Below are positions 1 to 61,784 of a DNA stretch of 61,784 nucleotides, one piece after another. The notes beneath the pieces were generated by a model that had not been told where the DNA came from, did not search any database, and worked only from the letters and a program-made list of their open reading frames with translations. Position 1 is the stretch's first letter. Every line of letters begins with the position of its first letter. Made by a program: the position numbers and the translations under genes. Source of the stretch: an uncultured Clostridia bacterium (GTDB lineage Bacteria > Bacillota > Clostridia > Oscillospirales > Acutalibacteraceae); assembly GCA_947630285.1 (NCBI GenBank), contig CANRHD010000013.1, forward strand, positions 1 through 61,784, given 5' to 3'.

Positions 1-113
1 ACACCGTAGTTCTTGCAACAGACGAAGACTACGCTGCTGAAGATAACTTCGCAGGTCAGTCCGTTAAGACAATGCCCAAAGATCAGGTTCAGAGACTTAT
101 CGACGGTATCTGA
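1..113 (+). CDS. C-terminal end of an unidentified protein (5' truncated)
   Basis: An open frame enters from the left edge (codons in frame from base 3) and ends at TGA 111-113, giving 36 residues that finish in MPKDQVQRLIDGI. Codon choice is biased in the way highly expressed genes are (ATC, GAC, GGT, CAG), and the frame is followed by an AT-rich stretch and then a good terminator, so this is probably the last gene of a transcript. I do not recognise the family from so short a tail and assign no function. Confidence 0.55.
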   Translation, partial: TVVLATDEDYAAEDNFAGQSVKTMPKDQVQRLIDGI

Positions 114-280
114 TTTAAGAAGTAAACATATACAAAACAAACAGATAAAACAAACTAACATGCAAAGGGTGATTTGAAAACTAAGCAAAAGTAAAATTAA
201 ACATAGCAACAATTAAAATTAAAACAAAAAACAATACAAACTTTGATTAATCACACAATTTAGTAACCCCCTACTTTCCG

Positions 281-315
281 CCTCCGGCTAATAAGCCGGG
301 GGTGGATCTTTTTTT
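281..315 (+). terminator. Rho-independent terminator after the truncated first gene
   Basis: A nine-pair stem (281-289 with 294-302, one G.T pair) and a 4-nt loop are followed, after a short spacer, by seven T residues (309-315). It separates the left-edge gene from the metal-resistance operon. The 114-280 interval before it is A-rich and holds nothing else I can identify. Confidence 0.75.
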
Positions 316-326
316 ATAAAAAACTA

Positions 327-355
327 TTGACATTTAACCTGACAGGGTATATTAT
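327..355 (+). promoter_or_regulatory. SigA-type promoter of the arsR-cadA-like operon
   Basis: TTGACA at 327-332 and TATTAT at 350-355 are separated by 17 bp. The predicted start of transcription falls at the left edge of the palindromic operator at 364-390, so a bound repressor would block initiation. Confidence 0.7.
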
Positions 356-363
356 TATTACAA

Positions 364-390
364 CATATGAGTATATGTTCATATGTTCAT
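364..390 (+). promoter_or_regulatory. ArsR/SmtB-type operator
   Basis: CATATGA (364-370) and TCATATG (379-385) form an exact inverted repeat. Centred in the same place is the 16-bp near-palindrome ATGAGTATATGTTCAT (367-382), of the TGA-N8-TCA type bound by SmtB/CzrA regulators. A further half site (ATGTTCAT) ends at 390. Binding by the product of the next gene is inferred from position and form. Confidence 0.65.
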
Positions 391-425
391 AGATTAACAC
401 TTTATAGGCAAGGAGATATTATATA

Positions 426-782
426 ATGAATGATAAAGAAAACGGCGCAATACCCTGCGAGCAGGACGACGGCTGTGTAATCTCGGAGCTTCCCGATACC
501 GAAACTCTTTACGACCTTGCGGAGCTTTTTAAGGTTTTCGGCGACAGCACAAGAATCCGTATTCTCGCCGCACTCATGGGCAAAGAAATGTGCGTATATC
601 ATCTGTCGCAGGAGCTTGAAATGGGTCAAAGCGCTATTTCGCATCAGCTCAGGGTGCTTCGCTCCTCCGGACTTGTAAAGGCTACAAGGAACGGCAAGGA
701 AATGGTTTATTCGCTTGATGACGACCATGTTAAAACAATTTTTGCCCAGGGGCTTGAGCACATCGAACACAAGAAAAACTGA
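426..782 (+). CDS. ArsR/SmtB-family metal-sensing repressor (CzrA-like)
   Basis: This 118-residue protein is a winged-helix repressor of the ArsR/SmtB family. The core LAELFKVFGDSTRIRIL, the recognition region MGQSAISHQLRVL and the wing are all visible. The C-terminal helix carries Asp99, His101, His112 and His115, the same DxH-x10-HxxH spacing as the alpha-5 zinc/cobalt site of Staphylococcus aureus CzrA. The alpha-3 cysteine pair needed for an ArsR/CadC-type site is not present (ELCVCDL is replaced by EMCVYHL). The gene has an AGGAGA site at 411-416, sits directly behind a matching operator, and is followed 14 bp later by a P1B ATPase. I infer that it represses this operon until Zn(II) or a similar ion is in excess. 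Confidence 0.9.
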   Translation: MNDKENGAIPCEQDDGCVISELPDTETLYDLAELFKVFGDSTRIRILAALMGKEMCVYHLSQELEMGQSAISHQLRVLRSSGLVKATRNGKEMVYSLDDDHVKTIFAQGLEHIEHKKN

Positions 783-796
783 GGGGGTATATTACA

Positions 797-2761
797 ATGA
801 AAAATGACGATAAAGACAAACAGCCGTGCGAATGTTGCGAACACAATCACGGTCACGGCGAACACGGTCACGGCGTAGAGCTTGAAATCGACTGCTGCTG
901 CGACAGTTGCTCCCACGCCGAGCACGGGGAAAAGGGAAAGGGCGTTGAAATTTTTGAAATTATTACGGTTGCGCTTTCATTGCTTTTGTTTGCGGCGGGT
1001 CTGCTCCCTTTTCTGAACGAATATATAAAATTTGCATTTTTCATTTCATCGGCTGTGCTTTCGGGGTACGGGCTTATTCCCGAAGCGTTTAACGGTTTAA
1101 AGGAGCGGAAGCTTGATGAAAATCTGCTTGTGCTTATTGCCGTTATAGCGGCGTTCGCCATAGGCGAGGGCGTTGAGGCGGCGGCGGTTTCGCTTTTCTT
1201 TAAAATAGGCGAAAGCGTTGAGGACTATGCGGTGGACAAATCAAAACGGGCAATAGAAAATCTTTATGAAATAACCTCCGAAACGGCCTGTATCATAAAC
1301 GGGAGCGGAAATTCCGAAACGGTGGGCGTAAACGATGTTAAAACAGGGGATATTCTGCTTATTTCTCCCTATGAAAAGGTACCCGTTGACTGCGTCGCCT
1401 TAGAGGACGGCGGCAGTGTGGACGCCTCTGCGGTGACGGGGGAATCCGTTCCGGTGAGCATATCAAAGGGCGTTCCCGTTCTTAGCGGAAGCATAAACGG
1501 TTCAAGCGTGCTACGGCTTCGGGCGGAGGCTGAATTTGAAAATTCCACCGCCTCAAGGATTATAAAAACGGTTGAAGAATCACAGCACGCAAAGGGAAAT
1601 GCGGATAAATTTATCACAAAATTTGCGGCAATCTACACCCCTGCGGTCGTGGGTCTTGCCGTACTGCTTGCAATAATACCCTCAATAGTAACGGGAGAAT
1701 GGGCAAACTATATTCACCGTGCGCTCGTTTTTCTGGTTGCCTCCTGCCCCTGCGCCCTTGTGCTTTCAATACCTCTCGGATTTTTTGCGGCAATAGGCGC
1801 ACAGTCCAAAAAGGGCATTATTGTTAAGGGCGGAAAATTCATAGAAAAGCTTGCAAAGGTAAACGCCGTATTTTTTGACAAAACGGGAACGCTTACCGAC
1901 AGCGAATTTGAAATTGATAAAATTTACACCTTTAACGGTTTTTCCGAGGAAAATGTGCTGACCATAGCGGCATACGGGGAAAAATACTCCACCCACCCTC
2001 TTGCGCAAACCGTTATAAAAGCCTCTCCCGATATAGACGAAAGCAAAATAAAAAATTTCAGGGAAATTCCCGGGAACGGAACGAGCATAACTCTCGGAGG
2101 GGAGAGCGTGCTTTGCGGAAGCAGAAAGTTTATGGAGGATAACAGCATAAGCGTCCAAAATGCCCCCGACGCTCAGATATTCGTGGCGGTAAGCGGTAAG
2201 CTTTCCGGCGCAATAGCGCTTTCGGGCAAGCTCCGTGAAAGCTCAAAATCCGCCGTTGACTCGCTTTACGGGCTCGGAATAAAAAATATTGCCATTTTGA
2301 CAGGCGATAACCAAAGCTCTGCCGAGGCCATTGCCGAAAAATGCGGTATTACCGAGTGCCATGCCGGTCTTTTGCCGTCCCAAAAAAGCGAAATTCTTGA
2401 AAAGTATAAGGCCGACGGACTTATAACCGCTTTTGCAGGCGACGGAATAAACGACGCCCCCACGCTTGCCTGTGCCGATGTGGGCATCGCAATGGGTTCG
2501 GGAACAGAGGCCGCTATTGAAGTGGGCGATGTGGTGCTTATGAATTCCAATCCGGAAAATATCGCCCGTTCAATCAAGATGTCACGCCGTGCCATGAGGG
2601 TTATTAAGTTCAATATCGCCTTTGCCCTGCTTGTTAAGGTTGCGGTGCTTATACTCGGTGCGCTCGGCTCTGCTCCGATGTGGGCGGCCGTTTTTGCCGA
2701 CATCGGCGTCTGCATTATCGCGGTAATAAATGCTTCAAGCCTGCTCATTGAGAAAAAATAA
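797..2761 (+). CDS. Zn/Cd/Pb-type P1B-ATPase efflux pump
   Basis: This 654-residue heavy-metal P-type ATPase exports divalent soft metals across the cell membrane. Visible motifs are TGES (about 214-217), the intramembrane metal site SCPCAL (316-321), DKTGTLT with the phosphorylated Asp at about 361, THPLA (the HP motif), TGDN, and GDGINDAP (548-555). The last membrane segments contain Lys614 and Asp635, the combination typical of P1B-2 (ZntA/CadA) pumps. The N terminus lacks an HMA domain with GMxCxxC; in its place is a 50-residue Cys/His-rich tail (CECCEHNHGHGEHGHG and CCCDSC). A GAGGGGGT site precedes the ATG. It is co-transcribed with the upstream metal sensor and is presumably its main target. 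Confidence 0.95.
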   Translation: MKNDDKDKQPCECCEHNHGHGEHGHGVELEIDCCCDSCSHAEHGEKGKGVEIFEIITVALSLLLFAAGLLPFLNEYIKFAFFISSAVLSGYGLIPEAFNGLKERKLDENLLVLIAVIAAFAIGEGVEAAAVSLFFKIGESVEDYAVDKSKRAIENLYEITSETACIINGSGNSETVGVNDVKTGDILLISPYEKVPVDCVALEDGGSVDASAVTGESVPVSISKGVPVLSGSINGSSVLRLRAEAEFENSTASRIIKTVEESQHAKGNADKFITKFAAIYTPAVVGLAVLLAIIPSIVTGEWANYIHRALVFLVASCPCALVLSIPLGFFAAIGAQSKKGIIVKGGKFIEKLAKVNAVFFDKTGTLTDSEFEIDKIYTFNGFSEENVLTIAAYGEKYSTHPLAQTVIKASPDIDESKIKNFREIPGNGTSITLGGESVLCGSRKFMEDNSISVQNAPDAQIFVAVSGKLSGAIALSGKLRESSKSAVDSLYGLGIKNIAILTGDNQSSAEAIAEKCGITECHAGLLPSQKSEILEKYKADGLITAFAGDGINDAPTLACADVGIAMGSGTEAAIEVGDVVLMNSNPENIARSIKMSRRAMRVIKFNIAFALLVKVAVLILGALGSAPMWAAVFADIGVCIIAVINASSLLIEKK

Positions 2762-2821
2762 AGACGGGAAGAACCGAACACGCTCAGCTTCGGTACCACT
2801 CGTCTTAAATGCCTTAAAGAA

Positions 2822-2857
2822 AAAGACCGATTGCATTTTCGTTTGCAACCGGTCTTT
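2822..2857. terminator. Bidirectional terminator between converging operons
   Basis: Arms 2822-2835 and 2844-2857 pair in 13 of 14 positions. The left side is preceded by A-runs, which read as a T-run on the minus strand, and the right side by T-rich sequence, so it can end both the metal-efflux transcript and the minus-strand operon that ends at 2870. Confidence 0.8.
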
Positions 2858-2869
2858 AATTTTGCCTTT

Positions 2870-3580
2870 TTATCTGTCAACATACACATCGAGTATATTG
2901 TCGTCGGCTTTAAGCGAAGCCACAATTTCCTCGATAGAATTTTCCGATCTGGGGAAAATCAACGCCTTAATGGTAGATGTATCCTTGTTCTTTTTAAGTA
3001 TGTTTCTCTCCTCATCGTCAAGTATCTCTATTGAGTGGATAACCGCACCTGCGCTCTTTATTATACGGGCAATGTCGGTTACCTCTCTTGCGAGGTGCTT
3101 TGCCTCAATGTATATAACCCTGCCGGCCTTGCCGTTTACAAGTATCTTTTTAAGCGAGTTAAGAGTAACATAAATAAGTACCGTAGCAATTATTGCGCCC
3201 GTGTAAAATCCGATACCCACGGCCGTACCGACGCACGAAACCGCCCAAAGACTTGCCGCCGTCGTAAGGCCCTTTACCGTAAAGCCTTCTCTTAAAATAG
3301 TGCCTGCGCCGAGGAAGCCTATGCCGCTGACTACCGAAGCGCTCATACGGGTAACATCTATGGCTTCCCCGTATATGCCTGCGGTATATGCCGCACTCAT
3401 CATAATAAGCGCAGAGCCTACCGCAACCAGTATATGAGTTCTGAAGCCGGCAGGTCTGTGCGTGTGTTCCCTTTCAAACCCTATAATTCCGCTTAAAAGT
3501 GCGGCCAAACCAAGCTTTAAAAGGGCGTCAACCGTCTCCCTTACAATATCTATTTCCCATATGCTCCTAAACCATTCCAT
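2870..3580 (-). CDS. MgtC/SapB-family membrane protein
   Basis: This 236-residue protein has the MgtC family N-terminal half: about five membrane helices with the conserved GFERE motif (near 39), the HILVAVGSALIMM segment and SGIGFLGAGTIL. The C-terminal half (about 150-236) is soluble and resembles the ACT-like domain of MgtC. In pathogens MgtC is linked to magnesium limitation and ATP-synthase control; for commensal homologues the role is unclear. It is the last gene of the rlmB operon, only 15 bp downstream of the P-type-ATPase-like gene, so it has no room for its own magnesium riboswitch. The family call is secure, the function is not. Confidence 0.88.
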   Translation of the reverse strand: MEWFRSIWEIDIVRETVDALLKLGLAALLSGIIGFEREHTHRPAGFRTHILVAVGSALIMMSAAYTAGIYGEAIDVTRMSASVVSGIGFLGAGTILREGFTVKGLTTAASLWAVSCVGTAVGIGFYTGAIIATVLIYVTLNSLKKILVNGKAGRVIYIEAKHLAREVTDIARIIKSAGAVIHSIEILDDEERNILKKNKDTSTIKALIFPRSENSIEEIVASLKADDNILDVYVDR

Positions 3581-3595
3581 AAACCCATCTCATTT

Positions 3596-6469
3596 CTAAA
3601 CTTTTTTTACAAGCTGAGGAACAAAAATAACTATCAGCGACCAAAGTGCCTCAAACAGCACCATTTGCAAAACTCCTGCCTGGTTCAAGCCTGCAATGAA
3701 AGCAAACATAGCCATTAAAAGTATTCCTATTCCCACGCCTACATATTGTAAAACGGTGCTTATATTCTTTTGCTCGTTCAACACAAACGCCGCAAGCAAC
3801 GCCCTTAATGAAGTTTTCATTTTCCCGTCGCTTAAAATTCTGCAAGGCTCTTTTTCGGTTTCCTTTTCGCTGTACTCCTTAAACATTAAACCTGCAACGG
3901 GGCTGACTATTTTTATATAATTACGAGGCAGGCCGAAATATTGCTCGATAAAGCTTTCCGTAATGTTTGCATCGCTCGTTTTTACAAGTATATTGACGCC
4001 GGCCCTTTCAAGCGCCCTGAAATAGTGCGCCATGTCCTCGTCAACTCCGTAGCCGACTACAAACATTGCCGCAATCTTGCCCTCAACCGCAAGGTAAACG
4101 ACCTGTTTCCCACGCTTTGTAAACTTTCTTTCCTCTTCCTTTGACTGAACCTCAACATTGTGCTTTACAAGCAAATCACGGCTTCCTACAAGCACCCTGT
4201 AATTATATATCCAGCCGGAACAGCCGAGCTTTTCCTCATAAGCGAGCGACTCCACGCTCGGAAGCATATCACGGTTTTCAAGGATTACGGAGTCAAACAC
4301 CTCGGACAAAGCGCCGCCCGACTGAATGATAACCGCCGCAGTATAAAGTATCGCCTCATCAATACGCATGGAGTTATACAGCTTTATGCCGTAAATATTC
4401 GTCTTATCGTTGTTAAACATATCAAGGCTGTCAACAAGCACGGCGTTCGTATTAAGCGCATCTTCCACCGCTTCGTAGCCGGAAATCATACTTTTGCCGT
4501 CATTAAGCCGCTTGTTAGCCTCCTTAAAATTAAAGAACAGCGAAACAAAAGCCGCAGAGGGAACTGCCATAAGGTACACGCCTGTCAAAGCACTTACGCC
4601 CGAAAAAATATTTTTGTTTATAATCGAAGAAATAAATCCGACTATGACGCAGGCGATCAGGGCGACGGGTACAACCAGTCCGAACATATCCGCCGTGGGG
4701 TCTGCGATCCGTGACATCTCAACAAATTTATAGGGGAAACCGACCTTTGCACGGTAGCGTATATCGGGTTCTTTTATCATAAGCCCCCTGCCCACCTCAA
4801 ACGCAACATCGTCATCGTCGATAGATTTTATCGCATAAAAGCCGTCCCGTTCGTTATTTAAAAGCACAAAGTTTGTAAAATCGGTATCAAGCTTAATATA
4901 TTCGCCGATATTCAAAAACATTACAACGAAAAGCGCAACGGGCGCATAAATGTGCATACCGCTGAGTACAAGATCGCCGTAGGCGAAAGATACCGCACAC
5001 TGGAAAATGCCGATTACAATGGCCAGGCTAAGAGCCACGGCGCTGTCGGCCTTTTTCTTTTTAATTCTCTGCACCGCACGGGGGAAAGCCTTAAAATTAA
5101 CTGCGCCGACTGCCGCAAGAACCAAAAGATTAATTGCGCAGAAAACATAAGGGCTGTTTGCAAAGAGTGAAAAGTTTGAAAAGACCGAGGTTATCACGGA
5201 GCAGATAAGCAGGAATGCAAAGCCTGCCGCCGACACGATAAGCTTTATTTTAGCCTCACAAAGCTCCTTTGTGTAAACTGCGTGAACCGCCTTTGCGTCC
5301 TTGGGGCCGTAGAAATCCCTGGCTATTCTTATCTCTTCCCTTTCGGGTTCGCTCTTTTCGGTTTCCTGCGTTTCCTCCCGAGCTTGGCGTTCGGCTTCCT
5401 CCGCAGTTTCAATATCTTCAAAGTTGTTTTCGTTTTGGAGAGCGTTTATGTTCTTATCAAGCCCGTCTGCCTCTGCGTCGGGGTTTTCCGCATAGGGGTC
5501 CGCACTGTCCTCTGATATGTCGTAATCAAGATTTGGGAAAAGCTTAAATTTGCTTGCCCTTTCCCTGCGAGCCCTCCGCAGTTTAGCCTCCTCCTCGGCC
5601 TCGTTTACAATTTCAACGGGCTCTTCATCTTTATTAAAGCCGTCGAGCATAATTTGGTTGTCAAATTCATTTTCGCCGAGCCTGCCGCTGTCAAGCTCTC
5701 CCGACTGTATGTCGGGTACAAACTGTTGGGCTTCAAATTCATCTGCGGCGTCAACGAGAATGGGAACAGGCGAAAGCCCGTCCTCTCCCGTTTTTTCGTT
5801 GCTTGGCTTTTTAACGACCACGCCGTGCTTTTCAATGGTTTTTTGGGGTAAAGTTTTTGTGGCATTAAGATGCTCCAGCGTGTTTTCGAGCCTGATTTTC
5901 GGTTGGTTGAAGAAGCGTTCCCTGTACGGGTCAGCTTCCATTCTGCCCTTGGGAATTTCCCCCGTCCTGATAACCTTACTTTTACCTATATTATGCTCAA
6001 TGTCGTCTTTGCGTACCGCTCTTGTTTCAACCTCGTTGAAAACCCTTGTTTTTTCAATGGTAATCTGACCGGGTACTTCCCGTGGGGCGCTTTCTTTTTC
6101 GTCCGCCTCTGCCGCCTCGTATTCGGGAACAACGGCGCTGTCAATAAGGGGTGCAACATACGAAAAATCATCGGAAGCAGTTTCACTTTCCGCCGTGTCG
6201 GCCGTTTCGGCTGTGTCGGTCTGCTTCGGCGCATCGGCGTCGTACTCATAGCTTTCCTGCCGATAATCGCTTATTCCGTATGCGTCGAGAAGTCTGTCCA
6301 TATCCTCGCAGGAGAGTTCGGCGTCCTCGCTGTCTGCCTCATCGCCGAGCAGGGCGTCTATTTCGTCCAAAGACCAAATCCTGCCCGTTTCCTCTTTTTC
6401 ATTATTCATTCTCTTGACATTGTTAAGTATTTCATCAACTGACATCTCGTCATAAAAATTTGACTTCAT
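3596..6469 (-). CDS. Degenerate P-type-ATPase-like membrane protein with long acidic N-terminal region
   Basis: This 957-residue protein has two parts. Residues 1 to about 400 are acidic, low in complexity and probably disordered. Residues 400-957 follow the plan of a P1B-type ATPase without its chemistry. Helices lie around 408-430, 438-458, 475-495 and 505-525, then comes a very short stand-in for the actuator domain with no TGE. The stretch YLMAVPSAAF (632-641) takes the place of the CPC helix. EANKRLNDGKSMISGYEAVEDAL matches the usual A-K-GILIKGG-ALE segment. VLVDSLDMF (677-685) replaces DKTGTLT. YRVLVGSRDLL and QVVYLAVEGKIAAMFVV match the nucleotide domain, and TSDAN (831-835) stands for TGDN; GDGxND is missing. 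It sits between rlmB and mgtC. I read it as a pseudoenzyme, perhaps a sensor or scaffold; transport by ATP hydrolysis is unlikely. Confidence 0.72.
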   Translation of the reverse strand: MKSNFYDEMSVDEILNNVKRMNNEKEETGRIWSLDEIDALLGDEADSEDAELSCEDMDRLLDAYGISDYRQESYEYDADAPKQTDTAETADTAESETASDDFSYVAPLIDSAVVPEYEAAEADEKESAPREVPGQITIEKTRVFNEVETRAVRKDDIEHNIGKSKVIRTGEIPKGRMEADPYRERFFNQPKIRLENTLEHLNATKTLPQKTIEKHGVVVKKPSNEKTGEDGLSPVPILVDAADEFEAQQFVPDIQSGELDSGRLGENEFDNQIMLDGFNKDEEPVEIVNEAEEEAKLRRARRERASKFKLFPNLDYDISEDSADPYAENPDAEADGLDKNINALQNENNFEDIETAEEAERQAREETQETEKSEPEREEIRIARDFYGPKDAKAVHAVYTKELCEAKIKLIVSAAGFAFLLICSVITSVFSNFSLFANSPYVFCAINLLVLAAVGAVNFKAFPRAVQRIKKKKADSAVALSLAIVIGIFQCAVSFAYGDLVLSGMHIYAPVALFVVMFLNIGEYIKLDTDFTNFVLLNNERDGFYAIKSIDDDDVAFEVGRGLMIKEPDIRYRAKVGFPYKFVEMSRIADPTADMFGLVVPVALIACVIVGFISSIINKNIFSGVSALTGVYLMAVPSAAFVSLFFNFKEANKRLNDGKSMISGYEAVEDALNTNAVLVDSLDMFNNDKTNIYGIKLYNSMRIDEAILYTAAVIIQSGGALSEVFDSVILENRDMLPSVESLAYEEKLGCSGWIYNYRVLVGSRDLLVKHNVEVQSKEEERKFTKRGKQVVYLAVEGKIAAMFVVGYGVDEDMAHYFRALERAGVNILVKTSDANITESFIEQYFGLPRNYIKIVSPVAGLMFKEYSEKETEKEPCRILSDGKMKTSLRALLAAFVLNEQKNISTVLQYVGVGIGILLMAMFAFIAGLNQAGVLQMVLFEALWSLIVIFVPQLVKKV

Positions 6470-6499
6470 TTCTGCACCCCAAACTTAAAGAAAGTCCCT

Positions 6500-7246
6500 T
6501 TATCTTTTTGAAGAAATCTCATACATTAAAATTCCTGCGGCAACAGAGGCGTTGAGGGAATTTATGCGTCCCTTAACAGGCAGCGAGAGAACGGCGTCGC
6601 ATTTGCTTTTGATAAGCTTGCCTATTCCCTTTCCCTCCGAGCCGATTACGAGAGCGGCGGCGCCCGAAACATCTGCCGACTTATAATCCTCTCCGTCCAT
6701 ATCGGCGGCATATATCCAAACGCCCTTTTGCTTTAGCTCGTCTATGGTGGCCGCAAGGTTTGAAACCCTTGCTATTTTCATATATTCGACAGCGCCGGCG
6801 CTCGTTTTGCCCACGGCATATGAAAGCGAAGCGCTGCGCCGCTTGGGTATTATAACTCCGTGAACGCCTGCACACTCGGCGGTACGGATAATTGCGCCCA
6901 GATTGTGCGGATCTTCTATTTCATCGCAAATAACAATAAACGGAGCTTCATCTCTGTCCCGTGCGAGCTGCAAAATATCGTCTACGGTTGAATACTCATG
7001 CACCGCAACATAGGCCGCTATGCCCTGATGATTTCCGCCCGAGCACATATAGTCGAGCTTTTTCGGGTCGGTTTCCTTTACGACCGCTCCCCTCTCCTTT
7101 GCCATTGAGGCAAGCCTCAGCAAAGCAGGATTGTTATTCCCCTTTGCAAGGTACAGCGAGTCTATATCCCTGCCGGATTTAAGAGCCTCGGTTACGGCAT
7201 TCCTGCCTATAAGCAAATCGTTCCTTTTTTCTTCGTCTCTCGGCAT
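6500..7246 (-). CDS. rlmB: 23S rRNA (guanosine-2'-O-)-methyltransferase RlmB-like
   Basis: This SpoU/TrmH-class SAM-dependent enzyme methylates the ribose of a guanosine in 23S rRNA (G2251 in E. coli). The N-terminal substrate-binding domain begins LLIGRNAVTEAL. The knotted catalytic domain shows motif 1 (EDPHNLGAIIRTAECAG), motif 2 (ALVIGSEGKGIG) and motif 3 (LPVKGRINSLNASVAAGIL). I place the start at the ATG whose complement is 7244-7246, because GGAG lies eight bases before it; an in-frame ATG 30 bases further upstream (7276) has no such site. The length of 248 residues is normal. It is the first gene of a three-gene operon with the ATPase-like and MgtC-like genes. A paralogous SpoU enzyme cannot be excluded. 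Confidence 0.9.
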   Translation of the reverse strand: MPRDEEKRNDLLIGRNAVTEALKSGRDIDSLYLAKGNNNPALLRLASMAKERGAVVKETDPKKLDYMCSGGNHQGIAAYVAVHEYSTVDDILQLARDRDEAPFIVICDEIEDPHNLGAIIRTAECAGVHGVIIPKRRSASLSYAVGKTSAGAVEYMKIARVSNLAATIDELKQKGVWIYAADMDGEDYKSADVSGAAALVIGSEGKGIGKLIKSKCDAVLSLPVKGRINSLNASVAAGILMYEISSKR

Positions 7247-7389
7247 TTTAAATCTCCGTTTTATAAGAAAATACAATTATACTATTATAAAGTATATTTT
7301 ATCACATACAGATAGTATTTTACAAGAGTAATTTAACCATATTTTGTGGTTTTTTGGCATATTTTTATTAAAAGTACGCAATAAAGAAC

Positions 7390-7415
7390 AAATCCCCCGT
7401 TTTCACAGGGGATTT
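7390..7415 (-). terminator. Terminator of the SCP2/transketolase operon
   Basis: AAATCCCC (7390-7397) pairs with GGGGATTT (7408-7415). On the minus strand it is followed by a T-rich run (TTTGTTCTTT). It lies 20 bp past the stop codon at 7435 and isolates the operon from rlmB. Confidence 0.75.
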
Positions 7416-7434
7416 AGATTTAATTTATTGCTCT

Positions 7435-8244
7435 TTATTTTGCCAAATCACCGACGGCAAGCATAAATCCGCCGAGCTGTCCTCCGAATTCGGGAGCGCC
7501 GTCCATAATAAGATGGCCTTTCTTTACGGATTCAAGCATATCGTCCGTGCCAAGTAGAATACCCAGAGCAGAGTCGAACGAGTCAAAGCGAAGAGTAAAG
7601 AACGGCATCGCCCGTTTGTACTCCCCTCTGCCTGCTCTCGACTTGCCTGCCTTAATCCTGATAAATGCGGAAACCTCCGGGTGGTCGTTTACCGCAAGCG
7701 CATATACACGGTCGGGTGATTTTAAGGTCCAGTCGTGTATCTCCTCATGCCCCATTTTGTTAAGCTGGCTTATACCGCTTGTAAGCAAATAGAACATACA
7801 CTTAACCATAAGCTGTTTATCTTCTTCTTTTTCGGGCGGCTTTGTCGCAGAAAGCACACTCGACATTTTAAGAAGCGACATCAAAAACGCCTTGAACGCA
7901 CCGAAATGCTTTGCAACTCCCCTCATTTTCGGAAGCGTTGCCGGTGAAATTTTGCCCTTAAAAAACGAGTTCATCGCCTCTATTGATTTAAACTCAAGCT
8001 CAACATGAGGGTTGGGGTCAACCTTGTTTAAATGAATAAGCCAGTCGTCCGAGCCGTTCACAACAAAGTGCATGCCGGTTTTTCCGCCTTCCGCCTCGGG
8101 GTCAAGAGCGCTGACCTGAATTACGGCGTGAACATTTTTATACTGCTTTTTAATGGATTCAACATCTTGTGCAAGCACTTTTATCAAGGGCAATGCCGCA
8201 TTGAAGAATATTTTGTTGGCATAAAGCTCTTCTTTTGTATGCAT
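7435..8244 (-). CDS. SCP2-like protein (last gene of the transketolase operon)
   Basis: This soluble protein of about 269 residues has no signal peptide. Two segments look like SCP2 (sterol-carrier-protein-2) lipid-binding folds: around 55-130 (VELEFKSIEAMNSFFKGKISP, then a hydrophobic run through FGAFKAFLMSLLKM) and around 190-269 (FFTLRFDSFDSALGILLG, then GGQLGGFMLAVGDL). This pattern, a strand, then a partially hydrophobic helix with an FFKGK/ILLG turn and a final helix, is what SCP2 domains show, but the match is by eye only. I prefer the ATG at 8244; a TTG 36 bases upstream (8280) is possible. The architecture resembles the first gene of the same operon (11549-12310). Family membership is tentative and the ligand is unknown. 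Confidence 0.6.
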   Translation of the reverse strand: MHTKEELYANKIFFNAALPLIKVLAQDVESIKKQYKNVHAVIQVSALDPEAEGGKTGMHFVVNGSDDWLIHLNKVDPNPHVELEFKSIEAMNSFFKGKISPATLPKMRGVAKHFGAFKAFLMSLLKMSSVLSATKPPEKEEDKQLMVKCMFYLLTSGISQLNKMGHEEIHDWTLKSPDRVYALAVNDHPEVSAFIRIKAGKSRAGRGEYKRAMPFFTLRFDSFDSALGILLGTDDMLESVKKGHLIMDGAPEFGGQLGGFMLAVGDLAK

Positions 8245-8298
8245 TTTATCAACTCTCTTTCCGATATATAATTCAGGCAATTTTTTGCCGGTAACGGC

Positions 8299-8321
8299 AG
8301 GCGGTATTCCGTTTACCGCCT
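8299..8321 (-). other. Intercistronic hairpin between the transketolase and SCP2-like genes
   Basis: An eight-pair perfect inverted repeat (8299-8306 with 8314-8321) lies between the stop at 8332 and the SCP2-like gene. On the minus strand it is not followed by a T-run, so it is more likely an mRNA-stability or processing element than a terminator. Confidence 0.45.
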
Positions 8322-8331
8322 AAACTGCGCC

Positions 8332-9342
8332 TTATACATCGTCGTCCCAGTTGTCGTCCTCTTCAAAGTCCGCTTTCATTACTTCACGAACGGCGGATAT
8401 AATTCCGTTGGCGTCTATGCCGACTGCCGCCATAATGTCCTCATGCAGTCCTATAGGTGCGAATTCGTCCTGATGGCCGAGCATCTTAAACGCACAGCCC
8501 TTGCCTGCCTGAGCCATAACCTCCGCCACCGCAGAGCCGAGGCCGCCCACAACGGAATGGTCCTCAACGGTTATAATTCTTCTTGTATCCATTACCGCCT
8601 TAATGACGGCTTCCCTGTCGATGGGTTTAATGGTGTGCATATTAAGCACCCTTACCTTTAAGCCGTCGGCGCTGTCGAGGAACTTCGCCGCTTCACGGGC
8701 CTGAAAAACACAGCTTCCGCAGGCTATTACGGTTATATCCGTACCCGGGTGAACCTCCACAGCCTTGCCTACCTCAAAGCCGTAATCCTCGTTATCATAA
8801 AGCACACGGTCAAAGCCCCTGTTTATGCGTATGTAATAGGGGCCGTAATTATTGTACGCCGCTTTTATGGCGTTTGCCGTTTCATAGCCGTCAGCCGGAC
8901 AGATTACCGTAAGGTTCGGCATTGAACGGGCAACGGCAAGATCAACTATGGCATGGTGAGTAGAGCCGGCCTGACCGAAAGAGGTGCCGGAATGTGTTGC
9001 GATAATTTTTGCATTTACATTCTGATAGCAAATATCCGTGTGGAGCTGGTCCGCCGCACGCAGTGAAGCAAAAACCGAAAATGTAGAGGCAAAGGGAACA
9101 AGACCTGCCCTCGCCATACCTGCGGCTACGCCTATCATATTCTGCTCGGCAATGCCCACATTAAATACCCTTTCGGGGCAGGCGTTTGTAAAGTCCTGAA
9201 GCTTTGTTGAAGTTGCAAGGTCTGCTGTGACCGCAACTATTTCCTTATGTTCCTTGGCAAGCTCTGCGAGCGTTTTGCCGTAAATTTCCGAAGTTGAGAG
9301 CTCCGGGGTTTCAATTACATTATAAACAAATCCGCCGGCCAT
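8332..9342 (-). CDS. Transketolase-like C-terminal subunit (pyrimidine-binding plus C-terminal domain)
   Basis: This 336-residue protein is the second half of a split transketolase. It holds the pyrimidine-binding domain with the cofactor-activating glutamate (Glu66 in NVGIAEQNM) and the segment HSGTSFGQAGSTHHAIVDLAVARSMPNLTVICPADG, then the transketolase C-terminal domain (from about 190). The gene starts in a TAATG overlap with the N-terminal subunit gene, and its AAGGAG site lies inside that gene, which implies translational coupling and a 1:1 complex. Together they should form a thiamine-diphosphate enzyme that moves a two-carbon ketol unit. Sugar phosphates are the default substrates; the SCP2-like and aminotransferase neighbours leave the real substrate open. 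The last 12 residues are strongly acidic (EEDDNWDDDV). Confidence 0.92.
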   Translation of the reverse strand: MAGGFVYNVIETPELSTSEIYGKTLAELAKEHKEIVAVTADLATSTKLQDFTNACPERVFNVGIAEQNMIGVAAGMARAGLVPFASTFSVFASLRAADQLHTDICYQNVNAKIIATHSGTSFGQAGSTHHAIVDLAVARSMPNLTVICPADGYETANAIKAAYNNYGPYYIRINRGFDRVLYDNEDYGFEVGKAVEVHPGTDITVIACGSCVFQAREAAKFLDSADGLKVRVLNMHTIKPIDREAVIKAVMDTRRIITVEDHSVVGGLGSAVAEVMAQAGKGCAFKMLGHQDEFAPIGLHEDIMAAVGIDANGIISAVREVMKADFEEDDNWDDDV

Positions 9343-10220
9343 TATTCAAACTCCTTTCCGCAGCGTTCAATGCGTTCTGCGCTGTATTTGTCCAGGTCAT
9401 TTGAGGCAATTTCCGCCATTGCGTCGTCTATTGCGCCGTAATGCCATTTATAATTGCCCTCTGTAAGCTTAATGCCTACGCCCTTTACCGTATCGGCAAC
9501 GATAACCGTCGGCTTTTCGGTACATTCGTGGGCGGCGTCGATAGCCCTGCAAAGTTCAACAATGTTATTGCCGTCAATAACTATGGTGTTAAAGCCGAAG
9601 GCGGTAAACTTATCCGCAAGCGGTTCAAGCTTCATAACATCTTCGGTGTTTCCGTCTATCATACAATGGTTTCTGTCAACGATGGTTATACATTTTGTCA
9701 AATTGTAGTGGTGAATGGTCATAAGGCCTTCCCAGTTGGAGCCCTCGTCAAGCTCGCCGTCGCCTGTGACTACATATGTATAATAGTCCTTGCCGAGTAC
9801 CTTTGCCGCTATCGCCGTGCCTGCCGCAATGGGGATACCGTGACCGAGCGAGCCCGTTGAAGCGTCAACCCCGACAACCTTGTTGGAGTCGAGATGAATA
9901 CCCATTTTAGAGCCCGAAAGGTTAAAGGTTTTCAACATTTCGGGGTCGTTAAAGCCCTTGTCGCAAAGCACGGGAGCATACGCAATTCCGGCGTGTCCCT
10001 TGCTGAGAATAAATCTGTCCCTGTCCTCCCAGCCGGGGTCGTCAACCTTAATGTTGAGATACCTGTAATAGAGTACTGTAAGAATGTCCATAACGCTCAT
10101 ACCGCCGCCGATATGTCCGCTTCCTGCCCAAACGGTTGTCTGAAGGCAGAGGTGGCGCAGCTCGTTGGCCTTGTTTTCAAGAGCAAGCCATTCTTCCTTT
10201 GTCAAAGGTGCTTTTTTCAT
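9342..10220 (-). CDS. Transketolase-like N-terminal subunit (ThDP pyrophosphate-binding)
   Basis: This 292-residue protein is the pyrophosphate-binding half of a split transketolase. It carries SGHIGGGMS (34-42), SKGHA (73-77), SLGHG (124-128) and the ThDP motif, which starts with GDGELDEGSNWE at 153 and ends with VDRN at 181-184. The usual NN at the end of this motif is RN here. A strong AGGAGG lies 11 bases before the ATG. It follows the aminotransferase gene by 57 bp and overlaps the C-terminal subunit by one base. Split transketolases of this form are common in Clostridia; most are annotated for the pentose phosphate pathway, but known relatives act on other ketols, for example DesAB of Clostridium scindens on cortisol. 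Confidence 0.93.
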   Translation of the reverse strand: MKKAPLTKEEWLALENKANELRHLCLQTTVWAGSGHIGGGMSVMDILTVLYYRYLNIKVDDPGWEDRDRFILSKGHAGIAYAPVLCDKGFNDPEMLKTFNLSGSKMGIHLDSNKVVGVDASTGSLGHGIPIAAGTAIAAKVLGKDYYTYVVTGDGELDEGSNWEGLMTIHHYNLTKCITIVDRNHCMIDGNTEDVMKLEPLADKFTAFGFNTIVIDGNNIVELCRAIDAAHECTEKPTVIVADTVKGVGIKLTEGNYKWHYGAIDDAMAEIASNDLDKYSAERIERCGKEFE

Positions 10221-10277
10221 GCTGAGATTTTCCTCCTTTTTTTGTTGCTTTTTTGTGAGGTGTGCAAATAATTTATA

Positions 10278-11534
10278 TTACGAATGTCTTTTGCGAACTA
10301 CATTAAAGGCGTCCTCGGCAATATCAACAGAGGTCTTAATATCCTCCTGAGTGAGCGAGGCGTTGATAAAGTGGTTGTGGTGCGAGGCAAGGAAAAGACC
10401 TCTTGAAACACATTCCGCAATCCACTCCTGATGAAGCATAAGGCTGTCGTCGTTTGCAATCCTGAGATAAAACAGCGCAGGCTCGCCCGAAACGACAAGG
10501 TCAAAGCCGTTGTTGGCGGCGGCCGCCTTTAAGCCGTCGGTAAGCTGTGTGCCCATTTTGCGGAAAAGCGTGGGAGTGTCAAGCTTTTTCATTTTGTCGA
10601 TACAGGCAATGCAGGCGGCAAACGGTACTGCGCTCATCCAATAAGAGCCCGTATAGGTCATACCAGAAACGGTGGATTTCATATGCTCGCCGCCGCAGAG
10701 AGCCGACATATTGTAGCCGTTTGCAAGCGCCTTGCAGAAGCAGATGAGATCCGCCTTGATGCCGTAATAGTGGTCGGAGCCTTTAAGGTCAAGACGGAAG
10801 CCCGTGCGAACATCGTCGAATATAAGCACAACGCCGTGCTCGTCGCACCATTTGCGTACAGCCGTCCAGTACTCCTTTGTGGCGACCTCGTTATCCTTAA
10901 AATTACCGTGGTCATACGGCTGGGCAATAAGCCCTGCAATATCACCGTCGTTTTCCTCATAAAGCCTGTCAAGCGCAGGAATGTCAAACCAGGGCGCTAC
11001 AAGGTTGTGGCAGACATCTTCGGGAAGAATACCGGGGTAGTCGATTTTCTGCGCCCACTGGAAATCCCCGTGGTAATAGCCTTTAAGGAAAATAATTTTT
11101 CTCTTGTGAGTATGCGCCCTTGCAGACATTACCGCAAGGGTTGTGGTGTCCGAACCGTTTTTGCAGAAGAAAGCCCAGTCTGCGGAGGCTACGGTATCGA
11201 CAAGGTTTTCGGCGCACTCAACCATTACGGTTGACGGCGCAGTTGTGCAGTTGCCCTTTTCGAGCTGAGCCTTTGCCGCGGCGTCAACATCGGGGTCGTT
11301 GTAGCCGAGTACATTGGGCCCGTAGGCGCACATATAGTCGATGTATTTGTTCCCGTCGGCGTCCCAAAAATATGAACCCTGCGCCTTTACTGAATAGTAC
11401 GGCCATTTGTTTATGGGTATCCATAAGCCCTCTGACGGGCCCAGGTGTCCGTAAATGCCGGCAGGTATTACCTTTAAGGCCCTTTCAAAATACTCACGGC
11501 CCTTTTCATGACTGTATTCGGGATATTTACTCAT
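10278..11534 (-). CDS. Class III (glutamate-1-semialdehyde-aminomutase-like) PLP aminotransferase, operon copy
   Basis: This 418-residue PLP enzyme has the class III fold. The phosphate-binding turn is CKNGSDTT (124-131), the ring-stacking region is YYHGD (153-157), Asp240 in LIFDDVRTGFR should bind the pyridine nitrogen, and Lys268 in CFCKALANG should form the Schiff base. It is closest in look to glutamate-1-semialdehyde aminomutases and the related sugar or omega-amino-acid transaminases; no haem genes are nearby. It begins 14 bp after the first SCP2-like gene with a GAGGTAAC site. It probably adds or removes an amino group on an aldehyde or ketone that is a substrate or product of the transketolase pair (inference). 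Confidence 0.88.
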   Translation of the reverse strand: MSKYPEYSHEKGREYFERALKVIPAGIYGHLGPSEGLWIPINKWPYYSVKAQGSYFWDADGNKYIDYMCAYGPNVLGYNDPDVDAAAKAQLEKGNCTTAPSTVMVECAENLVDTVASADWAFFCKNGSDTTTLAVMSARAHTHKRKIIFLKGYYHGDFQWAQKIDYPGILPEDVCHNLVAPWFDIPALDRLYEENDGDIAGLIAQPYDHGNFKDNEVATKEYWTAVRKWCDEHGVVLIFDDVRTGFRLDLKGSDHYYGIKADLICFCKALANGYNMSALCGGEHMKSTVSGMTYTGSYWMSAVPFAACIACIDKMKKLDTPTLFRKMGTQLTDGLKAAAANNGFDLVVSGEPALFYLRIANDDSLMLHQEWIAECVSRGLFLASHHNHFINASLTQEDIKTSVDIAEDAFNVVRKRHS

Positions 11535-11548
11535 CTTCTGTTACCTCC

Positions 11549-12310
11549 TCAAGCTAAATAAAGAGCAACTCTGTCGAGAAGTCTGTTCATATTATCTATC
11601 ATAGAAGCCATACCGTGTATTTCAACCGTGCCTTTGCAAAGCTCCTCAAGAGCGTTTACCTTGCCGTTGAAAAGGTCGGAGGCAAGCTTATAATCCGCAA
11701 ACGACATTATGGCCCTCGGGTTTTCGGGAGCCTTTTTAACCGTTCTCAAATGGTGGTTGTTTGCGCTTATCGTGGCGGTATCACAGCCCTTTATGCCGAA
11801 TGAAATATCGCCGTCAACTATGTACGAAGCGCTGTGCCTGCCTATTTCGTCGTGATTTGCAATCTGCGAAAGCGCAACGGCTATGGTGTAAAAGGTAAGT
11901 CTGGTAGAGAGGACAAAAAATTCCTCGTCCTTCATTGCCTCCTCGGTGGGCCGCATAAGCTCGGTAAGCCTGTCGGTAAGGGCGGTAAAGGTTTTGAGCA
12001 AAAAATTGATTTTTGAAAGCCCTATTGTGGGTACGGGCGTTACCGTGCCGTCGATAATCCTGTTAAACTTTTCGCACGAGGAAACAGGGATTTTTATATC
12101 GTAGTTTTTCAGGCCCTCCTCAAGCACACAGCCCTGAGCGGAAAACTTAAAGGTCGCAACGGGGCCGTCCTTAACCTCAAAAGCAAGATTTACGGGCTTT
12201 TTAAGTCCGGAAATGATTTCCTTTGCCTTGCCGTCAAGCTCGCACAAATTCTCAAGCGTACCGAGAACGGCAAACATATTTATGTATGCCATGGTTTTTG
12301 CGTCTGTCAA
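11549..12310 (-). CDS. SCP2-like protein (first gene of the transketolase operon), TTG start
   Basis: This soluble 253-residue protein has two SCP2-like parts: one around 40-125 and a clearer one around 165-253 (AIMSFADYKLASDLFNGKVNALEELCKGTVEIHG, then a C-terminal amphipathic helix). SCP2 domains bind lipids, sterols or acyl chains in a hydrophobic tunnel. The start is TTG at 12310: the site GGGGGA sits seven bases before it, while the first ATG (12292) has none. A TTGACT/TATCAT promoter lies just upstream. It shares the double-domain plan with the last gene of the operon, so the two may be paralogues or subunits. The fold is inferred by eye and the function is unknown. Confidence 0.58.
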   Translation of the reverse strand: MTDAKTMAYINMFAVLGTLENLCELDGKAKEIISGLKKPVNLAFEVKDGPVATFKFSAQGCVLEEGLKNYDIKIPVSSCEKFNRIIDGTVTPVPTIGLSKINFLLKTFTALTDRLTELMRPTEEAMKDEEFFVLSTRLTFYTIAVALSQIANHDEIGRHSASYIVDGDISFGIKGCDTATISANNHHLRTVKKAPENPRAIMSFADYKLASDLFNGKVNALEELCKGTVEIHGMASMIDNMNRLLDRVALYLA

Positions 12311-12344
12311 ATTAATTCCCCCTATATTTTAAAATACCGTTTAT

Positions 12345-12373
12345 ATGATACCAAAATTTGCATATAAAGTCAA
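12345..12373 (-). promoter_or_regulatory. Promoter of the SCP2/aminotransferase/transketolase operon
   Basis: Read on the minus strand, TTGACT (12368-12373) and TATCAT (12345-12350) are separated by 17 bp and sit about 35 bp before the TTG start. The same hexamer pair (TTGACT, TATCAT, 17 bp) drives the transporter gene that starts at 21902. Confidence 0.65.
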
Positions 12374-12424
12374 CAAACAAGGACATTTATTTTTTTAAAT
12401 TTTGTTTAAATTTACTATTAATTC

Positions 12425-12454
12425 GGGCTCAGTTCTTTTTAGCCCTGTTTTTTT
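12425..12454 (+). terminator. Weak terminator-like hairpin ahead of the SDR gene
   Basis: GGGCT (12425-12429) pairs with AGCCC (12441-12445) and is followed by eight T residues. No gene is read on the plus strand before it, so it may end a short transcript or shield the SDR gene from antisense transcription. An extended -10 (TGCTATACT, 12494-12502) follows and could serve the SDR gene. Confidence 0.4.
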
Positions 12455-12526
12455 ATTAAATTCACCGAAAAACGAGAAATTTTTTCATATTTATGCTATA
12501 CTATTAAAAAACGGACGGGTGATATT

Positions 12527-13252
12527 ATGAATAAATGCGCTATAGTTACCGGAGCTTCGAGGGGAATAGGCAGAGCCGTTGCAAAAAGGCTTGCCCGTGA
12601 CGGCTTCAGCCTTGCGCTTATTTACAAAAACAGCGCCGACAAGGCCGCAGAGCTCGCAGAAGAGCTTGAATGTGACGCAAAAATTTATAAATGCGATATA
12701 TCCGAGTCAAACAGCGTCAATAATACGGTAGAAAAAATAATTGAGGATTTTTCGGGCGTTTTTTTGCTTGTCAACAACGCCGGTATCGCACAGCAAAAGC
12801 TTTTTACCGATATTACCGACAGGGACTGGCAGGAGATGCTCTCCGTAAACCTTTCGGGCGCATTTTATTTTTCAAGAGCCGTTTTGCCGTATATGATACA
12901 CAATAAAAGCGGAAAAATAATAAATATCGCCTCCATGTGGGGAGAGACGGGAGGCTCCTGCGAGGTGCATTACTCTGCGGCAAAGGCAGGCATAATCGGA
13001 ATGACAAAGGCGCTTGCAAAGGAAACGGGGCTTTCGGGGATAACGGTAAACGCCGTCTCCCCCGGTGCGGTAAAAACCGATATGCTGTCCTCTTTCAGCG
13101 AACAGGAGCTTGACCTGCTTCAAAACGATATTCCGCTCAACCGCCTTGCAACGGCGGAGGATATTGCCAATGCGGTTGCGTTTTTGGCGAGCAGCGAGGC
13201 GGATTATATAACCGGACAGGTGCTTTCGGTGAACGGCGGAATTGTAATTTAA
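12527..13252 (+). CDS. Short-chain dehydrogenase/reductase (FabG/YmfI-like)
   Basis: This 241-residue classical SDR has the NAD(P)-binding motif TGASRGIG (8-15), NNAG (about 86-89), the catalytic Ser in INIASMWG and the YSAAK pair (Tyr/Lys). The end DYITGQVLSVNGGI is typical of FabG-like enzymes. Its length and solitary position also fit the EF-P 5-aminopentanone reductase YmfI, which is of this size in Firmicutes; I cannot separate YmfI from a FabG paralogue by eye. It is divergent from the transketolase operon, and whether it works with it is unknown. An Arg right after TGAS suggests NADPH. Confidence 0.85.
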   Translation: MNKCAIVTGASRGIGRAVAKRLARDGFSLALIYKNSADKAAELAEELECDAKIYKCDISESNSVNNTVEKIIEDFSGVFLLVNNAGIAQQKLFTDITDRDWQEMLSVNLSGAFYFSRAVLPYMIHNKSGKIINIASMWGETGGSCEVHYSAAKAGIIGMTKALAKETGLSGITVNAVSPGAVKTDMLSSFSEQELDLLQNDIPLNRLATAEDIANAVAFLASSEADYITGQVLSVNGGIVI

Positions 13253-13261
13253 TTATTTTTC

Positions 13262-13290
13262 TTGCAAAGAGGGCAAAAATAATATATACT
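13262..13290 (+). promoter_or_regulatory. Promoter of the unknown membrane protein gene
   Basis: TTGCAA (13262-13267), a 17-bp spacer and TATACT (13285-13290) lie 40 bp before the ATG at 13331. Confidence 0.5.
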
Positions 13291-13330
13291 CTGTTTATGC
13301 CCGTATTTTAACCATGAAAGGAAGATTAAT

Positions 13331-15109
13331 ATGGACCCTATCAATGTTGATTTCACTCACGGCAAGGGTGATGACAAGAACTCCAACAAGGCTGTTACCG
13401 ATGTCTACATTCCGCCCAAAAACGCAAAGGTCAAGATAATTGTAAACATCATTATAACGCTTGTAGTCGGAGCTGTTTTGTACTATTTTATGCTACCGGC
13501 GCTCAATTTCAAGGCTATTGAATTCTATATGTTTATAGGCTTTCTTTGCCTTGTTTATATTGCCCTTACCGCAATCACCTCAAAGGTTGCTCTGCACCCC
13601 GAATATCAGCCCTATTTAAGGAAACATTCAAAAATCCCCGGTATCATTATCGGTATTTTGGCCGTTGTGTGCATAATCGGTTTTATTATCGGCGCACAGA
13701 TTTTCAGGGCAAATTCCTATTCGCACCTTATAACGGTTGAAGAGGGCGATTTTGCGGAAGATGTCGCCGAGATCGACTTTTCGTCCGTTCCGACGCTTGA
13801 CTCGACCTCCGCAAACAACCTTGCCGTAAGAACCCTCGGCAATCTTTCGGATATGGTTTCGCAGTTCGTCGTTTCGCAGTACACGACACAGATAAACTAC
13901 AAGAGCACGCCCGTAAGGGTTCACGCTTTGGCCTACGGCGACTTCTTTAAATGGTTAAAGAATACAAAAGAGGGTCTGCCGGCTTATATTATTGTTGATA
14001 TGACAACGCAGAAGAGCGAAATGGTCCGTCTTAAAGACGGTATGAAATATTCGCCTGCCGAATACTTCAACAGAAATGTATTGAGGCATGTCCGCTTTAA
14101 TTTCCCGACATATCTTCTCGGCGAGCCGAACTTTGAGATCGACGAGAGCGGCAATCCCTATTGGATAGTTCCCATTATTGACAAAACAATAGGTCTTTTC
14201 GGCGGCACCGATGTAATAGGCGCAGTTGTAGTAAATGCGATAGACGGAAACTGTCAGGTTGTTTCGACAAGCCTTACCGGCGAGACAAAGCTCCCGACAG
14301 ATCAGTTTGTAACCGATGAAAAATGGCAATGGATAGACAGGGTTTACTCCGCCACCATACTCAACGAGCAGTACAACTACTACGGCAAGCTTTCAAACGG
14401 CTTTATCAATTCGCTCATAGGCCAGGAGGGCGTTAAGGTTACAAGCTCCGGCTACAATTACCTTGCGCTCAACGATGATGTCTATATGTATACGGGCGTA
14501 ACCTCGATAAGCTCCGACCAGTCGATAATCGGCTTTGTTCTGCTCAATCAGCGCACCAAGGAGACAAAATATTACTCCGTTTCGGGCGCACTTGAGGACA
14601 CGGCGCAGACTTCGGGCGAGGGCGCAGTTCAGCAGTATTCATACAAGGCCACATTCCCGTTGCTTCTCAATATAAGCGGCGAGCCCACCTACTTTATGGC
14701 GCTCAAGGATTCATCGGAGCTTGTTAAGATGTACGCAATGGTTAATGTTAAGCAGTCCACCATTGTCGGCACGGGCAAGGATCTCACACAATGCACCGAA
14801 AACTATGCCCAGGAGTTAAAGAAAAACGGAATTAATCTTGACATCGACATTGATTCCATGAGCGAAAACGACGCAACCTCCGAAAAAGAAAAGACAAAAG
14901 ATGTTGCAGGCACGGTAACCGAGATACGCTCCGTGGTAACTGGCGGCGAAACTTATTTCTATATCAAGCTTGACTCGGGCGACGCCTATTATAAAGTGGG
15001 CGTAAAGGACGCAGAAAAGGTTGTAATTCTCAGCGTTGGCGACAAGGCAACATTCGTAATTGACGAAAACGCAAAGGGCAGTATTATAACTGCCAAAAGC
15101 ATGAAATAA
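13331..15109 (+). CDS. Unknown membrane-anchored protein with three N-terminal helices
   Basis: I do not recognise this 592-residue protein. Residues 1-33 are polar and cytoplasmic in character, followed by three hydrophobic helices (about 34-57, 62-83 and 102-124) and then a large domain (125-592) that is probably outside the cell. The outer part has repeated beta-rich segments (VVVNAIDGNCQVVS, VYMYTGVTSI, VLLNQRTKETKYYSVSG). The last 70 residues (DVAGTVTEIRSVVTGGETYFYIKLD) look like a small beta-barrel. A conserved-looking FPTYLLGEPNFEIDESGNPYWIVP segment could be a hydrolase-inhibitor-like or cell-wall-binding part, but this is a guess. The gene has a clear AAAGGAAG site, its own promoter and terminator, and codon use similar to its neighbours. 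Confidence 0.7.
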   Translation: MDPINVDFTHGKGDDKNSNKAVTDVYIPPKNAKVKIIVNIIITLVVGAVLYYFMLPALNFKAIEFYMFIGFLCLVYIALTAITSKVALHPEYQPYLRKHSKIPGIIIGILAVVCIIGFIIGAQIFRANSYSHLITVEEGDFAEDVAEIDFSSVPTLDSTSANNLAVRTLGNLSDMVSQFVVSQYTTQINYKSTPVRVHALAYGDFFKWLKNTKEGLPAYIIVDMTTQKSEMVRLKDGMKYSPAEYFNRNVLRHVRFNFPTYLLGEPNFEIDESGNPYWIVPIIDKTIGLFGGTDVIGAVVVNAIDGNCQVVSTSLTGETKLPTDQFVTDEKWQWIDRVYSATILNEQYNYYGKLSNGFINSLIGQEGVKVTSSGYNYLALNDDVYMYTGVTSISSDQSIIGFVLLNQRTKETKYYSVSGALEDTAQTSGEGAVQQYSYKATFPLLLNISGEPTYFMALKDSSELVKMYAMVNVKQSTIVGTGKDLTQCTENYAQELKKNGINLDIDIDSMSENDATSEKEKTKDVAGTVTEIRSVVTGGETYFYIKLDSGDAYYKVGVKDAEKVVILSVGDKATFVIDENAKGSIITAKSMK

Positions 15110-15148
15110 AGCTGAAATTACCCACCTGCAAATTTTATACCAAAAGGA

Positions 15149-15182
15149 ACGGGGAGCTCCGCAAGAGTTCCCCGTAGTTTTA
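15149..15182 (+). terminator. Terminator of the unknown membrane protein gene
   Basis: An 11-pair stem (15149-15159 with 15165-15175, one G.T pair) and 5-nt loop are followed by AGTTTTA. Confidence 0.75.
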
Positions 15183-15217
15183 TGCACTTATTAATATAAT
15201 TGCTTTTTCAAAGCAAC

Positions 15218-15388
15218 GGGGAACCCCAGTGCGTGGGTTCCCCACCGAAAAACAGTCCACCGGACTGTTTTTCGCCCCTCCTGCGCTTTTTGAAGCACAA
15301 GAATTTCGCAGTCTGCGGACTGCGACGGGGGCTTTGCCCCTCGACCCCACCGCACTTTTGAAAAAGGCGGCCGAAAACTTTTAATATT
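15218..15388 (+). repeat. Dispersed hairpin repeat, copy A
   Basis: This segment fills most of the gap between two converging genes. It is a chain of short palindromes: a GGGGAACCC/GGGTTCCCC hairpin, an AACAGTCC/GGACTGTT hairpin, CGCAGTCTGCGGACTGCG, a GGGGCTTTGCCCC hairpin, then a CTTTTTGAAAAAGGCGG-like end. The same order recurs in copies B, C, D and E of this window. No protein is encoded. A bidirectional terminator (15417-15464) separates it from the minus-strand gene. Confidence 0.8.
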
Positions 15389-15416
15389 TGTTATTAAGTA
15401 AATCATAGTATAAGCA

Positions 15417-15464
15417 AAGCGGTCATACCAAGTAAACTCGGTATAACCGCTTAGTTTGTTTTTT
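15417..15464. terminator. Bidirectional terminator before the LRR/dockerin gene end
   Basis: Arms 15417-15429 and 15440-15452 pair with one mismatch; the plus-strand side ends in GTTTGTTTTTT. It can stop read-through from either direction. Confidence 0.65.
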
Positions 15465-15487
15465 CGCTTTAAAAGCTTTTGCTGTAA

Positions 15488-16585
15488 TTATTTCTTATTA
15501 ACAAGCTCAAGCGTTCCGGGATCTCTGAGCTTTACAACTATCTGAAGAACCCATTTTGCATCGACTATTGTTACCTTGCCGTCGTTGTCAAGGTCGGCGG
15601 CCTTTGCCTGCGCCTCGGTAAAGTTAACAAGATTTACAACATTCTGCAATATTATCTTTGCGTCGGAAATTGTAATCGGGATTTCCTCAAACTTGTTTTT
15701 CGCTTCGTTTGCATAGCTTTCTGCCGTAGAACCTTTAAAGCCGTGAACGGTTGTTTCGGAGAACACTGCGTTTTCGCCTATGTTGCATTTTCTGTTCAAA
15801 ATGTATATATCGGTCAGGTTGAGACATTCGTCAAACGCCCAGGAATCAATTTTCTCTACGCTTACCGGTACTTCTACGGTTGTTAATCCGTCGCAGCCGT
15901 AGAAGGTGTCTTCTTTTATAGCCGTAATGCTTTCGGGGATAGTTATACCCGTAATGCCGTCGCAATCCCAGAATGCGGCTTCATATATATCGGTAACCGT
16001 GCTCGGAATTTCATATTCGCCCTTTTTTCCCTCGGGACATCTTAAAAGAACTGTTTTATCCTTATTGAACAAAACTCCGTCCTGCGAAGAATACACTTCG
16101 TTGCCCTCTTCTACTTCAATAGCCTCAAGGTTGTAAAGGGGATCAAACATAAGATAAGGATTAATATTATCTACCGTTGCCGGTATGATTACTTTCTTAA
16201 TGCCGTCACGGTTGTGAAAATCATTATCGGTGAAAAAGAAATCGCCCGGTGTAGCGTCTCCTGCCGTTGCGTCGGCTTCGGTAGCGTCGGCTTCGGTAGC
16301 ATCGGCTTCGGTAGCGTCGCTCTCTGTGACATCAAGTTCAAATTTTTCTTTAAAAGTCATGTAGCTGACAGCCGTTACCGTGTAACCGTCTATTTCTGAA
16401 GGTATTACTACGGTTTCCTCATTGCCGTGGTAAAAGAATATTCCGGCTGTGCCGTCTTCAAATACAAGATATTCAAACTTTGAGCTGTTTTCCGCAAATG
16501 CGGCTATGCCTGCAAGCGGAAGAGAGGTTATTATCATTATTAATGATAACAGCAATGACATGCGCTTTTTTGAAATTAACTTCAT
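15488..16585 (-). CDS. Secreted BspA-type leucine-rich-repeat protein with dockerin-like C terminus
   Basis: This 365-residue exported protein starts with a signal peptide (KKRMSLLLSLIMIITSLPLAGIAAFAE). The middle has BspA/LRR_5-type repeats (TAIKEDTFYGCDGLTTVEVPVSVEKIDSWAFDECLNLTDIYI). An ATEAD tandem run lies at about 95-115. The last 50 residues resemble a type I dockerin: ISDAKIILQNVVNL, then DLDNDGKVTIVDAKWVLQ, whose second loop has the Ca-binding D-x-D-x-D pattern while the first loop is incomplete. The start is chosen at the third codon of the longest frame because GGAG then lies seven bases upstream. It may dock on a cohesin scaffold or mediate adhesion; no cohesin is in the window. 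A structured RNA and a strong promoter precede it. Confidence 0.85.
   Translation of the reverse strand: MKLISKKRMSLLLSLIMIITSLPLAGIAAFAENSSKFEYLVFEDGTAGIFFYHGNEETVVIPSEIDGYTVTAVSYMTFKEKFELDVTESDATEADATEADATEADATAGDATPGDFFFTDNDFHNRDGIKKVIIPATVDNINPYLMFDPLYNLEAIEVEEGNEVYSSQDGVLFNKDKTVLLRCPEGKKGEYEIPSTVTDIYEAAFWDCDGITGITIPESITAIKEDTFYGCDGLTTVEVPVSVEKIDSWAFDECLNLTDIYILNRKCNIGENAVFSETTVHGFKGSTAESYANEAKNKFEEIPITISDAKIILQNVVNLVNFTEAQAKAADLDNDGKVTIVDAKWVLQIVVKLRDPGTLELVNKK
16271..16315 (-). repeat. 15-bp tandem repeat encoding ATEAD units
   Basis: Three nearly exact 15-bp units (16271-16285, 16286-16300, 16301-16315, one base different in the third) are flanked by decayed units on both sides. They encode the run ATEADATEADATEAD, an acidic linker before the LRR part. 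In-frame slippage here would change linker length without a frameshift. Confidence 0.8.
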
Positions 16586-16620
16586 AATCATTCTCCTTTG
16601 TGTTGATATACGATGGTGTT

Positions 16621-16708
16621 AAATCCGCCGAGCGTTGAGACAATTATTTGACTGTCCCTGTCGCTCCAATGCCTGACCTGCGTTGAAAGCAGCCTGCCTG
16701 TCGGATTT
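16621..16708 (-). ncRNA. Structured 5' leader element, unassigned (candidate cis-regulatory RNA)
   Basis: On the minus strand this 88-nt element opens about 11 nt after the predicted transcription start. A closing stem P1 pairs AAATCCG with CGGATTT (16702-16708 with 16621-16627). Inside is a small CTGC/GCAG hairpin (in 16681-16692). A longer arm follows: GAGCG (16662-16666) pairs with CGCTC (16630-16634), and above it GGGACA (16653-16658) pairs with TGTCTC (16637-16642), the latter using a G.U pair that works only in the minus-strand RNA. About 35 nt then lead to the ribosome site of the LRR/dockerin gene. It does not match the c-di-GMP, SAM, cobalamin or other riboswitch consensus patterns I know. 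Confidence 0.5.
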
Positions 16709-16725
16709 CATACGCATACATATTT

Positions 16726-16753
16726 ATTATAGTATTTTTAAAAATTATGTCAA
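16726..16753 (-). promoter_or_regulatory. Promoter of the structured leader and LRR/dockerin gene
   Basis: On the minus strand, TTGACA (16748-16753) and TATAAT (16726-16731) are separated by 16 bp. Both hexamers are perfect consensus matches, which points to strong transcription. Confidence 0.8.
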
Positions 16754-16779
16754 TATAATCATGGCAAAAGACTTGAAAA

Positions 16780-16812
16780 TCGGGGTGTAAGACCTCACTC
16801 CCCGACTTTTTT
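16780..16812. terminator. Terminator-like hairpin in the 16.6-17.1 kb gap
   Basis: TCGGGGTG (16780-16787) pairs with CACTCCCCGA (16796-16805), with one bulged base, followed by CTTTTTT. It isolates the two divergent promoters of this 530-bp gap. Apart from this hairpin, the leader RNA and the two promoters, I see no gene in 16586-17118. Confidence 0.55.
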
Positions 16813-17019
16813 GCTCCGCCTCGGGCCCGTTATTGTCATTTTCACTATATATTCACTAAAAAGATTGTGACTCTGCCACATCTTGTGTTTTTCGCTTGCG
16901 CCGACATATATTTTGTGTTTAAATTAAGCTGTTTAGATAGTTTTTATCTATTTTAAAAACTCTTTAGATGTTTTTTAACTAAAATCTTAATGCAAAATGA
17001 TTAATTTTAAAAAATACTG

Positions 17020-17047
17020 TTGACTTTTTTTGTATATATGATATAAT
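17020..17047 (+). promoter_or_regulatory. Promoter of the second aminotransferase, with upstream inverted repeat
   Basis: TTGACT (17020-17025) and TATAAT (17042-17047) are 16 bp apart. Transcription should start near 17054, downstream of an in-frame ATG at 17050, so that codon cannot be the start. Upstream, TAGATA (16934-16939) and TATCTA (16945-16950) form an inverted repeat, and a related TTTAGAT half lies at 16973-16979; these could bind a regulator. Confidence 0.7.
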
Positions 17048-17118
17048 TTATGGTGAACAGCAATTCACTTTATGTAAATTGCACTCGTTTAATAATAAAA
17101 AGTTCGGAGGTAATTCAA

Positions 17119-18600
17119 ATGGACACAAGATTTGCTATTTCGGAATATCATGACGCGAAAGCAATAAACCGTGAGCTTGACGAGCTTATCAAGAAACCGA
17201 TTTATTCAATCAAGCCTGATGTTCTTAAGAAGTACGAGGAAGAGTATTACGGAAAGAAATGTGCAAAGTCAAAGGAAATGATTGATGAGGCAAAGGCAAT
17301 CATTCCCGGCGGCGTTCAGCACAACCTTGCATTTAACTATCCTTTTCCGCTTGTATTTACAAAGGCAGACGGCGCTTATCTCTACGATGTAGACGGAAAT
17401 AAGTACTTTGACTTCCTTCAGGCAGGCGGCCCCACTGTTCTCGGCTCAAACCCGAAAGCAGTCCGTGAGCAGGTTATCGACCTTCTTAACACTTGCGGTC
17501 CCTCAACAGGTCTTTTCCATGAGTTTGAATATAAACTTGCCAAAAAGATTGCAGACTCTGTTGAAACGGTTGATATGTTCCGTATGCAGGGTTCCGGTAC
17601 AGAGGCTTGTATGACGGCAGTCCGTGTTGCCCGTCTTGCAACCAAGAAAAAGAATATAATTAAAATGGGCGGCGCTTACCACGGCTGGTCGGATCAGCTC
17701 GGTTACGGCATCCGTGTTCCCGGGTCAAAATTCACACAGGCAAGCGGCGTTCCGCTTTTCCTCTTTAAACATACGCAGGAGTTCTTCCCCGGCGATCTTG
17801 AGGACCTTGAGAGAAAGCTTTGGCTCAACCAGTTCAGGGGCGGCACAGCGGCGGTATTCATCGAACCCGTCGGTCCCGAAAGCGGTACAACTCCCGTTGA
17901 CTATGACTTCAACAAGGGCGTTGAAAGACTTTGCCGCAAATACGGTGCGCTTCTCGTATTTGACGAGGTTGTTACAGGCTTCCGTATCGGTATGGCCGGC
18001 GCACAGGGCTTCTTCGGCGTATCCCCCGACCTCACGGTATTCGGCAAGGTTATCGCAGGCGGCTATCCCGGCGCAGGCGGTTTAGGCGGCAAGAAAGAGT
18101 ATATGAAGTACCTCGGTGCAGGTCTTGACGCTACCGGCGAAAAGATTAAGAAAGCCTTTACGGGCGGCACTATGACAGCCAATCCGCTTTCATGCTGTGC
18201 AGGTTACTTCACTCTTGAAGAAATCGACAAGCAGAACGCCTGCCAGAAAGCAGGTCAGATGGGCGACAGACTTACAGCAGGTCTTAAAGAGCTTATCAAT
18301 AAGCACGGTCTTCCCTTTGTTGCATGGAACGAAGGTTCTATCTGCCACCTTGAGACAGTCGGCACAATGCACTATTCTATCAACTGGAAAAAGCCGTGGA
18401 CAATTCCGGGCGTTCTCGACGCAACATCTGTCCGCAAGAAAGAAATGCAGTACATGGGCGCTGCCTATATGGCAGAGGGTCTTGTTACACTTGCAGGTTC
18501 CCGTCTTTACACTTCGGCTGCTTATACGCCTAAGATGATCGACCAGGCTCTCGCCTGCTTCGACAAGGTATTTGAAAATGTAGCCGTTAAGGCTGACTGA
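17119..18600 (+). CDS. Class III PLP aminotransferase (GSAM-like), long form, highly expressed
   Basis: This 493-residue PLP enzyme is related to glutamate-1-semialdehyde aminomutase but about 60 residues longer, with an N-terminal helical extension (1-50). Motifs are GSGTEA (158-163), YHGW (187-190), FDEVVTGFR (281-289) and the Schiff-base lysine Lys310 in VFGKVIAGG. A second extension lies between about 420 and 450. The start is set at 17119 by CGGAGGT eight bases upstream and by the promoter, which rules out 17050. Codon use (GTT, CTT, CGT, AAG, GGT) is more biased than in neighbouring genes, suggesting high expression. A terminator follows, then a tandem class II aldolase. The two may act in sequence on an amino-aldehyde or sugar (inference). 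Confidence 0.88.
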   Translation: MDTRFAISEYHDAKAINRELDELIKKPIYSIKPDVLKKYEEEYYGKKCAKSKEMIDEAKAIIPGGVQHNLAFNYPFPLVFTKADGAYLYDVDGNKYFDFLQAGGPTVLGSNPKAVREQVIDLLNTCGPSTGLFHEFEYKLAKKIADSVETVDMFRMQGSGTEACMTAVRVARLATKKKNIIKMGGAYHGWSDQLGYGIRVPGSKFTQASGVPLFLFKHTQEFFPGDLEDLERKLWLNQFRGGTAAVFIEPVGPESGTTPVDYDFNKGVERLCRKYGALLVFDEVVTGFRIGMAGAQGFFGVSPDLTVFGKVIAGGYPGAGGLGGKKEYMKYLGAGLDATGEKIKKAFTGGTMTANPLSCCAGYFTLEEIDKQNACQKAGQMGDRLTAGLKELINKHGLPFVAWNEGSICHLETVGTMHYSINWKKPWTIPGVLDATSVRKKEMQYMGAAYMAEGLVTLAGSRLYTSAAYTPKMIDQALACFDKVFENVAVKAD

Positions 18601-18620
18601 TTTTACGGCAAAACGCTTAT

Positions 18621-18655
18621 TCGGGGCGGGCGGATTACCGCCTGTCCCGATTTTT
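18621..18655 (+). terminator. Strong hairpin terminator between aminotransferase and aldolase genes
   Basis: A 13-pair stem (18621-18633 with 18638-18650; two G.T pairs) is followed by five T residues. It should limit, but not abolish, read-through into the aldolase gene only 15 bp further on, for which I see no separate promoter, giving a high/low expression ratio. Confidence 0.75.
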
Positions 18656-18669
18656 AATGAGGTGATATA

Positions 18670-19893
18670 ATGGATATTTTACAGGCAAAAGAACTTGTTA
18701 TAAAAGCCGGTAAGGAATTGCTTGACGCAGGTATTATTGTGCGTACCTGGGGCAATATTTCGTGCCGTGTTTCGGACACCCAGTTTGTAATTACCCCATC
18801 AGGCAGAGCCTATGAAAACCTTACTCCCGATGAAATAGTACTTGTTAATATTGAGGACTGTTCTTACGAGGGTGATATTAAGCCCTCATCGGAAAAGGGT
18901 ATTCACGCCGCCGCATATAAGCTTCGTCCGGAGGCTAATTTCGTTATTCACACGCATCAGAAGCAGGCGTCTGTAATCGGCGCTCTCGGCTTTGACATCA
19001 ACAATGTTGCCGAGAAGAGTGCGGCAATAGTCGGCAATGATGTTCCGCTCGCCTCATACGGACTTCCCGGAACGGGCAAGCTCCGTGAGGGAGTTATTGC
19101 GGCTATCAAGAGGACGGATTCAAAGGCCGTTCTTATGGCACACCACGGTGCGCTCTGCATGGGCAAGGACTATGCGGAGGCCTACAGCGTTGCAAGTGAG
19201 CTTGAAGCTATATGCGAAAACTGTTTAAAGAAAAAGTACAACGAGGTCACCGGCGCAATAGTTGACACGGTTGATTCCATAGCGAGTTATATAGCCGAAA
19301 AATTCGCCGACGCCAAAGCGGCGAACGCCGCCAAGTTCGATGTATGCAAATCGGAAAGGGACGGAAGCGTATTTAACATTACTTCCGTTGACGGCGACGG
19401 CAAAATCACAAGAATTAACATTAAGACGGGCGAGCTTGTCGCAGGCGACGATTACCCCGACTCCGCAGAGCTTCACAGAACGATTTACAAAAAGCGTGAC
19501 GATGTAAACTTTATAGTTCACAACACTTCGCCCGAGGCTATGGCAATGTCGGTAAAGGGCAAGACCATGAAGCCGCTTCTTGACGACTTTGCACAGCTGT
19601 GCGGCGCGACCGTAAGGCACGCCGTGTTTAATCCCAACAGCACGCTCAAATCCGCCAAAAAGGTTGCCAAAGCCCTCAAGGGCAGGAATGCCGTTATCCT
19701 TGACAACAACGGCGTCCTCTGCGTAGCCGGAAGCGAATATGACGCAACTGCCGTTGAGCATGTAATGGAAAAGGGCTGTAAGACCCAGATAGGCGCTGAC
19801 CTTTTCGGTTCGGCAAAGCCCATCAATCCCATTGAAACAAGGCTTATGAGGTTTATATATCTCAAGAAATACTCAAAGCAGGCAAGCAAATAA
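18670..19893 (+). CDS. Tandem class II aldolase/adducin-domain protein, second domain degenerate
   Basis: This 407-residue protein has two class II aldolase/adducin domains. Domain 1 (1 to about 190) has a complete metal site of the fuculose-1-phosphate aldolase type: Glu75 in SSEKGIH, His94 and His96 in IHTHQ, and His158/159 in AHHG. Domain 2 (about 225-400) keeps Glu267 and His284, but the second histidine of HxH is Thr286 and the HHG motif is DNNG. It is therefore probably inactive and structural or regulatory. Such enzymes cleave or epimerise phosphorylated sugars. The usual family length is about 210-230 residues, so this is a duplication or fusion. GAGGTGAT precedes the ATG. It is probably read through from the aminotransferase promoter. 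Confidence 0.87.
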   Translation: MDILQAKELVIKAGKELLDAGIIVRTWGNISCRVSDTQFVITPSGRAYENLTPDEIVLVNIEDCSYEGDIKPSSEKGIHAAAYKLRPEANFVIHTHQKQASVIGALGFDINNVAEKSAAIVGNDVPLASYGLPGTGKLREGVIAAIKRTDSKAVLMAHHGALCMGKDYAEAYSVASELEAICENCLKKKYNEVTGAIVDTVDSIASYIAEKFADAKAANAAKFDVCKSERDGSVFNITSVDGDGKITRINIKTGELVAGDDYPDSAELHRTIYKKRDDVNFIVHNTSPEAMAMSVKGKTMKPLLDDFAQLCGATVRHAVFNPNSTLKSAKKVAKALKGRNAVILDNNGVLCVAGSEYDATAVEHVMEKGCKTQIGADLFGSAKPINPIETRLMRFIYLKKYSKQASK

Positions 19894-19912
19894 ACGCATA
19901 AGCGCAGTAAAA

Positions 19913-19946
19913 AACGCTCCTCTCTGTAAGGGGAGCGTTATATTTT
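19913..19946 (+). terminator. Terminator of the aminotransferase-aldolase transcript
   Basis: AACGCTCC (19913-19920) pairs with GGAGCGTT (19932-19939), extended by T.G and C-G pairs inside, and is followed by ATATTTTT. Confidence 0.8.
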
Positions 19947-19970
19947 TGCACATTTAAAGAATTAAATTAT

Positions 19971-20439
19971 GGGGAACCCCAGTGCGTGGGTTCCCCACCG
20001 CAAAACAGTCCCCCGGACTGTTTTGCGCCCCTCCTGCGCTCTAAGGCGAGGGGAGCCGAACCCACACCGGTTTTCAACGGCGGATTTACGCCCATGCTGT
20101 GTCATCGCCCTTGACAATACGACAGTATTTTCTTCGGACGCTTCCTTGCCTGAACGCAAATCCGCTCGGTGAAAACTGCTTTGCACTTAACGCAGAGCTA
20201 TTTTTCGTGTGATTTTGCGTGCGGACGAGGAAGCCTTGCTGACGCAAGGCAACGAGGAGAAGCGTAAAAGCGCCGGAAAGAGTCTGCGTGAAGCGGCGTG
20301 TGTTCGGCTCCTCTCGCCTTAAGCATAAGTTTTTCGCAGTCTGCGGACTGCGCCGGGGGCCTTGCCCCTCGACCCCACCGTCTTTTTGAAAAAAGACGGA
20401 CAAAAACTTTTAATATTTAAAAGCAATTTATCGGCAGAC
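19971..20439 (+). repeat. Dispersed hairpin repeat, copy B (split by an insertion)
   Basis: The left part (19971-20040) and right part (20322-20439) together make one copy of the same repeat as copy A, in the same order: GGGGAACCC hairpin, AACAGTCC/GGACTGTT hairpin, then CGCAGTCTGCGGACTGCG, GGGGCCTTGCCCC and a closing CTTTTTGAAAAAAGACGG arm. The inner 280 bp are a separate element (see 20042-20321). No gene is present in 19894-20459. Confidence 0.78.
20042..20321. mobile_element. MITE-like element inserted in repeat copy B
   Basis: The ends are imperfect 26-bp inverted repeats (20042-20067 and 20296-20321, three mismatches), beginning TAAGGCGAG on each strand. A TA dinucleotide occurs at both borders, which would fit a TA target duplication of the IS630/Tc1-mariner kind. 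The interior has no plausible open frame, so it would have to be moved by a transposase in trans. Because it interrupts a repeat that is intact elsewhere in the window, the insertion boundary is well defined. Confidence 0.65.
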
Positions 20440-20459
20440 CGACTCTCCTCCGCAGGGGT

Positions 20460-21902
20460 TTATTTTTCCGCCTTGGCGGCTCTTCTCTTTTGAAGCTCCG
20501 CAGAAATCTTCTGCTTCTTTTCGCCGACTATATCGTATTTAAGCATCGGTATTACCGAGAGCAACGCAAGTATTCCGGGCAGAGCGGTGTATGCAAAGAA
20601 GATTATATCCTTTGTGCCGTTTGTAAAGTTACCCGACTCAAGCGCTCCGTAATAGCCCGACGCCGAAACAAACACAAGTCCCACAGCCGTACCCAGAGCG
20701 AGGCAAACCTTAATAGTAAGGGTGAGTATCGAATACGCCGCACCCTCCATTCTTTTGCCCGTTTCGTATTCATAGTAGTCAACCGCATCTGCGGTCATTA
20801 TCATGGGCATAAGGGTAACTGCGCCGAACTGAAGACCTATGAGGAACAGCGAAGCGTAGAATAAAACTGTAAGCACGGTGTTTTCGGGATTTTGGAACCA
20901 AAAATGACCTATTATGAAAGATAAAACAGACGCCGCAAAGCCGTATACGGAAAGCAGTATATAGGCCTTTTTCTCATCGAGCTTTTTAATAAGCATCGGG
21001 CAGAGCGCCATGGAAATCATCGAGCCTACCGCTGTAACAATGCCCAAAACCGCAACAAGATTTTGCGAACCGAGTATAACCGTTGCGGCCTGAACCTGTA
21101 TGCCCATTGCCATCTGCCTGCCGAAGCCCATGAAATAAGAAACAATTACAAGCATAAGCGGTTTGTTGTCCTTTAACGCCCTTACCATATCGCCGGCGGT
21201 GGTCTTTTCGTTTGACTCCACCTTGACCCTCTCTTTGTTTAAAAGCGGTATGAGCGCAAAGAGTACACAGCCGAAAACTGCCGTAAGTATCGCCGTACCG
21301 AGAAATTCCGAAGAAATCATAGGCGTATCGGTCTGACCCTTTTCAACAATAACCTTTGAGCCGCCCGGTATGATAAGACACACAATGGGTACTATGACAA
21401 CGCAGGCGGAGAAGCCTATCTGCTTAAATGTGTTTGAAATGGAAACAACATTCGTTCTCTCGGTGGGGTCGGGCGTAAGAGCCGAGGCTATGCCCTGCGA
21501 GGGAACATCGCCCATAGTCATGGCAATGCTCCATATAAGATATGTAATAAATATCCACACATAAAGCCCCACGCCCTTAAACGGCACCTTTAAGAACACA
21601 ACCGCCGTAAAAACAAGCAGCGGAGCGAGTGAATAAATAATCATGGGCTTGAATTTGCCGAGCTTTGATTTTGAGCGGTCAAGCATATTGCCTACCACAG
21701 GGTCGGCAACGGCGGAAACTATCTTCGCAATAAGTATTAATATTGCCACAACGCTTACATTTGCGCCCAAAATTGAGCCGTCAAATTCCGCCTGATATGA
21801 ATTTAGCAGGCCGACTATCGCCTGAAAGCCGAAAAGGCCGAGGGAATAAGCGGCTATCTCCTTAAAATTCATATACTTTTTTGACTGTATTTTTTCGCTC
21901 AT
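20460..21902 (-). CDS. GPH-family (MelB-like) sugar:cation symporter 1
   Basis: This 480-residue transporter has twelve predicted helices and belongs to the glycoside-pentoside-hexuronide:cation symporter family. It shows the loop motif DPVVGNMLDRSKSKLGKFKP (about 66-85) and the family signature TADAVDYYEYETGKRMEG (about 385). The start is placed at 21902, where GGGGGT lies nine bases upstream; an in-frame ATG 30 bases earlier lacks a site. The C-terminal tail is Lys/Arg-rich. Its promoter contains a palindrome (21943-21956), so it is probably regulated. Substrates in this family are sugars or glucuronides; which one is unknown. A second family member is encoded divergently at 22441. Confidence 0.9.
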   Translation of the reverse strand: MSEKIQSKKYMNFKEIAAYSLGLFGFQAIVGLLNSYQAEFDGSILGANVSVVAILILIAKIVSAVADPVVGNMLDRSKSKLGKFKPMIIYSLAPLLVFTAVVFLKVPFKGVGLYVWIFITYLIWSIAMTMGDVPSQGIASALTPDPTERTNVVSISNTFKQIGFSACVVIVPIVCLIIPGGSKVIVEKGQTDTPMISSEFLGTAILTAVFGCVLFALIPLLNKERVKVESNEKTTAGDMVRALKDNKPLMLVIVSYFMGFGRQMAMGIQVQAATVILGSQNLVAVLGIVTAVGSMISMALCPMLIKKLDEKKAYILLSVYGFAASVLSFIIGHFWFQNPENTVLTVLFYASLFLIGLQFGAVTLMPMIMTADAVDYYEYETGKRMEGAAYSILTLTIKVCLALGTAVGLVFVSASGYYGALESGNFTNGTKDIIFFAYTALPGILALLSVIPMLKYDIVGEKKQKISAELQKRRAAKAEK

Positions 21903-21936
21903 AAGAGAACCCCCTAAAAAGTATTTTAACATTTTA

Positions 21937-21965
21937 ATGATAATTGATTTATCAATTTAAGTCAA
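21937..21965 (-). promoter_or_regulatory. Promoter with an operator-like palindrome in its spacer
   Basis: On the minus strand TTGACT (21960-21965) and TATCAT (21937-21942) are 17 bp apart. The spacer contains the perfect inverted repeat ATTGAT-TT-ATCAAT (21943-21956), ideally placed for a repressor that blocks RNA polymerase. Confidence 0.6.
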
Positions 21966-22020
21966 TTAATTTTATAAAAATATCCGTTTTTATTTAAAAT
22001 TCAATTAATTATTTGCATAA

Positions 22021-22401
22021 GCGCAAATTTATGATACAATTTTAACAGGCGGTATTTTTGATTTTTATATCTTCGGCGCTTTAATTGATTGCGAAAGAGC
22101 CATGTTCGGGGATATAATCGGAGATTTTATTTCTTTGGATTATTTATCACCGTTCGATTTGTAAAAGAACAAACAACTTATAAGCGGATACAATTCGATT
22201 GCAGAGCAAAAGCTTGATTTTGATAAATGCGCCTTAATCAGGCTGTATTTAATGAAAATTCACCTGGGCTTAATCGCATACATTGAGCCTTATTACAGGC
22301 AGTCAAAAATCAGCCCCGGATTTTACGGTGCAAAGGCTTTTGCAAAAAAGATGCTGTATAATGCGCTTGCGGAAATTGAAAAATTAAATAAAACGGAATG
22401 A
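22021..22401 (+). pseudogene. Decayed phosphotransferase (APH/choline-kinase-like) gene remnant
   Basis: In one frame this stretch reads as the C-terminal part of an aminoglycoside-phosphotransferase-family kinase: GALIDCERAMFGDIIGDFISLD matches the family segment with the Mg-binding Asp (IDxERAxxGDP), and the end RLYLMKIHLGLIAYIEPYYRQ matches the C-terminal helices. An in-frame TAA at 22162-22164 interrupts it, and the N-terminal lobe and HGDxHxxN loop are missing: the frame is closed by a stop at 22018-22020. It ends at TGA 22399-22401. A promoter-like pair (TTGCAT 22013-22018, TACAAT 22035-22040, 16 bp) overlaps the remnant and may now serve the downstream transporter. Confidence 0.6.
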
Positions 22402-22440
22402 ACCGAAAAATTAAAATTTAAGGACGGAAGTGAAGGGGCA

Positions 22441-23940
22441 ATGAGCGAAAGCGTAAAAGAAGCGGCAAAAACAGAGGAAAAGGAAAATCTAATCAACAGG
22501 CACAAAAACAGAAGGTATTTAAGACCAAAGGAGATACTCGCATATATCTGCGTATCCTACGGCTCAAAAAACCTGTCGGAGTTTGTATCGGGCAACCAGC
22601 AGTTTTTTATGCTCAATTTCCTGAGGCTAAAGGGTTCGACCTACGGCACTCTTTCGCTTATCGCAAATATTTACGACGCCGTGGACGACTCGATAAGCGG
22701 AGTTATAGTTGACCGCACCCGTACCCGTTGGGGGCATCTGCGCCCGTATCTTGTGGTAACCCTGCCGCTTATCGCCCTGAGTACGCTTATGATGTTCTCC
22801 GCTCCCGAGCTTACGGACGCAAAGAGGACGGTCTATGCCCTGTTTTCAATAATCTTATACGGGCTTTCGATGTCGTATTACAACTGCTGGAGCATAATGC
22901 TTTATAACATTACTCCGAATGTAAACGAGCGCAACAACTTAATCACGACCAAGGAATTTTGCGATCTGTTTGTCGTGCTTCCGAGCGTGGTTAATATCGC
23001 CGTCTCGGTGCTCCCGAAAATCAACGAAAACATAACCATGCAGTCCATTTACACGGGCTGTGCGCTTATCTGCGTTTTGCTGTGCGTTTTGGCGTCCGTT
23101 TTCGGCTTCCGCAATATGCGTGAGAGAGTGCCGCTCGTTTCCCGTGAGGAAATGAACAACACACCGATACGGAAATCCCTGAAGGAGCTTTTTAAAAACA
23201 AACCGATGTTTGTTGTAATCATAGCCTCTTTCGTAAACAATATAAAATCGGTCGGCGGAGCTTCGGAAAGCTTTTTCTGGCTTAACAATGTGGGTTCTTT
23301 GCTTTACGGCACATTTTCGGGTCTTGTAACGGGTGCGCCTAACTATTTTATGACGCCGCTCGCACCTAAAATAATAAAGAAATTCGGGGCAAGGAACACC
23401 GCCGTTATATGCGGACTTTTCGGCGGTTTTGCATACCTTGCGCTGTTTTTGATAGGCTATGCGCCCTTTGGGGAGCGAAAAATTCTGAATGTCGCCTACC
23501 TCTACATAATGCTTATGATTTGCGGTCTGCCGAACTGCGTAATGCGTGTGTGCAACGCCGTTATTCAGGGTGATGTGTACGATTATATGGAGTGGAAATC
23601 CGGTATGCGTAACGAGGCGCTTTTGTCCACCGTCAGCGGCTGGTTCGGCAAGCTCGGCACCTCGCTTATGGGCTTGCTTTCGGGCTGGTGCTTTACCTGG
23701 ATAGGCTACGAGGCGGCGTATGACAAATTCGGAAACCTTGTACCCATTTCCGATAAATCCGTTCTCAACGGCATTTTTGCCATTTTCGCCCTTGCCCCGT
23801 CGATAGCCCGTTTCGGCTACGGAATTTCACATATCTTTTTCAGCGTTCACGGCAAATTTAAAGAACAGATCACAAGTGACCTTGAGCAAAGGCGTGCCCG
23901 GAGGATTTTGGAGGAGGAAAGCTCCGAAGATAATAATTAA
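22441..23940 (+). CDS. GPH-family (MelB-like) sugar:cation symporter 2
   Basis: This 499-residue membrane protein has twelve helices and GPH-family features: DAVDDSISGVIVDRTRTRWGHLRPY (about 80-104) and a second-half equivalent QGDVYDYMEWKSGMRNEA (about 376-393). It has a long polar N-terminal extension (1-30) and a charged C-terminal tail ending in acidic residues. It is only distantly similar to symporter 1, so this is not a recent duplication. The ribosome site (AAGGGG) is unusually close to the ATG, about 3 bases; GGACGGAAG a little upstream may help. It lies after the phosphotransferase remnant. Substrate unknown. Confidence 0.88.
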   Translation: MSESVKEAAKTEEKENLINRHKNRRYLRPKEILAYICVSYGSKNLSEFVSGNQQFFMLNFLRLKGSTYGTLSLIANIYDAVDDSISGVIVDRTRTRWGHLRPYLVVTLPLIALSTLMMFSAPELTDAKRTVYALFSIILYGLSMSYYNCWSIMLYNITPNVNERNNLITTKEFCDLFVVLPSVVNIAVSVLPKINENITMQSIYTGCALICVLLCVLASVFGFRNMRERVPLVSREEMNNTPIRKSLKELFKNKPMFVVIIASFVNNIKSVGGASESFFWLNNVGSLLYGTFSGLVTGAPNYFMTPLAPKIIKKFGARNTAVICGLFGGFAYLALFLIGYAPFGERKILNVAYLYIMLMICGLPNCVMRVCNAVIQGDVYDYMEWKSGMRNEALLSTVSGWFGKLGTSLMGLLSGWCFTWIGYEAAYDKFGNLVPISDKSVLNGIFAIFALAPSIARFGYGISHIFFSVHGKFKEQITSDLEQRRARRILEEESSEDNN

Positions 23941-24013
23941 CTACAGCTTCCGCCCGTCCAAATTATTAAGGCCGTGCCTTACGGGTTTAAGTTTAACAGG
24001 AACAAAAAATGTT

Positions 24014-24327
24014 GGGGAACCCTCATCGGGTTCCCCGTCAGCCTGTCGATAATCCGTTTTGCAATAGCAAAATATCCAAAAGTTTTCGTCCGCCTTTTTC
24101 AAAAGGCGGTGGGGTCGAGGGGCAAAGCCCTCGGCGCAGTCCGCAGACTGCGAAATTCTTGCACTTCAAAGAGCGCAGGAGGGGCGAAAAACAGTCCGGT
24201 GGACTGTTTTTCGGTGGGGAACCCTCGCCGGGGGTTTCCCATAATCTTACTCCTTTTGTGCATATTGCCAAGTGAAACATACTTTTTCTACACTCTGCCG
24301 GGGAACCCCATGCGTGGGGTTCCCCGT
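24014..24327 (-). repeat. Dispersed hairpin repeat, copy C, bounded by two related hairpins
   Basis: This is the same repeat as copies A, B and D in reverse orientation: CTTTTTCAAAAGGCGG, GGGGCAAAGCCC, CGCAGTCCGCAGACTGCG, CAGTCC/GGACTG and GGGGAACCC arms follow one another. The copy lies between two related terminator-like hairpins, 24014-24038 and 24300-24327, both of the form GGGGAACCC-loop-GGGTTCCCCGT but with different loops. The 80 bp before the right hairpin also match copy E. There is no gene in 23941-24360. Confidence 0.8.
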
Positions 24328-24360
24328 AATTTTATATTTTTATGCAGTTTCCGCCTCACC

Positions 24361-25407
24361 TCAGCCGACCGCACGGGTAAACTCTACGCCCTGATAATAG
24401 TGCTTTAATATCTCCTTGTAATCACTGCCGTTTCTCGCCATATAATCCGCTCCGTACTGGCTCATTCCGACGCAGTGGCCGTAACCGCTGACCTTAAATG
24501 TAAAGCTCGAATTTGCATAGCTTACGCTGAAAGACGGACTTCTCAGCGAGAACATTGTACGGGCGCTGTTTCCGCTCAATGTCTTTGAGCCTATTTTAAT
24601 GTTCTTTATAACGCCCGTGCCGTTTTTTGAATACTCAACTTCGCCTATCCATTTTTCGGGGTCGTCTCCGAGCTTTATATCCTTATCCTTTTCGGCAATT
24701 TCCTTAAACTGCTCCTTTGTGAGTATAAGCGTTGAGGAGTAATCGGGCGACAGCTTATCCCCCGGTGAGGAAATCGACTGCAAATACGGAATGTCCGTAC
24801 CCCATATGACCTCGGCGCTCTCGGTTCTGCCCGGGCATATTGCGCTGTATGAGGCAACGATCGGTTCCGAATTGTAGGTCATAACCGTTCCTGCCACCTC
24901 TTTGACGGCCTTTTCAACCTTTTGGCTGTATTTTTCATAATTCTCTCCCCACTTCTCCCTGCGTTGCTGTTGCGTAAAATATCCCTGATGCTTCTGGGGA
25001 CTGTCCGAAATGTCGGCGCCGTTTAAGGAGGAGTCGGGATTTTGCTTTAATCTTATTAAATTTGTGTACGCCGCAACCGCCTGCGCCTTCAGCGCTTCCT
25101 CATGGTATGTTGCCGGCATCTCGCTCGCCACACAGCCTATCACATATTCAAGCTCCGTCATTGATATTACATTTCCGCTCGCCGCCGCCATAACCTTGAC
25201 CTCGGTTTGGGCTTGGGTTTCGCCGCTTTCGCCGTTCTCCCCGTTCGGGCTTTCTGCGGTGCTTTCCTGCGGCCTGGTAACGGCGTTTATGCCGGCAAGC
25301 ACATTTTTTGCCCTGTCAAAAGAGAATTGCGAAAAATCAAGCGCCGCTACAGGCACTATTACAAGAGAAAGGAAAACGGAAACGAGCATAATAATTTTGT
25401 TTTTCAT
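24361..25407 (-). CDS. SpoIID/LytB-domain protein (peptidoglycan lytic transglycosylase-like)
   Basis: This protein of about 348 residues has an N-terminal membrane anchor or signal (about 1-25), a Ser/Glu-rich linker with ENGESGETQAQ, and a SpoIID domain. Key segments are GCVASEMPATYHEEALKAQAVAA, which holds the catalytic Glu of SpoIID, then the SAICPGRTESAEVIWG turn and GYGHCVGMSQYGADYMA near the end. SpoIID cleaves denuded glycan strands during engulfment of the forespore; LytB-type members act in vegetative growth. The start is taken at the ATG of 25407 because AGGTG lies six bases upstream; GTG 25416 and ATG 25410 are alternatives. It stands alone, so it could be a paralogue of the sporulation gene. 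Confidence 0.87.
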   Translation of the reverse strand: MKNKIIMLVSVFLSLVIVPVAALDFSQFSFDRAKNVLAGINAVTRPQESTAESPNGENGESGETQAQTEVKVMAAASGNVISMTELEYVIGCVASEMPATYHEEALKAQAVAAYTNLIRLKQNPDSSLNGADISDSPQKHQGYFTQQQRREKWGENYEKYSQKVEKAVKEVAGTVMTYNSEPIVASYSAICPGRTESAEVIWGTDIPYLQSISSPGDKLSPDYSSTLILTKEQFKEIAEKDKDIKLGDDPEKWIGEVEYSKNGTGVIKNIKIGSKTLSGNSARTMFSLRSPSFSVSYANSSFTFKVSGYGHCVGMSQYGADYMARNGSDYKEILKHYYQGVEFTRAVG

Positions 25408-25449
25408 CATTTTCACCTCTAAAAACTTTTGTTAATTCCTTTGAATTAA

Positions 25450-25478
25450 TTGACTTTGGGCCGATTTTGATATAAAAT
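25450..25478 (+). promoter_or_regulatory. Likely promoter of the gltA operon
   Basis: TTGACT (25450-25455) and TAAAAT (25473-25478) are 17 bp apart; an overlapping TATAAA (25471-25476) is an alternative -10. A further TATAAT without a good -35 lies about 15 bp downstream. Confidence 0.5.
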
Positions 25479-25542
25479 ATATTATCTATTATAATGTGGT
25501 ATTATATCGGTTTACCGCAAATAATAAATAAGGAGGATGTAA

Positions 25543-26955
25543 ATGTCTGAATTTATTTCTTCAATCTCCAAAAGTACTATTGAAAGTTTATGCGAAGAGC
25601 TTATAAAAAATAACCGAATAAAATCCGAATATTACAGAAGATACGAAGTTAAAAGAGGGCTTAGAAATCCTGACGGCACAGGCGTTATGGCAGGGCTTAC
25701 AAGGGTTTGCTCGGTTGAGGGCTATTATATAGACGACGGCGAAAGAGTTCCCAAGGACGGCAGGCTCATTTACCGCGGCATTGATATGAGCGAAATAGTT
25801 GACGGCTGTAAAAAGGAAAACCGCTTTGGCTTTGAGGAGGTCGCATGGCTTCTGCTTTTCGGCGATTTGCCCACCAGGTCACAGCTTGAGGCCTTTACGA
25901 ACACCTTAGCGCAGGCAAGGGAGCTTCCCGACGAATTTATAGAGGACCTTATAATCAAGGCGCCGTCAAGGAACATTATGAACAAGGTCGCAAGCACCGT
26001 TTTGAACCTTTATTCATACGACGAAAACCCGGACGACACATCTATAGAGAATGTTTTGCGCCAGTCCATTCAGTTAATAGCGCAGATACCTACCATTATG
26101 GCATACGCCTATCAGGTAAAAAGGCGTAATTTTGACCATAAGAGTATGTATATACACCAGAACAAAACGGATATTACCATGGCGGAATCCATACTGCGCT
26201 CAATAAGGGCAGACAAAAAATATACGGACGAGGAGGCAAAAATCCTCGACACCTGTATGATGATACACGCAGAGCACGGCGGCGGCAACAATTCCACATT
26301 CACAACAAGGTGCGTTACCTCCACGGGTTCCGATACATATTCCGCAATAGCCGCAAGTATTGGCGCTCTTAAGGGCCCCCGACACGGCGGAGCCAATATT
26401 AAGGTTCACGAAATGGTTATGGATATTAAGGAAAATGTTAAAGACCCGACCGATGAGGGTCAGCTTGCGGATTACCTTGCAAAGATAATAAAGAAAGAGG
26501 CAGGCGACGGTTCCGGGCTTATTTACGGAATGGGGCATGCGGTCTACACCCTGTCCGACCCGAGGGCGGTTATTTTAAAAAACGACGCCCGTAAGTATTC
26601 CAAAAATACGGAATATGAGGAGGATTTTAAAATCCTTGACGGCATTGAGAGAATAACTCCCGAGCTTTTCTGCAAATATAAGGGCATAAAGAAAAAGATA
26701 TGCGCCAATGTTGACCTTTATTCGGGGCTTGTCTACTCTATGCTCAATATTCCCGAAGAGCTTTTTACGCCGCTGTTTATGTCAGCAAGGATTGCCGGCT
26801 GGTCGGCTCACAGGATTGAGGAAATTTACACGGGCAGTAAAATAATGCGCCCGGCCTACAAAAATGTTTCCCTCCCGAAAAAGTTCGTCCCCATTGATGA
26901 AAGAGTTGAAAATCATTTCACCTCGGGCGATTATATTCCAAATGAAGAAAGGTAG
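25543..26955 (+). CDS. gltA: Citrate synthase
   Basis: This 470-residue citrate/2-methylcitrate synthase condenses acetyl-CoA with oxaloacetate. The catalytic residues are visible: the first His in MIHAEHGGGNNSTF, the second in GMGHAVYTLSDPR, and the Asp in ANVDLYSGLVY. The N-terminal extension of about 40 residues (YYRRYEVKRGLRNPDGTGV) is typical of the clostridial form. A strong AAGGAGGAT site precedes the ATG. It is the first gene of a chain of five with gaps of 11-15 bp, ending with ricT. In this group it usually feeds glutamate synthesis through a partial TCA cycle. Members of this family may also use propionyl-CoA. Confidence 0.95.
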   Translation: MSEFISSISKSTIESLCEELIKNNRIKSEYYRRYEVKRGLRNPDGTGVMAGLTRVCSVEGYYIDDGERVPKDGRLIYRGIDMSEIVDGCKKENRFGFEEVAWLLLFGDLPTRSQLEAFTNTLAQARELPDEFIEDLIIKAPSRNIMNKVASTVLNLYSYDENPDDTSIENVLRQSIQLIAQIPTIMAYAYQVKRRNFDHKSMYIHQNKTDITMAESILRSIRADKKYTDEEAKILDTCMMIHAEHGGGNNSTFTTRCVTSTGSDTYSAIAASIGALKGPRHGGANIKVHEMVMDIKENVKDPTDEGQLADYLAKIIKKEAGDGSGLIYGMGHAVYTLSDPRAVILKNDARKYSKNTEYEEDFKILDGIERITPELFCKYKGIKKKICANVDLYSGLVYSMLNIPEELFTPLFMSARIAGWSAHRIEEIYTGSKIMRPAYKNVSLPKKFVPIDERVENHFTSGDYIPNEER

Positions 26956-26966
26956 AGGTTGTAATT

Positions 26967-27911
26967 ATGGAAAACAAAAAATCAATCGACTTTAAAAAAA
27001 TTTTCATTGTGGGCGCAGTTTCCCTTGTCTTATTGATTCCATTAAGGCTTTATCAGCTTTTCTTTTTAACGGAAGATGACAAAAGCGGATTTTTAACTCG
27101 CATCAACGCAAGCGTCTATGTTTTCTTCGCTTTGCTTGTCATATCTTTAATCGTGCTGTTTGTTTTGGTTTCCGTTACGAATAAAGTTACCGCTTCAAAG
27201 TCCGTAAGGGGTAAATCCAAGGCGCTCTCGATAGGCTCCGGCCTCTTTGCGCTGGGCTTGGCGTATGATGTTGCATACTGCGCCAGCACCTTTATTAAAT
27301 CGCTTCTCTCCTATTCGTCGGGAACAAGCGTTATGTCGTACATTTTTTCAAACGGTATGCTCGCCGTTATACTTGAGGCCGTCTGCGGACTGCTTGCGTG
27401 CATATACTTTATACTTTTTGCGCTCTCCTATTCCGACGGCAAAACTACCTATTACGATTATAAATTTTTGGCTATAATGCCGCTTTTCTGGACAATGTTC
27501 AGAATGGTTCGCAGGTTTATGACAAAAATCAGCTTCCTTGTTGTGCCAGACCTGCTTTTAGAGCTTGCTCTGCTTGCCTTTATGATGCTCTTCTTTATGT
27601 CCTTTGCAAGGATTTCATCGCAAATATGCCAAAAGAACGAGATGAGAAAGGCTATGAAATACGGGCTTATCTCTGCGCTTATCGCCATGCTTTTGGGCGT
27701 TACGAGGCTTGCTGTTACGCTTTGCGGAAAATCAAGCCTTTTGCCTGCGGATTTCGCCTTCATTCCGGCAGATCTGTTCTATTCGATTTTTGTAATAATC
27801 TATGTTGACGCCTGCTCAAAGACGGGCAGGGACGCCTCGGAGGACGATTTACTGCCCGATTCATACGAAAAGCCCGAAAACGAGGTTGACAGCGATTTTC
27901 TTGACAGCTGA
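26967..27911 (+). CDS. Unknown polytopic membrane protein
   Basis: This 314-residue protein has about seven to eight hydrophobic segments (roughly 13-33, 45-70, 82-105, 120-148, 155-172, 185-210, 222-245 and 255-275), short loops and an acidic C-terminal tail (ASEDDLLPDSYEKPENEVDSDFLDS). No enzyme or transporter motif stands out to me. It begins 11 bp after gltA with a GAGG site and precedes an AEC transporter by 14 bp, so it is an operon member. It may belong to a Clostridia-specific family; I assign no function. Confidence 0.75.
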   Translation: MENKKSIDFKKIFIVGAVSLVLLIPLRLYQLFFLTEDDKSGFLTRINASVYVFFALLVISLIVLFVLVSVTNKVTASKSVRGKSKALSIGSGLFALGLAYDVAYCASTFIKSLLSYSSGTSVMSYIFSNGMLAVILEAVCGLLACIYFILFALSYSDGKTTYYDYKFLAIMPLFWTMFRMVRRFMTKISFLVVPDLLLELALLAFMMLFFMSFARISSQICQKNEMRKAMKYGLISALIAMLLGVTRLAVTLCGKSSLLPADFAFIPADLFYSIFVIIYVDACSKTGRDASEDDLLPDSYEKPENEVDSDFLDS

Positions 27912-27925
27912 TAAGGTGAACGCTT

Positions 27926-28864
27926 ATGTTTTTGCACAATGTAGCTACTGCGGCACAGCAGGTTGCGATACTCTATATAATTGTTGCGGTCGGCTTTATT
28001 TGTGATAAAACCAAGCTTTATACGGAAAAAGCAGCCCGTCTCACCAATGATTTGCTTTTTCAGATAGTCACGCCGGCCGTAATTATCCAATCCTTTACGG
28101 CTATGGAGTTCAACAGGGAAAATCTGAAAAATTTGCTGTTGTCGTTTTTCGGCGGAACAGTTATCCATTTGGCGGCAATAGTTATTTCAAAGCCCTTTTT
28201 CAGGCACGGCGAAGAGGATACCCTGGTAATTTACAAATTCGGCTGTGTCTACGGCAATGTGGGTTATATGGTTCTTCCGCTTGCAGGCGCAGTACTCGGC
28301 GACGAGGGCGTTTTCTTCTGTTCGGGCGTGCTTATTCCCTTTAACATTTTCGCCTTTACCCACGGGCTCAGCCTTATGAAGAAAAAGGGCGGCGAAAAAC
28401 ACAGCTTCGATTTAAAGTCCCTTTTCATCAATCCCGGGGTTATCTCCGTAGCAATAGGGCTTCCCCTGTTTATTTTAAAAATCACTTTGCCGGATTTTAT
28501 CATGCAGCCGATAGCGCATATTGCAAACTTAAACACGCCCCTGGCCATGCTGATGTTCGGTACATATCTTTCAAAGACGGACTTAAAAAAGATGTTCGTA
28601 AGAAAGCAGGCGTATCTTGTAGCGGCAATTAAGCTTATAGCGGTTCCGCTTGTCTGTATGCTTATTTACAGGGCTGTCGGTATGACGGGCAGCTTGCTAA
28701 CGGCGCTAACCATTTCGGCCTCGGCGCCCACCGCAAACAATACCGTTATGTTCTCCACAAAATATATGAGGGACAACGAGGCGGCCTCGCAAACCATAGC
28801 TATAGTCAGCTTTATTTCCATAATCACCATGCCGATTATGATTGCCCTGTCACAGCTTATGTAA
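27926..28864 (+). CDS. AEC-family (auxin efflux carrier-like) transporter
   Basis: This 312-residue protein has ten predicted helices in two five-helix halves. The conserved AEC segments are present: GFICDKTKLYTEKAARLTNDLLFQIVTPAVII in the first half and SASAPTANNTVMFSTKYMRDNEAAS in the second, the latter resembling the crossover of bile-acid-transporter-type folds. Bacterial members such as MleP and MdcF carry malate, malonate or other dicarboxylates. Its place behind gltA is compatible with organic acid transport (inference). It lies in the gltA to ricT chain. Confidence 0.88.
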   Translation: MFLHNVATAAQQVAILYIIVAVGFICDKTKLYTEKAARLTNDLLFQIVTPAVIIQSFTAMEFNRENLKNLLLSFFGGTVIHLAAIVISKPFFRHGEEDTLVIYKFGCVYGNVGYMVLPLAGAVLGDEGVFFCSGVLIPFNIFAFTHGLSLMKKKGGEKHSFDLKSLFINPGVISVAIGLPLFILKITLPDFIMQPIAHIANLNTPLAMLMFGTYLSKTDLKKMFVRKQAYLVAAIKLIAVPLVCMLIYRAVGMTGSLLTALTISASAPTANNTVMFSTKYMRDNEAASQTIAIVSFISIITMPIMIALSQLM

Positions 28865-28878
28865 GGAAGGTGTGCAGT

Positions 28879-29748
28879 ATGACTTTAGATAATTTTAATC
28901 TAAGCAGTTCGGACCGTGAAATAATAAACAGCTTCGCCGATAAAAACGCTTTTCCGCACACTGTGTTAATCGAGGGTTCAACGCCGCAGGAGAGGACGGA
29001 CTTTGCGAATTTTCTTGCAAATATGATTTTGTGCGCCTCCGACGGTAAAAAGCCGTGCGGAATTTGCAGGGCATGTATAAAGTGCGCCGCAAACAGCAAT
29101 CCTGATATTAAGGCGTACGGCGAGGACAAAAGCGGCTCGTCGTTTAAGGTTGAACTGAGCCGTGAAATCAGGCAGGACGCCTTTGTTCTGCCGAACGATT
29201 CGGACAAAAAGGTTTATATCCTCAAGGGCGCTCAGAATATGAACGATTCGAGCGAAAACGCCCTTTTGAAAATTCTTGAAGAACCGCCTCGGTTTGACTT
29301 TTTCATTTTGACCTGTGAATCGAAGAACTCCATGCTTGATACCATACTCTCCCGTTCTTCGGTAATAAGCCTCGGCGAGGCAAAACGGGAATTTTCCCCT
29401 CAGGCCGTTGAGACTGCGGAAAAAATTGCGCTTTCGCTTATCGGCACGAGCGAGCTTGCAACGCTTGAAGCCCTTTCACAGCTAAGCGCAAAAAAGGATA
29501 TGTTTGAAGATACCGCAGAGTGCATAAAGGTAATTTTTACGGACTGCGTTAAATTTAAACAAACCCAAATAAACGAGTCCGCATACTGCAAAACGGTTGA
29601 AAGACTATGCAATAGATTTTCGCAAAAAAAATTATTTTCTTTTTTAAATATAATTTCCCGGCTTGAACTGCGTTTTAAACAGAATGCCAATTACAATTTG
29701 CTTATAACTTCCATGTGCGCCGAGCTTTGCGACGCCGTGGGTAAATAA
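28879..29748 (+). CDS. holB: DNA polymerase III delta'-like subunit
   Basis: This 289-residue AAA+ clamp-loader subunit helps place the sliding clamp on DNA. The zinc-binding cluster CGICRACIKC and the following NPDIKAYG are typical of delta'/gamma, as are the REIRQDAFVLPNDSDKKVYIL, ENALLKILEEPP and LDTILSRSS segments. The Walker A motif is absent (EGSTPQERTDF), which is expected of a non-hydrolysing delta' subunit. The SRC arginine-finger motif reads SRS. The start is ATG 28879, eight bases after AAGGAAGG; an upstream GTG (28870) overlaps that site. It is directly followed by ricT, a common arrangement in Firmicutes. Confidence 0.92.
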   Translation: MTLDNFNLSSSDREIINSFADKNAFPHTVLIEGSTPQERTDFANFLANMILCASDGKKPCGICRACIKCAANSNPDIKAYGEDKSGSSFKVELSREIRQDAFVLPNDSDKKVYILKGAQNMNDSSENALLKILEEPPRFDFFILTCESKNSMLDTILSRSSVISLGEAKREFSPQAVETAEKIALSLIGTSELATLEALSQLSAKKDMFEDTAECIKVIFTDCVKFKQTQINESAYCKTVERLCNRFSQKKLFSFLNIISRLELRFKQNANYNLLITSMCAELCDAVGK

Positions 29749-29759
29749 AGGAGGTACTT

Positions 29760-30623
29760 ATGTCGGAAATAGTAGGTGTCAGATTTAAAGAGGTGGGCAA
29801 GGTTTACCACTTCAGCCCCAACGGACTTACGCTTCAAAAGGGCGACAGGGTAATAGTTGAAACCGCAAGGGGCATAGAGTGCGGCGAGGTAACCATCGAA
29901 AACAGAGAAATCGACGACGAAGAGCTTGTAAGCCCCTTAAAGCCTGTTATAAGAGCCGCCACCGAACAGGACCTCAAGATAGTTGAGGAAAACAAGATAA
30001 AGGAAAAAAAGGCGTATGCGATCTGCGAGGAAAAAATTGCGAACCACGGCCTTGAAATGAAGCTTGTTGATGTTGAGTACACCTTTGACAACAGCAAGAT
30101 ACTTTTCTACTTTACCGCCGACGGCAGGGTGGATTTCAGGGAGCTTGTAAAGGATCTCGCCTCGGTTTTCAGGACAAGGATCGAACTGCGTCAGATAGGC
30201 GTGCGTGACGAGTCCAAAATGCTCGGCGGCTTCGGCGTATGCGGAAGACCCTTCTGCTGTAACACATTTTTGGGCGAATTTCAGCCCGTATCGATAAAGA
30301 TGGCAAAGGAACAGGGGCTTTCGTTAAATCCCGTTAAAATAAGCGGTACCTGCGGCAGGCTTATGTGCTGTCTTAAATACGAGCAGGATACCTATGAGCA
30401 TCTTTTAAGGCACACGTCCAAGGTAGGCGCTATTGTTGAAACCGACGAGGGCAGAGGTACGGTTATCGAGAACAACCTCATCACGGGTATGCTGAAAGTA
30501 AGGCTTGACAGAAGACCCGACGCCGCCCCCCTTATAATCGAAAGGCATCAGGTTAAGCTTATAAAGGACGCACAGATTAAGCTTGAAAAATCCGAAATTG
30601 AAGCGCTTAAAGGTATAGAATAG
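29760..30623 (+). CDS. ricT: PSP1-domain protein RicT (YaaT)
   Basis: This 287-residue protein is the RicT/YaaT subunit of the Ric (Y) complex. In Bacillus it works with RicA and RicF and affects RNase Y-dependent mRNA maturation, competence, biofilm formation and sporulation. The PSP1 domain lies at about 30-190. The conserved cysteines CGRPFCC and CGRLMCCLKYE (around 160 and 198) belong to the iron-sulfur ligands described for the complex. Length and holB linkage match the Firmicutes standard. AAGGAGG lies before the ATG. It is the last gene of the gltA chain; I see no clear terminator before the ferredoxin promoter. Confidence 0.95.
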   Translation: MSEIVGVRFKEVGKVYHFSPNGLTLQKGDRVIVETARGIECGEVTIENREIDDEELVSPLKPVIRAATEQDLKIVEENKIKEKKAYAICEEKIANHGLEMKLVDVEYTFDNSKILFYFTADGRVDFRELVKDLASVFRTRIELRQIGVRDESKMLGGFGVCGRPFCCNTFLGEFQPVSIKMAKEQGLSLNPVKISGTCGRLMCCLKYEQDTYEHLLRHTSKVGAIVETDEGRGTVIENNLITGMLKVRLDRRPDAAPLIIERHQVKLIKDAQIKLEKSEIEALKGIE

Positions 30624-30671
30624 CTCCTAAAATTTGCTTTTAACTTTCTTTTTAAAATAAGGAAAAAACAC

Positions 30672-30699
30672 TTGATATTTTATAAATATGTGTTACAAT
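30672..30699 (+). promoter_or_regulatory. Ferredoxin promoter
   Basis: TTGATA (30672-30677) and TACAAT (30694-30699) are 16 bp apart. An in-frame ATG at 30688 lies between the hexamers and so cannot be the start codon. Confidence 0.7.
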
Positions 30700-30732
30700 G
30701 AAATCAATAATAAACAAGGAGGTTTGTTAGAG

Positions 30733-30903
30733 ATGGCATTTAAAATCAATGACGATTGCATTAGCTGCGGCGCTTGTGCTCCGGAATGTCCCGTTGAGGC
30801 AATCTCAGAGGGCGACGGCAAGTTTGAAATTGACGCTGACACCTGCATCGAGTGCGGTGCTTGTGCGGATACCTGCCCTGTAGGCGCTCCTAACCAGGAT
30901 TGA
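30733..30903 (+). CDS. 2[4Fe-4S] ferredoxin
   Basis: This 56-residue clostridial-type ferredoxin carries two CxxCxxCxxxCP clusters: CISCGACAPECP (about 9-20) and CIECGACADTCP (about 38-49). It is a small soluble electron carrier for low-potential reactions such as those of pyruvate:ferredoxin oxidoreductase and hydrogenase. AAGGAGG at 30717-30723 decides the start. It has its own promoter and terminator, forming a monocistronic and probably abundant transcript. Confidence 0.96.
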   Translation: MAFKINDDCISCGACAPECPVEAISEGDGKFEIDADTCIECGACADTCPVGAPNQD

Positions 30904-30914
30904 TAAAGCTACAT

Positions 30915-30947
30915 AAAGACCCGGTACTTCGGTGCCGGTCTTTTTTT
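30915..30947 (+). terminator. Ferredoxin terminator
   Basis: A stem formed by AAAGACC-CGGTAC and GTGCCGGTCTTT with a tetraloop-like turn is followed by seven T residues (30941-30947). Confidence 0.85.
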
Positions 30948-30987
30948 ATTTCTCCGGTTTTTGTAAAATTTATATCGGTTTATTTTA

Positions 30988-31038
30988 TTGACATAAGGGA
31001 AAAATTTTTGTATAATTTGAAATTGAAATCCATTTTCA
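30988..31038 (+). promoter_or_regulatory. Promoter and Fur-box-like operator of the fur-exporter pair
   Basis: TTGACA (30988-30993) and TATAAT (31011-31016) are both perfect and 17 bp apart. Directly after the -10, TGAAATCCATTTTCA (31024-31038) is a 7-1-7 inverted repeat of the Fur/Zur/PerR type (outer five bases perfectly paired) that covers the predicted start of transcription. This implies autoregulation. Confidence 0.7.
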
Positions 31039-31060
31039 TTTTGTTGAAAGCGGTGGGATA

Positions 31061-31477
31061 ATGGGATATACAACCAAACAGAGCAGGGAAATTCTTAATT
31101 GCCTTGAAAAAAATAAAAACAGGCATTTAACTGCCGACGAGATATATAATATTCTCAATTCCGAGGGCATATCCATAGGCCGTACCACGGTTTACCGCCA
31201 GCTTGAAAAGCTGTATGACAATACGGTTGTCAGGCGCTTCAAGCTTGACGGGAACACAAGCGCCTGCTATCAGCTTGCACAGCCCTGCGGAGAATGTCAC
31301 AGCCATTACCACCTTAAATGCACGGTGTGCGGAAAGCTTGTGCATGCCCAATGCGACTTCTTAAACGAGCTTTCACAGCATATTTTTAAAGATCACAACT
31401 TTATTGTTGACGGCGAAAAAACCGTGCTTTACGGCATATGCGAAAACTGTCTGGGAAAGGAACGCCATGACGATTGA
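31061..31477 (+). CDS. Fur-family metalloregulator (Zur/Fur/PerR type)
   Basis: This 138-residue regulator has the Fur-family winged helix (1-85, with ISIGRTTVYRQLEKL as recognition helix) and a metal/dimer domain with HSHYHLKCTVCGKLVHAQCDF and a final CENC pair, which together give the structural zinc CxxC...CxxC site. The sensed metal cannot be told from sequence by eye; the His/Cys pattern ECHSHYHL is most like Zur. It overlaps the downstream exporter gene by 11 bp, so both are made together. A repressor that is co-expressed with an exporter is unusual for Zur or Fur and would fit a manganese, iron or zinc homeostasis switch. Confidence 0.92.
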   Translation: MGYTTKQSREILNCLEKNKNRHLTADEIYNILNSEGISIGRTTVYRQLEKLYDNTVVRRFKLDGNTSACYQLAQPCGECHSHYHLKCTVCGKLVHAQCDFLNELSQHIFKDHNFIVDGEKTVLYGICENCLGKERHDD

Positions 31478-32324
31478 TTTACTGCTTGATATAATTAAAG
31501 AAACGCTTTCGGACTGTGCGAAAATACTTCCGTTTTTGTTTTTGGCTTTTTTGCTGTTGGAAGCTATAGAACACCGTACAAGCGAAAAAATCAACAAAAA
31601 AATCGCCTCATCGGGTAAGGCGGGCCCTGCCGTGGGTGCAATACTCGGCTGTATTCCGCAATGCGGCTTTTCCGTTTTCTGTGCGAACCTGTTTTCAAAC
31701 GGAGTTATTACACTCGGTACTCTTATTGCCGTTTTTCTTTCGACAAGCGACGAGGCCCTGCTGATAATACTGAGCCACCCTCAGCAGAAAGGCGAAATAT
31801 TCAAGCTCCTTGCGGTAAAAATAATTATCGCCCTGATTTTCGGCTATGCGGTTGACTTCTTTGCAAAAAAGCACCCCTCCCCCGAAAAGCATATAGAGGA
31901 CCATTGCCGCAGCTGCGGCTGTCACGGCGAACACGGGGGCATTTTGAAGCCGGCAGTTAAGCATACGGTAAAAATTATGCTGTTTTTAATCGCCATAGTT
32001 TTTGCGCTCAATTTCCTTGTGGAGGCTCTCGGCATCGACGCTCTGTCAAAGCTTTTGCTTAATAACTCCGCCTTACAGCCCTTTATTGCCGGTCTTATAG
32101 GTCTAATTCCGAACTGTGCGGCGTCCATATTGCTGACGGAGCTCTATCTCAAGGGCGCTTTGAGCTTTGCCTCGGTTACCGCCGGACTTTGCACGGGCGC
32201 AGGCGCAGGGCTTTTAGTGCTTTTCAAGGAAAACCGCAATATAAAGGAAAACCTTAAAATTGTTGCCCTGCTCTATGTTATTGCGGTGTTTTCGGGAAGC
32301 TTAATCTCAATTTTTCCCATATAA
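31467..32324 (+). CDS. ArsP_2-type putative heavy-metal exporter
   Basis: This 285-residue membrane protein has about eight to ten helices in two inverted halves. The paired motifs GAILGCIPQCGFSVFCANLFSNG and GLIGLIPNCAASILLTELYLKG, plus LSTSDEALLIILSHP and GLCTGAGAGLLVLFKEN, mark the family of putative 10-TM heavy-metal exporters (Pfam ArsP_2, also annotated as arsenic or manganese transport). A His/Cys-rich central loop (EDHCRSCGCHGEHGG) probably handles the metal. The start is ATG 31467 with GGAAAGGAA upstream, inside the end of the Fur-family gene. Pairing with a Fur-family regulator supports a metal-efflux role. Confidence 0.82.
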   Translation: MTIDLLLDIIKETLSDCAKILPFLFLAFLLLEAIEHRTSEKINKKIASSGKAGPAVGAILGCIPQCGFSVFCANLFSNGVITLGTLIAVFLSTSDEALLIILSHPQQKGEIFKLLAVKIIIALIFGYAVDFFAKKHPSPEKHIEDHCRSCGCHGEHGGILKPAVKHTVKIMLFLIAIVFALNFLVEALGIDALSKLLLNNSALQPFIAGLIGLIPNCAASILLTELYLKGALSFASVTAGLCTGAGAGLLVLFKENRNIKENLKIVALLYVIAVFSGSLISIFPI

Positions 32325-32329
32325 AACGG

Positions 32330-32358
32330 TTGACATTTTCCTTTAATGGTGCTAATAT
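32330..32358 (+). promoter_or_regulatory. Promoter of the aromatic amino acid operon
   Basis: TTGACA (32330-32335) and TAATAT (32353-32358) are 17 bp apart. Transcription should start near 32365, about 23 nt ahead of the leader peptide. Confidence 0.75.
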
Positions 32359-32387
32359 ATCAACAAATATAAGCTTAGGAGAAAGTT

Positions 32388-32453
32388 ATGTCAAAGCGCA
32401 GACTCACAGCTGTATATTACTATTACCGCTTTATCGTCCACTCGGTAAGGTAA
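32388..32453 (+). CDS. Tyrosine-rich leader peptide of the aro attenuator
   Basis: A 21-codon frame starts at ATG 32388 with AGGAGA five to six bases upstream (32377-32382) and ends at TAA 32451-32453. Codons 10-13 are four consecutive Tyr codons (TAT TAC TAT TAC, 32415-32426), followed by Arg and Phe, giving YYYYRF. The Tyr codons overlap RNA segment 1 (32420-32427), so a ribosome stalled for lack of Tyr-tRNA changes the folding downstream. The codon cluster matches the operon, which makes DAHP and prephenate-derived tyrosine. Confidence 0.85.
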   Translation: MSKRRLTAVYYYYRFIVHSVR

Positions 32454-32503
32454 TAGTGAATTTCGCTGTTTAAAGCTCGCTTTAAAAATAAAGTAAGTTT
32501 ATG

Positions 32504-32536
32504 CTCGCAGTTGAAATTCACTGCGAGTTATTTTTT
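32504..32536 (+). terminator. Tyr-controlled attenuator terminator
   Basis: CTCGCAGT (32504-32511) pairs with ACTGCGAG (32520-32527), followed by TTATTTTTT. The competing structures are both present. Segment 1 CTATTACC (32420-32427, within the Tyr codons) pairs perfectly with segment 2 GGTAATAG (32449-32456). The overlapping stretch AGTGAATTTC (32455-32464) pairs perfectly with GAAATTCACT (32513-32522), which includes the terminator loop and the start of its right arm. Tyr shortage therefore favours the antiterminator. A further palindrome (32469-32486) lies between them. Confidence 0.85.
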
Positions 32537-32565
32537 AGTATATAATTTTAAAAGGATATGATAAA

Positions 32566-33570
32566 ATGATAGTAATTTTAAAAAACGACGCCGACGCTCA
32601 AAAGGTCGATATTTTGGCACAATGGCTTGAAACCCAAAATGTTGAAATACACAAATCCGTGGGCGAATATACCACGGTGTGGGGTCTGGTGGGCGACACA
32701 AGCAAGATTGACACCGACCTTATCGAGGGGCTTGAAATTGTAGAGGGCGTAAGGAGAATTTCCGAGCCGTACAAGCAGGCAAACAGAAAATTCCACCCGG
32801 ACGATACGGTAATCGACCTGGGAAATTCAATAAAAATCGGCGGCGGCAATTTTCAGTTCTTTGCAGGCCCCTGCTCGGTCGAGAGCGAGGAGCAGATTAT
32901 TGAAATCGCAAAGGCGGTAAAAGCGGCAGGCGCAAATATACTGAGAGGCGGAGCGTTTAAGCCGAGGACCTCGCCGTATGCTTTTCAGGGTATGAGAGCC
33001 GACGGCCTGAAGCTTCTTTTGCAGGCGAAAAAAATCACGGGTATGCCCATAGTCAGCGAAATTATGGACGCCTCGCACATTGATTTGTTTGAGGGCGTTG
33101 ACATAATTCAGGTCGGCGCAAGAAATATGCAGAATTTTGAGCTTTTAAAACAGCTTGGAAAGCTTGATAAGCCGATTTTCTTAAAGAGAGGGCTTTCGGC
33201 CACCGTAGAAGAACTGCTTATGAGCGCAGAATATATAATGTCGGGCGGAAACGAAAAGGTAATCCTCTGCGAAAGGGGAATAAGAACCTTTGAAACGGCT
33301 ACGAGAAATACTCTTGACCTCTCCGCAGTTGCGATACTTAAAGAAAAAACGCATCTTCCGGTAGTTGTAGACCCCAGCCACGCCTCGGGAATAGCAAGGC
33401 TTGTAGAGCCCCTGTCATACGCCTCGGCGGCCTGCGGTGCGGACGGCTTAATGATAGAGGTGCACAACAATCCGCAAAAGGCGCTTTGCGACGGCCCTCA
33501 GGCTCTTACGCCCGACAAATTTGCCCGTGTGACGCAGGGCGTACAAAAAATCATCAACGCATTAAAGTAA
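32566..33570 (+). CDS. aroF: 3-deoxy-7-phosphoheptulonate (DAHP) synthase, type I beta
   Basis: This 334-residue enzyme condenses phosphoenolpyruvate and erythrose 4-phosphate, the first step of the shikimate pathway. The N-terminal ferredoxin-like domain (1-75) is of the Thermotoga type, which binds Tyr or Phe for feedback inhibition. The barrel follows with FFAGPCSVES, GGAFKPRTSPYAFQG, IQVGARNMQNFELL, LKRGLSATVEE, and the metal and active-site DPSHASG. It follows a Tyr attenuator, so both expression and activity are probably controlled by tyrosine. It starts 30 bp after the terminator's T-run, with AAAAGGATATG upstream, and precedes tyrA by 18 bp. Confidence 0.96.
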   Translation: MIVILKNDADAQKVDILAQWLETQNVEIHKSVGEYTTVWGLVGDTSKIDTDLIEGLEIVEGVRRISEPYKQANRKFHPDDTVIDLGNSIKIGGGNFQFFAGPCSVESEEQIIEIAKAVKAAGANILRGGAFKPRTSPYAFQGMRADGLKLLLQAKKITGMPIVSEIMDASHIDLFEGVDIIQVGARNMQNFELLKQLGKLDKPIFLKRGLSATVEELLMSAEYIMSGGNEKVILCERGIRTFETATRNTLDLSAVAILKEKTHLPVVVDPSHASGIARLVEPLSYASAACGADGLMIEVHNNPQKALCDGPQALTPDKFARVTQGVQKIINALK

Positions 33571-33588
33571 GAGAGGTGCGGAAAAATT

Positions 33589-34434
33589 ATGCTTATAGCT
33601 GTAGTTGGCCTGGGCCTTATCGGCGGCTCATTGGCAAAGGCAATAAAATACAACACCGACAACAGGGTTTTGGGTTACGATATTGATTACAGCGTACTGC
33701 TTAAAGCCAAACTGCTCGGCGCCATCGACGCAGAGCTTACGGACGAAAACATAGCTCAATGCGATATGATCATTACGGGACTTTATCCCGAAACCACAAA
33801 GGAATATATTACAAGCCATGCGGACAAGTTTAAAAAGGACGCAATAGTTCTCGACACCTGCGGCGTTAAAAAATTTGTATGCTATGATATGTGGAAGCTT
33901 GCAAAGGAACACGGCTTCACCTTTGTAGGCGCTCACCCCATGGCCGGTCTGCACCTTTCGGGCTTTGAAAACTCGGAGGTCACCATGTTCAATAACGCCT
34001 CAATGATTATCGTCCCCGAAAAGGACTTTGATATAAGGAAGCTTGAAGTTGTAAAAAAGCTGTTTTTATCCATAGGCTTTACAAATATTCAGATGACAAC
34101 CTGCGAGGAACATGATAAAATAATAGCGTTCACCTCACAGCTTGCGCATGTTGTTTCAAACGCCTATGTAAAAAGCCCTAACGCCGAGCTTCACAAGGGC
34201 TTTTCGGCAGGGAGCTACAAGGATTTAACAAGGGTTGCAAAGCTCAACGAAACGATGTGGACGGAGCTTTTTTTGGAAAACAGGGACAACCTTATCGAAG
34301 AAATAGACTATATCACGGATAATCTGAAAAAATATTCGGACGCCCTTAAAAACGGGGACTCGGCCGGGTTAAAGGCACTTTTAAAGGACGGACGGGAATG
34401 TAAGGAAAGAATTGACGGGGACTACAGGGATTGA
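33589..34434 (+). CDS. tyrA: Prephenate dehydrogenase
   Basis: This 281-residue NAD(P)-dependent enzyme oxidises prephenate to 4-hydroxyphenylpyruvate in tyrosine synthesis. The Rossmann start is VVGLGLIGGSLAKAIK. The substrate pocket has the family motif TFVGAHPMAGLHLSGFENS, with the catalytic His, and HDKIIAFTSQLAHVVSNAY. There is no ACT domain, so this enzyme is of the short form. It is downstream of a Tyr-rich leader peptide, which fits feedback on its own pathway. An intercistronic hairpin (GCAAAC/GTTTGC, about 34438-34463) separates it from aroC. Confidence 0.94.
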   Translation: MLIAVVGLGLIGGSLAKAIKYNTDNRVLGYDIDYSVLLKAKLLGAIDAELTDENIAQCDMIITGLYPETTKEYITSHADKFKKDAIVLDTCGVKKFVCYDMWKLAKEHGFTFVGAHPMAGLHLSGFENSEVTMFNNASMIIVPEKDFDIRKLEVVKKLFLSIGFTNIQMTTCEEHDKIIAFTSQLAHVVSNAYVKSPNAELHKGFSAGSYKDLTRVAKLNETMWTELFLENRDNLIEEIDYITDNLKKYSDALKNGDSAGLKALLKDGRECKERIDGDYRD

Positions 34435-34506
34435 TTTGCAAACTGCCGTATTGCGGCGTTTGCCCTGTTTCACTAAAAAACTATAAATTGCTCGGAGGTA
34501 AATACG

Positions 34507-35577
34507 ATGTCATCAATACTTAAAGGCAACAAAATAAGCGTCAGCGTATTCGGTCAGTCACATTCGCAGTCGATAGGCGCAGTAATAGACGGTCTGCCTG
34601 CCGGAATAGAGCTTGATTTTGAAAAAATCGAGGCTTTTATGGCAAGACGGGCTCCGGGCAGAAATTCCTTTGCAACGCCGAGGAAAGAGGCGGACAGGCC
34701 GCAAATTCTTTCGGGAATTTCAGATGGCAGAACCTGCGGCGCTCCCGTTTCGGTTAAAATCGACAACACAAACACACGAAGCCGTGACTACGACGAGCTT
34801 AAACTGCTTCCTCGCCCCTCACATTCGGACTACGCCGCATATGTTAAATACTGCGGAAATAACGATATTGCAGGCGGCGGACAGTTTTCGGGCAGACTTA
34901 CCGCTCCTCTGTGCTTTGCCGGTGCGGTGTGCTCTCAGATACTTGAAAAAAAGGGCATAAGCATAAAGGCTCACATCTATTCCGTAAAAGATGTTACGGA
35001 CGAGGGCTTTGGGCTTGAAAACCTGTATGACGACGATTTGAGGCTTGACCCGTTTTTCCCCGTAATAAGCAGGTTTAAGGGCGAGCAGATGAAGACGGTA
35101 ATTGAAATAGCAAAAAGCGCCGGAGACTCTGTCGGCGGCGTTATAGAATGTGCCGTTTTGGGTATGCCTGCCGGAATAGGCGAGCCCATGTTTGACGGGA
35201 TTGAAAATGTTATCGCAAAAAACATTTTTGCAATACCTGCAATAAAGGGCATTGATTTCGGCTCGGGCTTTGAGGGCACTCAAAAATACGGAAGCGAAAA
35301 TAACGACCCCTTTACCGTAAAGGACGGAAAGGTTGTTACCGTTACAAACAACCACGGCGGAATACTCGGCGGAATAACCTCGGGTATGCCGATAGTCTTT
35401 AAGACTGCGGTAAAGCCCACGGCCTCCATATCCGTTCCCCAGAAAAGCGTTAATTTAAAGACTATGAAAGAGGAAGAACTGAAAATTCACGGCAGGCACG
35501 ACCCGTGCATAGTACCCCGTGCCGTTCCTGCGGTGGAGGCTGTTACGGCAATTACCGTTCTCGACCTTGTATTATAA
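34507..35577 (+). CDS. aroC: Chorismate synthase
   Basis: This 356-residue FMN-dependent enzyme converts EPSP to chorismate. Family signatures are GQSHSQSIGAVIDGLPAG (the first signature, usually GESHG), RPSHSDYAAYVKYCGNNDIAGGGQFSGRLTA (third signature region), and the end GRHDPCIVPRAVPAVEA. The first signature has GQSHSQ where most have GESHG, a variant that recurs in some Clostridia. Its Shine-Dalgarno is GGAGGTAAATACG. The other shikimate genes (aroB, D, E, K, A) are not in the window. It ends the aro transcript. Confidence 0.95.
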   Translation: MSSILKGNKISVSVFGQSHSQSIGAVIDGLPAGIELDFEKIEAFMARRAPGRNSFATPRKEADRPQILSGISDGRTCGAPVSVKIDNTNTRSRDYDELKLLPRPSHSDYAAYVKYCGNNDIAGGGQFSGRLTAPLCFAGAVCSQILEKKGISIKAHIYSVKDVTDEGFGLENLYDDDLRLDPFFPVISRFKGEQMKTVIEIAKSAGDSVGGVIECAVLGMPAGIGEPMFDGIENVIAKNIFAIPAIKGIDFGSGFEGTQKYGSENNDPFTVKDGKVVTVTNNHGGILGGITSGMPIVFKTAVKPTASISVPQKSVNLKTMKEEELKIHGRHDPCIVPRAVPAVEAVTAITVLDLVL

Positions 35578-35745
35578 CGCCGTAATTGTTTAAATTTCCG
35601 TAATATTTTATTTACATATTTTTAAATGAATATCAACACACTCGAAACATTTGGATATTATACTTAAATCATCAAATCAAGAGAAACAGTCTCTTGAGGA
35701 GATAACTTTTTCATTTATCCCTTTTCTTCCCCTAAAAACACAAAA

Positions 35746-35780
35746 AGCAAAAGCCCGTCTGCGAAAGACGGGCTTTTGCT
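35746..35780. terminator. Strong terminator between aroC and the ABC exporter genes
   Basis: A perfect 15-pair stem (35746-35760 with 35766-35780) with a 5-nt loop holds A/T runs at its base, and on the minus strand continues into TTTTTGTGTTTTT. It probably works in both directions. A smaller hairpin (CAAGAGA/TCTCTTG, 35678-35696, followed by TTTTT) precedes it. No gene is present in 35578-35814. Confidence 0.85.
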
Positions 35781-35814
35781 ATGTCCGAAGATAGCTTTTA
35801 ATACGGGTAAAGCA

Positions 35815-37062
35815 TTATTTTTTATTGTTCTTTACCGCCCTGACAAGCTCGTTGAGCTTCGGCGGTTTGCCGTACATAAGTACGCCCGCCTTATAAATTG
35901 CGGCGGCAACATAGCCCGTAATTACCGTTGAAGCTATGAGAATTGCTACGGAAACCGCAATTTCCGCCGCACTCACACTGCCCATAGTTATCCTTGTAAA
36001 CATTGCCATGGGCGAAGTGACGGGAACAAACGAGGCGATTTTCATAAGCGGACTGTCCACATTGCCGCCTACCATTGAGAATATGGTTATAAAGAAGGTA
36101 ATTATCATACAGAACATAACGGGCATTGTCAGCGTGTTAATATCCTCCAGCTTATTTGCAAGCGAGGCGGCCGCCCCGAACGCAAACGAATATATCAAAA
36201 ATCCCAGCACAAAGAACAACGCCGTATATGCAAGCATTTTAGCAGGCATATCGAAAACAGACGAAATTATCATATTATCCTGCCAAAACTGCCTGTTTAC
36301 CGCATAGAAGCCCATAGCGCTCCCCAAGAGCAGAACAAGCTGTAAAAGCCCTGCCGCCCCTGCGCCGAGTATCTTGCCGAACATCAGGTTGACGGGCTTT
36401 GCAGATGTTATCAGCAGTTCCATGGCCCTTGAGCTTTTTTCAAGCGCAACGCCCTGCGCCACAAACTGACCGTAAACCATAACCGCAAAATAGAGCAGGA
36501 ACATAAGTATATAAGTATAGAAAAAGCTCTGCGACTGATCGTTGCCTATTATCACCGCTTCGCTTGTGACGCCGCTTTCAAGTATATCTGCGGCCTCCTC
36601 CTGCGGCACGCCGAGATCAGCCAGCTTTTTCATTCTGTAACAGCTTATAATTGCGTCGTCCACGGCATATCCCGTCATATCGGTTATACCTGCGGTTTTA
36701 ACTATGTATCTGTAAGAGAGCGGCGAGGTCATTATAACGGCGATGTCGTATTTCTCGTCCATAATTTCTTTTTTCATCTGCTCCTCGCTCTTGTCGGCAA
36801 CCGTTATTTCGATGTCTCCGAGCTGTTGCTTTATACATTGAGCCAACAGCGATGCGTCCGTTTCGGTTGACTCCTGCAACAGCATTTTTGAAGCATAGCT
36901 TGCGCCTATGGAGTCTGCGTCGGGGGTCTTTGACTGAGAAAACCGAGGGAAGAACAGCACCGCCGCCATAACAAGTATTAATATAACGGTAAGTCCGGTA
37001 AATATTTTGTTTTTTAAATATCCAGAAAGCTCAAATTTAAAAATCGTAAAAAACTGTTTCAT
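35815..37062 (-). CDS. ABC-2-type exporter permease (NatB-like)
   Basis: This 415-residue permease has one N-terminal helix (about 15-40), a large extracytoplasmic domain (about 45-175), and five to six C-terminal helices (180-400). LEKSSRAMELLITSAKPVNLMFGKILG is the coupling segment of the NatB/DrrB group. The protein starts in a 4-bp ATGA overlap with the ATPase gene. NatAB pumps Na+ out of Bacillus cells, but relatives export peptides or drugs. The substrate is unknown; a sodium-efflux role would match the Na+-type V-ATPase of this genome (inference). Confidence 0.86.
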   Translation of the reverse strand: MKQFFTIFKFELSGYLKNKIFTGLTVILILVMAAVLFFPRFSQSKTPDADSIGASYASKMLLQESTETDASLLAQCIKQQLGDIEITVADKSEEQMKKEIMDEKYDIAVIMTSPLSYRYIVKTAGITDMTGYAVDDAIISCYRMKKLADLGVPQEEAADILESGVTSEAVIIGNDQSQSFFYTYILMFLLYFAVMVYGQFVAQGVALEKSSRAMELLITSAKPVNLMFGKILGAGAAGLLQLVLLLGSAMGFYAVNRQFWQDNMIISSVFDMPAKMLAYTALFFVLGFLIYSFAFGAAASLANKLEDINTLTMPVMFCMIITFFITIFSMVGGNVDSPLMKIASFVPVTSPMAMFTRITMGSVSAAEIAVSVAILIASTVITGYVAAAIYKAGVLMYGKPPKLNELVRAVKNNKK

Positions 37063-37970
37063 ACTCCCGTCTCCGTATATTTTACAAAAATCTCGTTTAA
37101 TGTAGGCTCTTTAACGCTGAATGACTCTATGTATTCCGCATAGCCGGAAAGCGAAGAAAAAAGCCTGTCCTTGCCGCTCTCATTCTCAAGCGTAACGGTG
37201 AGCCTGTCGTCACGGGCGTCGATGCTCTTAACAATATCGGCGTTGACTATTTTAAGATAATCCGATATTTTCTCGGTATCGCTCGTTATTATTTCTATTA
37301 TGTTCCTGTCAAAGCGGCGTTTTATCTCCCTTATACTGCCGCCGGCGACAATTTTGCCGCCGTTGATAATAGCTATCTCATCGCAAAATTCCTCTATGTA
37401 GTTCATCTGATGCGAGGAAAAAATAACTATCCTGCCGTTTGAAATAAGCTCCCTTATCAAATCCTTTAACAGCATTGCGTTCACCGGGTCGAGGCCGGAG
37501 AACGGCTCGTCAAGTATAACTATTTCCGGGTCGGTAACGAGAGTGGCGGCAAGCTGGATTTTTTGTTGATTTCCCTTTGAAAGCGTATCGAGGCGCTTGC
37601 CTGCGTACTCGGTCATATTTAATTTTTGCAAAAGCTCCGTGGCGTTTTTCTTTGCCTGTTGCCTTGACATTCCCGAAAGCTGTGCAAAATATATCAACTG
37701 CGGCATAATTTCTTTTTTGGGGTACAGTCCCCTCTCCTCGGGCAGATAGCCTATTTTATGCTTTTCTGCTTCAAAGGGTTTTGAATTGAGCAAAACCTCG
37801 CCGCTGTCGGGAGAAAAAACATTCATAATTATTCTGATTGTGGTTGTCTTGCCTGCTCCGTTCCTGCCGAGAAGCCCCAGGGCTTTTCCGCCCTCCGCCT
37901 CAAAGGAAACGCCCTTTAATACGGCCTTGTCGCCGAAGCTTTTTACCAGCTCAACCGCTTGCAATATCAT
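37059..37970 (-). CDS. ABC exporter ATPase (NatA-like)
   Basis: This 303-residue ATPase has Walker A GRNGAGKTT (about 35-43), the Q-loop region GYLPEERGLYPK, the signature LSKGNQQKIQ (about 135-144), Walker B IVILDEPFSGLDP (155-167) and the switch His in SSHQM. The C-terminal extension of about 80 residues (DFNIIEIITSDTEK) is typical of NatA/YhaQ-type proteins. The EPFSG and SKGNQQK signatures mark the NatA-like group. It is the first gene of a two-gene operon with a well-formed promoter upstream. Confidence 0.92.
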   Translation of the reverse strand: MILQAVELVKSFGDKAVLKGVSFEAEGGKALGLLGRNGAGKTTTIRIIMNVFSPDSGEVLLNSKPFEAEKHKIGYLPEERGLYPKKEIMPQLIYFAQLSGMSRQQAKKNATELLQKLNMTEYAGKRLDTLSKGNQQKIQLAATLVTDPEIVILDEPFSGLDPVNAMLLKDLIRELISNGRIVIFSSHQMNYIEEFCDEIAIINGGKIVAGGSIREIKRRFDRNIIEIITSDTEKISDYLKIVNADIVKSIDARDDRLTVTLENESGKDRLFSSLSGYAEYIESFSVKEPTLNEIFVKYTETGV

Positions 37971-38018
37971 TTGCCGTCCTCCCGAATTTTTTTCTGATAC
38001 TTTATCCTGTTACAATTA

Positions 38019-38047
38019 ATTATATAATTAAAAATTTTATTTGTAAA
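38019..38047 (-). promoter_or_regulatory. Promoter of the NatAB-like operon
   Basis: On the minus strand TTTACA (38042-38047) and TATAAT (38019-38024) are 17 bp apart; GGGAGG precedes the start codon at 37970. Confidence 0.6.
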
Positions 38048-38179
38048 TACCGATATTAAGCGCCCGTACAGACTGATATAAACTTAAATAATAAAACTTT
38101 TACTTGACCTAAAATAAAATATATGTAAAAATATTAATGATAATTAAGTTTTGTTTTTTGCTTTACGAAAGGATATATA

Positions 38180-38983
38180 ATGGATAATTTAAAGTTAAAC
38201 GAAAAAGGAATTTTGTATCAGCTTAAGCAGTACAGAATGAAAAGGTACATAAAATTTTTCCCCGAAATCGACTCCACAAACGACGAGGCAAAAAGGCTGT
38301 GCGCCGACGGCAAAGGCAAAAACACGGTGGTTATTGCCGCCTCCCAGACTGCCGGCAAGGGCAGGCTTGGCAGAAGCTTCGTTTCACCTGCCGGAACGGG
38401 CGTGTATTTTTCGGTAATTTACGAGATAAATTCGGGATATAAAAACCTTGACCTTATTTCCTCCGCCGCCGGCCTTGCCGTGCGTGACAGCATATATAAT
38501 ATGTTTGGGCTTGATACAAAAATCAAATGGCCGAACGATGTGCTTGTGGACGACAAAAAAATATGCGGAATTTTGTGCGAGACGGTAAGCGAACACAACA
38601 GGATTAAATATGTTGTTATAGGCATAGGCGTTAATGTTGAGCGCATTGATTTTGAGGGCGAGATAGAATACACCGCAACCTCCGTCGGCAACGAATATTC
38701 GGGCGAAATTGAGCTTGACCACAATGAAATTGTAATTGATATTATCAATAATCTTGACAGGTATATTTTAAGAAGCGGTCTGTTTACCGAGGACGAAAAC
38801 AGGGAAATTATAAACAGAATAAGGGCAAGCTCCGCAACCGTCGGCAAAATGGTGAGGGTAATTACTCCGGATTCCGAGTATGACGCAAAGGCCCTTGATA
38901 TTGCGGACGACGGCGGACTTATAGTTAAGGGTCCGGTCGAAACGACAACTTTAAAATCAGGCGAGGTAGTCCATATTAGATAA
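38180..38983 (+). CDS. birA: Biotin--[acetyl-CoA-carboxylase] ligase, catalytic form without repressor domain
   Basis: This 267-residue enzyme activates biotin with ATP and attaches it to carboxylase lysines. The substrate loop is GKGRLGRSFVSPAGTGVYFS, and KWPNDVLVDDKKICGIL and the biotin-binding GIGVNV are present. The C-terminal SH3-like domain (about 225-267) is intact. The first 20 residues are too short for the winged helix of the bifunctional BirA repressor, so this copy should not bind DNA. It stands divergent from the NatAB-like operon. A weak promoter-like TTGACC (38104-38109) lies upstream. Confidence 0.93.
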   Translation: MDNLKLNEKGILYQLKQYRMKRYIKFFPEIDSTNDEAKRLCADGKGKNTVVIAASQTAGKGRLGRSFVSPAGTGVYFSVIYEINSGYKNLDLISSAAGLAVRDSIYNMFGLDTKIKWPNDVLVDDKKICGILCETVSEHNRIKYVVIGIGVNVERIDFEGEIEYTATSVGNEYSGEIELDHNEIVIDIINNLDRYILRSGLFTEDENREIINRIRASSATVGKMVRVITPDSEYDAKALDIADDGGLIVKGPVETTTLKSGEVVHIR

Positions 38984-39080
38984 AAATTATCTATCGGCTG
39001 AAATGTATAAAAGAAGAAAAATCGGACGCCCCGAAAGGTCTTACGGTTTTTCTTTTTTAATTTAATCGGGAAGTGACAAT

Positions 39081-39794
39081 ATGACGGATTTACAGCAAAT
39101 ATTTGACGACAGCAGTAACATAGTGTTTTTCGGGGGCGCCGGAGTTTCGACCGAGAGCGGAATACCCGATTTCAGGAGTAAGGACGGGCTTTATAACCAA
39201 AAATACGACTACCCTCCCGAAATTATTTTAAGCCACAGCTTTTTTATTAACAACACAAAGGAATTCTACAGGTTCTACCGTGAAAAAATGCTTATAGACA
39301 ATGTAGAGCCGAACGCCGCACACTTAAAGCTTGCTCAGGCCGAGAGGAAGCATAAGCTCTCCGCAATAGTAACGCAGAATATTGACGGACTGCACCAAAA
39401 GGCCGGCAGTAAAACGGTGTACGAGCTGCACGGAAGCGTACACAGGAACTACTGCACCAAATGCGGAAAATTTTACGGCCCGGAATATATCAAAACAGGC
39501 GGCGATATACCGCTGTGCGAGTGCGGCGGAATTATCAAGCCCGATGTTGTGCTGTACGAGGAGGGTCTTGATCAAAACACCGTCAATGCGGCGGTAAACG
39601 CAATCGCCTGCGCCGATACGCTGATAATTGCCGGCACATCTCTCAATGTCTACCCTGCGGCAGGGCTTATAAACTACTTCACGGGCAGGTACACCGTGCT
39701 TATAAACCGTGACGAAACCCCGTTTGACGGGAGGGCGGATTTAGTTCTTCACGAAAGCATAGGCAAGGTGCTGGGCGAAATTGAAATCAAGTGA
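39081..39794 (+). CDS. cobB: Sir2-family NAD-dependent protein deacylase
   Basis: This 237-residue sirtuin removes acyl groups from lysines at the expense of NAD. Motifs are FFGGAGVSTESGIPDFRS (the NAD-binding GAG and DFRS), TQNIDGLHQKAGS (NID and the catalytic His in ELHGS) and a zinc ribbon CTKC (about 131) and CEC (about 147). The length is normal for a bacterial class. Gap to birA is about 100 bp with a weak hairpin; the next gene, metG, has its own promoter. The acyl specificity cannot be set by eye. Confidence 0.94.
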   Translation: MTDLQQIFDDSSNIVFFGGAGVSTESGIPDFRSKDGLYNQKYDYPPEIILSHSFFINNTKEFYRFYREKMLIDNVEPNAAHLKLAQAERKHKLSAIVTQNIDGLHQKAGSKTVYELHGSVHRNYCTKCGKFYGPEYIKTGGDIPLCECGGIIKPDVVLYEEGLDQNTVNAAVNAIACADTLIIAGTSLNVYPAAGLINYFTGRYTVLINRDETPFDGRADLVLHESIGKVLGEIEIK

Positions 39795-39803
39795 AAATTA
39801 ATG

Positions 39804-39832
39804 TTGATATAAGCTTGTGAATGTGGTAAAAT
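39804..39832 (+). promoter_or_regulatory. metG promoter
   Basis: TTGATA (39804-39809) and TAAAAT (39827-39832) are 17 bp apart. The leader of about 50 nt is too short for a T-box. Confidence 0.6.
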
Positions 39833-39888
39833 ATATAAGCTGATTTACAAAAAATTCGGTATCAGACCGAGCGAAAGGAAGGTTTATA

Positions 39889-41835
39889 ATGAGTGATAAG
39901 GGAAAGTTTTATATCACCACCGCCATTGCTTACACTTCAAGAAAGCCGCACATCGGCAATTCATATGAAATAGTGCTTACCGACGCTATTGCAAGATATA
40001 AACGAATGCTCGGCTACGATGTTTATTTTTTGACCGGTACCGACGAGCACGGCCAAAAAATCGAGGAATGTGCAAATTCCGCAGGCGTTACGCCCAAGGA
40101 ATATGTTGACCGTGTTGCCGGGGAAATCCGTCAGATTTGCGACAGCCTTAACACGACTTACGATAAATTCATAAGAACTACGGACGATTACCACGAAAAG
40201 GCCGTTCAGAAGGTCTTTAAGAAGCTTTATGAAAACGGGGATATTTATAAGGGCGAATACAAGGGTATGTACTGTACCCCCTGCGAAAGCTTTTGGACGG
40301 AAAGCCAGCTTGTAGACGGAAAATGCCCCGACTGCGGCAGAGATGTAAAGCCTGCCAAGGAGGAGGCCTACTTCCTTAAGCTTTCAAAATACCAAAAACA
40401 GCTTGAGGAGTATATAGAGTCAAACGAAAGCTTTATTTACCCGGAAGCGAGAAAGAACGAAATGCTCAATAACTTTATCCGTCCCGGTCTTCAGGACCTG
40501 TGCGTTTCAAGAACCTCGTTTAAATGGGGTATCCCCGTAACATTTGACGATAAGCATGTTATCTATGTATGGATAGACGCTCTTTTAAACTATATCACGG
40601 CTTTGGGCTACACTCCCGATGAAAAGGGCAGTTTGTATAAAAAATACTGGCCTGCCGATGTCCATATTATCGGCAAAGATGTTGTAAGGTTCCACACAAT
40701 TTATTGGCCCATTATACTTATGGCTCTGGGCGAGCCCTTGCCGAAGCAGGTTTACGGCCACCCGTGGCTTCTGTTCGGTGAGGACAAAATGTCGAAGTCC
40801 AAGGGGAATGTCATCTACGCAGACGACCTCGTTAAGGTTTTCGGCGTTGACGCAGTACGCTACTATCTTCTCTCCGAAATGCCGCACGCCTCGGACGGTT
40901 CGATAACCTATGAAACGCTTATTGAGAGGTACAATTCCGACCTTGCAAACACGATAGGCAATCTTGTAAACCGCACCGTAACGATGCAGAAAAAATACTT
41001 TGACGGCGTAATTCAGCCGAATACCGCCTCGGAGGATATTGACGGGGAGATTAAGACCCTTGCGCTGAAAACGCTTGAAGATGTTGACAAGTGCATTAAC
41101 GAATACAAAATTGCAGACTCCGTTGAGTGCATATTAACGCTTGCAAGAAGGCTTAACAAATATATCGACGAAACTATGCCGTGGGCTCTTGCGAAAGATG
41201 AAGAAAAAAGAGAACGGCTCGGCACGGTTCTGTATAACCTGCTTGAGGGCATACGCTATGTTGCTGTTTTGTTAAAGCCGTATATGCCCGACACCTCAAA
41301 GGAAATTCTCGCCCAATTAAATACCGATGCAGACAGCTACGATTCGCTTTTGAGCTTCGGCAGACTTAAAGCCGGAGAAAGCGTCGGCGAGCCTAAGGTG
41401 CTTTTCTCAAGAATTGACGCAGAAAAGCTTATTTCCGAGCTTGTTGCAAAGCAGGAGGAACAGCAGGCGGCAGAGACAGATGCAATAAATCAAATTCAGG
41501 GCGTTGCCCGTATAGGAATAGACGACTTTGCCAAGGTGGAGCTCAGAGTTGCCGAAGTCAAGGCCTGCGAGCCGGTAAAGAGGACTAAAAAGCTTTTAAA
41601 GCTCACTCTTGACGACGGTACGGGCGCCGACAGGACGGTTGCAAGCGGTATCGCAAAGTGGTACACGCCGGAACAGCTTACCGGCAAAAAGGTTGTGGTT
41701 GTCGCTAACCTTAAGCCTGCAATGCTCTGCGGCGTTGAGAGCAACGGAATGATTTTGGCGGCAGACTGCCCCGAGGACGATGTTAAGGTTATATTTATCG
41801 ACCCATCGATCCCCAACGGTTCAAAGATAAGATGA
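39889..41835 (+). CDS. metG: Methionyl-tRNA synthetase
   Basis: This 648-residue class I synthetase has the HIGH equivalent PHIGN (about 23-27), KMSKSKGN (about 303-310), and a single zinc-type cluster CTPCES with CPDCG. The C-terminal extension (about 545-648, VELRVAEVKACEPVKRTKKLLKLTLD) is the Trbp111-like tRNA-binding domain typical of dimeric enzymes. The sequence plan follows the MetG2 type of Gram-positives. The stop overlaps the ATG of tatD (ATGA), so both are translated from one mRNA, a common pair in Firmicutes. Confidence 0.97.
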   Translation: MSDKGKFYITTAIAYTSRKPHIGNSYEIVLTDAIARYKRMLGYDVYFLTGTDEHGQKIEECANSAGVTPKEYVDRVAGEIRQICDSLNTTYDKFIRTTDDYHEKAVQKVFKKLYENGDIYKGEYKGMYCTPCESFWTESQLVDGKCPDCGRDVKPAKEEAYFLKLSKYQKQLEEYIESNESFIYPEARKNEMLNNFIRPGLQDLCVSRTSFKWGIPVTFDDKHVIYVWIDALLNYITALGYTPDEKGSLYKKYWPADVHIIGKDVVRFHTIYWPIILMALGEPLPKQVYGHPWLLFGEDKMSKSKGNVIYADDLVKVFGVDAVRYYLLSEMPHASDGSITYETLIERYNSDLANTIGNLVNRTVTMQKKYFDGVIQPNTASEDIDGEIKTLALKTLEDVDKCINEYKIADSVECILTLARRLNKYIDETMPWALAKDEEKRERLGTVLYNLLEGIRYVAVLLKPYMPDTSKEILAQLNTDADSYDSLLSFGRLKAGESVGEPKVLFSRIDAEKLISELVAKQEEQQAAETDAINQIQGVARIGIDDFAKVELRVAEVKACEPVKRTKKLLKLTLDDGTGADRTVASGIAKWYTPEQLTGKKVVVVANLKPAMLCGVESNGMILAADCPEDDVKVIFIDPSIPNGSKIR

Positions 41836-42599
41836 TGTATAAAAACATTTTTGATACGCATGCACACTATGACGACGAGCGCTTCTCCGAGGATTTGGAG
41901 GAGCTTTTGTCGTCTTTTCCGCAAAACGGCGTTACCGGGGTAATTTCCTGCGGAGTAAACGCAGAAAGCTCCGAAAAAAATATCGCTCTTTCCGAAAAAT
42001 ACCCGTTCATTTATGCGGCGGCAGGCTATCACGGGCTTAACACCGAGGATTTAACGGAGGATTACCTCGATATTTTAACGGGGTTGATAAAAAGCAAAAA
42101 GACGGTCGCCGTAGGAGAAATAGGGCTTGACTACCACTACGAAAAGGAAACAAGGGATATTCAGCTTAAAATTTTCAAAAGGCAGATTGAGCTTGCAAAC
42201 GAGTACGGCCTGCCCGTTATAGTGCATGACAGGGAAGCACATATGGACACGCTTGAAATTCTAAAGGAGCTTAAACCGAGGGGTGTTGTGCATTGCTTTA
42301 CAGGCAGTGTTGAAATGGCAAGGGAGATTGTAAAGCTCGGTATGTATATAGGACTTGGCGGCGCAGTAACATTTAAAAACGCCGTAAAGCCCGTGGAGGT
42401 TGCAAAATTTGTCCCCGGGGACAGACTGCTTTTGGAAACGGACGCTCCGTATATGACACCCGTGCCTTTCAGGGGTAAGCGCTGTACCTCGCTTCACATT
42501 CCGTACACGGCGCAAAAAATTGCGGAAGCGCGCTCTACCGATGTGCAGAATATACTTGATATAAGCTGTAAAAACGCCAAAGAACTGTTTAACATCTAA
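41832..42599 (+). CDS. tatD: TatD-family metal-dependent hydrolase
   Basis: This 255-residue TIM-barrel nuclease has the metal ligands in FDTHAHYDD, AVGEIGLDYHY, PVIVHDREAH, VHCFTGS and LLETDAPYMTP. TatD enzymes act as 3'-5' DNases or RNases; in this genomic place (after metG) the Bacillus homologue is YabD. Start could also be the ATG at 41835 (two ATG codons in a row). It ends the metG transcript; a repeat fragment and a terminator follow. Confidence 0.93.
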   Translation: MMYKNIFDTHAHYDDERFSEDLEELLSSFPQNGVTGVISCGVNAESSEKNIALSEKYPFIYAAAGYHGLNTEDLTEDYLDILTGLIKSKKTVAVGEIGLDYHYEKETRDIQLKIFKRQIELANEYGLPVIVHDREAHMDTLEILKELKPRGVVHCFTGSVEMAREIVKLGMYIGLGGAVTFKNAVKPVEVAKFVPGDRLLLETDAPYMTPVPFRGKRCTSLHIPYTAQKIAEARSTDVQNILDISCKNAKELFNI

Positions 42600-42600
42600 A

Positions 42601-42690
42601 AATCCAAATATTCAAAGTTTCGCTCAAGCCTTTTCAAAAGGCTTGCAGGGTCACGGGCAAAGCCCCGTGGTGTAGGAGGGCGCACCGGGT
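42601..42690 (-). repeat. Decayed fragment of the dispersed hairpin repeat
   Basis: The order CCTTTTCAAAAGGC, then GGGTC, then GGGCAAAGCCC, then GGAGGG matches the reverse orientation of copies C and E with many changes. The outer arms are missing. Confidence 0.5.
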
Positions 42691-42763
42691 TTTCTCTTTG
42701 CTTTGAAAAATCAATTATATTAAGAATATTAATATATTAATGTCAAAATAAAAACTAAAACAA

Positions 42764-42808
42764 AACACAACGCCCGTCCCAAGCAGGATAGGCGTTGTGT
42801 TGTTTTAT
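42764..42808. terminator. Bidirectional terminator between tatD and the V-ATPase operon
   Basis: An 11-pair perfect stem (42764-42774 with 42791-42801) is followed by GTTTTATT on the plus strand and by T-rich sequence on the minus strand. Confidence 0.8.
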
Positions 42809-42838
42809 TGAATTTATCAATGCTGAAATTTACGGGCG

Positions 42839-43522
42839 TTAAAATTGTGCCGCCGCTTCTCTGTCCTGAGCCAAAGCTTTCTGCCTTGCGTCCTCAAGCA
42901 TCATTGACTTGACTTTCATAAGCCGTGTTGTGGAGCTTCTCTCGTTCTCGTCAAGCTTCATTGTAATAAACTTTATGGTTTCCTCGTATCTGGGAATCAT
43001 AACATGTTCAAGCGCATTGACACGCCTGCGGGTCTTTTCGATTTCAGCGGACATAAGCTGACAGCTCTTTTCGACCTCGGCAAGCCTCAACATAAGCGGC
43101 ATTATATCAGAAAGCGATTTGACCGCATCGTCAAGATCCGCCGAAGTAAACGCAAAGCCGTAGGAGTAAATATCGTTCTCATCGGCAGTTTTAAGCTTTG
43201 TGTTGAATACAGGCAGCATTACGCTCATTACATTTTTTTCTTCAATCTCAAGGCTCATTTCCTGAGTAGGCATCATAAGCGCAACATCAAGCGCAGAATC
43301 GCTCATAACGGAACGGGCGACGGCCATGTGCCTGTTGGCCTCGCTTATCCCCTCCTCGACCTGCTTCCTGAGCTGTTTGTTTTCACGCACAAGGTCAAGG
43401 AAACGGCGCATCAGTTCATCGCGCTTATCCTTTAAAAGCTTATGACCCCTTCTTGCGGTTGTAAGCTTTCTTTTTAAATTTGTAAGCTCCATACGGGTGG
43501 GGTTTACATTCATTACTGCCAT
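42839..43522 (-). CDS. ntpD: V-type ATPase subunit D (central stalk)
   Basis: This 227-residue rotor-stalk subunit is almost entirely helical. The N-terminal segment NVNPTRMELTNLKRKLTTARRGHKLLKDKRDEL and the C-terminal VNALEHVMIPRYEETIKFITMKLDENERSSTTRLMKVK are the conserved coiled-coil ends of the D subunit. It transmits rotation from the A3B3 head to the membrane ring. It is the last gene of the operon, 31 bp after ntpB. Confidence 0.94.
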   Translation of the reverse strand: MAVMNVNPTRMELTNLKRKLTTARRGHKLLKDKRDELMRRFLDLVRENKQLRKQVEEGISEANRHMAVARSVMSDSALDVALMMPTQEMSLEIEEKNVMSVMLPVFNTKLKTADENDIYSYGFAFTSADLDDAVKSLSDIMPLMLRLAEVEKSCQLMSAEIEKTRRRVNALEHVMIPRYEETIKFITMKLDENERSSTTRLMKVKSMMLEDARQKALAQDREAAAQF

Positions 43523-43553
43523 AATATCAAGTCCTCATGGGTTTTGAGTTTAA

Positions 43554-44924
43554 TTATTTGCCGTAGTATTCGTCAAGAAGCTCGTCGCTGATACGCTTCA
43601 ATTCGCTTCTCGGGAAAATCTTGAGAAGCTTCCAACCTATATCGAGAGTTTCCTCGATAGACCTGTCCGTATCAAAGCTTTGGTTTACATATTCCTTCTC
43701 AAATTCATCGGCAAACTTTGCGTAAAGCTTATCCATATCGGTCAAAGCGGCCTCGCCGAGAACTACCATAAGCTCTTTGGCGTCCTTGCCCCTTGCATAT
43801 GCGGAGAAAAGCTGGTTCATGGTGTTGGAATGGTCTTTTCTCGTTTTGCCCTCGCCTATGCCCTTGTCCTTAAGACGGGAAAGCGACGGCAGAACATCTA
43901 TGGGAGGAAGTATGCCCCTGCGGTATAAATCCCTCGAAAGAATTATCTGACCCTCCGTAATATAGCCGGTAAGGTCGGGAATTGGGTGGGTTTTATCGTC
44001 CTCGGGCATGGAGAGTATGGGTATCATCGTGATGCTTCCGTCCTTGCCCTTCTGCCTGCCGGCACGCTCATAAATCGAAGCGAGATCCGTATACATATAA
44101 CCGGGATAGCCTCTTCTGCCGGGGACCTCTTTCCTTGCGGCGGAAACCTCACGCAAAGCGTCGGCATAGTTTGTAATATCGGTCATAATAACAAGAACAT
44201 GCATGCCCTTGTCAAATGCAAGGTATTCTGCCGCCGTAAGCGCCATTTTCGGGGTCGCTATTCTCTCGATGGCAGGGTCGTTGGCAAGGTTTGAGAACAT
44301 TACCGTTCTGTCTATAGCGCCCGTCTGCTTAAACGACTGAATAAAGAAATCGGACTCCTCGAAGGTAATGCCCATTGCGGCAAAAACAACCGCAAACTTT
44401 TCGTCCTTTCCCCTTACCTTTGCCTGACGGGCTATCTGTGCGGCAAGCTGGGCGTGGGGAAGACCCGAAGCCGAAAAGATGGGAAGCTTCTGTCCCCTGA
44501 CAAGTGTGTTAAGTCCGTCTATTGCGGAAACGCCCGTCTGTATAAATTCCTGGGGATAAGCCCTTGCCGCAGGGTTCATCGGCAAGCCGTTAATATTCAT
44601 TCTCTTTTCGGGTATGATTTCGGGGCCGCCGTCGATAGGTCTGCCCAGACCGTCGAAAACTCTGCCGAGCATATCCTCCGATACGCCCAATTCCATCATT
44701 CTGCCCAAAAACCTGACTTTACTGTTGGAAAGGTTAATTCCCGTTGACGGCTCAAAAAGCTGAACAAGGGCGTTTGAACCGTTAATTTCAAGCACCCTGC
44801 AACGGCGTGTTTCACCGTTTGCAAGCTCTATTTCGCCAAGCTCGTCAAATTTGACATTTTCAACCTCTCTTACAAGCATAAGAGGACCTGCTACTTCTTC
44901 TACCGTTCTGTATTCCTTTGGCAT
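43554..44924 (-). CDS. ntpB: V-type ATPase subunit B
   Basis: This 456-residue non-catalytic head subunit starts [18 protein letters not shown]. It lacks a functional Walker A, as B subunits do (the region reads [17 protein letters not shown]), and keeps the arginine-finger segment near [12 protein letters not shown] and [20 protein letters not shown]. Its ATG overlaps the TGA of ntpA by one base, with AAGGAGG inside ntpA, so A and B are translationally coupled for 3:3 assembly. Confidence 0.96.
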
Positions 44925-46696
44925 CAGTATTCCTCCTTTGTATTTACGGCTTCGTCAATTTCTTTTCTCAACTGTGAAAGAGTTTTTTCGTATTCGGAGT
45001 CCGTGTCTTCCTCTTTGACATACTTAAACCTGCCTATCGCCTCTCTTACGGGAAGCGCCACAAGCTTTTCAATATCTGCGCCCTTTTCGAGAGCGTCGTT
45101 TGACTCGTCAAAGTAAGCAAGCACAAGGCTCATCATATAATTTTGCTTTTTAAGCGAGGTGTAGGTGTCTATTTCGTGGAAAGCAAGCTGGTGCAAAAAG
45201 TCCTCTCGGATACTTCTTGCGGCTTCCATTTTAAGCCTGTCTGTAGCCGAAAGAGCGTCCATACCGACAAGCTTAACTATCTCGTCAAGAGAGGCCTCGT
45301 CGGAAAGCAGACCCATAATCCTCGTTCTCATCTTTGTCCAATCGGGGCTTACATTTTTGTTGAACCATTCGCCGAGATTGTCGGCATAAAGGGAATAAGA
45401 TGTAAGCCAGTTTATCGCCGGGAAATGGCGCTTGTATGCAAGCGAAGAATCAAGACCCCAGAAAACCTTTACTATTCTGAGGGTTGCCTGCGAAACAGGC
45501 TCCGAAATATCGCCGCCGGGAGGTGATACCGCACCGATAACCGAAAGCGAACCCTCCTGACTGCCGGAACCGAGCACCTCTACACGGCCGGCTCTCTCGT
45601 AAAACTGTGCAAGCCTTGAGCTCAAATATGCCGGATAGCCCTCTTCGCCGGGCATTTCTTCAAGTCTGCCGGACATTTCACGCAACGCCTCTGCCCATCT
45701 TGATGTTGAATCCGCCATAAGCGCAACGGAATAGCCCATATCCCTGAAATATTCCGCTATCGTAATGCCGGTGTAAATCGAGGCCTCACGGGCGGCAACG
45801 GGCATATCGGAGGTGTTTGCGATTAGCACCGTGCGCTCCATAAGAGATTTACCGGTATGCGGATCTATAAGCTCCGGAAATTCGTTAAGAACATCGGTCA
45901 TCTCGTTGCCCCGTTCGCCGCAGCCTATATATACGACTATATCCGTTTCCGCCCATTTTGCAAGCTGGTGCTGAGTAACCGTTTTGCCGCTTCCGAAAGG
46001 ACCGGGGATAGCCGCAACGCCGCCCTTTGCTATCGGGAAAAGGGCGTCAACAACACGCTGACCGGTTATAAGGGGCATATCGGGCGGAAGCTTTTTCTTG
46101 TAGGGTCTTCCCCTTCTTACCGGCCATTTCTGCATAAGGGTTACGGGAACCTTTGTGCCGTTTTCCGTTTCAATGCTACCGATTTTTTCCACAACGGTAT
46201 AATCGCCCTCGGTAATTTCGCTCACCTTGCCGTTTACGCCGAAGGGAACCATTATTTTATGCCTTACAAGCTCGGTTTCCTGAACATAGCCGAGCTCATC
46301 GCCTGCGTTTACCTCGTCCCCCGGTTTTGCCGTGGGATAGAAATGCCATTTTACATCTCTGGGAAGCGACGGAACCTCAACGCCCCTTGAAAGATTGTTG
46401 CCTATCTGCTCCATTATTTTTTCAAGCGGTCTTTGTATTCCGTCAAATATACCCTTTATAAGTCCGGGTCCGAGTTCAACGCTCAAAGGCTCGTTGGTTG
46501 ACTCGACAGGCTCTCCCGTTCCGAGGCCTGCGGTGTCCTCATAAACCTGAATGGACGCCTTGTCGCCGTGCATTTCTATTATTTCGCCTATAAGCCTGTG
46601 TTCGCTTACACGCACGACATCAAACATATTGGCGTCCCTCATATTCTGTGCAACAACAAGAGGACCCGATACCTTTAATATTGTACCTTTACTCAT
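44924..46696 (-). CDS. ntpA: V-type ATPase catalytic subunit A
   Basis: This 590-residue catalytic subunit has Walker A GPFGSGKT (about 233-240), the bulge domain insert (about 110-190) specific to V/A-type enzymes, GERGNEM and the catalytic segment [25 protein letters not shown]. Length is normal. Together with B it forms the ATP-hydrolysing hexamer. It starts 47 bp after ntpG. Confidence 0.97.
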
Positions 46697-46743
46697 TTAT
46701 ACTTTACCACCCTTCAAGGTTTGGTTGTAAGGCTTATGCCTTA

Positions 46744-47055
46744 TTATTTAACAATATCAGAGCCAACTGCCCTTTCGACAAACCGGCTTACCTGTTTCAT
46801 TCCCATACCGTTGTTGCCCGAAACGCCGGGTATGGGTATAACGGCAGGGAGCGGATTGTCCTTTATTCTGTCAAGCTCCGCAGAAATCTGCTGAGCAAGA
46901 TTTTCGGTAATATAAATTACAGCGTAACCGTTTTCGGAAATACGCCTTAAGGTTTTAACGGCTTCGTTTGAATCATCAACGGGAAAAATGCTTACTCCCA
47001 GCGACGCAAAGCCGTAAATGCTGTCACGGTCGCCCATAGCCGCAATTTTATACAT
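46744..47055 (-). CDS. ntpG: V-type ATPase subunit F (NtpG in E. hirae naming)
   Basis: This 103-residue Rossmann-like stalk subunit reads MYKIAAMGDRDSIYGFASLGVSIF, and AVIYITENLAQQI and AVIPIPGVSGNNGMGM are family-typical. The start is ATG 47055, eight bases before the end of ntpC; a GTG at 47064 is the outer limit of the frame. It binds the D subunit in the central shaft. Confidence 0.92.
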   Translation of the reverse strand: MYKIAAMGDRDSIYGFASLGVSIFPVDDSNEAVKTLRRISENGYAVIYITENLAQQISAELDRIKDNPLPAVIPIPGVSGNNGMGMKQVSRFVERAVGSDIVK

Positions 47056-48016
47056 ACAGCTCACGCATCCTTTCCCTTACAATATCGTTTGAAACTCCGC
47101 TGAGCTTAGCCGAAAGTATTATTCTGAGGCATTTGATTTCCGTCTCCCTGGCAATAAAATATCCTGCAAGGGGACTAATGCCGAAGACCGTCATTTTGGC
47201 CTTTTTCATAATAGCCATAAGCTCGTCGTCACAGTATTTTTCAAAGGCGGAGGTGCCGTTTTCAACGGCCTGCACGATTTTGGAAAGACCCTTTTGAGAG
47301 AGCATTTCCAAGAACTCGTCCCTGCCTTTCAGCGCCCCGTCAATAAGCTGTTGCTTGTCTATAATGGAATTTTCCGCTATTGCGTATTCAAAAAACGCCC
47401 TGTTTTTGTTTGTGTTTATTGCACGCAGAGCCGTTTTGATGTTTGTGAGCAGGCAAAATTCATCTGCATATTTTATCAAAAGCCCGTCGCCGCTCTCTTT
47501 TGCGAACGAAACTATGGCCTCTATGGCCGCAGCGTCTGTAATGATGTCGCAAAGCTGGCCGCTGCCCGTCTTTACGATTGCGTCATACGCCTTTTTTGCC
47601 GTCTCCGAAATAAATTCCGGCAGTTCGTTAAATTTTCTTTCGCTTATAAGCTTATACATTTTCTCACTGTCAAAAACGCAGGGGGCGACAAAGTATTTTT
47701 CAGCTTCGTTCCCCGTCATTTCAGCCTTTAATACAGCCTTTAAATTCTGAAAATCATTTTTGACTATAAAGGTTTTAAGGGCGTTGGCCTCGGGAGCGCT
47801 TTCGTTTATCAGCTTCCAGGTTTTTTCGATTTCTTCATCGAGCATTTTGGAATAATTGTTCCCCTGCGGCGTACCGAAGCCCTTTTCGGTGAGAATACCG
47901 ACCGCTTTTTTATAATCGGGAGCGTTGATTAACTGTTCCATATCGGAGTCCTTTAACAAGTTAAGCTCGTTTGCCCTGATGGCCGACACCGCAAAAAGAT
48001 AGTCCCTGTTTTTCAA
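47048..48016 (-). CDS. ntpC: V-type ATPase subunit C (d-type socket)
   Basis: This 322-residue helical protein links the central stalk to the membrane ring. The start DYLFAVSAIRANELNLL and the internal duplication typical of the C/d subunit (ALKTFIVKNDFQNLKAVLKA and SPLAGYFIARETEIKCLRIILSAKLSG) are visible. It overlaps ntpG by 8 bp. Confidence 0.93.
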   Translation of the reverse strand: MKNRDYLFAVSAIRANELNLLKDSDMEQLINAPDYKKAVGILTEKGFGTPQGNNYSKMLDEEIEKTWKLINESAPEANALKTFIVKNDFQNLKAVLKAEMTGNEAEKYFVAPCVFDSEKMYKLISERKFNELPEFISETAKKAYDAIVKTGSGQLCDIITDAAAIEAIVSFAKESGDGLLIKYADEFCLLTNIKTALRAINTNKNRAFFEYAIAENSIIDKQQLIDGALKGRDEFLEMLSQKGLSKIVQAVENGTSAFEKYCDDELMAIMKKAKMTVFGISPLAGYFIARETEIKCLRIILSAKLSGVSNDIVRERMRELYV

Positions 48017-48033
48017 AACGCTTCCCTCCTTTA

Positions 48034-48618
48034 TCAGTTGAATAACAAATTGTTTAAAGTATCCCTCAGTTCATCTTTCTTTTCCGCCGCTATGGCGTCA
48101 AACGAACAGTTTACGTCTATATCGCCGTAGACAAGTATAAATCCGCTGTCAATATCTGCGCTTTTGCCGAGTTTTACTTTCGAGCCCTTGAGCGAATTGT
48201 TTACGCTGTCGATAAAATTAGAGGGAAGCTTCGCCGTGTCCTCCTTGGAAAGGCGCAGTTCGCCCTCGCCCTGCCTCGCATTTTTATAAATAAGCTCTTT
48301 GAGTATCTCAAAGTACTCTTTTTTAGGCAGAGCCTTAATTACCTCAAGCGAACGCCGAAGAATATCATCGATAATATCAAGCTTTTCCTTTAGAACCTCT
48401 CTGTTACGGGTAAGCTCAGCCGAGGAACGGGCGGACGAAACTATAAGCTCCGCCCTTTTATCGGCCGACGCCTTTCTTTGTGCAAGGAAAGCGTCCGCCC
48501 GCTCTTTGGCCTCATTAATTATCTTTTCGGCCTCTTTATCGGCATTTTCACGGATTTCACGACAGCGGTCATCTGATTCTTGCTGAATTTGTGAAAGTAT
48601 CTTTTCAAGACCTGTCAT
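48034..48618 (-). CDS. ntpE: V-type ATPase subunit E (peripheral stalk)
   Basis: This 194-residue subunit has an N-terminal coiled coil (about 1-95, rich in Ala, Glu, Lys and Arg) and a globular C-terminal part with IDSGFILVYGDIDVNCSFDAI. It makes the peripheral stalk with the small subunit encoded at the start of the operon. It sits 17 bp before ntpC. Confidence 0.92.
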   Translation of the reverse strand: MTGLEKILSQIQQESDDRCREIRENADKEAEKIINEAKERADAFLAQRKASADKRAELIVSSARSSAELTRNREVLKEKLDIIDDILRRSLEVIKALPKKEYFEILKELIYKNARQGEGELRLSKEDTAKLPSNFIDSVNNSLKGSKVKLGKSADIDSGFILVYGDIDVNCSFDAIAAEKKDELRDTLNNLLFN

Positions 48619-48631
48619 AAAAGCTTTCCCC

Positions 48632-51107
<2,476 letters not shown>

Positions 51108-51138
51108 CTCGCTGAAAATTAAAAATAAAAGTAAATAA

Positions 51139-51453
51139 CTATTTTCCTGAAATTATGTCCCTTACTGCGCCTACCGCTTCCGAAAACTTGGCTTCCGCCT
51201 TGCCCCTTAAAAGCTGGGCTGCGGCCTCGGCCTTTTGACGGGCGCTTTTGCCTACAAGCTCCGCCTGCATTTCGGCCTCGGAAACTGCACTTTTTTCATA
51301 GGCGTTTGCCTTTTCCTCGGCGTTTTTGGCAATTTCCTTTGCCTGCGCCTTGGCGGAGTCAACTATGCTCTGCGCCTGTTCTGAATTTTTCTGCTCGTCC
51401 TCAAGAACCTGCTTTTCCTTTTCAAGCACCTCTTCAAGCATTTTTGCAGCCAC
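51139..51453 (-). CDS. ntpF: V-type ATPase peripheral-stalk small subunit (NtpF-type, G/H subunit)
   Basis: This protein of 104 residues is one long coiled coil (EEVLEKEKQVLEDEQKNSEQAQSI, AKAQAKEIAKNAEEKANAYEKS), the expected shape of the G/H partner of subunit E. The start is most likely GTG at 51453, eight bases after AAGGGG; GTG 51462 overlaps the site and ATG 51441 is an alternative. It opens the operon. The order F-I-K-E-C-G-A-B-D is that of the E. hirae ntp operon without ntpH and ntpJ. A TATACT lies about 45 bp upstream on the minus strand without a good -35. Confidence 0.85.
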   Translation of the reverse strand: MAAKMLEEVLEKEKQVLEDEQKNSEQAQSIVDSAKAQAKEIAKNAEEKANAYEKSAVSEAEMQAELVGKSARQKAEAAAQLLRGKAEAKFSEAVGAVRDIISGK

Positions 51454-51586
51454 GGTTTTCACCCCTTGATTGTTAATTTATCATTTTCCGAATTTATAGT
51501 ATATCACATTTTCAGAAATAATGAAACAGTTTATCGTTAATTTTTTAACAAATTTTAATTTTATTTCAATAAAAATTTTGTCGCAC

Positions 51587-51615
51587 TTGATTATTGTCAA
51601 TATATACATTATAAT
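51587..51615 (+). promoter_or_regulatory. Promoter of the CDF transporter gene
   Basis: TTGATT (51587-51592) and TATAAT (51610-51615) are 17 bp apart. The following leader of about 65 nt can form a small GC-rich hairpin but is too short for a yybP-ykoY riboswitch. Confidence 0.65.
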
Positions 51616-51684
51616 ACATAAATACGCACAAAGGGTACCGGCAAAAAGACGGCGCCCGACGGCGTTGAAAAGGAGTTTAATATA

Positions 51685-52851
51685 ATGACAAATTTACTTA
51701 TTAAACTTTTTATTAAAGACTATGAAAATGTTAAGGAGTCCGGCGTCCGAAGCGCTTACGGCAAATTGAGCGGAGCGGTCGGCATCGCCGTAAACCTTAT
51801 ACTCTGCGCTCTCAAATTTTTTACGGGAATTATAACACGAAGCGTTGCGGTAACGGCAGATGCGGTAAACAACCTCTCCGACGCCGGCTCGTCGGTTGTA
51901 ACCCTGTTCGGCTTTAAGCTTTCCGAAAAGCCTGCCGATTCAAAGCACCCCTACGGCCACGGCAGGATTGAATACATAGCCGGGCTGATAGTCTCCTTTC
52001 TTGTTCTGCTTATGGGCTTTGAGCTTATCAACACCTCGGTAGGCAAGATAAGAGAGCCTACTCCCGTTGAATACAGCACCTCTGCGGTGATTATACTTGC
52101 GGCCTCGATAATTGCGAAGCTATGGCTTGCGCTGTTTAATTCAAAGCTCGGCAAGAAAATAAATTCCACCGCCACAAAGGCCGTTGTGACGGACAGCATT
52201 TCCGACACGGTATCTACGGGGGCGGTTCTTGTATCCGTTATAATTTCAAAGTTCTGCAGCGTAAGCGTTGACGGATATTTCGGCCTTGCGGTTGCGCTTT
52301 TCATAATTTACTCCGGCGTCAACTTGGTAAGGGAAACGGTCGCTCCGCTTTTGGGTATGCCTCCCGAAAAGGAATTTTACGAGGAAATAAAGGCGTTTAT
52401 TATGTCCTATGACTCGGTTATAGGCGTTCACGATTTGATAATACACGATTACGGCCCCTCCCGTCTTTTCGCCTCCGCACACGCCGAAGTGCCTGCAAAC
52501 ATAGACTTTATAATAATTCACGACACCATCGACCTTATAGAGCGTGATATTTTGCAAAAGTACGGTATGATGATTTCAATACACGCCGACCCCGTGATCA
52601 TCGACGACGAAAGAATAAACAGCCTCAAGGAAATGACGCAAAAGGCGGTGAGCGCCGTTGACGGCTCTTTCTCAATACACGATTTCAGGGTCGTCGAGGG
52701 GGTAACGCACACAAACCTTATTTTTGATGTCGAGGCAAACCGCGACTGCAAGCTTTCAAGCCGTGAAATTGAAAACGCCGTATGCTCGCAAATAAGCAAA
52801 ATAGACGAAAGATACCTTTGCGTTGTCACGGTTGACTATACTTTTGACTAA
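51685..52851 (+). CDS. Cation diffusion facilitator, manganese-type signature
   Basis: This 388-residue CDF exporter has six helices and a C-terminal cytoplasmic domain (about 215-300) plus an extra C-terminal domain (about 310-388) not found in YiiP. The transport site shows Asn62 and Asp66 in helix 2 (AVNNLSDAG) and Asp170 and Asp174 in helix 5 (TDSISD). N-x3-D with D-x3-D marks the manganese group, in contrast to the D-x3-D/H-x3-D of zinc exporters. HPYGHGRIEY is the conserved loop after helix 3. It is monocistronic with AAGGAG upstream. Substrate inferred from ligands only. Confidence 0.92.
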   Translation: MTNLLIKLFIKDYENVKESGVRSAYGKLSGAVGIAVNLILCALKFFTGIITRSVAVTADAVNNLSDAGSSVVTLFGFKLSEKPADSKHPYGHGRIEYIAGLIVSFLVLLMGFELINTSVGKIREPTPVEYSTSAVIILAASIIAKLWLALFNSKLGKKINSTATKAVVTDSISDTVSTGAVLVSVIISKFCSVSVDGYFGLAVALFIIYSGVNLVRETVAPLLGMPPEKEFYEEIKAFIMSYDSVIGVHDLIIHDYGPSRLFASAHAEVPANIDFIIIHDTIDLIERDILQKYGMMISIHADPVIIDDERINSLKEMTQKAVSAVDGSFSIHDFRVVEGVTHTNLIFDVEANRDCKLSSREIENAVCSQISKIDERYLCVVTVDYTFD

Positions 52852-52935
52852 AGTTAAAAAATATTTCAAAATCTCTTTAATATTCTGTCGAAATATAGTA
52901 CAATATATTTATCATTTGAGTTGGAGGATGTTTAT

Positions 52936-54111
52936 ATGCCGGATTACACACAAGAATTTACCACTATCCCCTACGGTCCGCTGGGTATCATAGCTTTGCC
53001 CGGCTGTGAGGAATTAGCTTCCAAAATCGACCGCTACATTGTCAAGTGGCGTGCTCAGAAGCAGTCCGAACACAAGCACAGCATTGCCTTTTCGGGCTAC
53101 GAGAGGGACACCTATATTATTAAAGCCGGATTTCCCCGTTTCGGCACCGGCGAGGGCAAGGGAACAATAGCGGAATCTGTACGGGGCTACGATTTGTTTA
53201 TCGTTGCCGATGTTTTTAACTACGGAGTTACGCATAACATCTACGGTATGGAGGTTCCCATGACGCCGGACGAGCATTATGCAAACCTTAAGAGGGCCAT
53301 TTCCGCCGTTGCCGGCAAGGCTCACAGGATTACGGTTATTATGCCCATGCTTTACGAGGGCAGACAGCACAAGAGATCCAACAGGGAGTCTCTCGACTGT
53401 GCGCTTGCGTTGCAGGAGCTTTGCAATATGATGGGCGTTGACAATATTATAACCTTTGACGCCCACGACCCGAGAGTTCAGAACGCAATTCCGCTTCACG
53501 GCTTTGAGAATGTTCAGCCCGTTTATCAGATGATAAAAGCGCTTGTAAACCATGTGCCCGACCTTATGCTTGACAACGATCATATGATGGTTATTTCACC
53601 CGATGAGGGCGGTATGGGCAGAGGTATTTACTATTCAACCGTACTCGGCCTTGAGCTTGGAATGTTCTATAAGCGCAGGGATTATTCAAGGGTTGTAAAC
53701 GGCAGGAACCCGATCGTGGCGCACGAATTTCTCGGCGACAATGTTGACGGCAAAGATGTTATGATAGTTGACGATATGATTTCTTCGGGCGAGTCGATGC
53801 TTGAGGTTGCCACAAAGCTTAAAGAGCTTGGGGCGAAAAGAATTTTTGTTTTCTCGTCGTTCGGGCTTTTCTGCGAGGGGCTTGAAAGCTTTGACAAGGC
53901 CTACGCCGACGGAATTATATCAAAGGTATTCACAACAAATCTCGTTTACAGAACCCCGGAGCTTTTAAAACGGGAGTGGTACTGCGAGGTTGATATGTCA
54001 AAATATGTTTCGTATATAATTGATACGCTCAATCACGATATGTCAATAAGCAACCTGTTAAATCCGGCAGACAGAATTGACGCTCTTTTAAGAAAAAAAG
54101 GCATTAAATAA
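52936..54111 (+). CDS. prs: Ribose-phosphate pyrophosphokinase (PRPP synthetase), long form
   Basis: This 391-residue enzyme makes PRPP from ribose 5-phosphate and ATP. The PRPP loop VMIVDDMISSGESM and the flexible-loop region around RQHKRSNRES are visible, with FDAHDPRVQNAIP for the ribose-phosphate site. It is about 70 residues longer than the common Prs (315), with an N-terminal extension and extra C-terminal helix typical of a clostridial subtype. An in-frame TTG (52921) lies in the GGAGG site, so the start is ATG 52936. It ends at a terminator. Confidence 0.94.
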   Translation: MPDYTQEFTTIPYGPLGIIALPGCEELASKIDRYIVKWRAQKQSEHKHSIAFSGYERDTYIIKAGFPRFGTGEGKGTIAESVRGYDLFIVADVFNYGVTHNIYGMEVPMTPDEHYANLKRAISAVAGKAHRITVIMPMLYEGRQHKRSNRESLDCALALQELCNMMGVDNIITFDAHDPRVQNAIPLHGFENVQPVYQMIKALVNHVPDLMLDNDHMMVISPDEGGMGRGIYYSTVLGLELGMFYKRRDYSRVVNGRNPIVAHEFLGDNVDGKDVMIVDDMISSGESMLEVATKLKELGAKRIFVFSSFGLFCEGLESFDKAYADGIISKVFTTNLVYRTPELLKREWYCEVDMSKYVSYIIDTLNHDMSISNLLNPADRIDALLRKKGIK

Positions 54112-54127
54112 TCCGTTTATATATAGT

Positions 54128-54158
54128 AAAAGCGGCGTTGTGCGCCGCTTTTATTTGT
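54128..54158 (+). terminator. prs terminator; one of two identical copies around repeat D
   Basis: AAAAGCGGCG and CGCCGCTTTT form a 10-pair stem followed by ATTTGTTT. A 24-bp stretch containing it (54130-54153) occurs again, base for base, at 54447-54470, on the far side of the dispersed repeat. Confidence 0.85.
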
Positions 54159-54204
54159 TTAAAGAGTGCGTGTTGCCGGCAAAACGCAGAAAGCTATAAT
54201 TTTA

Positions 54205-54446
54205 GGGAACCCCCGGCGAGGGTTCCCCTCCGCAAAACAGTCCCCCGGACTGTTTTGCGCCCCTCCTGCGCTTTTTTGAGTATAAGTGTTTCGCAGTCTG
54301 CGGACTGCGACGGGGCTTTGCCCCTCGACCCTTACCCTTTTGTCCGCTTCGCAGACATTTCCCCTGGCAGGGGAATCTTCTTTTTGAAAAAGGCGGACGA
54401 AAACTTTTGGATATTTTGCTATTGCAAACAGTTTATCGACAGGCTG
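54205..54446 (+). repeat. Dispersed hairpin repeat, copy D, between duplicated terminators
   Basis: This copy runs in the same orientation as A and B: GGGAACCC/GGGTTCCC arms, CAAAACAGTCC/GGACTGTTTTG, CGCAGTCTGCGGACTGCG, GGGGCTTTGCCCC, an additional CCCCTGGCAGGGG hairpin, and a right end GACGAAAACTTTTGGATATTTTGC then ATCGACAGGCTG. The whole interval 54154-54446 lies between two identical 24-bp copies of a terminator hairpin (54130-54153 and 54447-54470). No gene is present in 54112-54555. Confidence 0.85.
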
Positions 54447-54479
54447 AAGCGGCGTTGTGCGCCGCTTTTAATTTTTGTA

Positions 54480-54539
54480 TTGACAAATAAATATATATAT
54501 ATTAAAATATTTAATCAATTAATAATTAACCGGTTTAAT
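54480..54539 (+). promoter_or_regulatory. Promoter and MarR-type operator of the ABC exporter operon
   Basis: TTGACA (54480-54485) and TAAAAT (54503-54508) are 17 bp apart. ATTAACCGGTTTAAT (54525-54539), with the perfect core AACCGGTT, lies just after the predicted start of transcription and before the regulator gene, a normal place for an autoregulatory MarR site. Confidence 0.6.
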
Positions 54540-54555
54540 AATTTGAGGTGAAACA

Positions 54556-55056
54556 ATGTCTTTTGATAAAAAAGCGCTCACCCGTTCTTTTATGGACTTT
54601 GAGTGCTACAGGCGTTTTATGGTGCATAATTGTTTGAAGAACAGCAAGGTTTACTTCGGCCAGCCCCCTATTCTCGACTATCTTTCCGAACACGGGAGCT
54701 GTACTCAGAACGAGCTTGCCTCGGCGATGAATGTTTCGCCGGCTTCCATGGCCGTTTCGGTAAAGAGAATGCAGAAAAGCGGACTCGTCCAAAAGCTGAG
54801 CGATGAAAACGATATGCGCTGTAACAAGATAACGATTACCGATTTCGGCAAAAATCAAATTGAGGAGATACACTCCCTTTTCGATGAAATAGACGAAAAA
54901 ATATTTTCGGGCTTTTCCGACGAGGAGCTCAGCACTTTAAAATCCTATATCGACAGAATAAACGGCAATCTGTCCGACGGTCTGCCCGACAAAAAATGTA
55001 TTTTTAAAATGCTGAAAAAATCTATGATAGAAAACGGAGGCGAAAACGATGTTTAA
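54556..55056 (+). CDS. MarR-family transcriptional regulator
   Basis: This 166-residue winged-helix regulator shows PPILDYLSEHGSCTQNELASAMNVSPASMAVSVKRMQKSGLV as the DNA-binding domain and the wing with DENDMRCNKITIT. It overlaps the first exporter gene by 8 bp and is read as one operon with both. MarR regulators in this arrangement usually repress a multidrug exporter until a ligand binds. Ligand unknown. Confidence 0.93.
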   Translation: MSFDKKALTRSFMDFECYRRFMVHNCLKNSKVYFGQPPILDYLSEHGSCTQNELASAMNVSPASMAVSVKRMQKSGLVQKLSDENDMRCNKITITDFGKNQIEEIHSLFDEIDEKIFSGFSDEELSTLKSYIDRINGNLSDGLPDKKCIFKMLKKSMIENGGENDV

Positions 55057-56803
55057 ACTTCTTAAATACGCCAAGAAGTACCGAATATATGCTTTTATCT
55101 GCCCTCTGCTTATGATAGGCGAGGTTATATTCGAACTGCTGTTACCGCAGGTAATGGCTCAAATAGTAAACATTATAGACCCTGCCAACATAGCGCAGGC
55201 GAACCTTGACGAAATTTTCCGCCTGGGGCTGAGAATGTTAATTTACGCTTTCTGCTCGCTTTTCTGCGGTTCGGTTGCGGCGAGGCTTGCGGCGGTGGCA
55301 GGTATGGGCTTCGGCGCAGAACTGCGTTCGGCTTTGATAGAAAGGGTACAGTCTTTCTCATTCTCAAACATAGACCGCTTTTCTACGGCTTCGCTTATCA
55401 CAAGAATGACGACCGATGTAACCACGGTTCAGAATTCCTTTCTTATGCTGATAAGGAGCGTTTTCAGAGCGCCCATTCAGCTCGTGTCCGCCCTTGTGAT
55501 ATGTATCAGTATCAGTAAAAGGGTTTCAAGGGTATTTTCGGTCGTTCTGCCGCTTATAATCATTGTCCTGGCAATAGGCGGCCCCATCGCCATAAAGCGG
55601 TTTAGGCGAATGCTTAAAAAATTCGATAAATTCAACGCCTCTATTCAGGAGAACCTGACAAATATCAGGGTTGTAAAATCATTCGTAAGAACAGACTACG
55701 AAAAGGAAAAATTCAATTATTCAAACGAAGACCTGACAAAGGCTTCTATCCATGCGGAAAAGATTATGATTTTGGGCGAACCGCTGTTAATGCTCGCAAT
55801 GTATATTACGATTTTGGCGATAGTCATTGTCTCCGCAAAGGCAATAACCCTGCTTGAGATAAGCGTAGGCGATTTTACTGCGGTATTTTCATATGTAATG
55901 CAGATACTTATGGGCTTTTTGTTTACAATCGCCATGATAGCCCAGCTTTTCCTCTCCGAAGCAAGCGCAAAGCGTATTCAGGAGGTTTTGAACGAGAACT
56001 CCGACATAGTTGACCCCGAAAATCCGGTTGAAGAGGTTAAAGACGGAAGCGTTGAGTTTAAAAATGTTTCCTTTGCATACGGAAAAGGCAAAAACATATT
56101 GAAAAACGCCTCGTTTAAAATAAACAGCGGCGAAATGGTAGGAATTATGGGCACTACGGGCTCTTCCAAGTCCTCGCTTGTTCAGTTAATTCCGAGACTT
56201 TACGACGCCTCCGAGGGCGAGGTGCTTGTGGGAGGCTTGAATGTAAAAAATTACAGCCTCTTGTCCCTGCGTAACGCCGTAAGTATGGTGCTTCAGAAAA
56301 ATGTTCTCTTTTCCGGCACTATCGCCGACAACCTCCGCTGGGGCAACGGGGACGCAACCGACGAGGAGCTTGTTGAGGCGTGCGAAATTGCAGACGCTCA
56401 CAGCTTTGTTTCGGCTTTCCCCGACGGGTACAATACGGACCTCGGCCAGGGCGGCGTAAATGTTTCCGGCGGCCAAAAGCAAAGGCTTTGTATTGCAAGG
56501 GCCATACTTAAAAAGCCGAAGATACTTATACTTGACGACTCAACCAGCGCAGTCGATACCGCAACGGACGCAAAGATAAGGGCGGGGCTTAGAAACTCTA
56601 TCCCCGACACGACCAAAATTATTATCGCACAGAGGATTTCTTCGATTTCCGACTGCGACAAAATAATAATTATGGATAACGGAAAAATAAACGACATAGG
56701 AACTCACGGCGAGTTGCTTGAACGCAACGAGATATACCGTGACATCTATAACGCCCAGCAAAAGGGCAGCGATGATTTTGACGAAATAGGAGGTGAGCAG
56801 TAA
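55049..56803 (+). CDS. Heterodimeric ABC exporter subunit with degenerate Walker B
   Basis: This 584-residue half-transporter has six helices (1-310) and an ATPase domain (340-584). Walker A reads GTTGSSKSS, in which Ser replaces the usual Gly. The signature is VSGGQKQR. Walker B is LILDDSTSAVD with Asp at the place of the catalytic Glu, and the switch His is replaced (IIAQRISS). It is therefore the non-hydrolysing site partner, as in TM287 or BmrC of known heterodimers. It ends in a TAATG overlap with its partner gene, with GGAGGTGA inside. Confidence 0.95.
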   Translation: MFKLLKYAKKYRIYAFICPLLMIGEVIFELLLPQVMAQIVNIIDPANIAQANLDEIFRLGLRMLIYAFCSLFCGSVAARLAAVAGMGFGAELRSALIERVQSFSFSNIDRFSTASLITRMTTDVTTVQNSFLMLIRSVFRAPIQLVSALVICISISKRVSRVFSVVLPLIIIVLAIGGPIAIKRFRRMLKKFDKFNASIQENLTNIRVVKSFVRTDYEKEKFNYSNEDLTKASIHAEKIMILGEPLLMLAMYITILAIVIVSAKAITLLEISVGDFTAVFSYVMQILMGFLFTIAMIAQLFLSEASAKRIQEVLNENSDIVDPENPVEEVKDGSVEFKNVSFAYGKGKNILKNASFKINSGEMVGIMGTTGSSKSSLVQLIPRLYDASEGEVLVGGLNVKNYSLLSLRNAVSMVLQKNVLFSGTIADNLRWGNGDATDEELVEACEIADAHSFVSAFPDGYNTDLGQGGVNVSGGQKQRLCIARAILKKPKILILDDSTSAVDTATDAKIRAGLRNSIPDTTKIIIAQRISSISDCDKIIIMDNGKINDIGTHGELLERNEIYRDIYNAQQKGSDDFDEIGGEQ

Positions 56804-58710
56804 TGCCTAAGCCCAACAGAAACAGGGGTCCTGTACGCAAGCCCAAGGACACGCAGAAAACGGTAAAACGGCTTATGAAATATATAGGCAGAGAAAAATG
56901 GCTGCTTGCCGGAGTTATAATTTTTGTTATAATCAGCGCCGTTGCAAGCGTAGGCACTTCCGTTTTCCTTCAGCCGCTTATCGACGATATGTTTTCCAAT
57001 ATCTCGGGTAAGCAGTTCAGCCTCTCTCTTTTCAGACCCGTTATAAAATACCTGTGGTTTATGCTCATGGTATTTCTTTTCGGCGTTATCGCCTCATACG
57101 GGAAGGCAAAATGCGCCGTTTTTCTCACGGCGAGGACGCTTAAAACGCTCAGAAAAGACCTTTTTGACTCGGTTGCCGACCTGCCCATCAGCTTTTACGA
57201 TTCACGGCCCAACGGCGAGATAATGTCAAGGTTTACAAACGATGTAGAATCCCTCAGAATGTTTTTAAGCCAGGGACTTTCCCAGCTTATCTCCTCGGCA
57301 ATAACCATTACCGGCTCTTTTATACTTATGATCTACTACGGCAAATGGCTTACCGTTATTGTCGTTGCAATGGTTATAGTTATGGTGTTTTTGACAAAGA
57401 AGCTCGGCGAAAAGTCCGCCTACTTCTTTAAACGCCAGCAAAAGGAGCTGGGAACGGTCAACGGCTATATTGAGGAAATAATCGAGGGTCAAAAGGTCGT
57501 TAAGGTGTTTAACCACGAGCAGGAGGTCAAGGACCATTTTAACGAAATAAACGAGGATCTCCGCAAGGCTTCAACGGGCGCCAACACCTTTGCAAGTATC
57601 CTTATGCCCATTATGAACAACCTGACCCATATAAACTACGCCATAACGGCATTTTTCGGCGCAGTTATAGCGATTAAGGGCTTTTTCGGCGTCACCATGA
57701 CAGCCGGTGCGCTTGTTGCCTTTTTACAGTATTCAAGGAACTTTTCCATGCCAATAACACAAGTCTCACAGCAGTTTAACAACGCTATTATGGCCATTGC
57801 CGGCGCAGAGAGAATTTTTGAATATATAGATGAGAAGCCCGAAACCGACGACGGCTATGTTACGCTTGTAAACGCAACCCAAAAGGACGGAGAGCTTACC
57901 GAGTGTAAAGAGCATACGGGCACATGGGCGTGGAAGCACATACATTCGGCAGACGGCAGTATTACTTACCAAAAGCTTGAAGGCAAGGTTGAGTTTGAGG
58001 GCGTCACATTCTCTTACGACGGCAAAAAGACGGTTCTTAACGATATTTCGCTGTATGCAAAGCCCGGTCAAAAGATAGCCTTTGTCGGCTCAACGGGCGC
58101 AGGCAAGACCACTATAACAAACCTTATAAACCGTTTTTATGAGATAAACGAGGGCAAAATACGCTATGATTCAATAAATATTCAGAAAATCAAAAAGGAC
58201 GATCTCCGCCGTTCGCTGGGAATGGTTTTGCAGGATACTCACCTGTTTACGGGCACTATAGAGGACAATATCCGCTACGGCAACCTTGACGCCACTCACG
58301 AACAGGTAGTTGAGGCGGCAAAGCTTGCAAACGCCCACGAATTTATCTGCACCCTGCCCGACGGCTACAATACGGTGCTTTCGGGCGACGGTTCAAATCT
58401 TTCGCAGGGGCAGAGACAGCTTCTTTCAATCGCCCGTGCCGCCGTTGCCGATCCGCCCGTATTGATACTTGACGAGGCTACAAGCTCCATAGACACAAGG
58501 ACGGAAAAATTGATTGAGCAGGGCATGGATAAGCTGATGGCAGGCAGAACGGTGTTTGTAATCGCACACAGGCTTTCCACGGTAAGAAATGCAAACGCAA
58601 TTATGGTGCTTGAGCACGGCAGGATAATAGAAAGAGGCGACCACGACGACCTCATAGCCCAAAAGGGCAGATATTATCAGCTTTACACGGGGCAGTTCGA
58701 GCTTTCGTGA
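56803..58710 (+). CDS. Heterodimeric ABC exporter subunit with canonical ATPase site
   Basis: This 635-residue half-transporter has six helices (about 35-330) and an ATPase domain (about 395-635). Walker A is GSTGAGKTT, Walker B is LILDEATSSID with the catalytic Glu, the switch is IAHRLS, and the signature reads LSQGQRQL rather than LSGGQ. A 40-residue insertion before the ATPase domain (DGELTECKEHTGTWAWKHIHS) is a feature of this BmrD-like branch in Clostridia. It has a basic N-terminal tail. The pair forms one exporter, probably for drugs or lipids. Confidence 0.95.
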   Translation: MPKPNRNRGPVRKPKDTQKTVKRLMKYIGREKWLLAGVIIFVIISAVASVGTSVFLQPLIDDMFSNISGKQFSLSLFRPVIKYLWFMLMVFLFGVIASYGKAKCAVFLTARTLKTLRKDLFDSVADLPISFYDSRPNGEIMSRFTNDVESLRMFLSQGLSQLISSAITITGSFILMIYYGKWLTVIVVAMVIVMVFLTKKLGEKSAYFFKRQQKELGTVNGYIEEIIEGQKVVKVFNHEQEVKDHFNEINEDLRKASTGANTFASILMPIMNNLTHINYAITAFFGAVIAIKGFFGVTMTAGALVAFLQYSRNFSMPITQVSQQFNNAIMAIAGAERIFEYIDEKPETDDGYVTLVNATQKDGELTECKEHTGTWAWKHIHSADGSITYQKLEGKVEFEGVTFSYDGKKTVLNDISLYAKPGQKIAFVGSTGAGKTTITNLINRFYEINEGKIRYDSINIQKIKKDDLRRSLGMVLQDTHLFTGTIEDNIRYGNLDATHEQVVEAAKLANAHEFICTLPDGYNTVLSGDGSNLSQGQRQLLSIARAAVADPPVLILDEATSSIDTRTEKLIEQGMDKLMAGRTVFVIAHRLSTVRNANAIMVLEHGRIIERGDHDDLIAQKGRYYQLYTGQFELS

Positions 58711-58732
58711 TAAAATTTAATATTAAATTATC

Positions 58733-59041
58733 GGGGAGCGCACGGTTTGTGCGCTCCTCAGCCTGTCGATAAACTGTTTTGCGATAGCAAAATGTCCAAA
58801 GTTTTCGGCCGCCTTTTTCAAAAGGCGGTGAGGTCGAGGGGCAACGCCCCCGGCGCAGTCCGCAGACTGCGAAACACCTGTGCTTCAAAGAGCGCAGGAG
58901 GGGCGCAAAACAGTTCAGTGAACTGTTTTGCGGTGGGGAACCCACGCATGGGGTTCACCATAATCTTATTCCTTTTGTGATTATTTCCAAGTGACACATA
59001 CTTTTTCTACACACAGGGGAGCGCACGGTTTGTGCGCTCCT
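58733..59041 (-). repeat. Dispersed hairpin repeat, copy E, between duplicated terminators
   Basis: The outer 26 bp (58733-58758 and 59016-59041) are identical copies of a hairpin GGGGAGCGCAC-loop-GTGCGCTCC. Between them lies the repeat in reverse orientation, closely matching copy C from its CAGCCTGTCGATAA end to its ACATACTTTTTCTACAC end. The right hairpin is followed by TTTT. A short further fragment (about 59087-59115) has the AAGCTTTCGACCGCCTTTTT arm. No gene is present in 58711-59215. Confidence 0.85.
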
Positions 59042-59148
59042 TTTGGCTTGTTTAAGAGAGTTACTGTAGTCTTGCCCTTTCTTCAACAATAAAATTCAAA
59101 GCTTTCGACCGCCTTTTTATGTGCCAATAATAACAATTTCTGTATTTC

Positions 59149-59177
59149 TTGACTTTATGAGCAAATTAATATAGAAT
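59149..59177 (+). promoter_or_regulatory. glyQS promoter
   Basis: TTGACT (59149-59154) and TAGAAT (59172-59177) are 17 bp apart. The leader is about 30 nt, so no T-box is present. Confidence 0.65.
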
Positions 59178-59215
59178 ATTAATTTAGAAGAAAAATCATA
59201 ATAAGGATGATAATT

Positions 59216-60619
59216 ATGCTTAAAAATACTGAAAAATCCCTTGACAAGCTCGTTGCCCTCAGCAAAACGAGAGGCTTCGTTTTCCCCGGAAGCGAAATCT
59301 ACGGCGGTCTTGCCAACACTTGGGATTACGGCCCTCTCGGAGTCGAGCTTAAAGAAAATATTAAAAAGGCCTGGAGAAAGAAATTCATTCAGGAAAACAA
59401 ATACAATGTCGGGCTCGACTGCGCTATTCTTATGAATCCGCAGACTTGGGTCGCATCGGGACACCTCGGCGGATTTTCCGACCCCCTTATGGACTGCTGT
59501 GAGTGCAAAACCCGTCACAGGGCGGACAATCTTATAGAAGAATTTGACGGCACCAATGTTGCAGGCTGGACAAACGAACAGCTCAGCGCATATATCGAGG
59601 AAAAGAACATACCCTGCCCCAACTGCGGTAAGCATAATTTTACCGATATAAGGCAGTTTAATCTTATGTTTAAAACCTTTCAAGGCGTTACGGAGGACTC
59701 CACCTCGGAAATATATCTGCGCCCCGAAACCGCACAGGGCATTTTTGTAAACTTCCAGAATGTTCAAAGGACTACAAGGCGTAAGGTTCCGTTCGGGATT
59801 GCACAGGTGGGCAAGTCCTTCAGGAACGAAATCACCCCCGGCAAGTTCATTTTCAGGGTGCGTGAGTTTGAGCAGATGGAGCTTGAATTTTTCTGCAAGC
59901 CCGGCACCGACCTTGAATGGTTTGACTATTGGCGTGCTTTCTGCCGTGATTGGCTCTATTCGCTTAATATTAATCCCGAAAATTTAAGGCTTCGCGACCA
60001 CGACCCCGAGGAGCTCTGCTTCTATTCAAAGGCCACGACCGACTTTGAATATATGTTCCCGTTCGGCTGGGGCGAGCTTTGGGGAATTGCCGACAGAACG
60101 GATTATGATTTGACGCAGCACATAAAGACCAGCGGAAAATCCCTTGAATATTTTGACCCCGTTACAAACGAAAAATATGTACCCTATGTCATTGAGCCGT
60201 CGCTGGGCGTTGAGCGCCTTTTCCTGGCGTTGCTTACCGAGGCGTATGACGAGGAGGTCGTTGACAGGAAAAAGAACGATACAAGGGTCGTTATGCACTT
60301 TCACCCTGTGCTTGCGCCCGTTAAGGCCGCCGTGCTTCCGCTTTCAAAGAAGCTCGGTGAAAAGGCGGAGGAAATATATACAGAGCTTTCAAAGCATTTT
60401 AATGTTGAATATGACGACGCCGGCTCTATAGGCAAGAGATACCGCCGGCAAGACGAAATAGGCACGCCTTTGTGCATTACGGTTGACTTTGAAACCGTAG
60501 GCGATGAGAATACTCCTGCCGATAACTGCGTTACGGTTCGTGACAGGGATACCATGCAGCAGGTCAGAATACCCGTGTCCGAGCTTGTAAGCTTTATTGA
60601 GGAAAAAATTAAATTCTGA
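59216..60619 (+). CDS. glyQS: Glycyl-tRNA synthetase, dimeric (eukaryote/Gram-positive type)
   Basis: This 467-residue class II synthetase has motif 1 near [13 protein letters not shown], motif 2 [25 protein letters not shown] and motif 3 [13 protein letters not shown]. Zinc-ribbon-like [11 protein letters not shown] and CPNCGKHNF flank an insertion. The C-terminal anticodon-binding domain (from about 365) is intact. The single-chain alpha2 form is found in many Clostridia instead of the alpha2beta2 GlyQ/GlyS. The start is ATG 59216, six bases after AAGGATGA; ATG 59207 overlaps that site. Confidence 0.96.
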
Positions 60620-60640
60620 TAAATTCGGAGGAAAACCCTT

Positions 60641-61609
60641 ATGGCACAGACCGACGGCAAAAAAATGCTCTTAATAATCAACCCCGTTTCGGGTAAAAAG
60701 CAGGGCGGCAAATATGCGCAAATGATTGTAAACAAATTTACTGCGGCCGGCTTTGATATTAAGGCTGTTTTTACAAAAGTCGATGAAAACGCATATGACA
60801 TTGCCGTTAAGCACGGCGCTTCGTATGACTTAATAGTATGCGTGGGTGGCGACGGAACGCTCAAGGAGACATCATGCGCTATCAACGAGCTTGGCAAGGA
60901 TATTCCGATAGGCTACATACCCATGGGTTCAACCAATGATTTTGCACATTCTCTGGGTATTCCCGACAAGCCCGAGGAGGCTGTGGACGCTATTATAAAC
61001 GGCGAGGCTCACAGCGTCGATATGGGCAGGTTCGGCGACACAACCTTTGTCTATGTCGCAGGCTTCGGCAATTTTACCGCTATTTCCTACAGCGCAAGCA
61101 TCAGGCTTAAAAATATGTTCAGCAAAAACGCCTATTATCTTATGGCGGTAAAGGAATTTTTCAAGATGAAGGGCTATCATGCCCGTGTCGAGGCGGACGG
61201 CGAAACCTTTGAGGGCGACTATTTCTATGCGGAAGCGTCCAATTCCTACAGCGTTGGCGGCCTCCCGATTTTACACAATATCGGCGTAAGATTTGACGAC
61301 GGCTACCACGAGCTTTTGCTCGTTAAGATGTTTAAAAGTCCGAAAGAGCTGTTAAAGCTTGCAAAATCCGTTGCAACTCACGATATTACGCACAACGATA
61401 TGGTTATATTCAGGCATTGCAAAAATATCCGCTTTATGTTTGACGAGCCTACCCCCTTTACCCTCGACGGCGAATTCGGCGGCAATCAAACGGATATTCT
61501 CATTAAAAATCAGGAGCACGCTTTCAGGATTTTCACCTCAAAGCCGCTTCCCGTTGACGGCGACGAATACGAAAGCCCCGATCTGGCGCTGTCAAATTCC
61601 GAAAAATAA
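60641..61609 (+). CDS. Diacylglycerol/lipid kinase-family protein (DagK/YegS-like)
   Basis: This 322-residue protein has the kinase catalytic domain start LLIINPVSGKKQGG, the nucleotide-binding VCVGGDGTLKET and PMGSTNDFAHSLGIP, and the second-domain motif FTLDGEFGG. It phosphorylates diacylglycerol or a related lipid at the membrane surface in lipid recycling. Related proteins include undecaprenol and sphingosine kinases, so the lipid is not settled. GGAGG precedes the ATG; 21 bp separate it from glyQS, so both may be on one mRNA. Confidence 0.92.
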   Translation: MAQTDGKKMLLIINPVSGKKQGGKYAQMIVNKFTAAGFDIKAVFTKVDENAYDIAVKHGASYDLIVCVGGDGTLKETSCAINELGKDIPIGYIPMGSTNDFAHSLGIPDKPEEAVDAIINGEAHSVDMGRFGDTTFVYVAGFGNFTAISYSASIRLKNMFSKNAYYLMAVKEFFKMKGYHARVEADGETFEGDYFYAEASNSYSVGGLPILHNIGVRFDDGYHELLLVKMFKSPKELLKLAKSVATHDITHNDMVIFRHCKNIRFMFDEPTPFTLDGEFGGNQTDILIKNQEHAFRIFTSKPLPVDGDEYESPDLALSNSEK

Positions 61610-61620
61610 GCAGAAATTTT

Positions 61621-61653
61621 AACGCTCGGAGACAAAATCCGAGCGTTAATTTT
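61621..61653 (+). terminator. Terminator of the glyQS-lipid kinase transcript
   Basis: A perfect 10-pair stem (61621-61630 with 61638-61647) is followed by AATTTTAT. Confidence 0.8.
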
Positions 61654-61784
61654 ATAAATGTAAATCCCAAAAATCTCCAAAATCCACTTACACCCGAGCA
61701 AAAACGGCAAAAAATTCAAAAATTTTTTGTTGTGTGGAAAAAGTGCGGAATTCGTAGTAAAATCAAGGGTTTTCGGAGGTTTTT
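61654..61784 (+). other. Right-edge intergenic region with a ribosome site for the next gene
   Basis: I see no complete gene here. The last ten bases contain CGGAGG, so a plus-strand start codon probably lies just outside the window. Confidence 0.35.

Follow-up and report, generated by a model that had tools for sequence, protein, structure and literature searches.

In the sphingosine-1-phosphate lyase route, a fatty aldehyde is obtained from a sphingoid base by a single PLP lyase acting on the phosphate. Sphingoid bases supplied by the diet, the host and Bacteroides have biological activity in the gut; no enzymatic pathway for their breakdown in anaerobic Clostridia is known to us, and one published paper (PMC11914097) reportedly concerns phytosphingosine and Flavonifractor plautii. 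Among open-licence papers, searched by title or the start of the abstract, none was found to describe the gene set or pathway considered here. The nearest precedent is DesAB, the steroid-17,20-desmolase of Clostridium scindens, a split transketolase whose operon is directed at a hydrophobic substrate; the likeness rests on its description in the accessible text of a 2013 paper (PMC3735941). DesAB is proposed to remove the same two-carbon unit that a ketose donor gives up, and the preliminary description of our locus rightly invoked this precedent but called the transketolase-type activity established, where that text terms it hypothesised (PMC3735941). As described in the same text, desABCD differs from our locus in having a 20alpha-hydroxysteroid dehydrogenase and a putative transporter and in having neither aminotransferase nor SCP2 protein (PMC3735941); no such dehydrogenase or transporter is found among the five genes described below. 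The other relevant system is FumI from Sphingopyxis sp. MTA144 (PDB 6hbs), an enzyme that deaminates hydrolysed fumonisin B1 at the 2-position, with pyruvate as the amino acceptor (PMC2933618, accessible text). It comes from a different phylum and its substrate lacks a 1-hydroxyl; the accessible text of its paper mentions no transketolase or SCP2 partner.

The window, i.e. the whole stretch of 61,784 nucleotides that was analysed (positions 1-61,784 of CANRHD010000013.1, assembly GCA_947630285.1, from an uncultured Clostridia bacterium of the Acutalibacteraceae), contains a five-gene operon encoding an SCP2-like protein (SCP2-B), a class III aminotransferase, the two chains of a split transketolase (TK-N and TK-C) and a second SCP2-like protein (SCP2-A), all on the minus strand (Table 1). 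All five open reading frames lie where the preliminary description had placed them, and a promoter-like site and a terminator-like hairpin are likewise present where it proposed a promoter and a terminator. Its spacings of 14 bp (SCP2-B/aminotransferase), 57 bp (aminotransferase/TK-N) and -1 (one base common to the TK-N stop and the TK-C start) agree with the sequence, but its last gap of 52-88 bp has to be corrected to 51 bp (TTG start) or 87 bp (ATG start of SCP2-A). Promoter-like sites number 16 in the region as against 7.1 +/- 2.4 in shuffles and terminator-like sites 6 as against 7.1 +/- 3.0; the two sites flanking the operon are credible because of their position and stem length, not the number of such sites. 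The Pfam matches of the enzymes are Aminotran_3, Transketolase_N, and Transket_pyr with Transketolase_C.

Table 1. Features of the operon and of the second module in the window
Feature	Coordinates	Strand	Basis
SCP2-B, SCP2-like lipid-carrier protein, operon gene 1	11549..12310	-	AlphaFold2 model, Foldseek, weak Pfam SCP2
Class III aminotransferase, FumI (aminopentol aminotransferase) clade	10278..11534	-	PDB 6hbs match, clade
TK-N, transketolase N-terminal chain; EcTK R91 -> N	9342..10220	-	Pfam Transketolase_N, residues
TK-C, transketolase C-terminal chain; EcTK R358 -> S, D469 -> A	8332..9342	-	Pfam, residues
SCP2-A, second SCP2-like protein, 3' of transketolase	7435..8244	-	Predicted structure, Foldseek
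Promoter-like site of operon	12345..12373	-	TTGACT-17-TATCAT, 10/12, TG ahead of second hexamer
Terminator-like hairpin 3' of operon	7389..7416	-	12-pair stem
AT2, second class III aminotransferase, glutamate-semialdehyde-aminomutase-like	17050..18600	+	Co-occurrence
ALD2, FucA-type class II aldolase with second degenerate aldolase-like half	18670..19893	+	FucA residues
GPH/MFS_2 symporter adjoining ALD2, possible importer (speculative)	20460..21932	-	Annotation, neighbourhood
Second GPH/MFS_2 symporter (speculative)	22441..23940	+	Annotation, neighbourhood

The five-gene arrangement is more than a chance assembly. The preliminary description had singled out a rare co-occurrence of the genes as the outcome that would speak against it; among the best 80 loci in named genomes, collected with a profile of the aminotransferase, all five genes occur in order in 63, the operon is broken by a contig end in five, and SCP2-B and the aminotransferase stand alone in 12. 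SCP2-B adjoins the aminotransferase in 79 of these 80 loci, which were found through the latter, and no SCP2-A match was obtained in nine of the 12 genomes, of unstated completeness, whose loci lack an adjoining transketolase. The operon is made up of two separable units, each an enzyme with its carrier, namely SCP2-B with the aminotransferase and TK-N and TK-C with SCP2-A. Its distribution is patchy (9/398 genomes of a phylum-wide sample, the window's own included), and it is present together with AT2 in a culture-collection strain, Eubacterium coprostanoligenes ATCC 51222. TetR genes lie 3' of the operon in loci L040, L041, L186 and L187, and TetR is also found beside the FGGY kinase discussed below. 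An aldehyde dehydrogenase gene immediately follows SCP2-A in L046, the only locus where one is contiguous with the operon (in L156, genome G046, one is found 5' of AT2 but separated from it by about 1 kb of intervening sequence, and was left out of the count). Taken as a downstream marker in general, such an enzyme was rejected: the L046 type is encoded by 5/52 relatives with SCP2-A versus 17/95 without (p 0.23). Ceramidase fared no better as an upstream marker (family in 12/52 versus 15/95, p 0.28; matches mostly weak, with a long one in G078 only), and a PIG-L deacetylase 3' of the operon occurs too seldom to count (L035 directly, L190 at a distance). In L188 the pair adjoins genes for GH1, GH2 and GH106 enzymes, which could suggest a different substrate.

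Both outer proteins are confidently predicted to adopt the SCP2 fold, as the preliminary description had supposed; a structure prediction lacking this fold, the other outcome it named as speaking against it, did not occur. Their models have mean pLDDT values of 93.2 (SCP2-B, AlphaFold2) and 90.7 (SCP2-A), and in Foldseek searches of the PDB ranks 1-46 and 1-31, respectively, are taken up by SCP2 proteins or alkylsulfatase/YjcS structures, the latter having an SCP2-type domain. At the sequence level SCP2-B gives a weak match to PF02036 (E 0.0049, 17.6 bits, under the cut-off of 21.3) and SCP2-A none; at E up to 1 the family is matched by 13/25 relatives of SCP2-B and 1/11 of SCP2-A. The fold is shared with UbiJ, the SCP2-type domain of the SdsA1 alkylsulfatase and the MFE-2 domain, from all of which the window proteins differ in having two similar SCP2-like halves each in the models and no sequence match above the Pfam cut-off. 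A hydrophobic substrate, already suggested in the preliminary description, is the likeliest reading.

Sequence comparison identifies FumI as by far the closest solved relative of the operon aminotransferase. The window protein, 39% identical to FumI, matches it in the PDB with E 8.4e-89 (next match 2.6e-42), and with a family profile FumI was the sole PDB sequence at E up to 1e-60 (E 1.3e-106). Together with FumI, eight operon-type aminotransferases and six homologues from proteobacterial plasmids group in a clade supported at 100/100, whose internal branching order is not fixed by the tree, with HemL, GabT and AT2 outside. FumI and the window protein have the DDVR motif and the PLP-lysine region in common; the lysine is invariant in 14/14 aminotransferases, K268 being assigned by family resemblance. 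The FumI affinity points to a sphingoid-type 2-amino-3-hydroxy chain as substrate; a 1-hydroxyl is an extrapolation because the known FumI substrate is a 1-deoxy sphingoid. Of the seven plasmid contexts of FumI-like aminotransferases that were examined, one, from Novosphingobium, has the order class II aldolase, aminotransferase, carbohydrate kinase, TetR, and two, from Agrobacterium and Shinella, have a gene annotated as alpha-ketoacid dehydrogenase alpha/beta one gene off.

The transketolase departs from the sugar enzymes at the acceptor side. In 70/70 copies counted (the outlier L048, which keeps R358, was set apart), EcTK R91 is replaced by N, D469 by A and R358 by A, S or T, and the triple replacement recurs in the distant loci L186, L187, L189 and L190. 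The window's genome has a separate canonical split transketolase with R/R/D at these positions, as in E. coli TktA, and the full-length transketolase within L191 likewise keeps R/R/D. Likewise, the split enzyme of Carboxydothermus hydrogenoformans (PDB 6yaj/6yak), the closest solved relative of both chains, keeps equivalents of all three residues, unlike the operon chains. In the accessible text of PMC5073344, D469 forms a salt bridge with R91 and D469T gives space for aromatic aldehydes; that of PMC10787763 describes D469T as accepting propanal and H100L as introduced for the use of pyruvate as donor. The catalytic and ketol-donor residues H26, H66, H100, G114, E411 and H473 are kept in 70/70 copies. 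DXS has a Phe at the position of H100 (PMC7661550, accessible text); DXS-like use of pyruvate was accordingly rejected, and a hydroxylated donor is favoured. The phosphate-side residues S385, H461 and R520 are also kept in 70/70 copies, so that a phosphorylated partner is possible; position 385 is A in the canonical paralogue itself, and the window TK-C keeps S385, E411, H461, H473 and R520. With the three acceptor-side residues replaced, the operon transketolase could cut a fatty chain.

The operon co-occurs with a second set of genes, encoding AT2, ALD2 and a XylB-like FGGY kinase located elsewhere in the genome, outside the AT2-ALD2 stretch. AT2 is present in 49/52 relatives with SCP2-A versus 2/95 without, and the kinase in 50/52 versus 2/95; at E up to 1e-100 AT2 was not found in the distant full-operon genomes G316, G462 and those of L126 and L132. 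AT2 adjoins the operon in one genome (L047/L087); ALD2 mostly adjoins AT2. Across 16 ALD2 homologues, including the window's own (two short ones were dropped), N29, G44, S71, S72, E73, H92, H94 and H155 of FucA are kept in 16/16 and T43 is replaced by S, whereas Y113 is found in 1/16 and F131 and Y209 in 0/16; we take the first set to comprise the Zn triad, E73 and the phosphate-binding residues, and the last three to form the aldehyde side. Genes related to the symporters (cluster C13) occur near AT2 in 4/23 loci, window included. A palindrome resembling GTGAGCNNNNGCTCAC marks AT2 promoter regions, with nine sites at no more than one mismatch in 21 AT2 loci, none of them more than 300 bp from the AT2 start; ahead of SCP2-B it is seen only in L047/L087 and in L131 (two mismatches). 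A common operator of the operon and AT2 was rejected: in a scan of 13 genomes a convincing site common to both was seen in G078 alone, where both upstream regions are one intergenic stretch. AT2, the FGGY kinase and the FucA-type aldolase may form a branch parallel to the operon.

We put at about even the probability that the operon is catabolic, and possibly also detoxifying, for long-chain 2-amino-1,3-diols such as sphinganine and sphingosine in anaerobic gut Clostridia. The lipid would be delivered by SCP2-B to the aminotransferase of FumI type; transfer of the lipid's C2 amino group onto a keto acid would leave HOCH2-C(=O)-CH(OH)-R, a 1,3-dihydroxy-2-ketone that would be the lipid counterpart of a ketose. 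SCP2-A would then pass this ketone to the specialised split transketolase, which would cut between C2 and C3 to yield the fatty aldehyde R-CHO, with the C2 ketol unit either passed on to an acceptor or set free. The proposed route and that of sphingosine-1-phosphate lyase would both end in a fatty aldehyde, but the former by deamination followed by ThDP cleavage. For 4-hydroxylated bases the parallel branch would run through deamination and C1 phosphorylation to DHAP and a fatty aldehyde. The full two-branch scheme, an anaerobic sphingoid-base route under one TetR type with SCP2 hand-over, a lipid transketolase branch and a phytosphingosine kinase/aldolase branch, is more tentative and on the doubtful side: here phytosphingosine would be deaminated to a ketose-like lipid of (3R,4R) configuration, which the FGGY kinase would phosphorylate and the FucA-type aldolase, whose stereopreference we take to be exactly 3R,4R, would cut.

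Counted in support of the pathway were the gene set and its conservation, the SCP2 folds, the division into two enzyme-plus-carrier units, the FumI clade, the three-residue replacement with the ketol-donor residues kept, the co-occurrence of AT2 and the FGGY kinase, the aldehyde dehydrogenase of L046, and the aldolase/kinase and ketoacid-dehydrogenase contexts of the plasmid FumI-like aminotransferases. Counted against it was the stereochemistry at C3, with transketolase H26 unchanged: by our assignment the ketone from natural D-erythro sphinganine is 3R and canonical transketolase donors are 3S. The retained S385/H461/R520, the missing enrichment of ceramidase and of the L046-type aldehyde dehydrogenase, the 12/80 loci without an adjoining transketolase, the absence of AT2 from some distant operon genomes, the 1-deoxy substrate of FumI and the glycoside hydrolase neighbours in L188 were entered on the same side. 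The interpretation in the preliminary description is supported in part, as regards the SCP2 folds, the single conserved operon, a non-sugar role of the transketolase and DesAB as precedent; the FumI affinity, the acceptor-residue loss, the second module and the reaction sequence were no part of it.

Other readings make different use of the same evidence. The retained S385, H461 and R520, together with the XylB-like kinase and FucA-type aldolase of intact phosphate site and the GPH symporters adjoining the second module, would suit soluble amino-polyol or amino-sugar metabolism, in which the enzymes act on an amino-alditol and its ketose and the SCP2 proteins have a structural or regulatory role; this we regard as unlikely though worth attention, given that acceptor contacts are lost with R91, R358 and D469, that there are two SCP2 proteins, one per enzyme, and that the aminotransferase is akin to FumI. 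The direction could also be reversed: a C2 ketol unit and a fatty aldehyde would be joined by the transketolase, and amination of the product by the aminotransferase would yield a sphingoid-type amino lipid with no need for serine palmitoyltransferase. In principle each reaction can run either way, a non-polar aldehyde would be accepted by the same transketolase residues, and ceramidase is not enriched; yet the five genes include no acyltransferase, ACP or headgroup gene, the distribution is patchy, and the TetR genes, kinase and DHAP-type aldolase look catabolic, which leaves biosynthesis rather improbable.

We consider it very unlikely that the operon takes a side chain off a steroid or some other hydrophobic ketol, much as DesAB is proposed to do with cortisol, once an amine precursor has been transaminated: sterols can be ligands of SCP2 proteins and E. 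coprostanoligenes has the operon, but steroid amines are rare, the five genes include no hydroxysteroid dehydrogenase, and the aminotransferase resembles one acting on an open-chain amino polyol. Low probability is likewise given to detoxification alone, in which deamination would disarm antibacterial sphingoid bases and cleavage would be secondary; the loci with SCP2-B and the aminotransferase alone, mostly in genomes without an SCP2-A match, fit this, whereas the adjoining transketolase and SCP2-A in 63/80 loci do not. An ordinary pentose-phosphate transketolase with chance neighbours, which the identical protein families might suggest, is hardly credible in view of the conserved gene order, and such a role was rejected on the three acceptor-side residues replaced throughout and the separate canonical split transketolase.

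The catabolic proposal is directly testable because E. coprostanoligenes ATCC 51222 has the five genes and AT2. If true, it would mean that sugar enzymes, namely transketolase, FucA-type aldolase and FGGY kinase, have been recruited to lipid chemistry through the conversion of an amino-diol lipid into a mimic of a ketose. It would also account for the SCP2-fold proteins in these bacteria and would provide gene markers for sphingolipid turnover in metagenomes.

The five-gene operon proposed in the preliminary description is borne out by its conservation: in a scan of named genomes with an aminotransferase profile, for which the best 80 of 558 relatives were kept, all five genes occur in order at 63 of these 80 loci, the others comprising 12 with SCP2-B and the aminotransferase only and five where the operon is broken off at a contig edge. 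A separate search with SCP2-A over 147 relatives, including the window's own genome, gave matches in 52 (E <= 0.001). The five genes are complete in 17 of the 20 regions fetched around these matches, counting L043, where the fetched sequence begins inside SCP2-B; the remaining three (L037, L046 and L048, the L046 region being cut by a contig end) have TK-N, TK-C and SCP2-A alone. Further, in three of the 12 genomes with SCP2-B and aminotransferase-only loci SCP2-A is found elsewhere, with TK-N and TK-C adjoining it. Hence, the operon comprises two separable units, each with one enzyme and its own SCP2 protein.

Features of the operon, its flanks and the second module in the window
Feature	Coordinates	Strand	Remarks
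SCP2-B	12310-11549	minus	gene 1; Pfam SCP2 match faint
Class III aminotransferase	11534-10278	minus	gene 2; Pfam match certain
Transketolase N chain (TK-N)	10220-9342	minus	gene 3; Pfam match certain
Transketolase C chain (TK-C)	9342-8332	minus	gene 4; Pfam match certain
SCP2-A	8244-7435	minus	gene 5; without Pfam SCP2 call
rRNA methylase	7276-6500		neighbor outside operon; by name unrelated
SDR	12527-13252		divergent from operon, probably unrelated to it; above NCBIfam cut-off for YmfI (elongation-factor-P 5-aminopentanone reductase)
BspA-type leucine-rich-repeat protein	15488-16591		weak dockerin match
AT2	17050-18600		about 5 kb from operon
ALD2	18670-19893		about 5 kb from operon
Two GPH/MFS_2 symporters	20460-23940		adjoin AT2-ALD2

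Across a phylum sample of 398 genomes the aminotransferase profile (E <= 1e-70) gave matches in nine, the window's own counted. All five genes are present in L190 and in the pair L186 and L187, which belong to one genus, and four precede a contig end in L189, with aminotransferases 45-56% identical to that of the window; L188 and L191 have SCP2-B and the aminotransferase, without an operon-type transketolase within the stretch. Eubacterium coprostanoligenes ATCC 51222 (L110) is a named strain carrying all five genes. In the 6.4 Mb genome of L188 (L188:3-11826) the pair lies amid GH1, GH2, GH106, SDR and amino-acid permease genes, surroundings that might point to glycosylated substrates. A PIG-L family de-N-acetylase directly follows the operon in L035 (10002-10748), and another lies ~1.5 kb downstream of it in L190 (12489-13262).

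AlphaFold2 models built from 25 aligned sequences for SCP2-B and 11 for SCP2-A reached mean pLDDT values of 93.2 and 90.7. PDB structure matches 1-46 of the former (E 5e-5 to 8e-3) and 1-31 of the latter (E 2e-4 to 5e-3) are either SCP2 proteins or alkylsulfatases and YjcS relatives, which we take to bear an SCP2-type domain. Since the strand-helix pattern occurs twice in each model, both proteins look like two SCP2-type halves; half-versus-half profile comparison was weakly positive in SCP2-B and negative in SCP2-A. The two proteins are distant homologs and putative lipid carriers.

The closest PDB sequence to the aminotransferase is the aminopentol aminotransferase FumI (6hbs; E 8.4e-89), followed at a wide distance by glutamate-semialdehyde aminomutase (2.6e-42), and a family-profile search of the PDB recovered no sequence but FumI at E <= 1e-60. 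FumI transfers the 2-amino group of hydrolyzed fumonisin B1 to pyruvate (PMC2933618). In a 21-row tree eight operon-type enzymes, six proteobacterial plasmid homologs and FumI form one clade, whose 100/100 support applies to the group as a whole. Outside it fall HemL, GabT, AT2, a haloarchaeal row and L192, which with L193 makes up the two weakest phylum-sample matches (E ~5e-72). Matches were present in 32 plasmid records, and in seven of these the gene context of the FumI-like enzyme was examined. A Novosphingobium plasmid has the order class II aldolase, aminotransferase, carbohydrate kinase and TetR, with an aldehyde dehydrogenase nearby; two Variovorax copies are surrounded by TetR, FabG and ABC transport genes, and the Pseudosulfitobacter copy by TetR and ABC transport genes. 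On the plasmids of Agrobacterium sp. T29 and Shinella sp. HZN7 (L169, L170) a gene annotated "alpha-ketoacid dehydrogenase alpha/beta" lies one gene from the aminotransferase, and a substrate-binding protein and class IV aminotransferase are also present, possibly representing another aminotransferase and ThDP-lyase route. The haloarchaeal context, outside the clade, includes ABC genes and one annotated with a ceramidase N-terminal domain.

The transketolase alignment of 74 sequences covered 72 of operon type together with E. coli TktA and the canonical split enzyme that the window's genome also encodes. Setting apart the outliers L046 and L048 left 70 for counting, among which some genomes may count twice with two loci each; 64 come from the 80 best aminotransferase-profile loci, those with either chain too short being dropped. 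In TktA numbering, R91 is N and D469 is A in all 70, with R358 replaced by A in 56, by S in 13 and by T in one, while H26, H66, H100, G114, S385, E411, H461, H473 and R520 are unchanged throughout. At the three changed positions L046 has N/T/A and L048 N/R/S; the triple change recurs in L186, L187, L189 and L190 (N; G or A; A). R/R/D is retained by the full-length L191 transketolase, by the human and Carboxydothermus enzymes in alignments and by the same-genome canonical enzyme, but the last has A at 385. The engineering literature describes a D469-R91 salt bridge in the E. coli enzyme, and D469T as giving space for aromatic rings in the move from phosphorylated towards non-polar acceptors (PMC5073344); D469T is also termed propanal-accepting, and H100L was brought in so that pyruvate can serve as donor (PMC10787763). 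Changes at R358, S385, D469 and R520 favor aromatic aldehydes, and H66, H100, G114 and H473 bind the donor (PMC7661550). Therefore, the natural changes resemble those steering engineered transketolases towards non-polar aldehydes, with the ketol side intact. As S385, H461 and R520 are kept, the residue pattern would also be compatible with passing the C2 unit to a phosphorylated acceptor.

A 2-amino-1,3-diol is converted by transamination to HOCH2-CO-CHOH-R, the donor group of a transketolase. It contains the two-carbon unit whose removal from cortisol is proposed for DesAB, the split transketolase-type enzyme of Clostridium scindens (PMC3735941). Of the substrate classes we could name, sphingoid bases would fit best, because a FumI-type aminotransferase is followed by a transketolase with replaced acceptor-side residues and each enzyme has its own SCP2 protein. 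Stereochemistry speaks against a simple version of the route, since we assign 3R to the ketone that D-erythro sphinganine would give, and canonical transketolase donors are 3S.

A second module comprises another class III aminotransferase (AT2), a FucA-type class II aldolase (ALD2) and an FGGY kinase. In L063 and L064 a distance of 3-4 kb separates AT2 and ALD2 from the operon; in L047/L087 (one genome) they adjoin it divergently. AT2 (E <= 1e-150) is found in 49 of the 52 relatives with SCP2-A versus 2 of the 95 without it, the kinase (E <= 1e-130) in 50/52 versus 2/95, and SCP2-A, AT2 and the kinase together in 47 of the 147. Co-occurrence p-values being inflated by relatedness, the genus counts (AT2 16/16, kinase 15/16) are the fairer measure. 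A set of 23 AT2 loci was compared, made up of the window, L047, L064 and 20 fetched regions, some of them cut by contig ends; 18 contain ALD2, 13 the kinase and 11 the kinase-side TetR. L146, L147 and L148 have no ALD2 at these loci, a different TetR and an AT2 only 57-59% identical. One relative, G059 (L149, L150), carries an additional AT2 copy with neither ALD2 nor kinase adjoining. Beyond these relatives AT2 (E <= 1e-100) occurs in four of six further operon genomes, E. coprostanoligenes included, and was not found in those of L126 and L132. Of eight other phylum-sample genomes, it is present in G287, G543 and G317, and was not found in G376, G504, G243 or in G316 and G462, both of which have all five genes. 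Only one of the 12 genomes with SCP2-B and aminotransferase loci has it (G149, which also holds the transketolase unit); G150 and G152 have the transketolase unit and no AT2. Given these absences, the second module often accompanies the operon but does not belong to it in a fixed way.

In 16 aligned ALD2 sequences the tested FucA catalytic and phosphate residues are kept in all, with T43 as S, and the aldehyde-side residues are not, for which reason we expect the substrate to resemble a ketose-1-phosphate but to differ in its tail. The kinase is XylB-like, yet under the cut-off; within its match, the window genome's copy (G000:C23:24713-26323) contains a single in-frame TAA, which may be an end effect or mark a broken gene. 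The substrates of FucA-type aldolases are 3R,4R ketose-1-phosphates, and C2 oxidation of phytosphingosine would yield the 3R,4R configuration. This match suggests a two-branch sphingoid-base route, with one branch through the transketolase and another through the kinase and aldolase, though we consider it rather doubtful. The symporters beside AT2-ALD2 could import the substrate; DesD of C. scindens is likewise termed a Na+/melibiose-type transporter (PMC3735941).

The TetR encoded after the operon in L186 and L187 is a full-length homolog (28-36%) of the kinase-side TetR, and matches those following the operon in L040 and L041 at 39-41%. A palindrome close to GTGAGCNNNNGCTCAC, a candidate TetR operator, recurs in the AT2 promoter regions, mostly AT2-TetR divergent, of L149, L151, L152, L154, L157, L161 and L047. 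A scan of 13 genomes for an operator shared by the operon and AT2 promoters gave none except in G078, where the two promoters have one intergenic stretch in common. Neither ceramidase nor aldehyde dehydrogenase was enriched with SCP2-A among the 147 relatives.

Thus, the operon is real, conserved and specialized, and its substrate is likely to be a non-sugar, hydrophobic amino-hydroxy compound. The best explanation, which we hold to be evenly poised between right and wrong, is that the compound is a sphingoid base and that the operon serves to break it down. All the enzymes belong to known families; the pathway and a lipid transketolase activity would be new.
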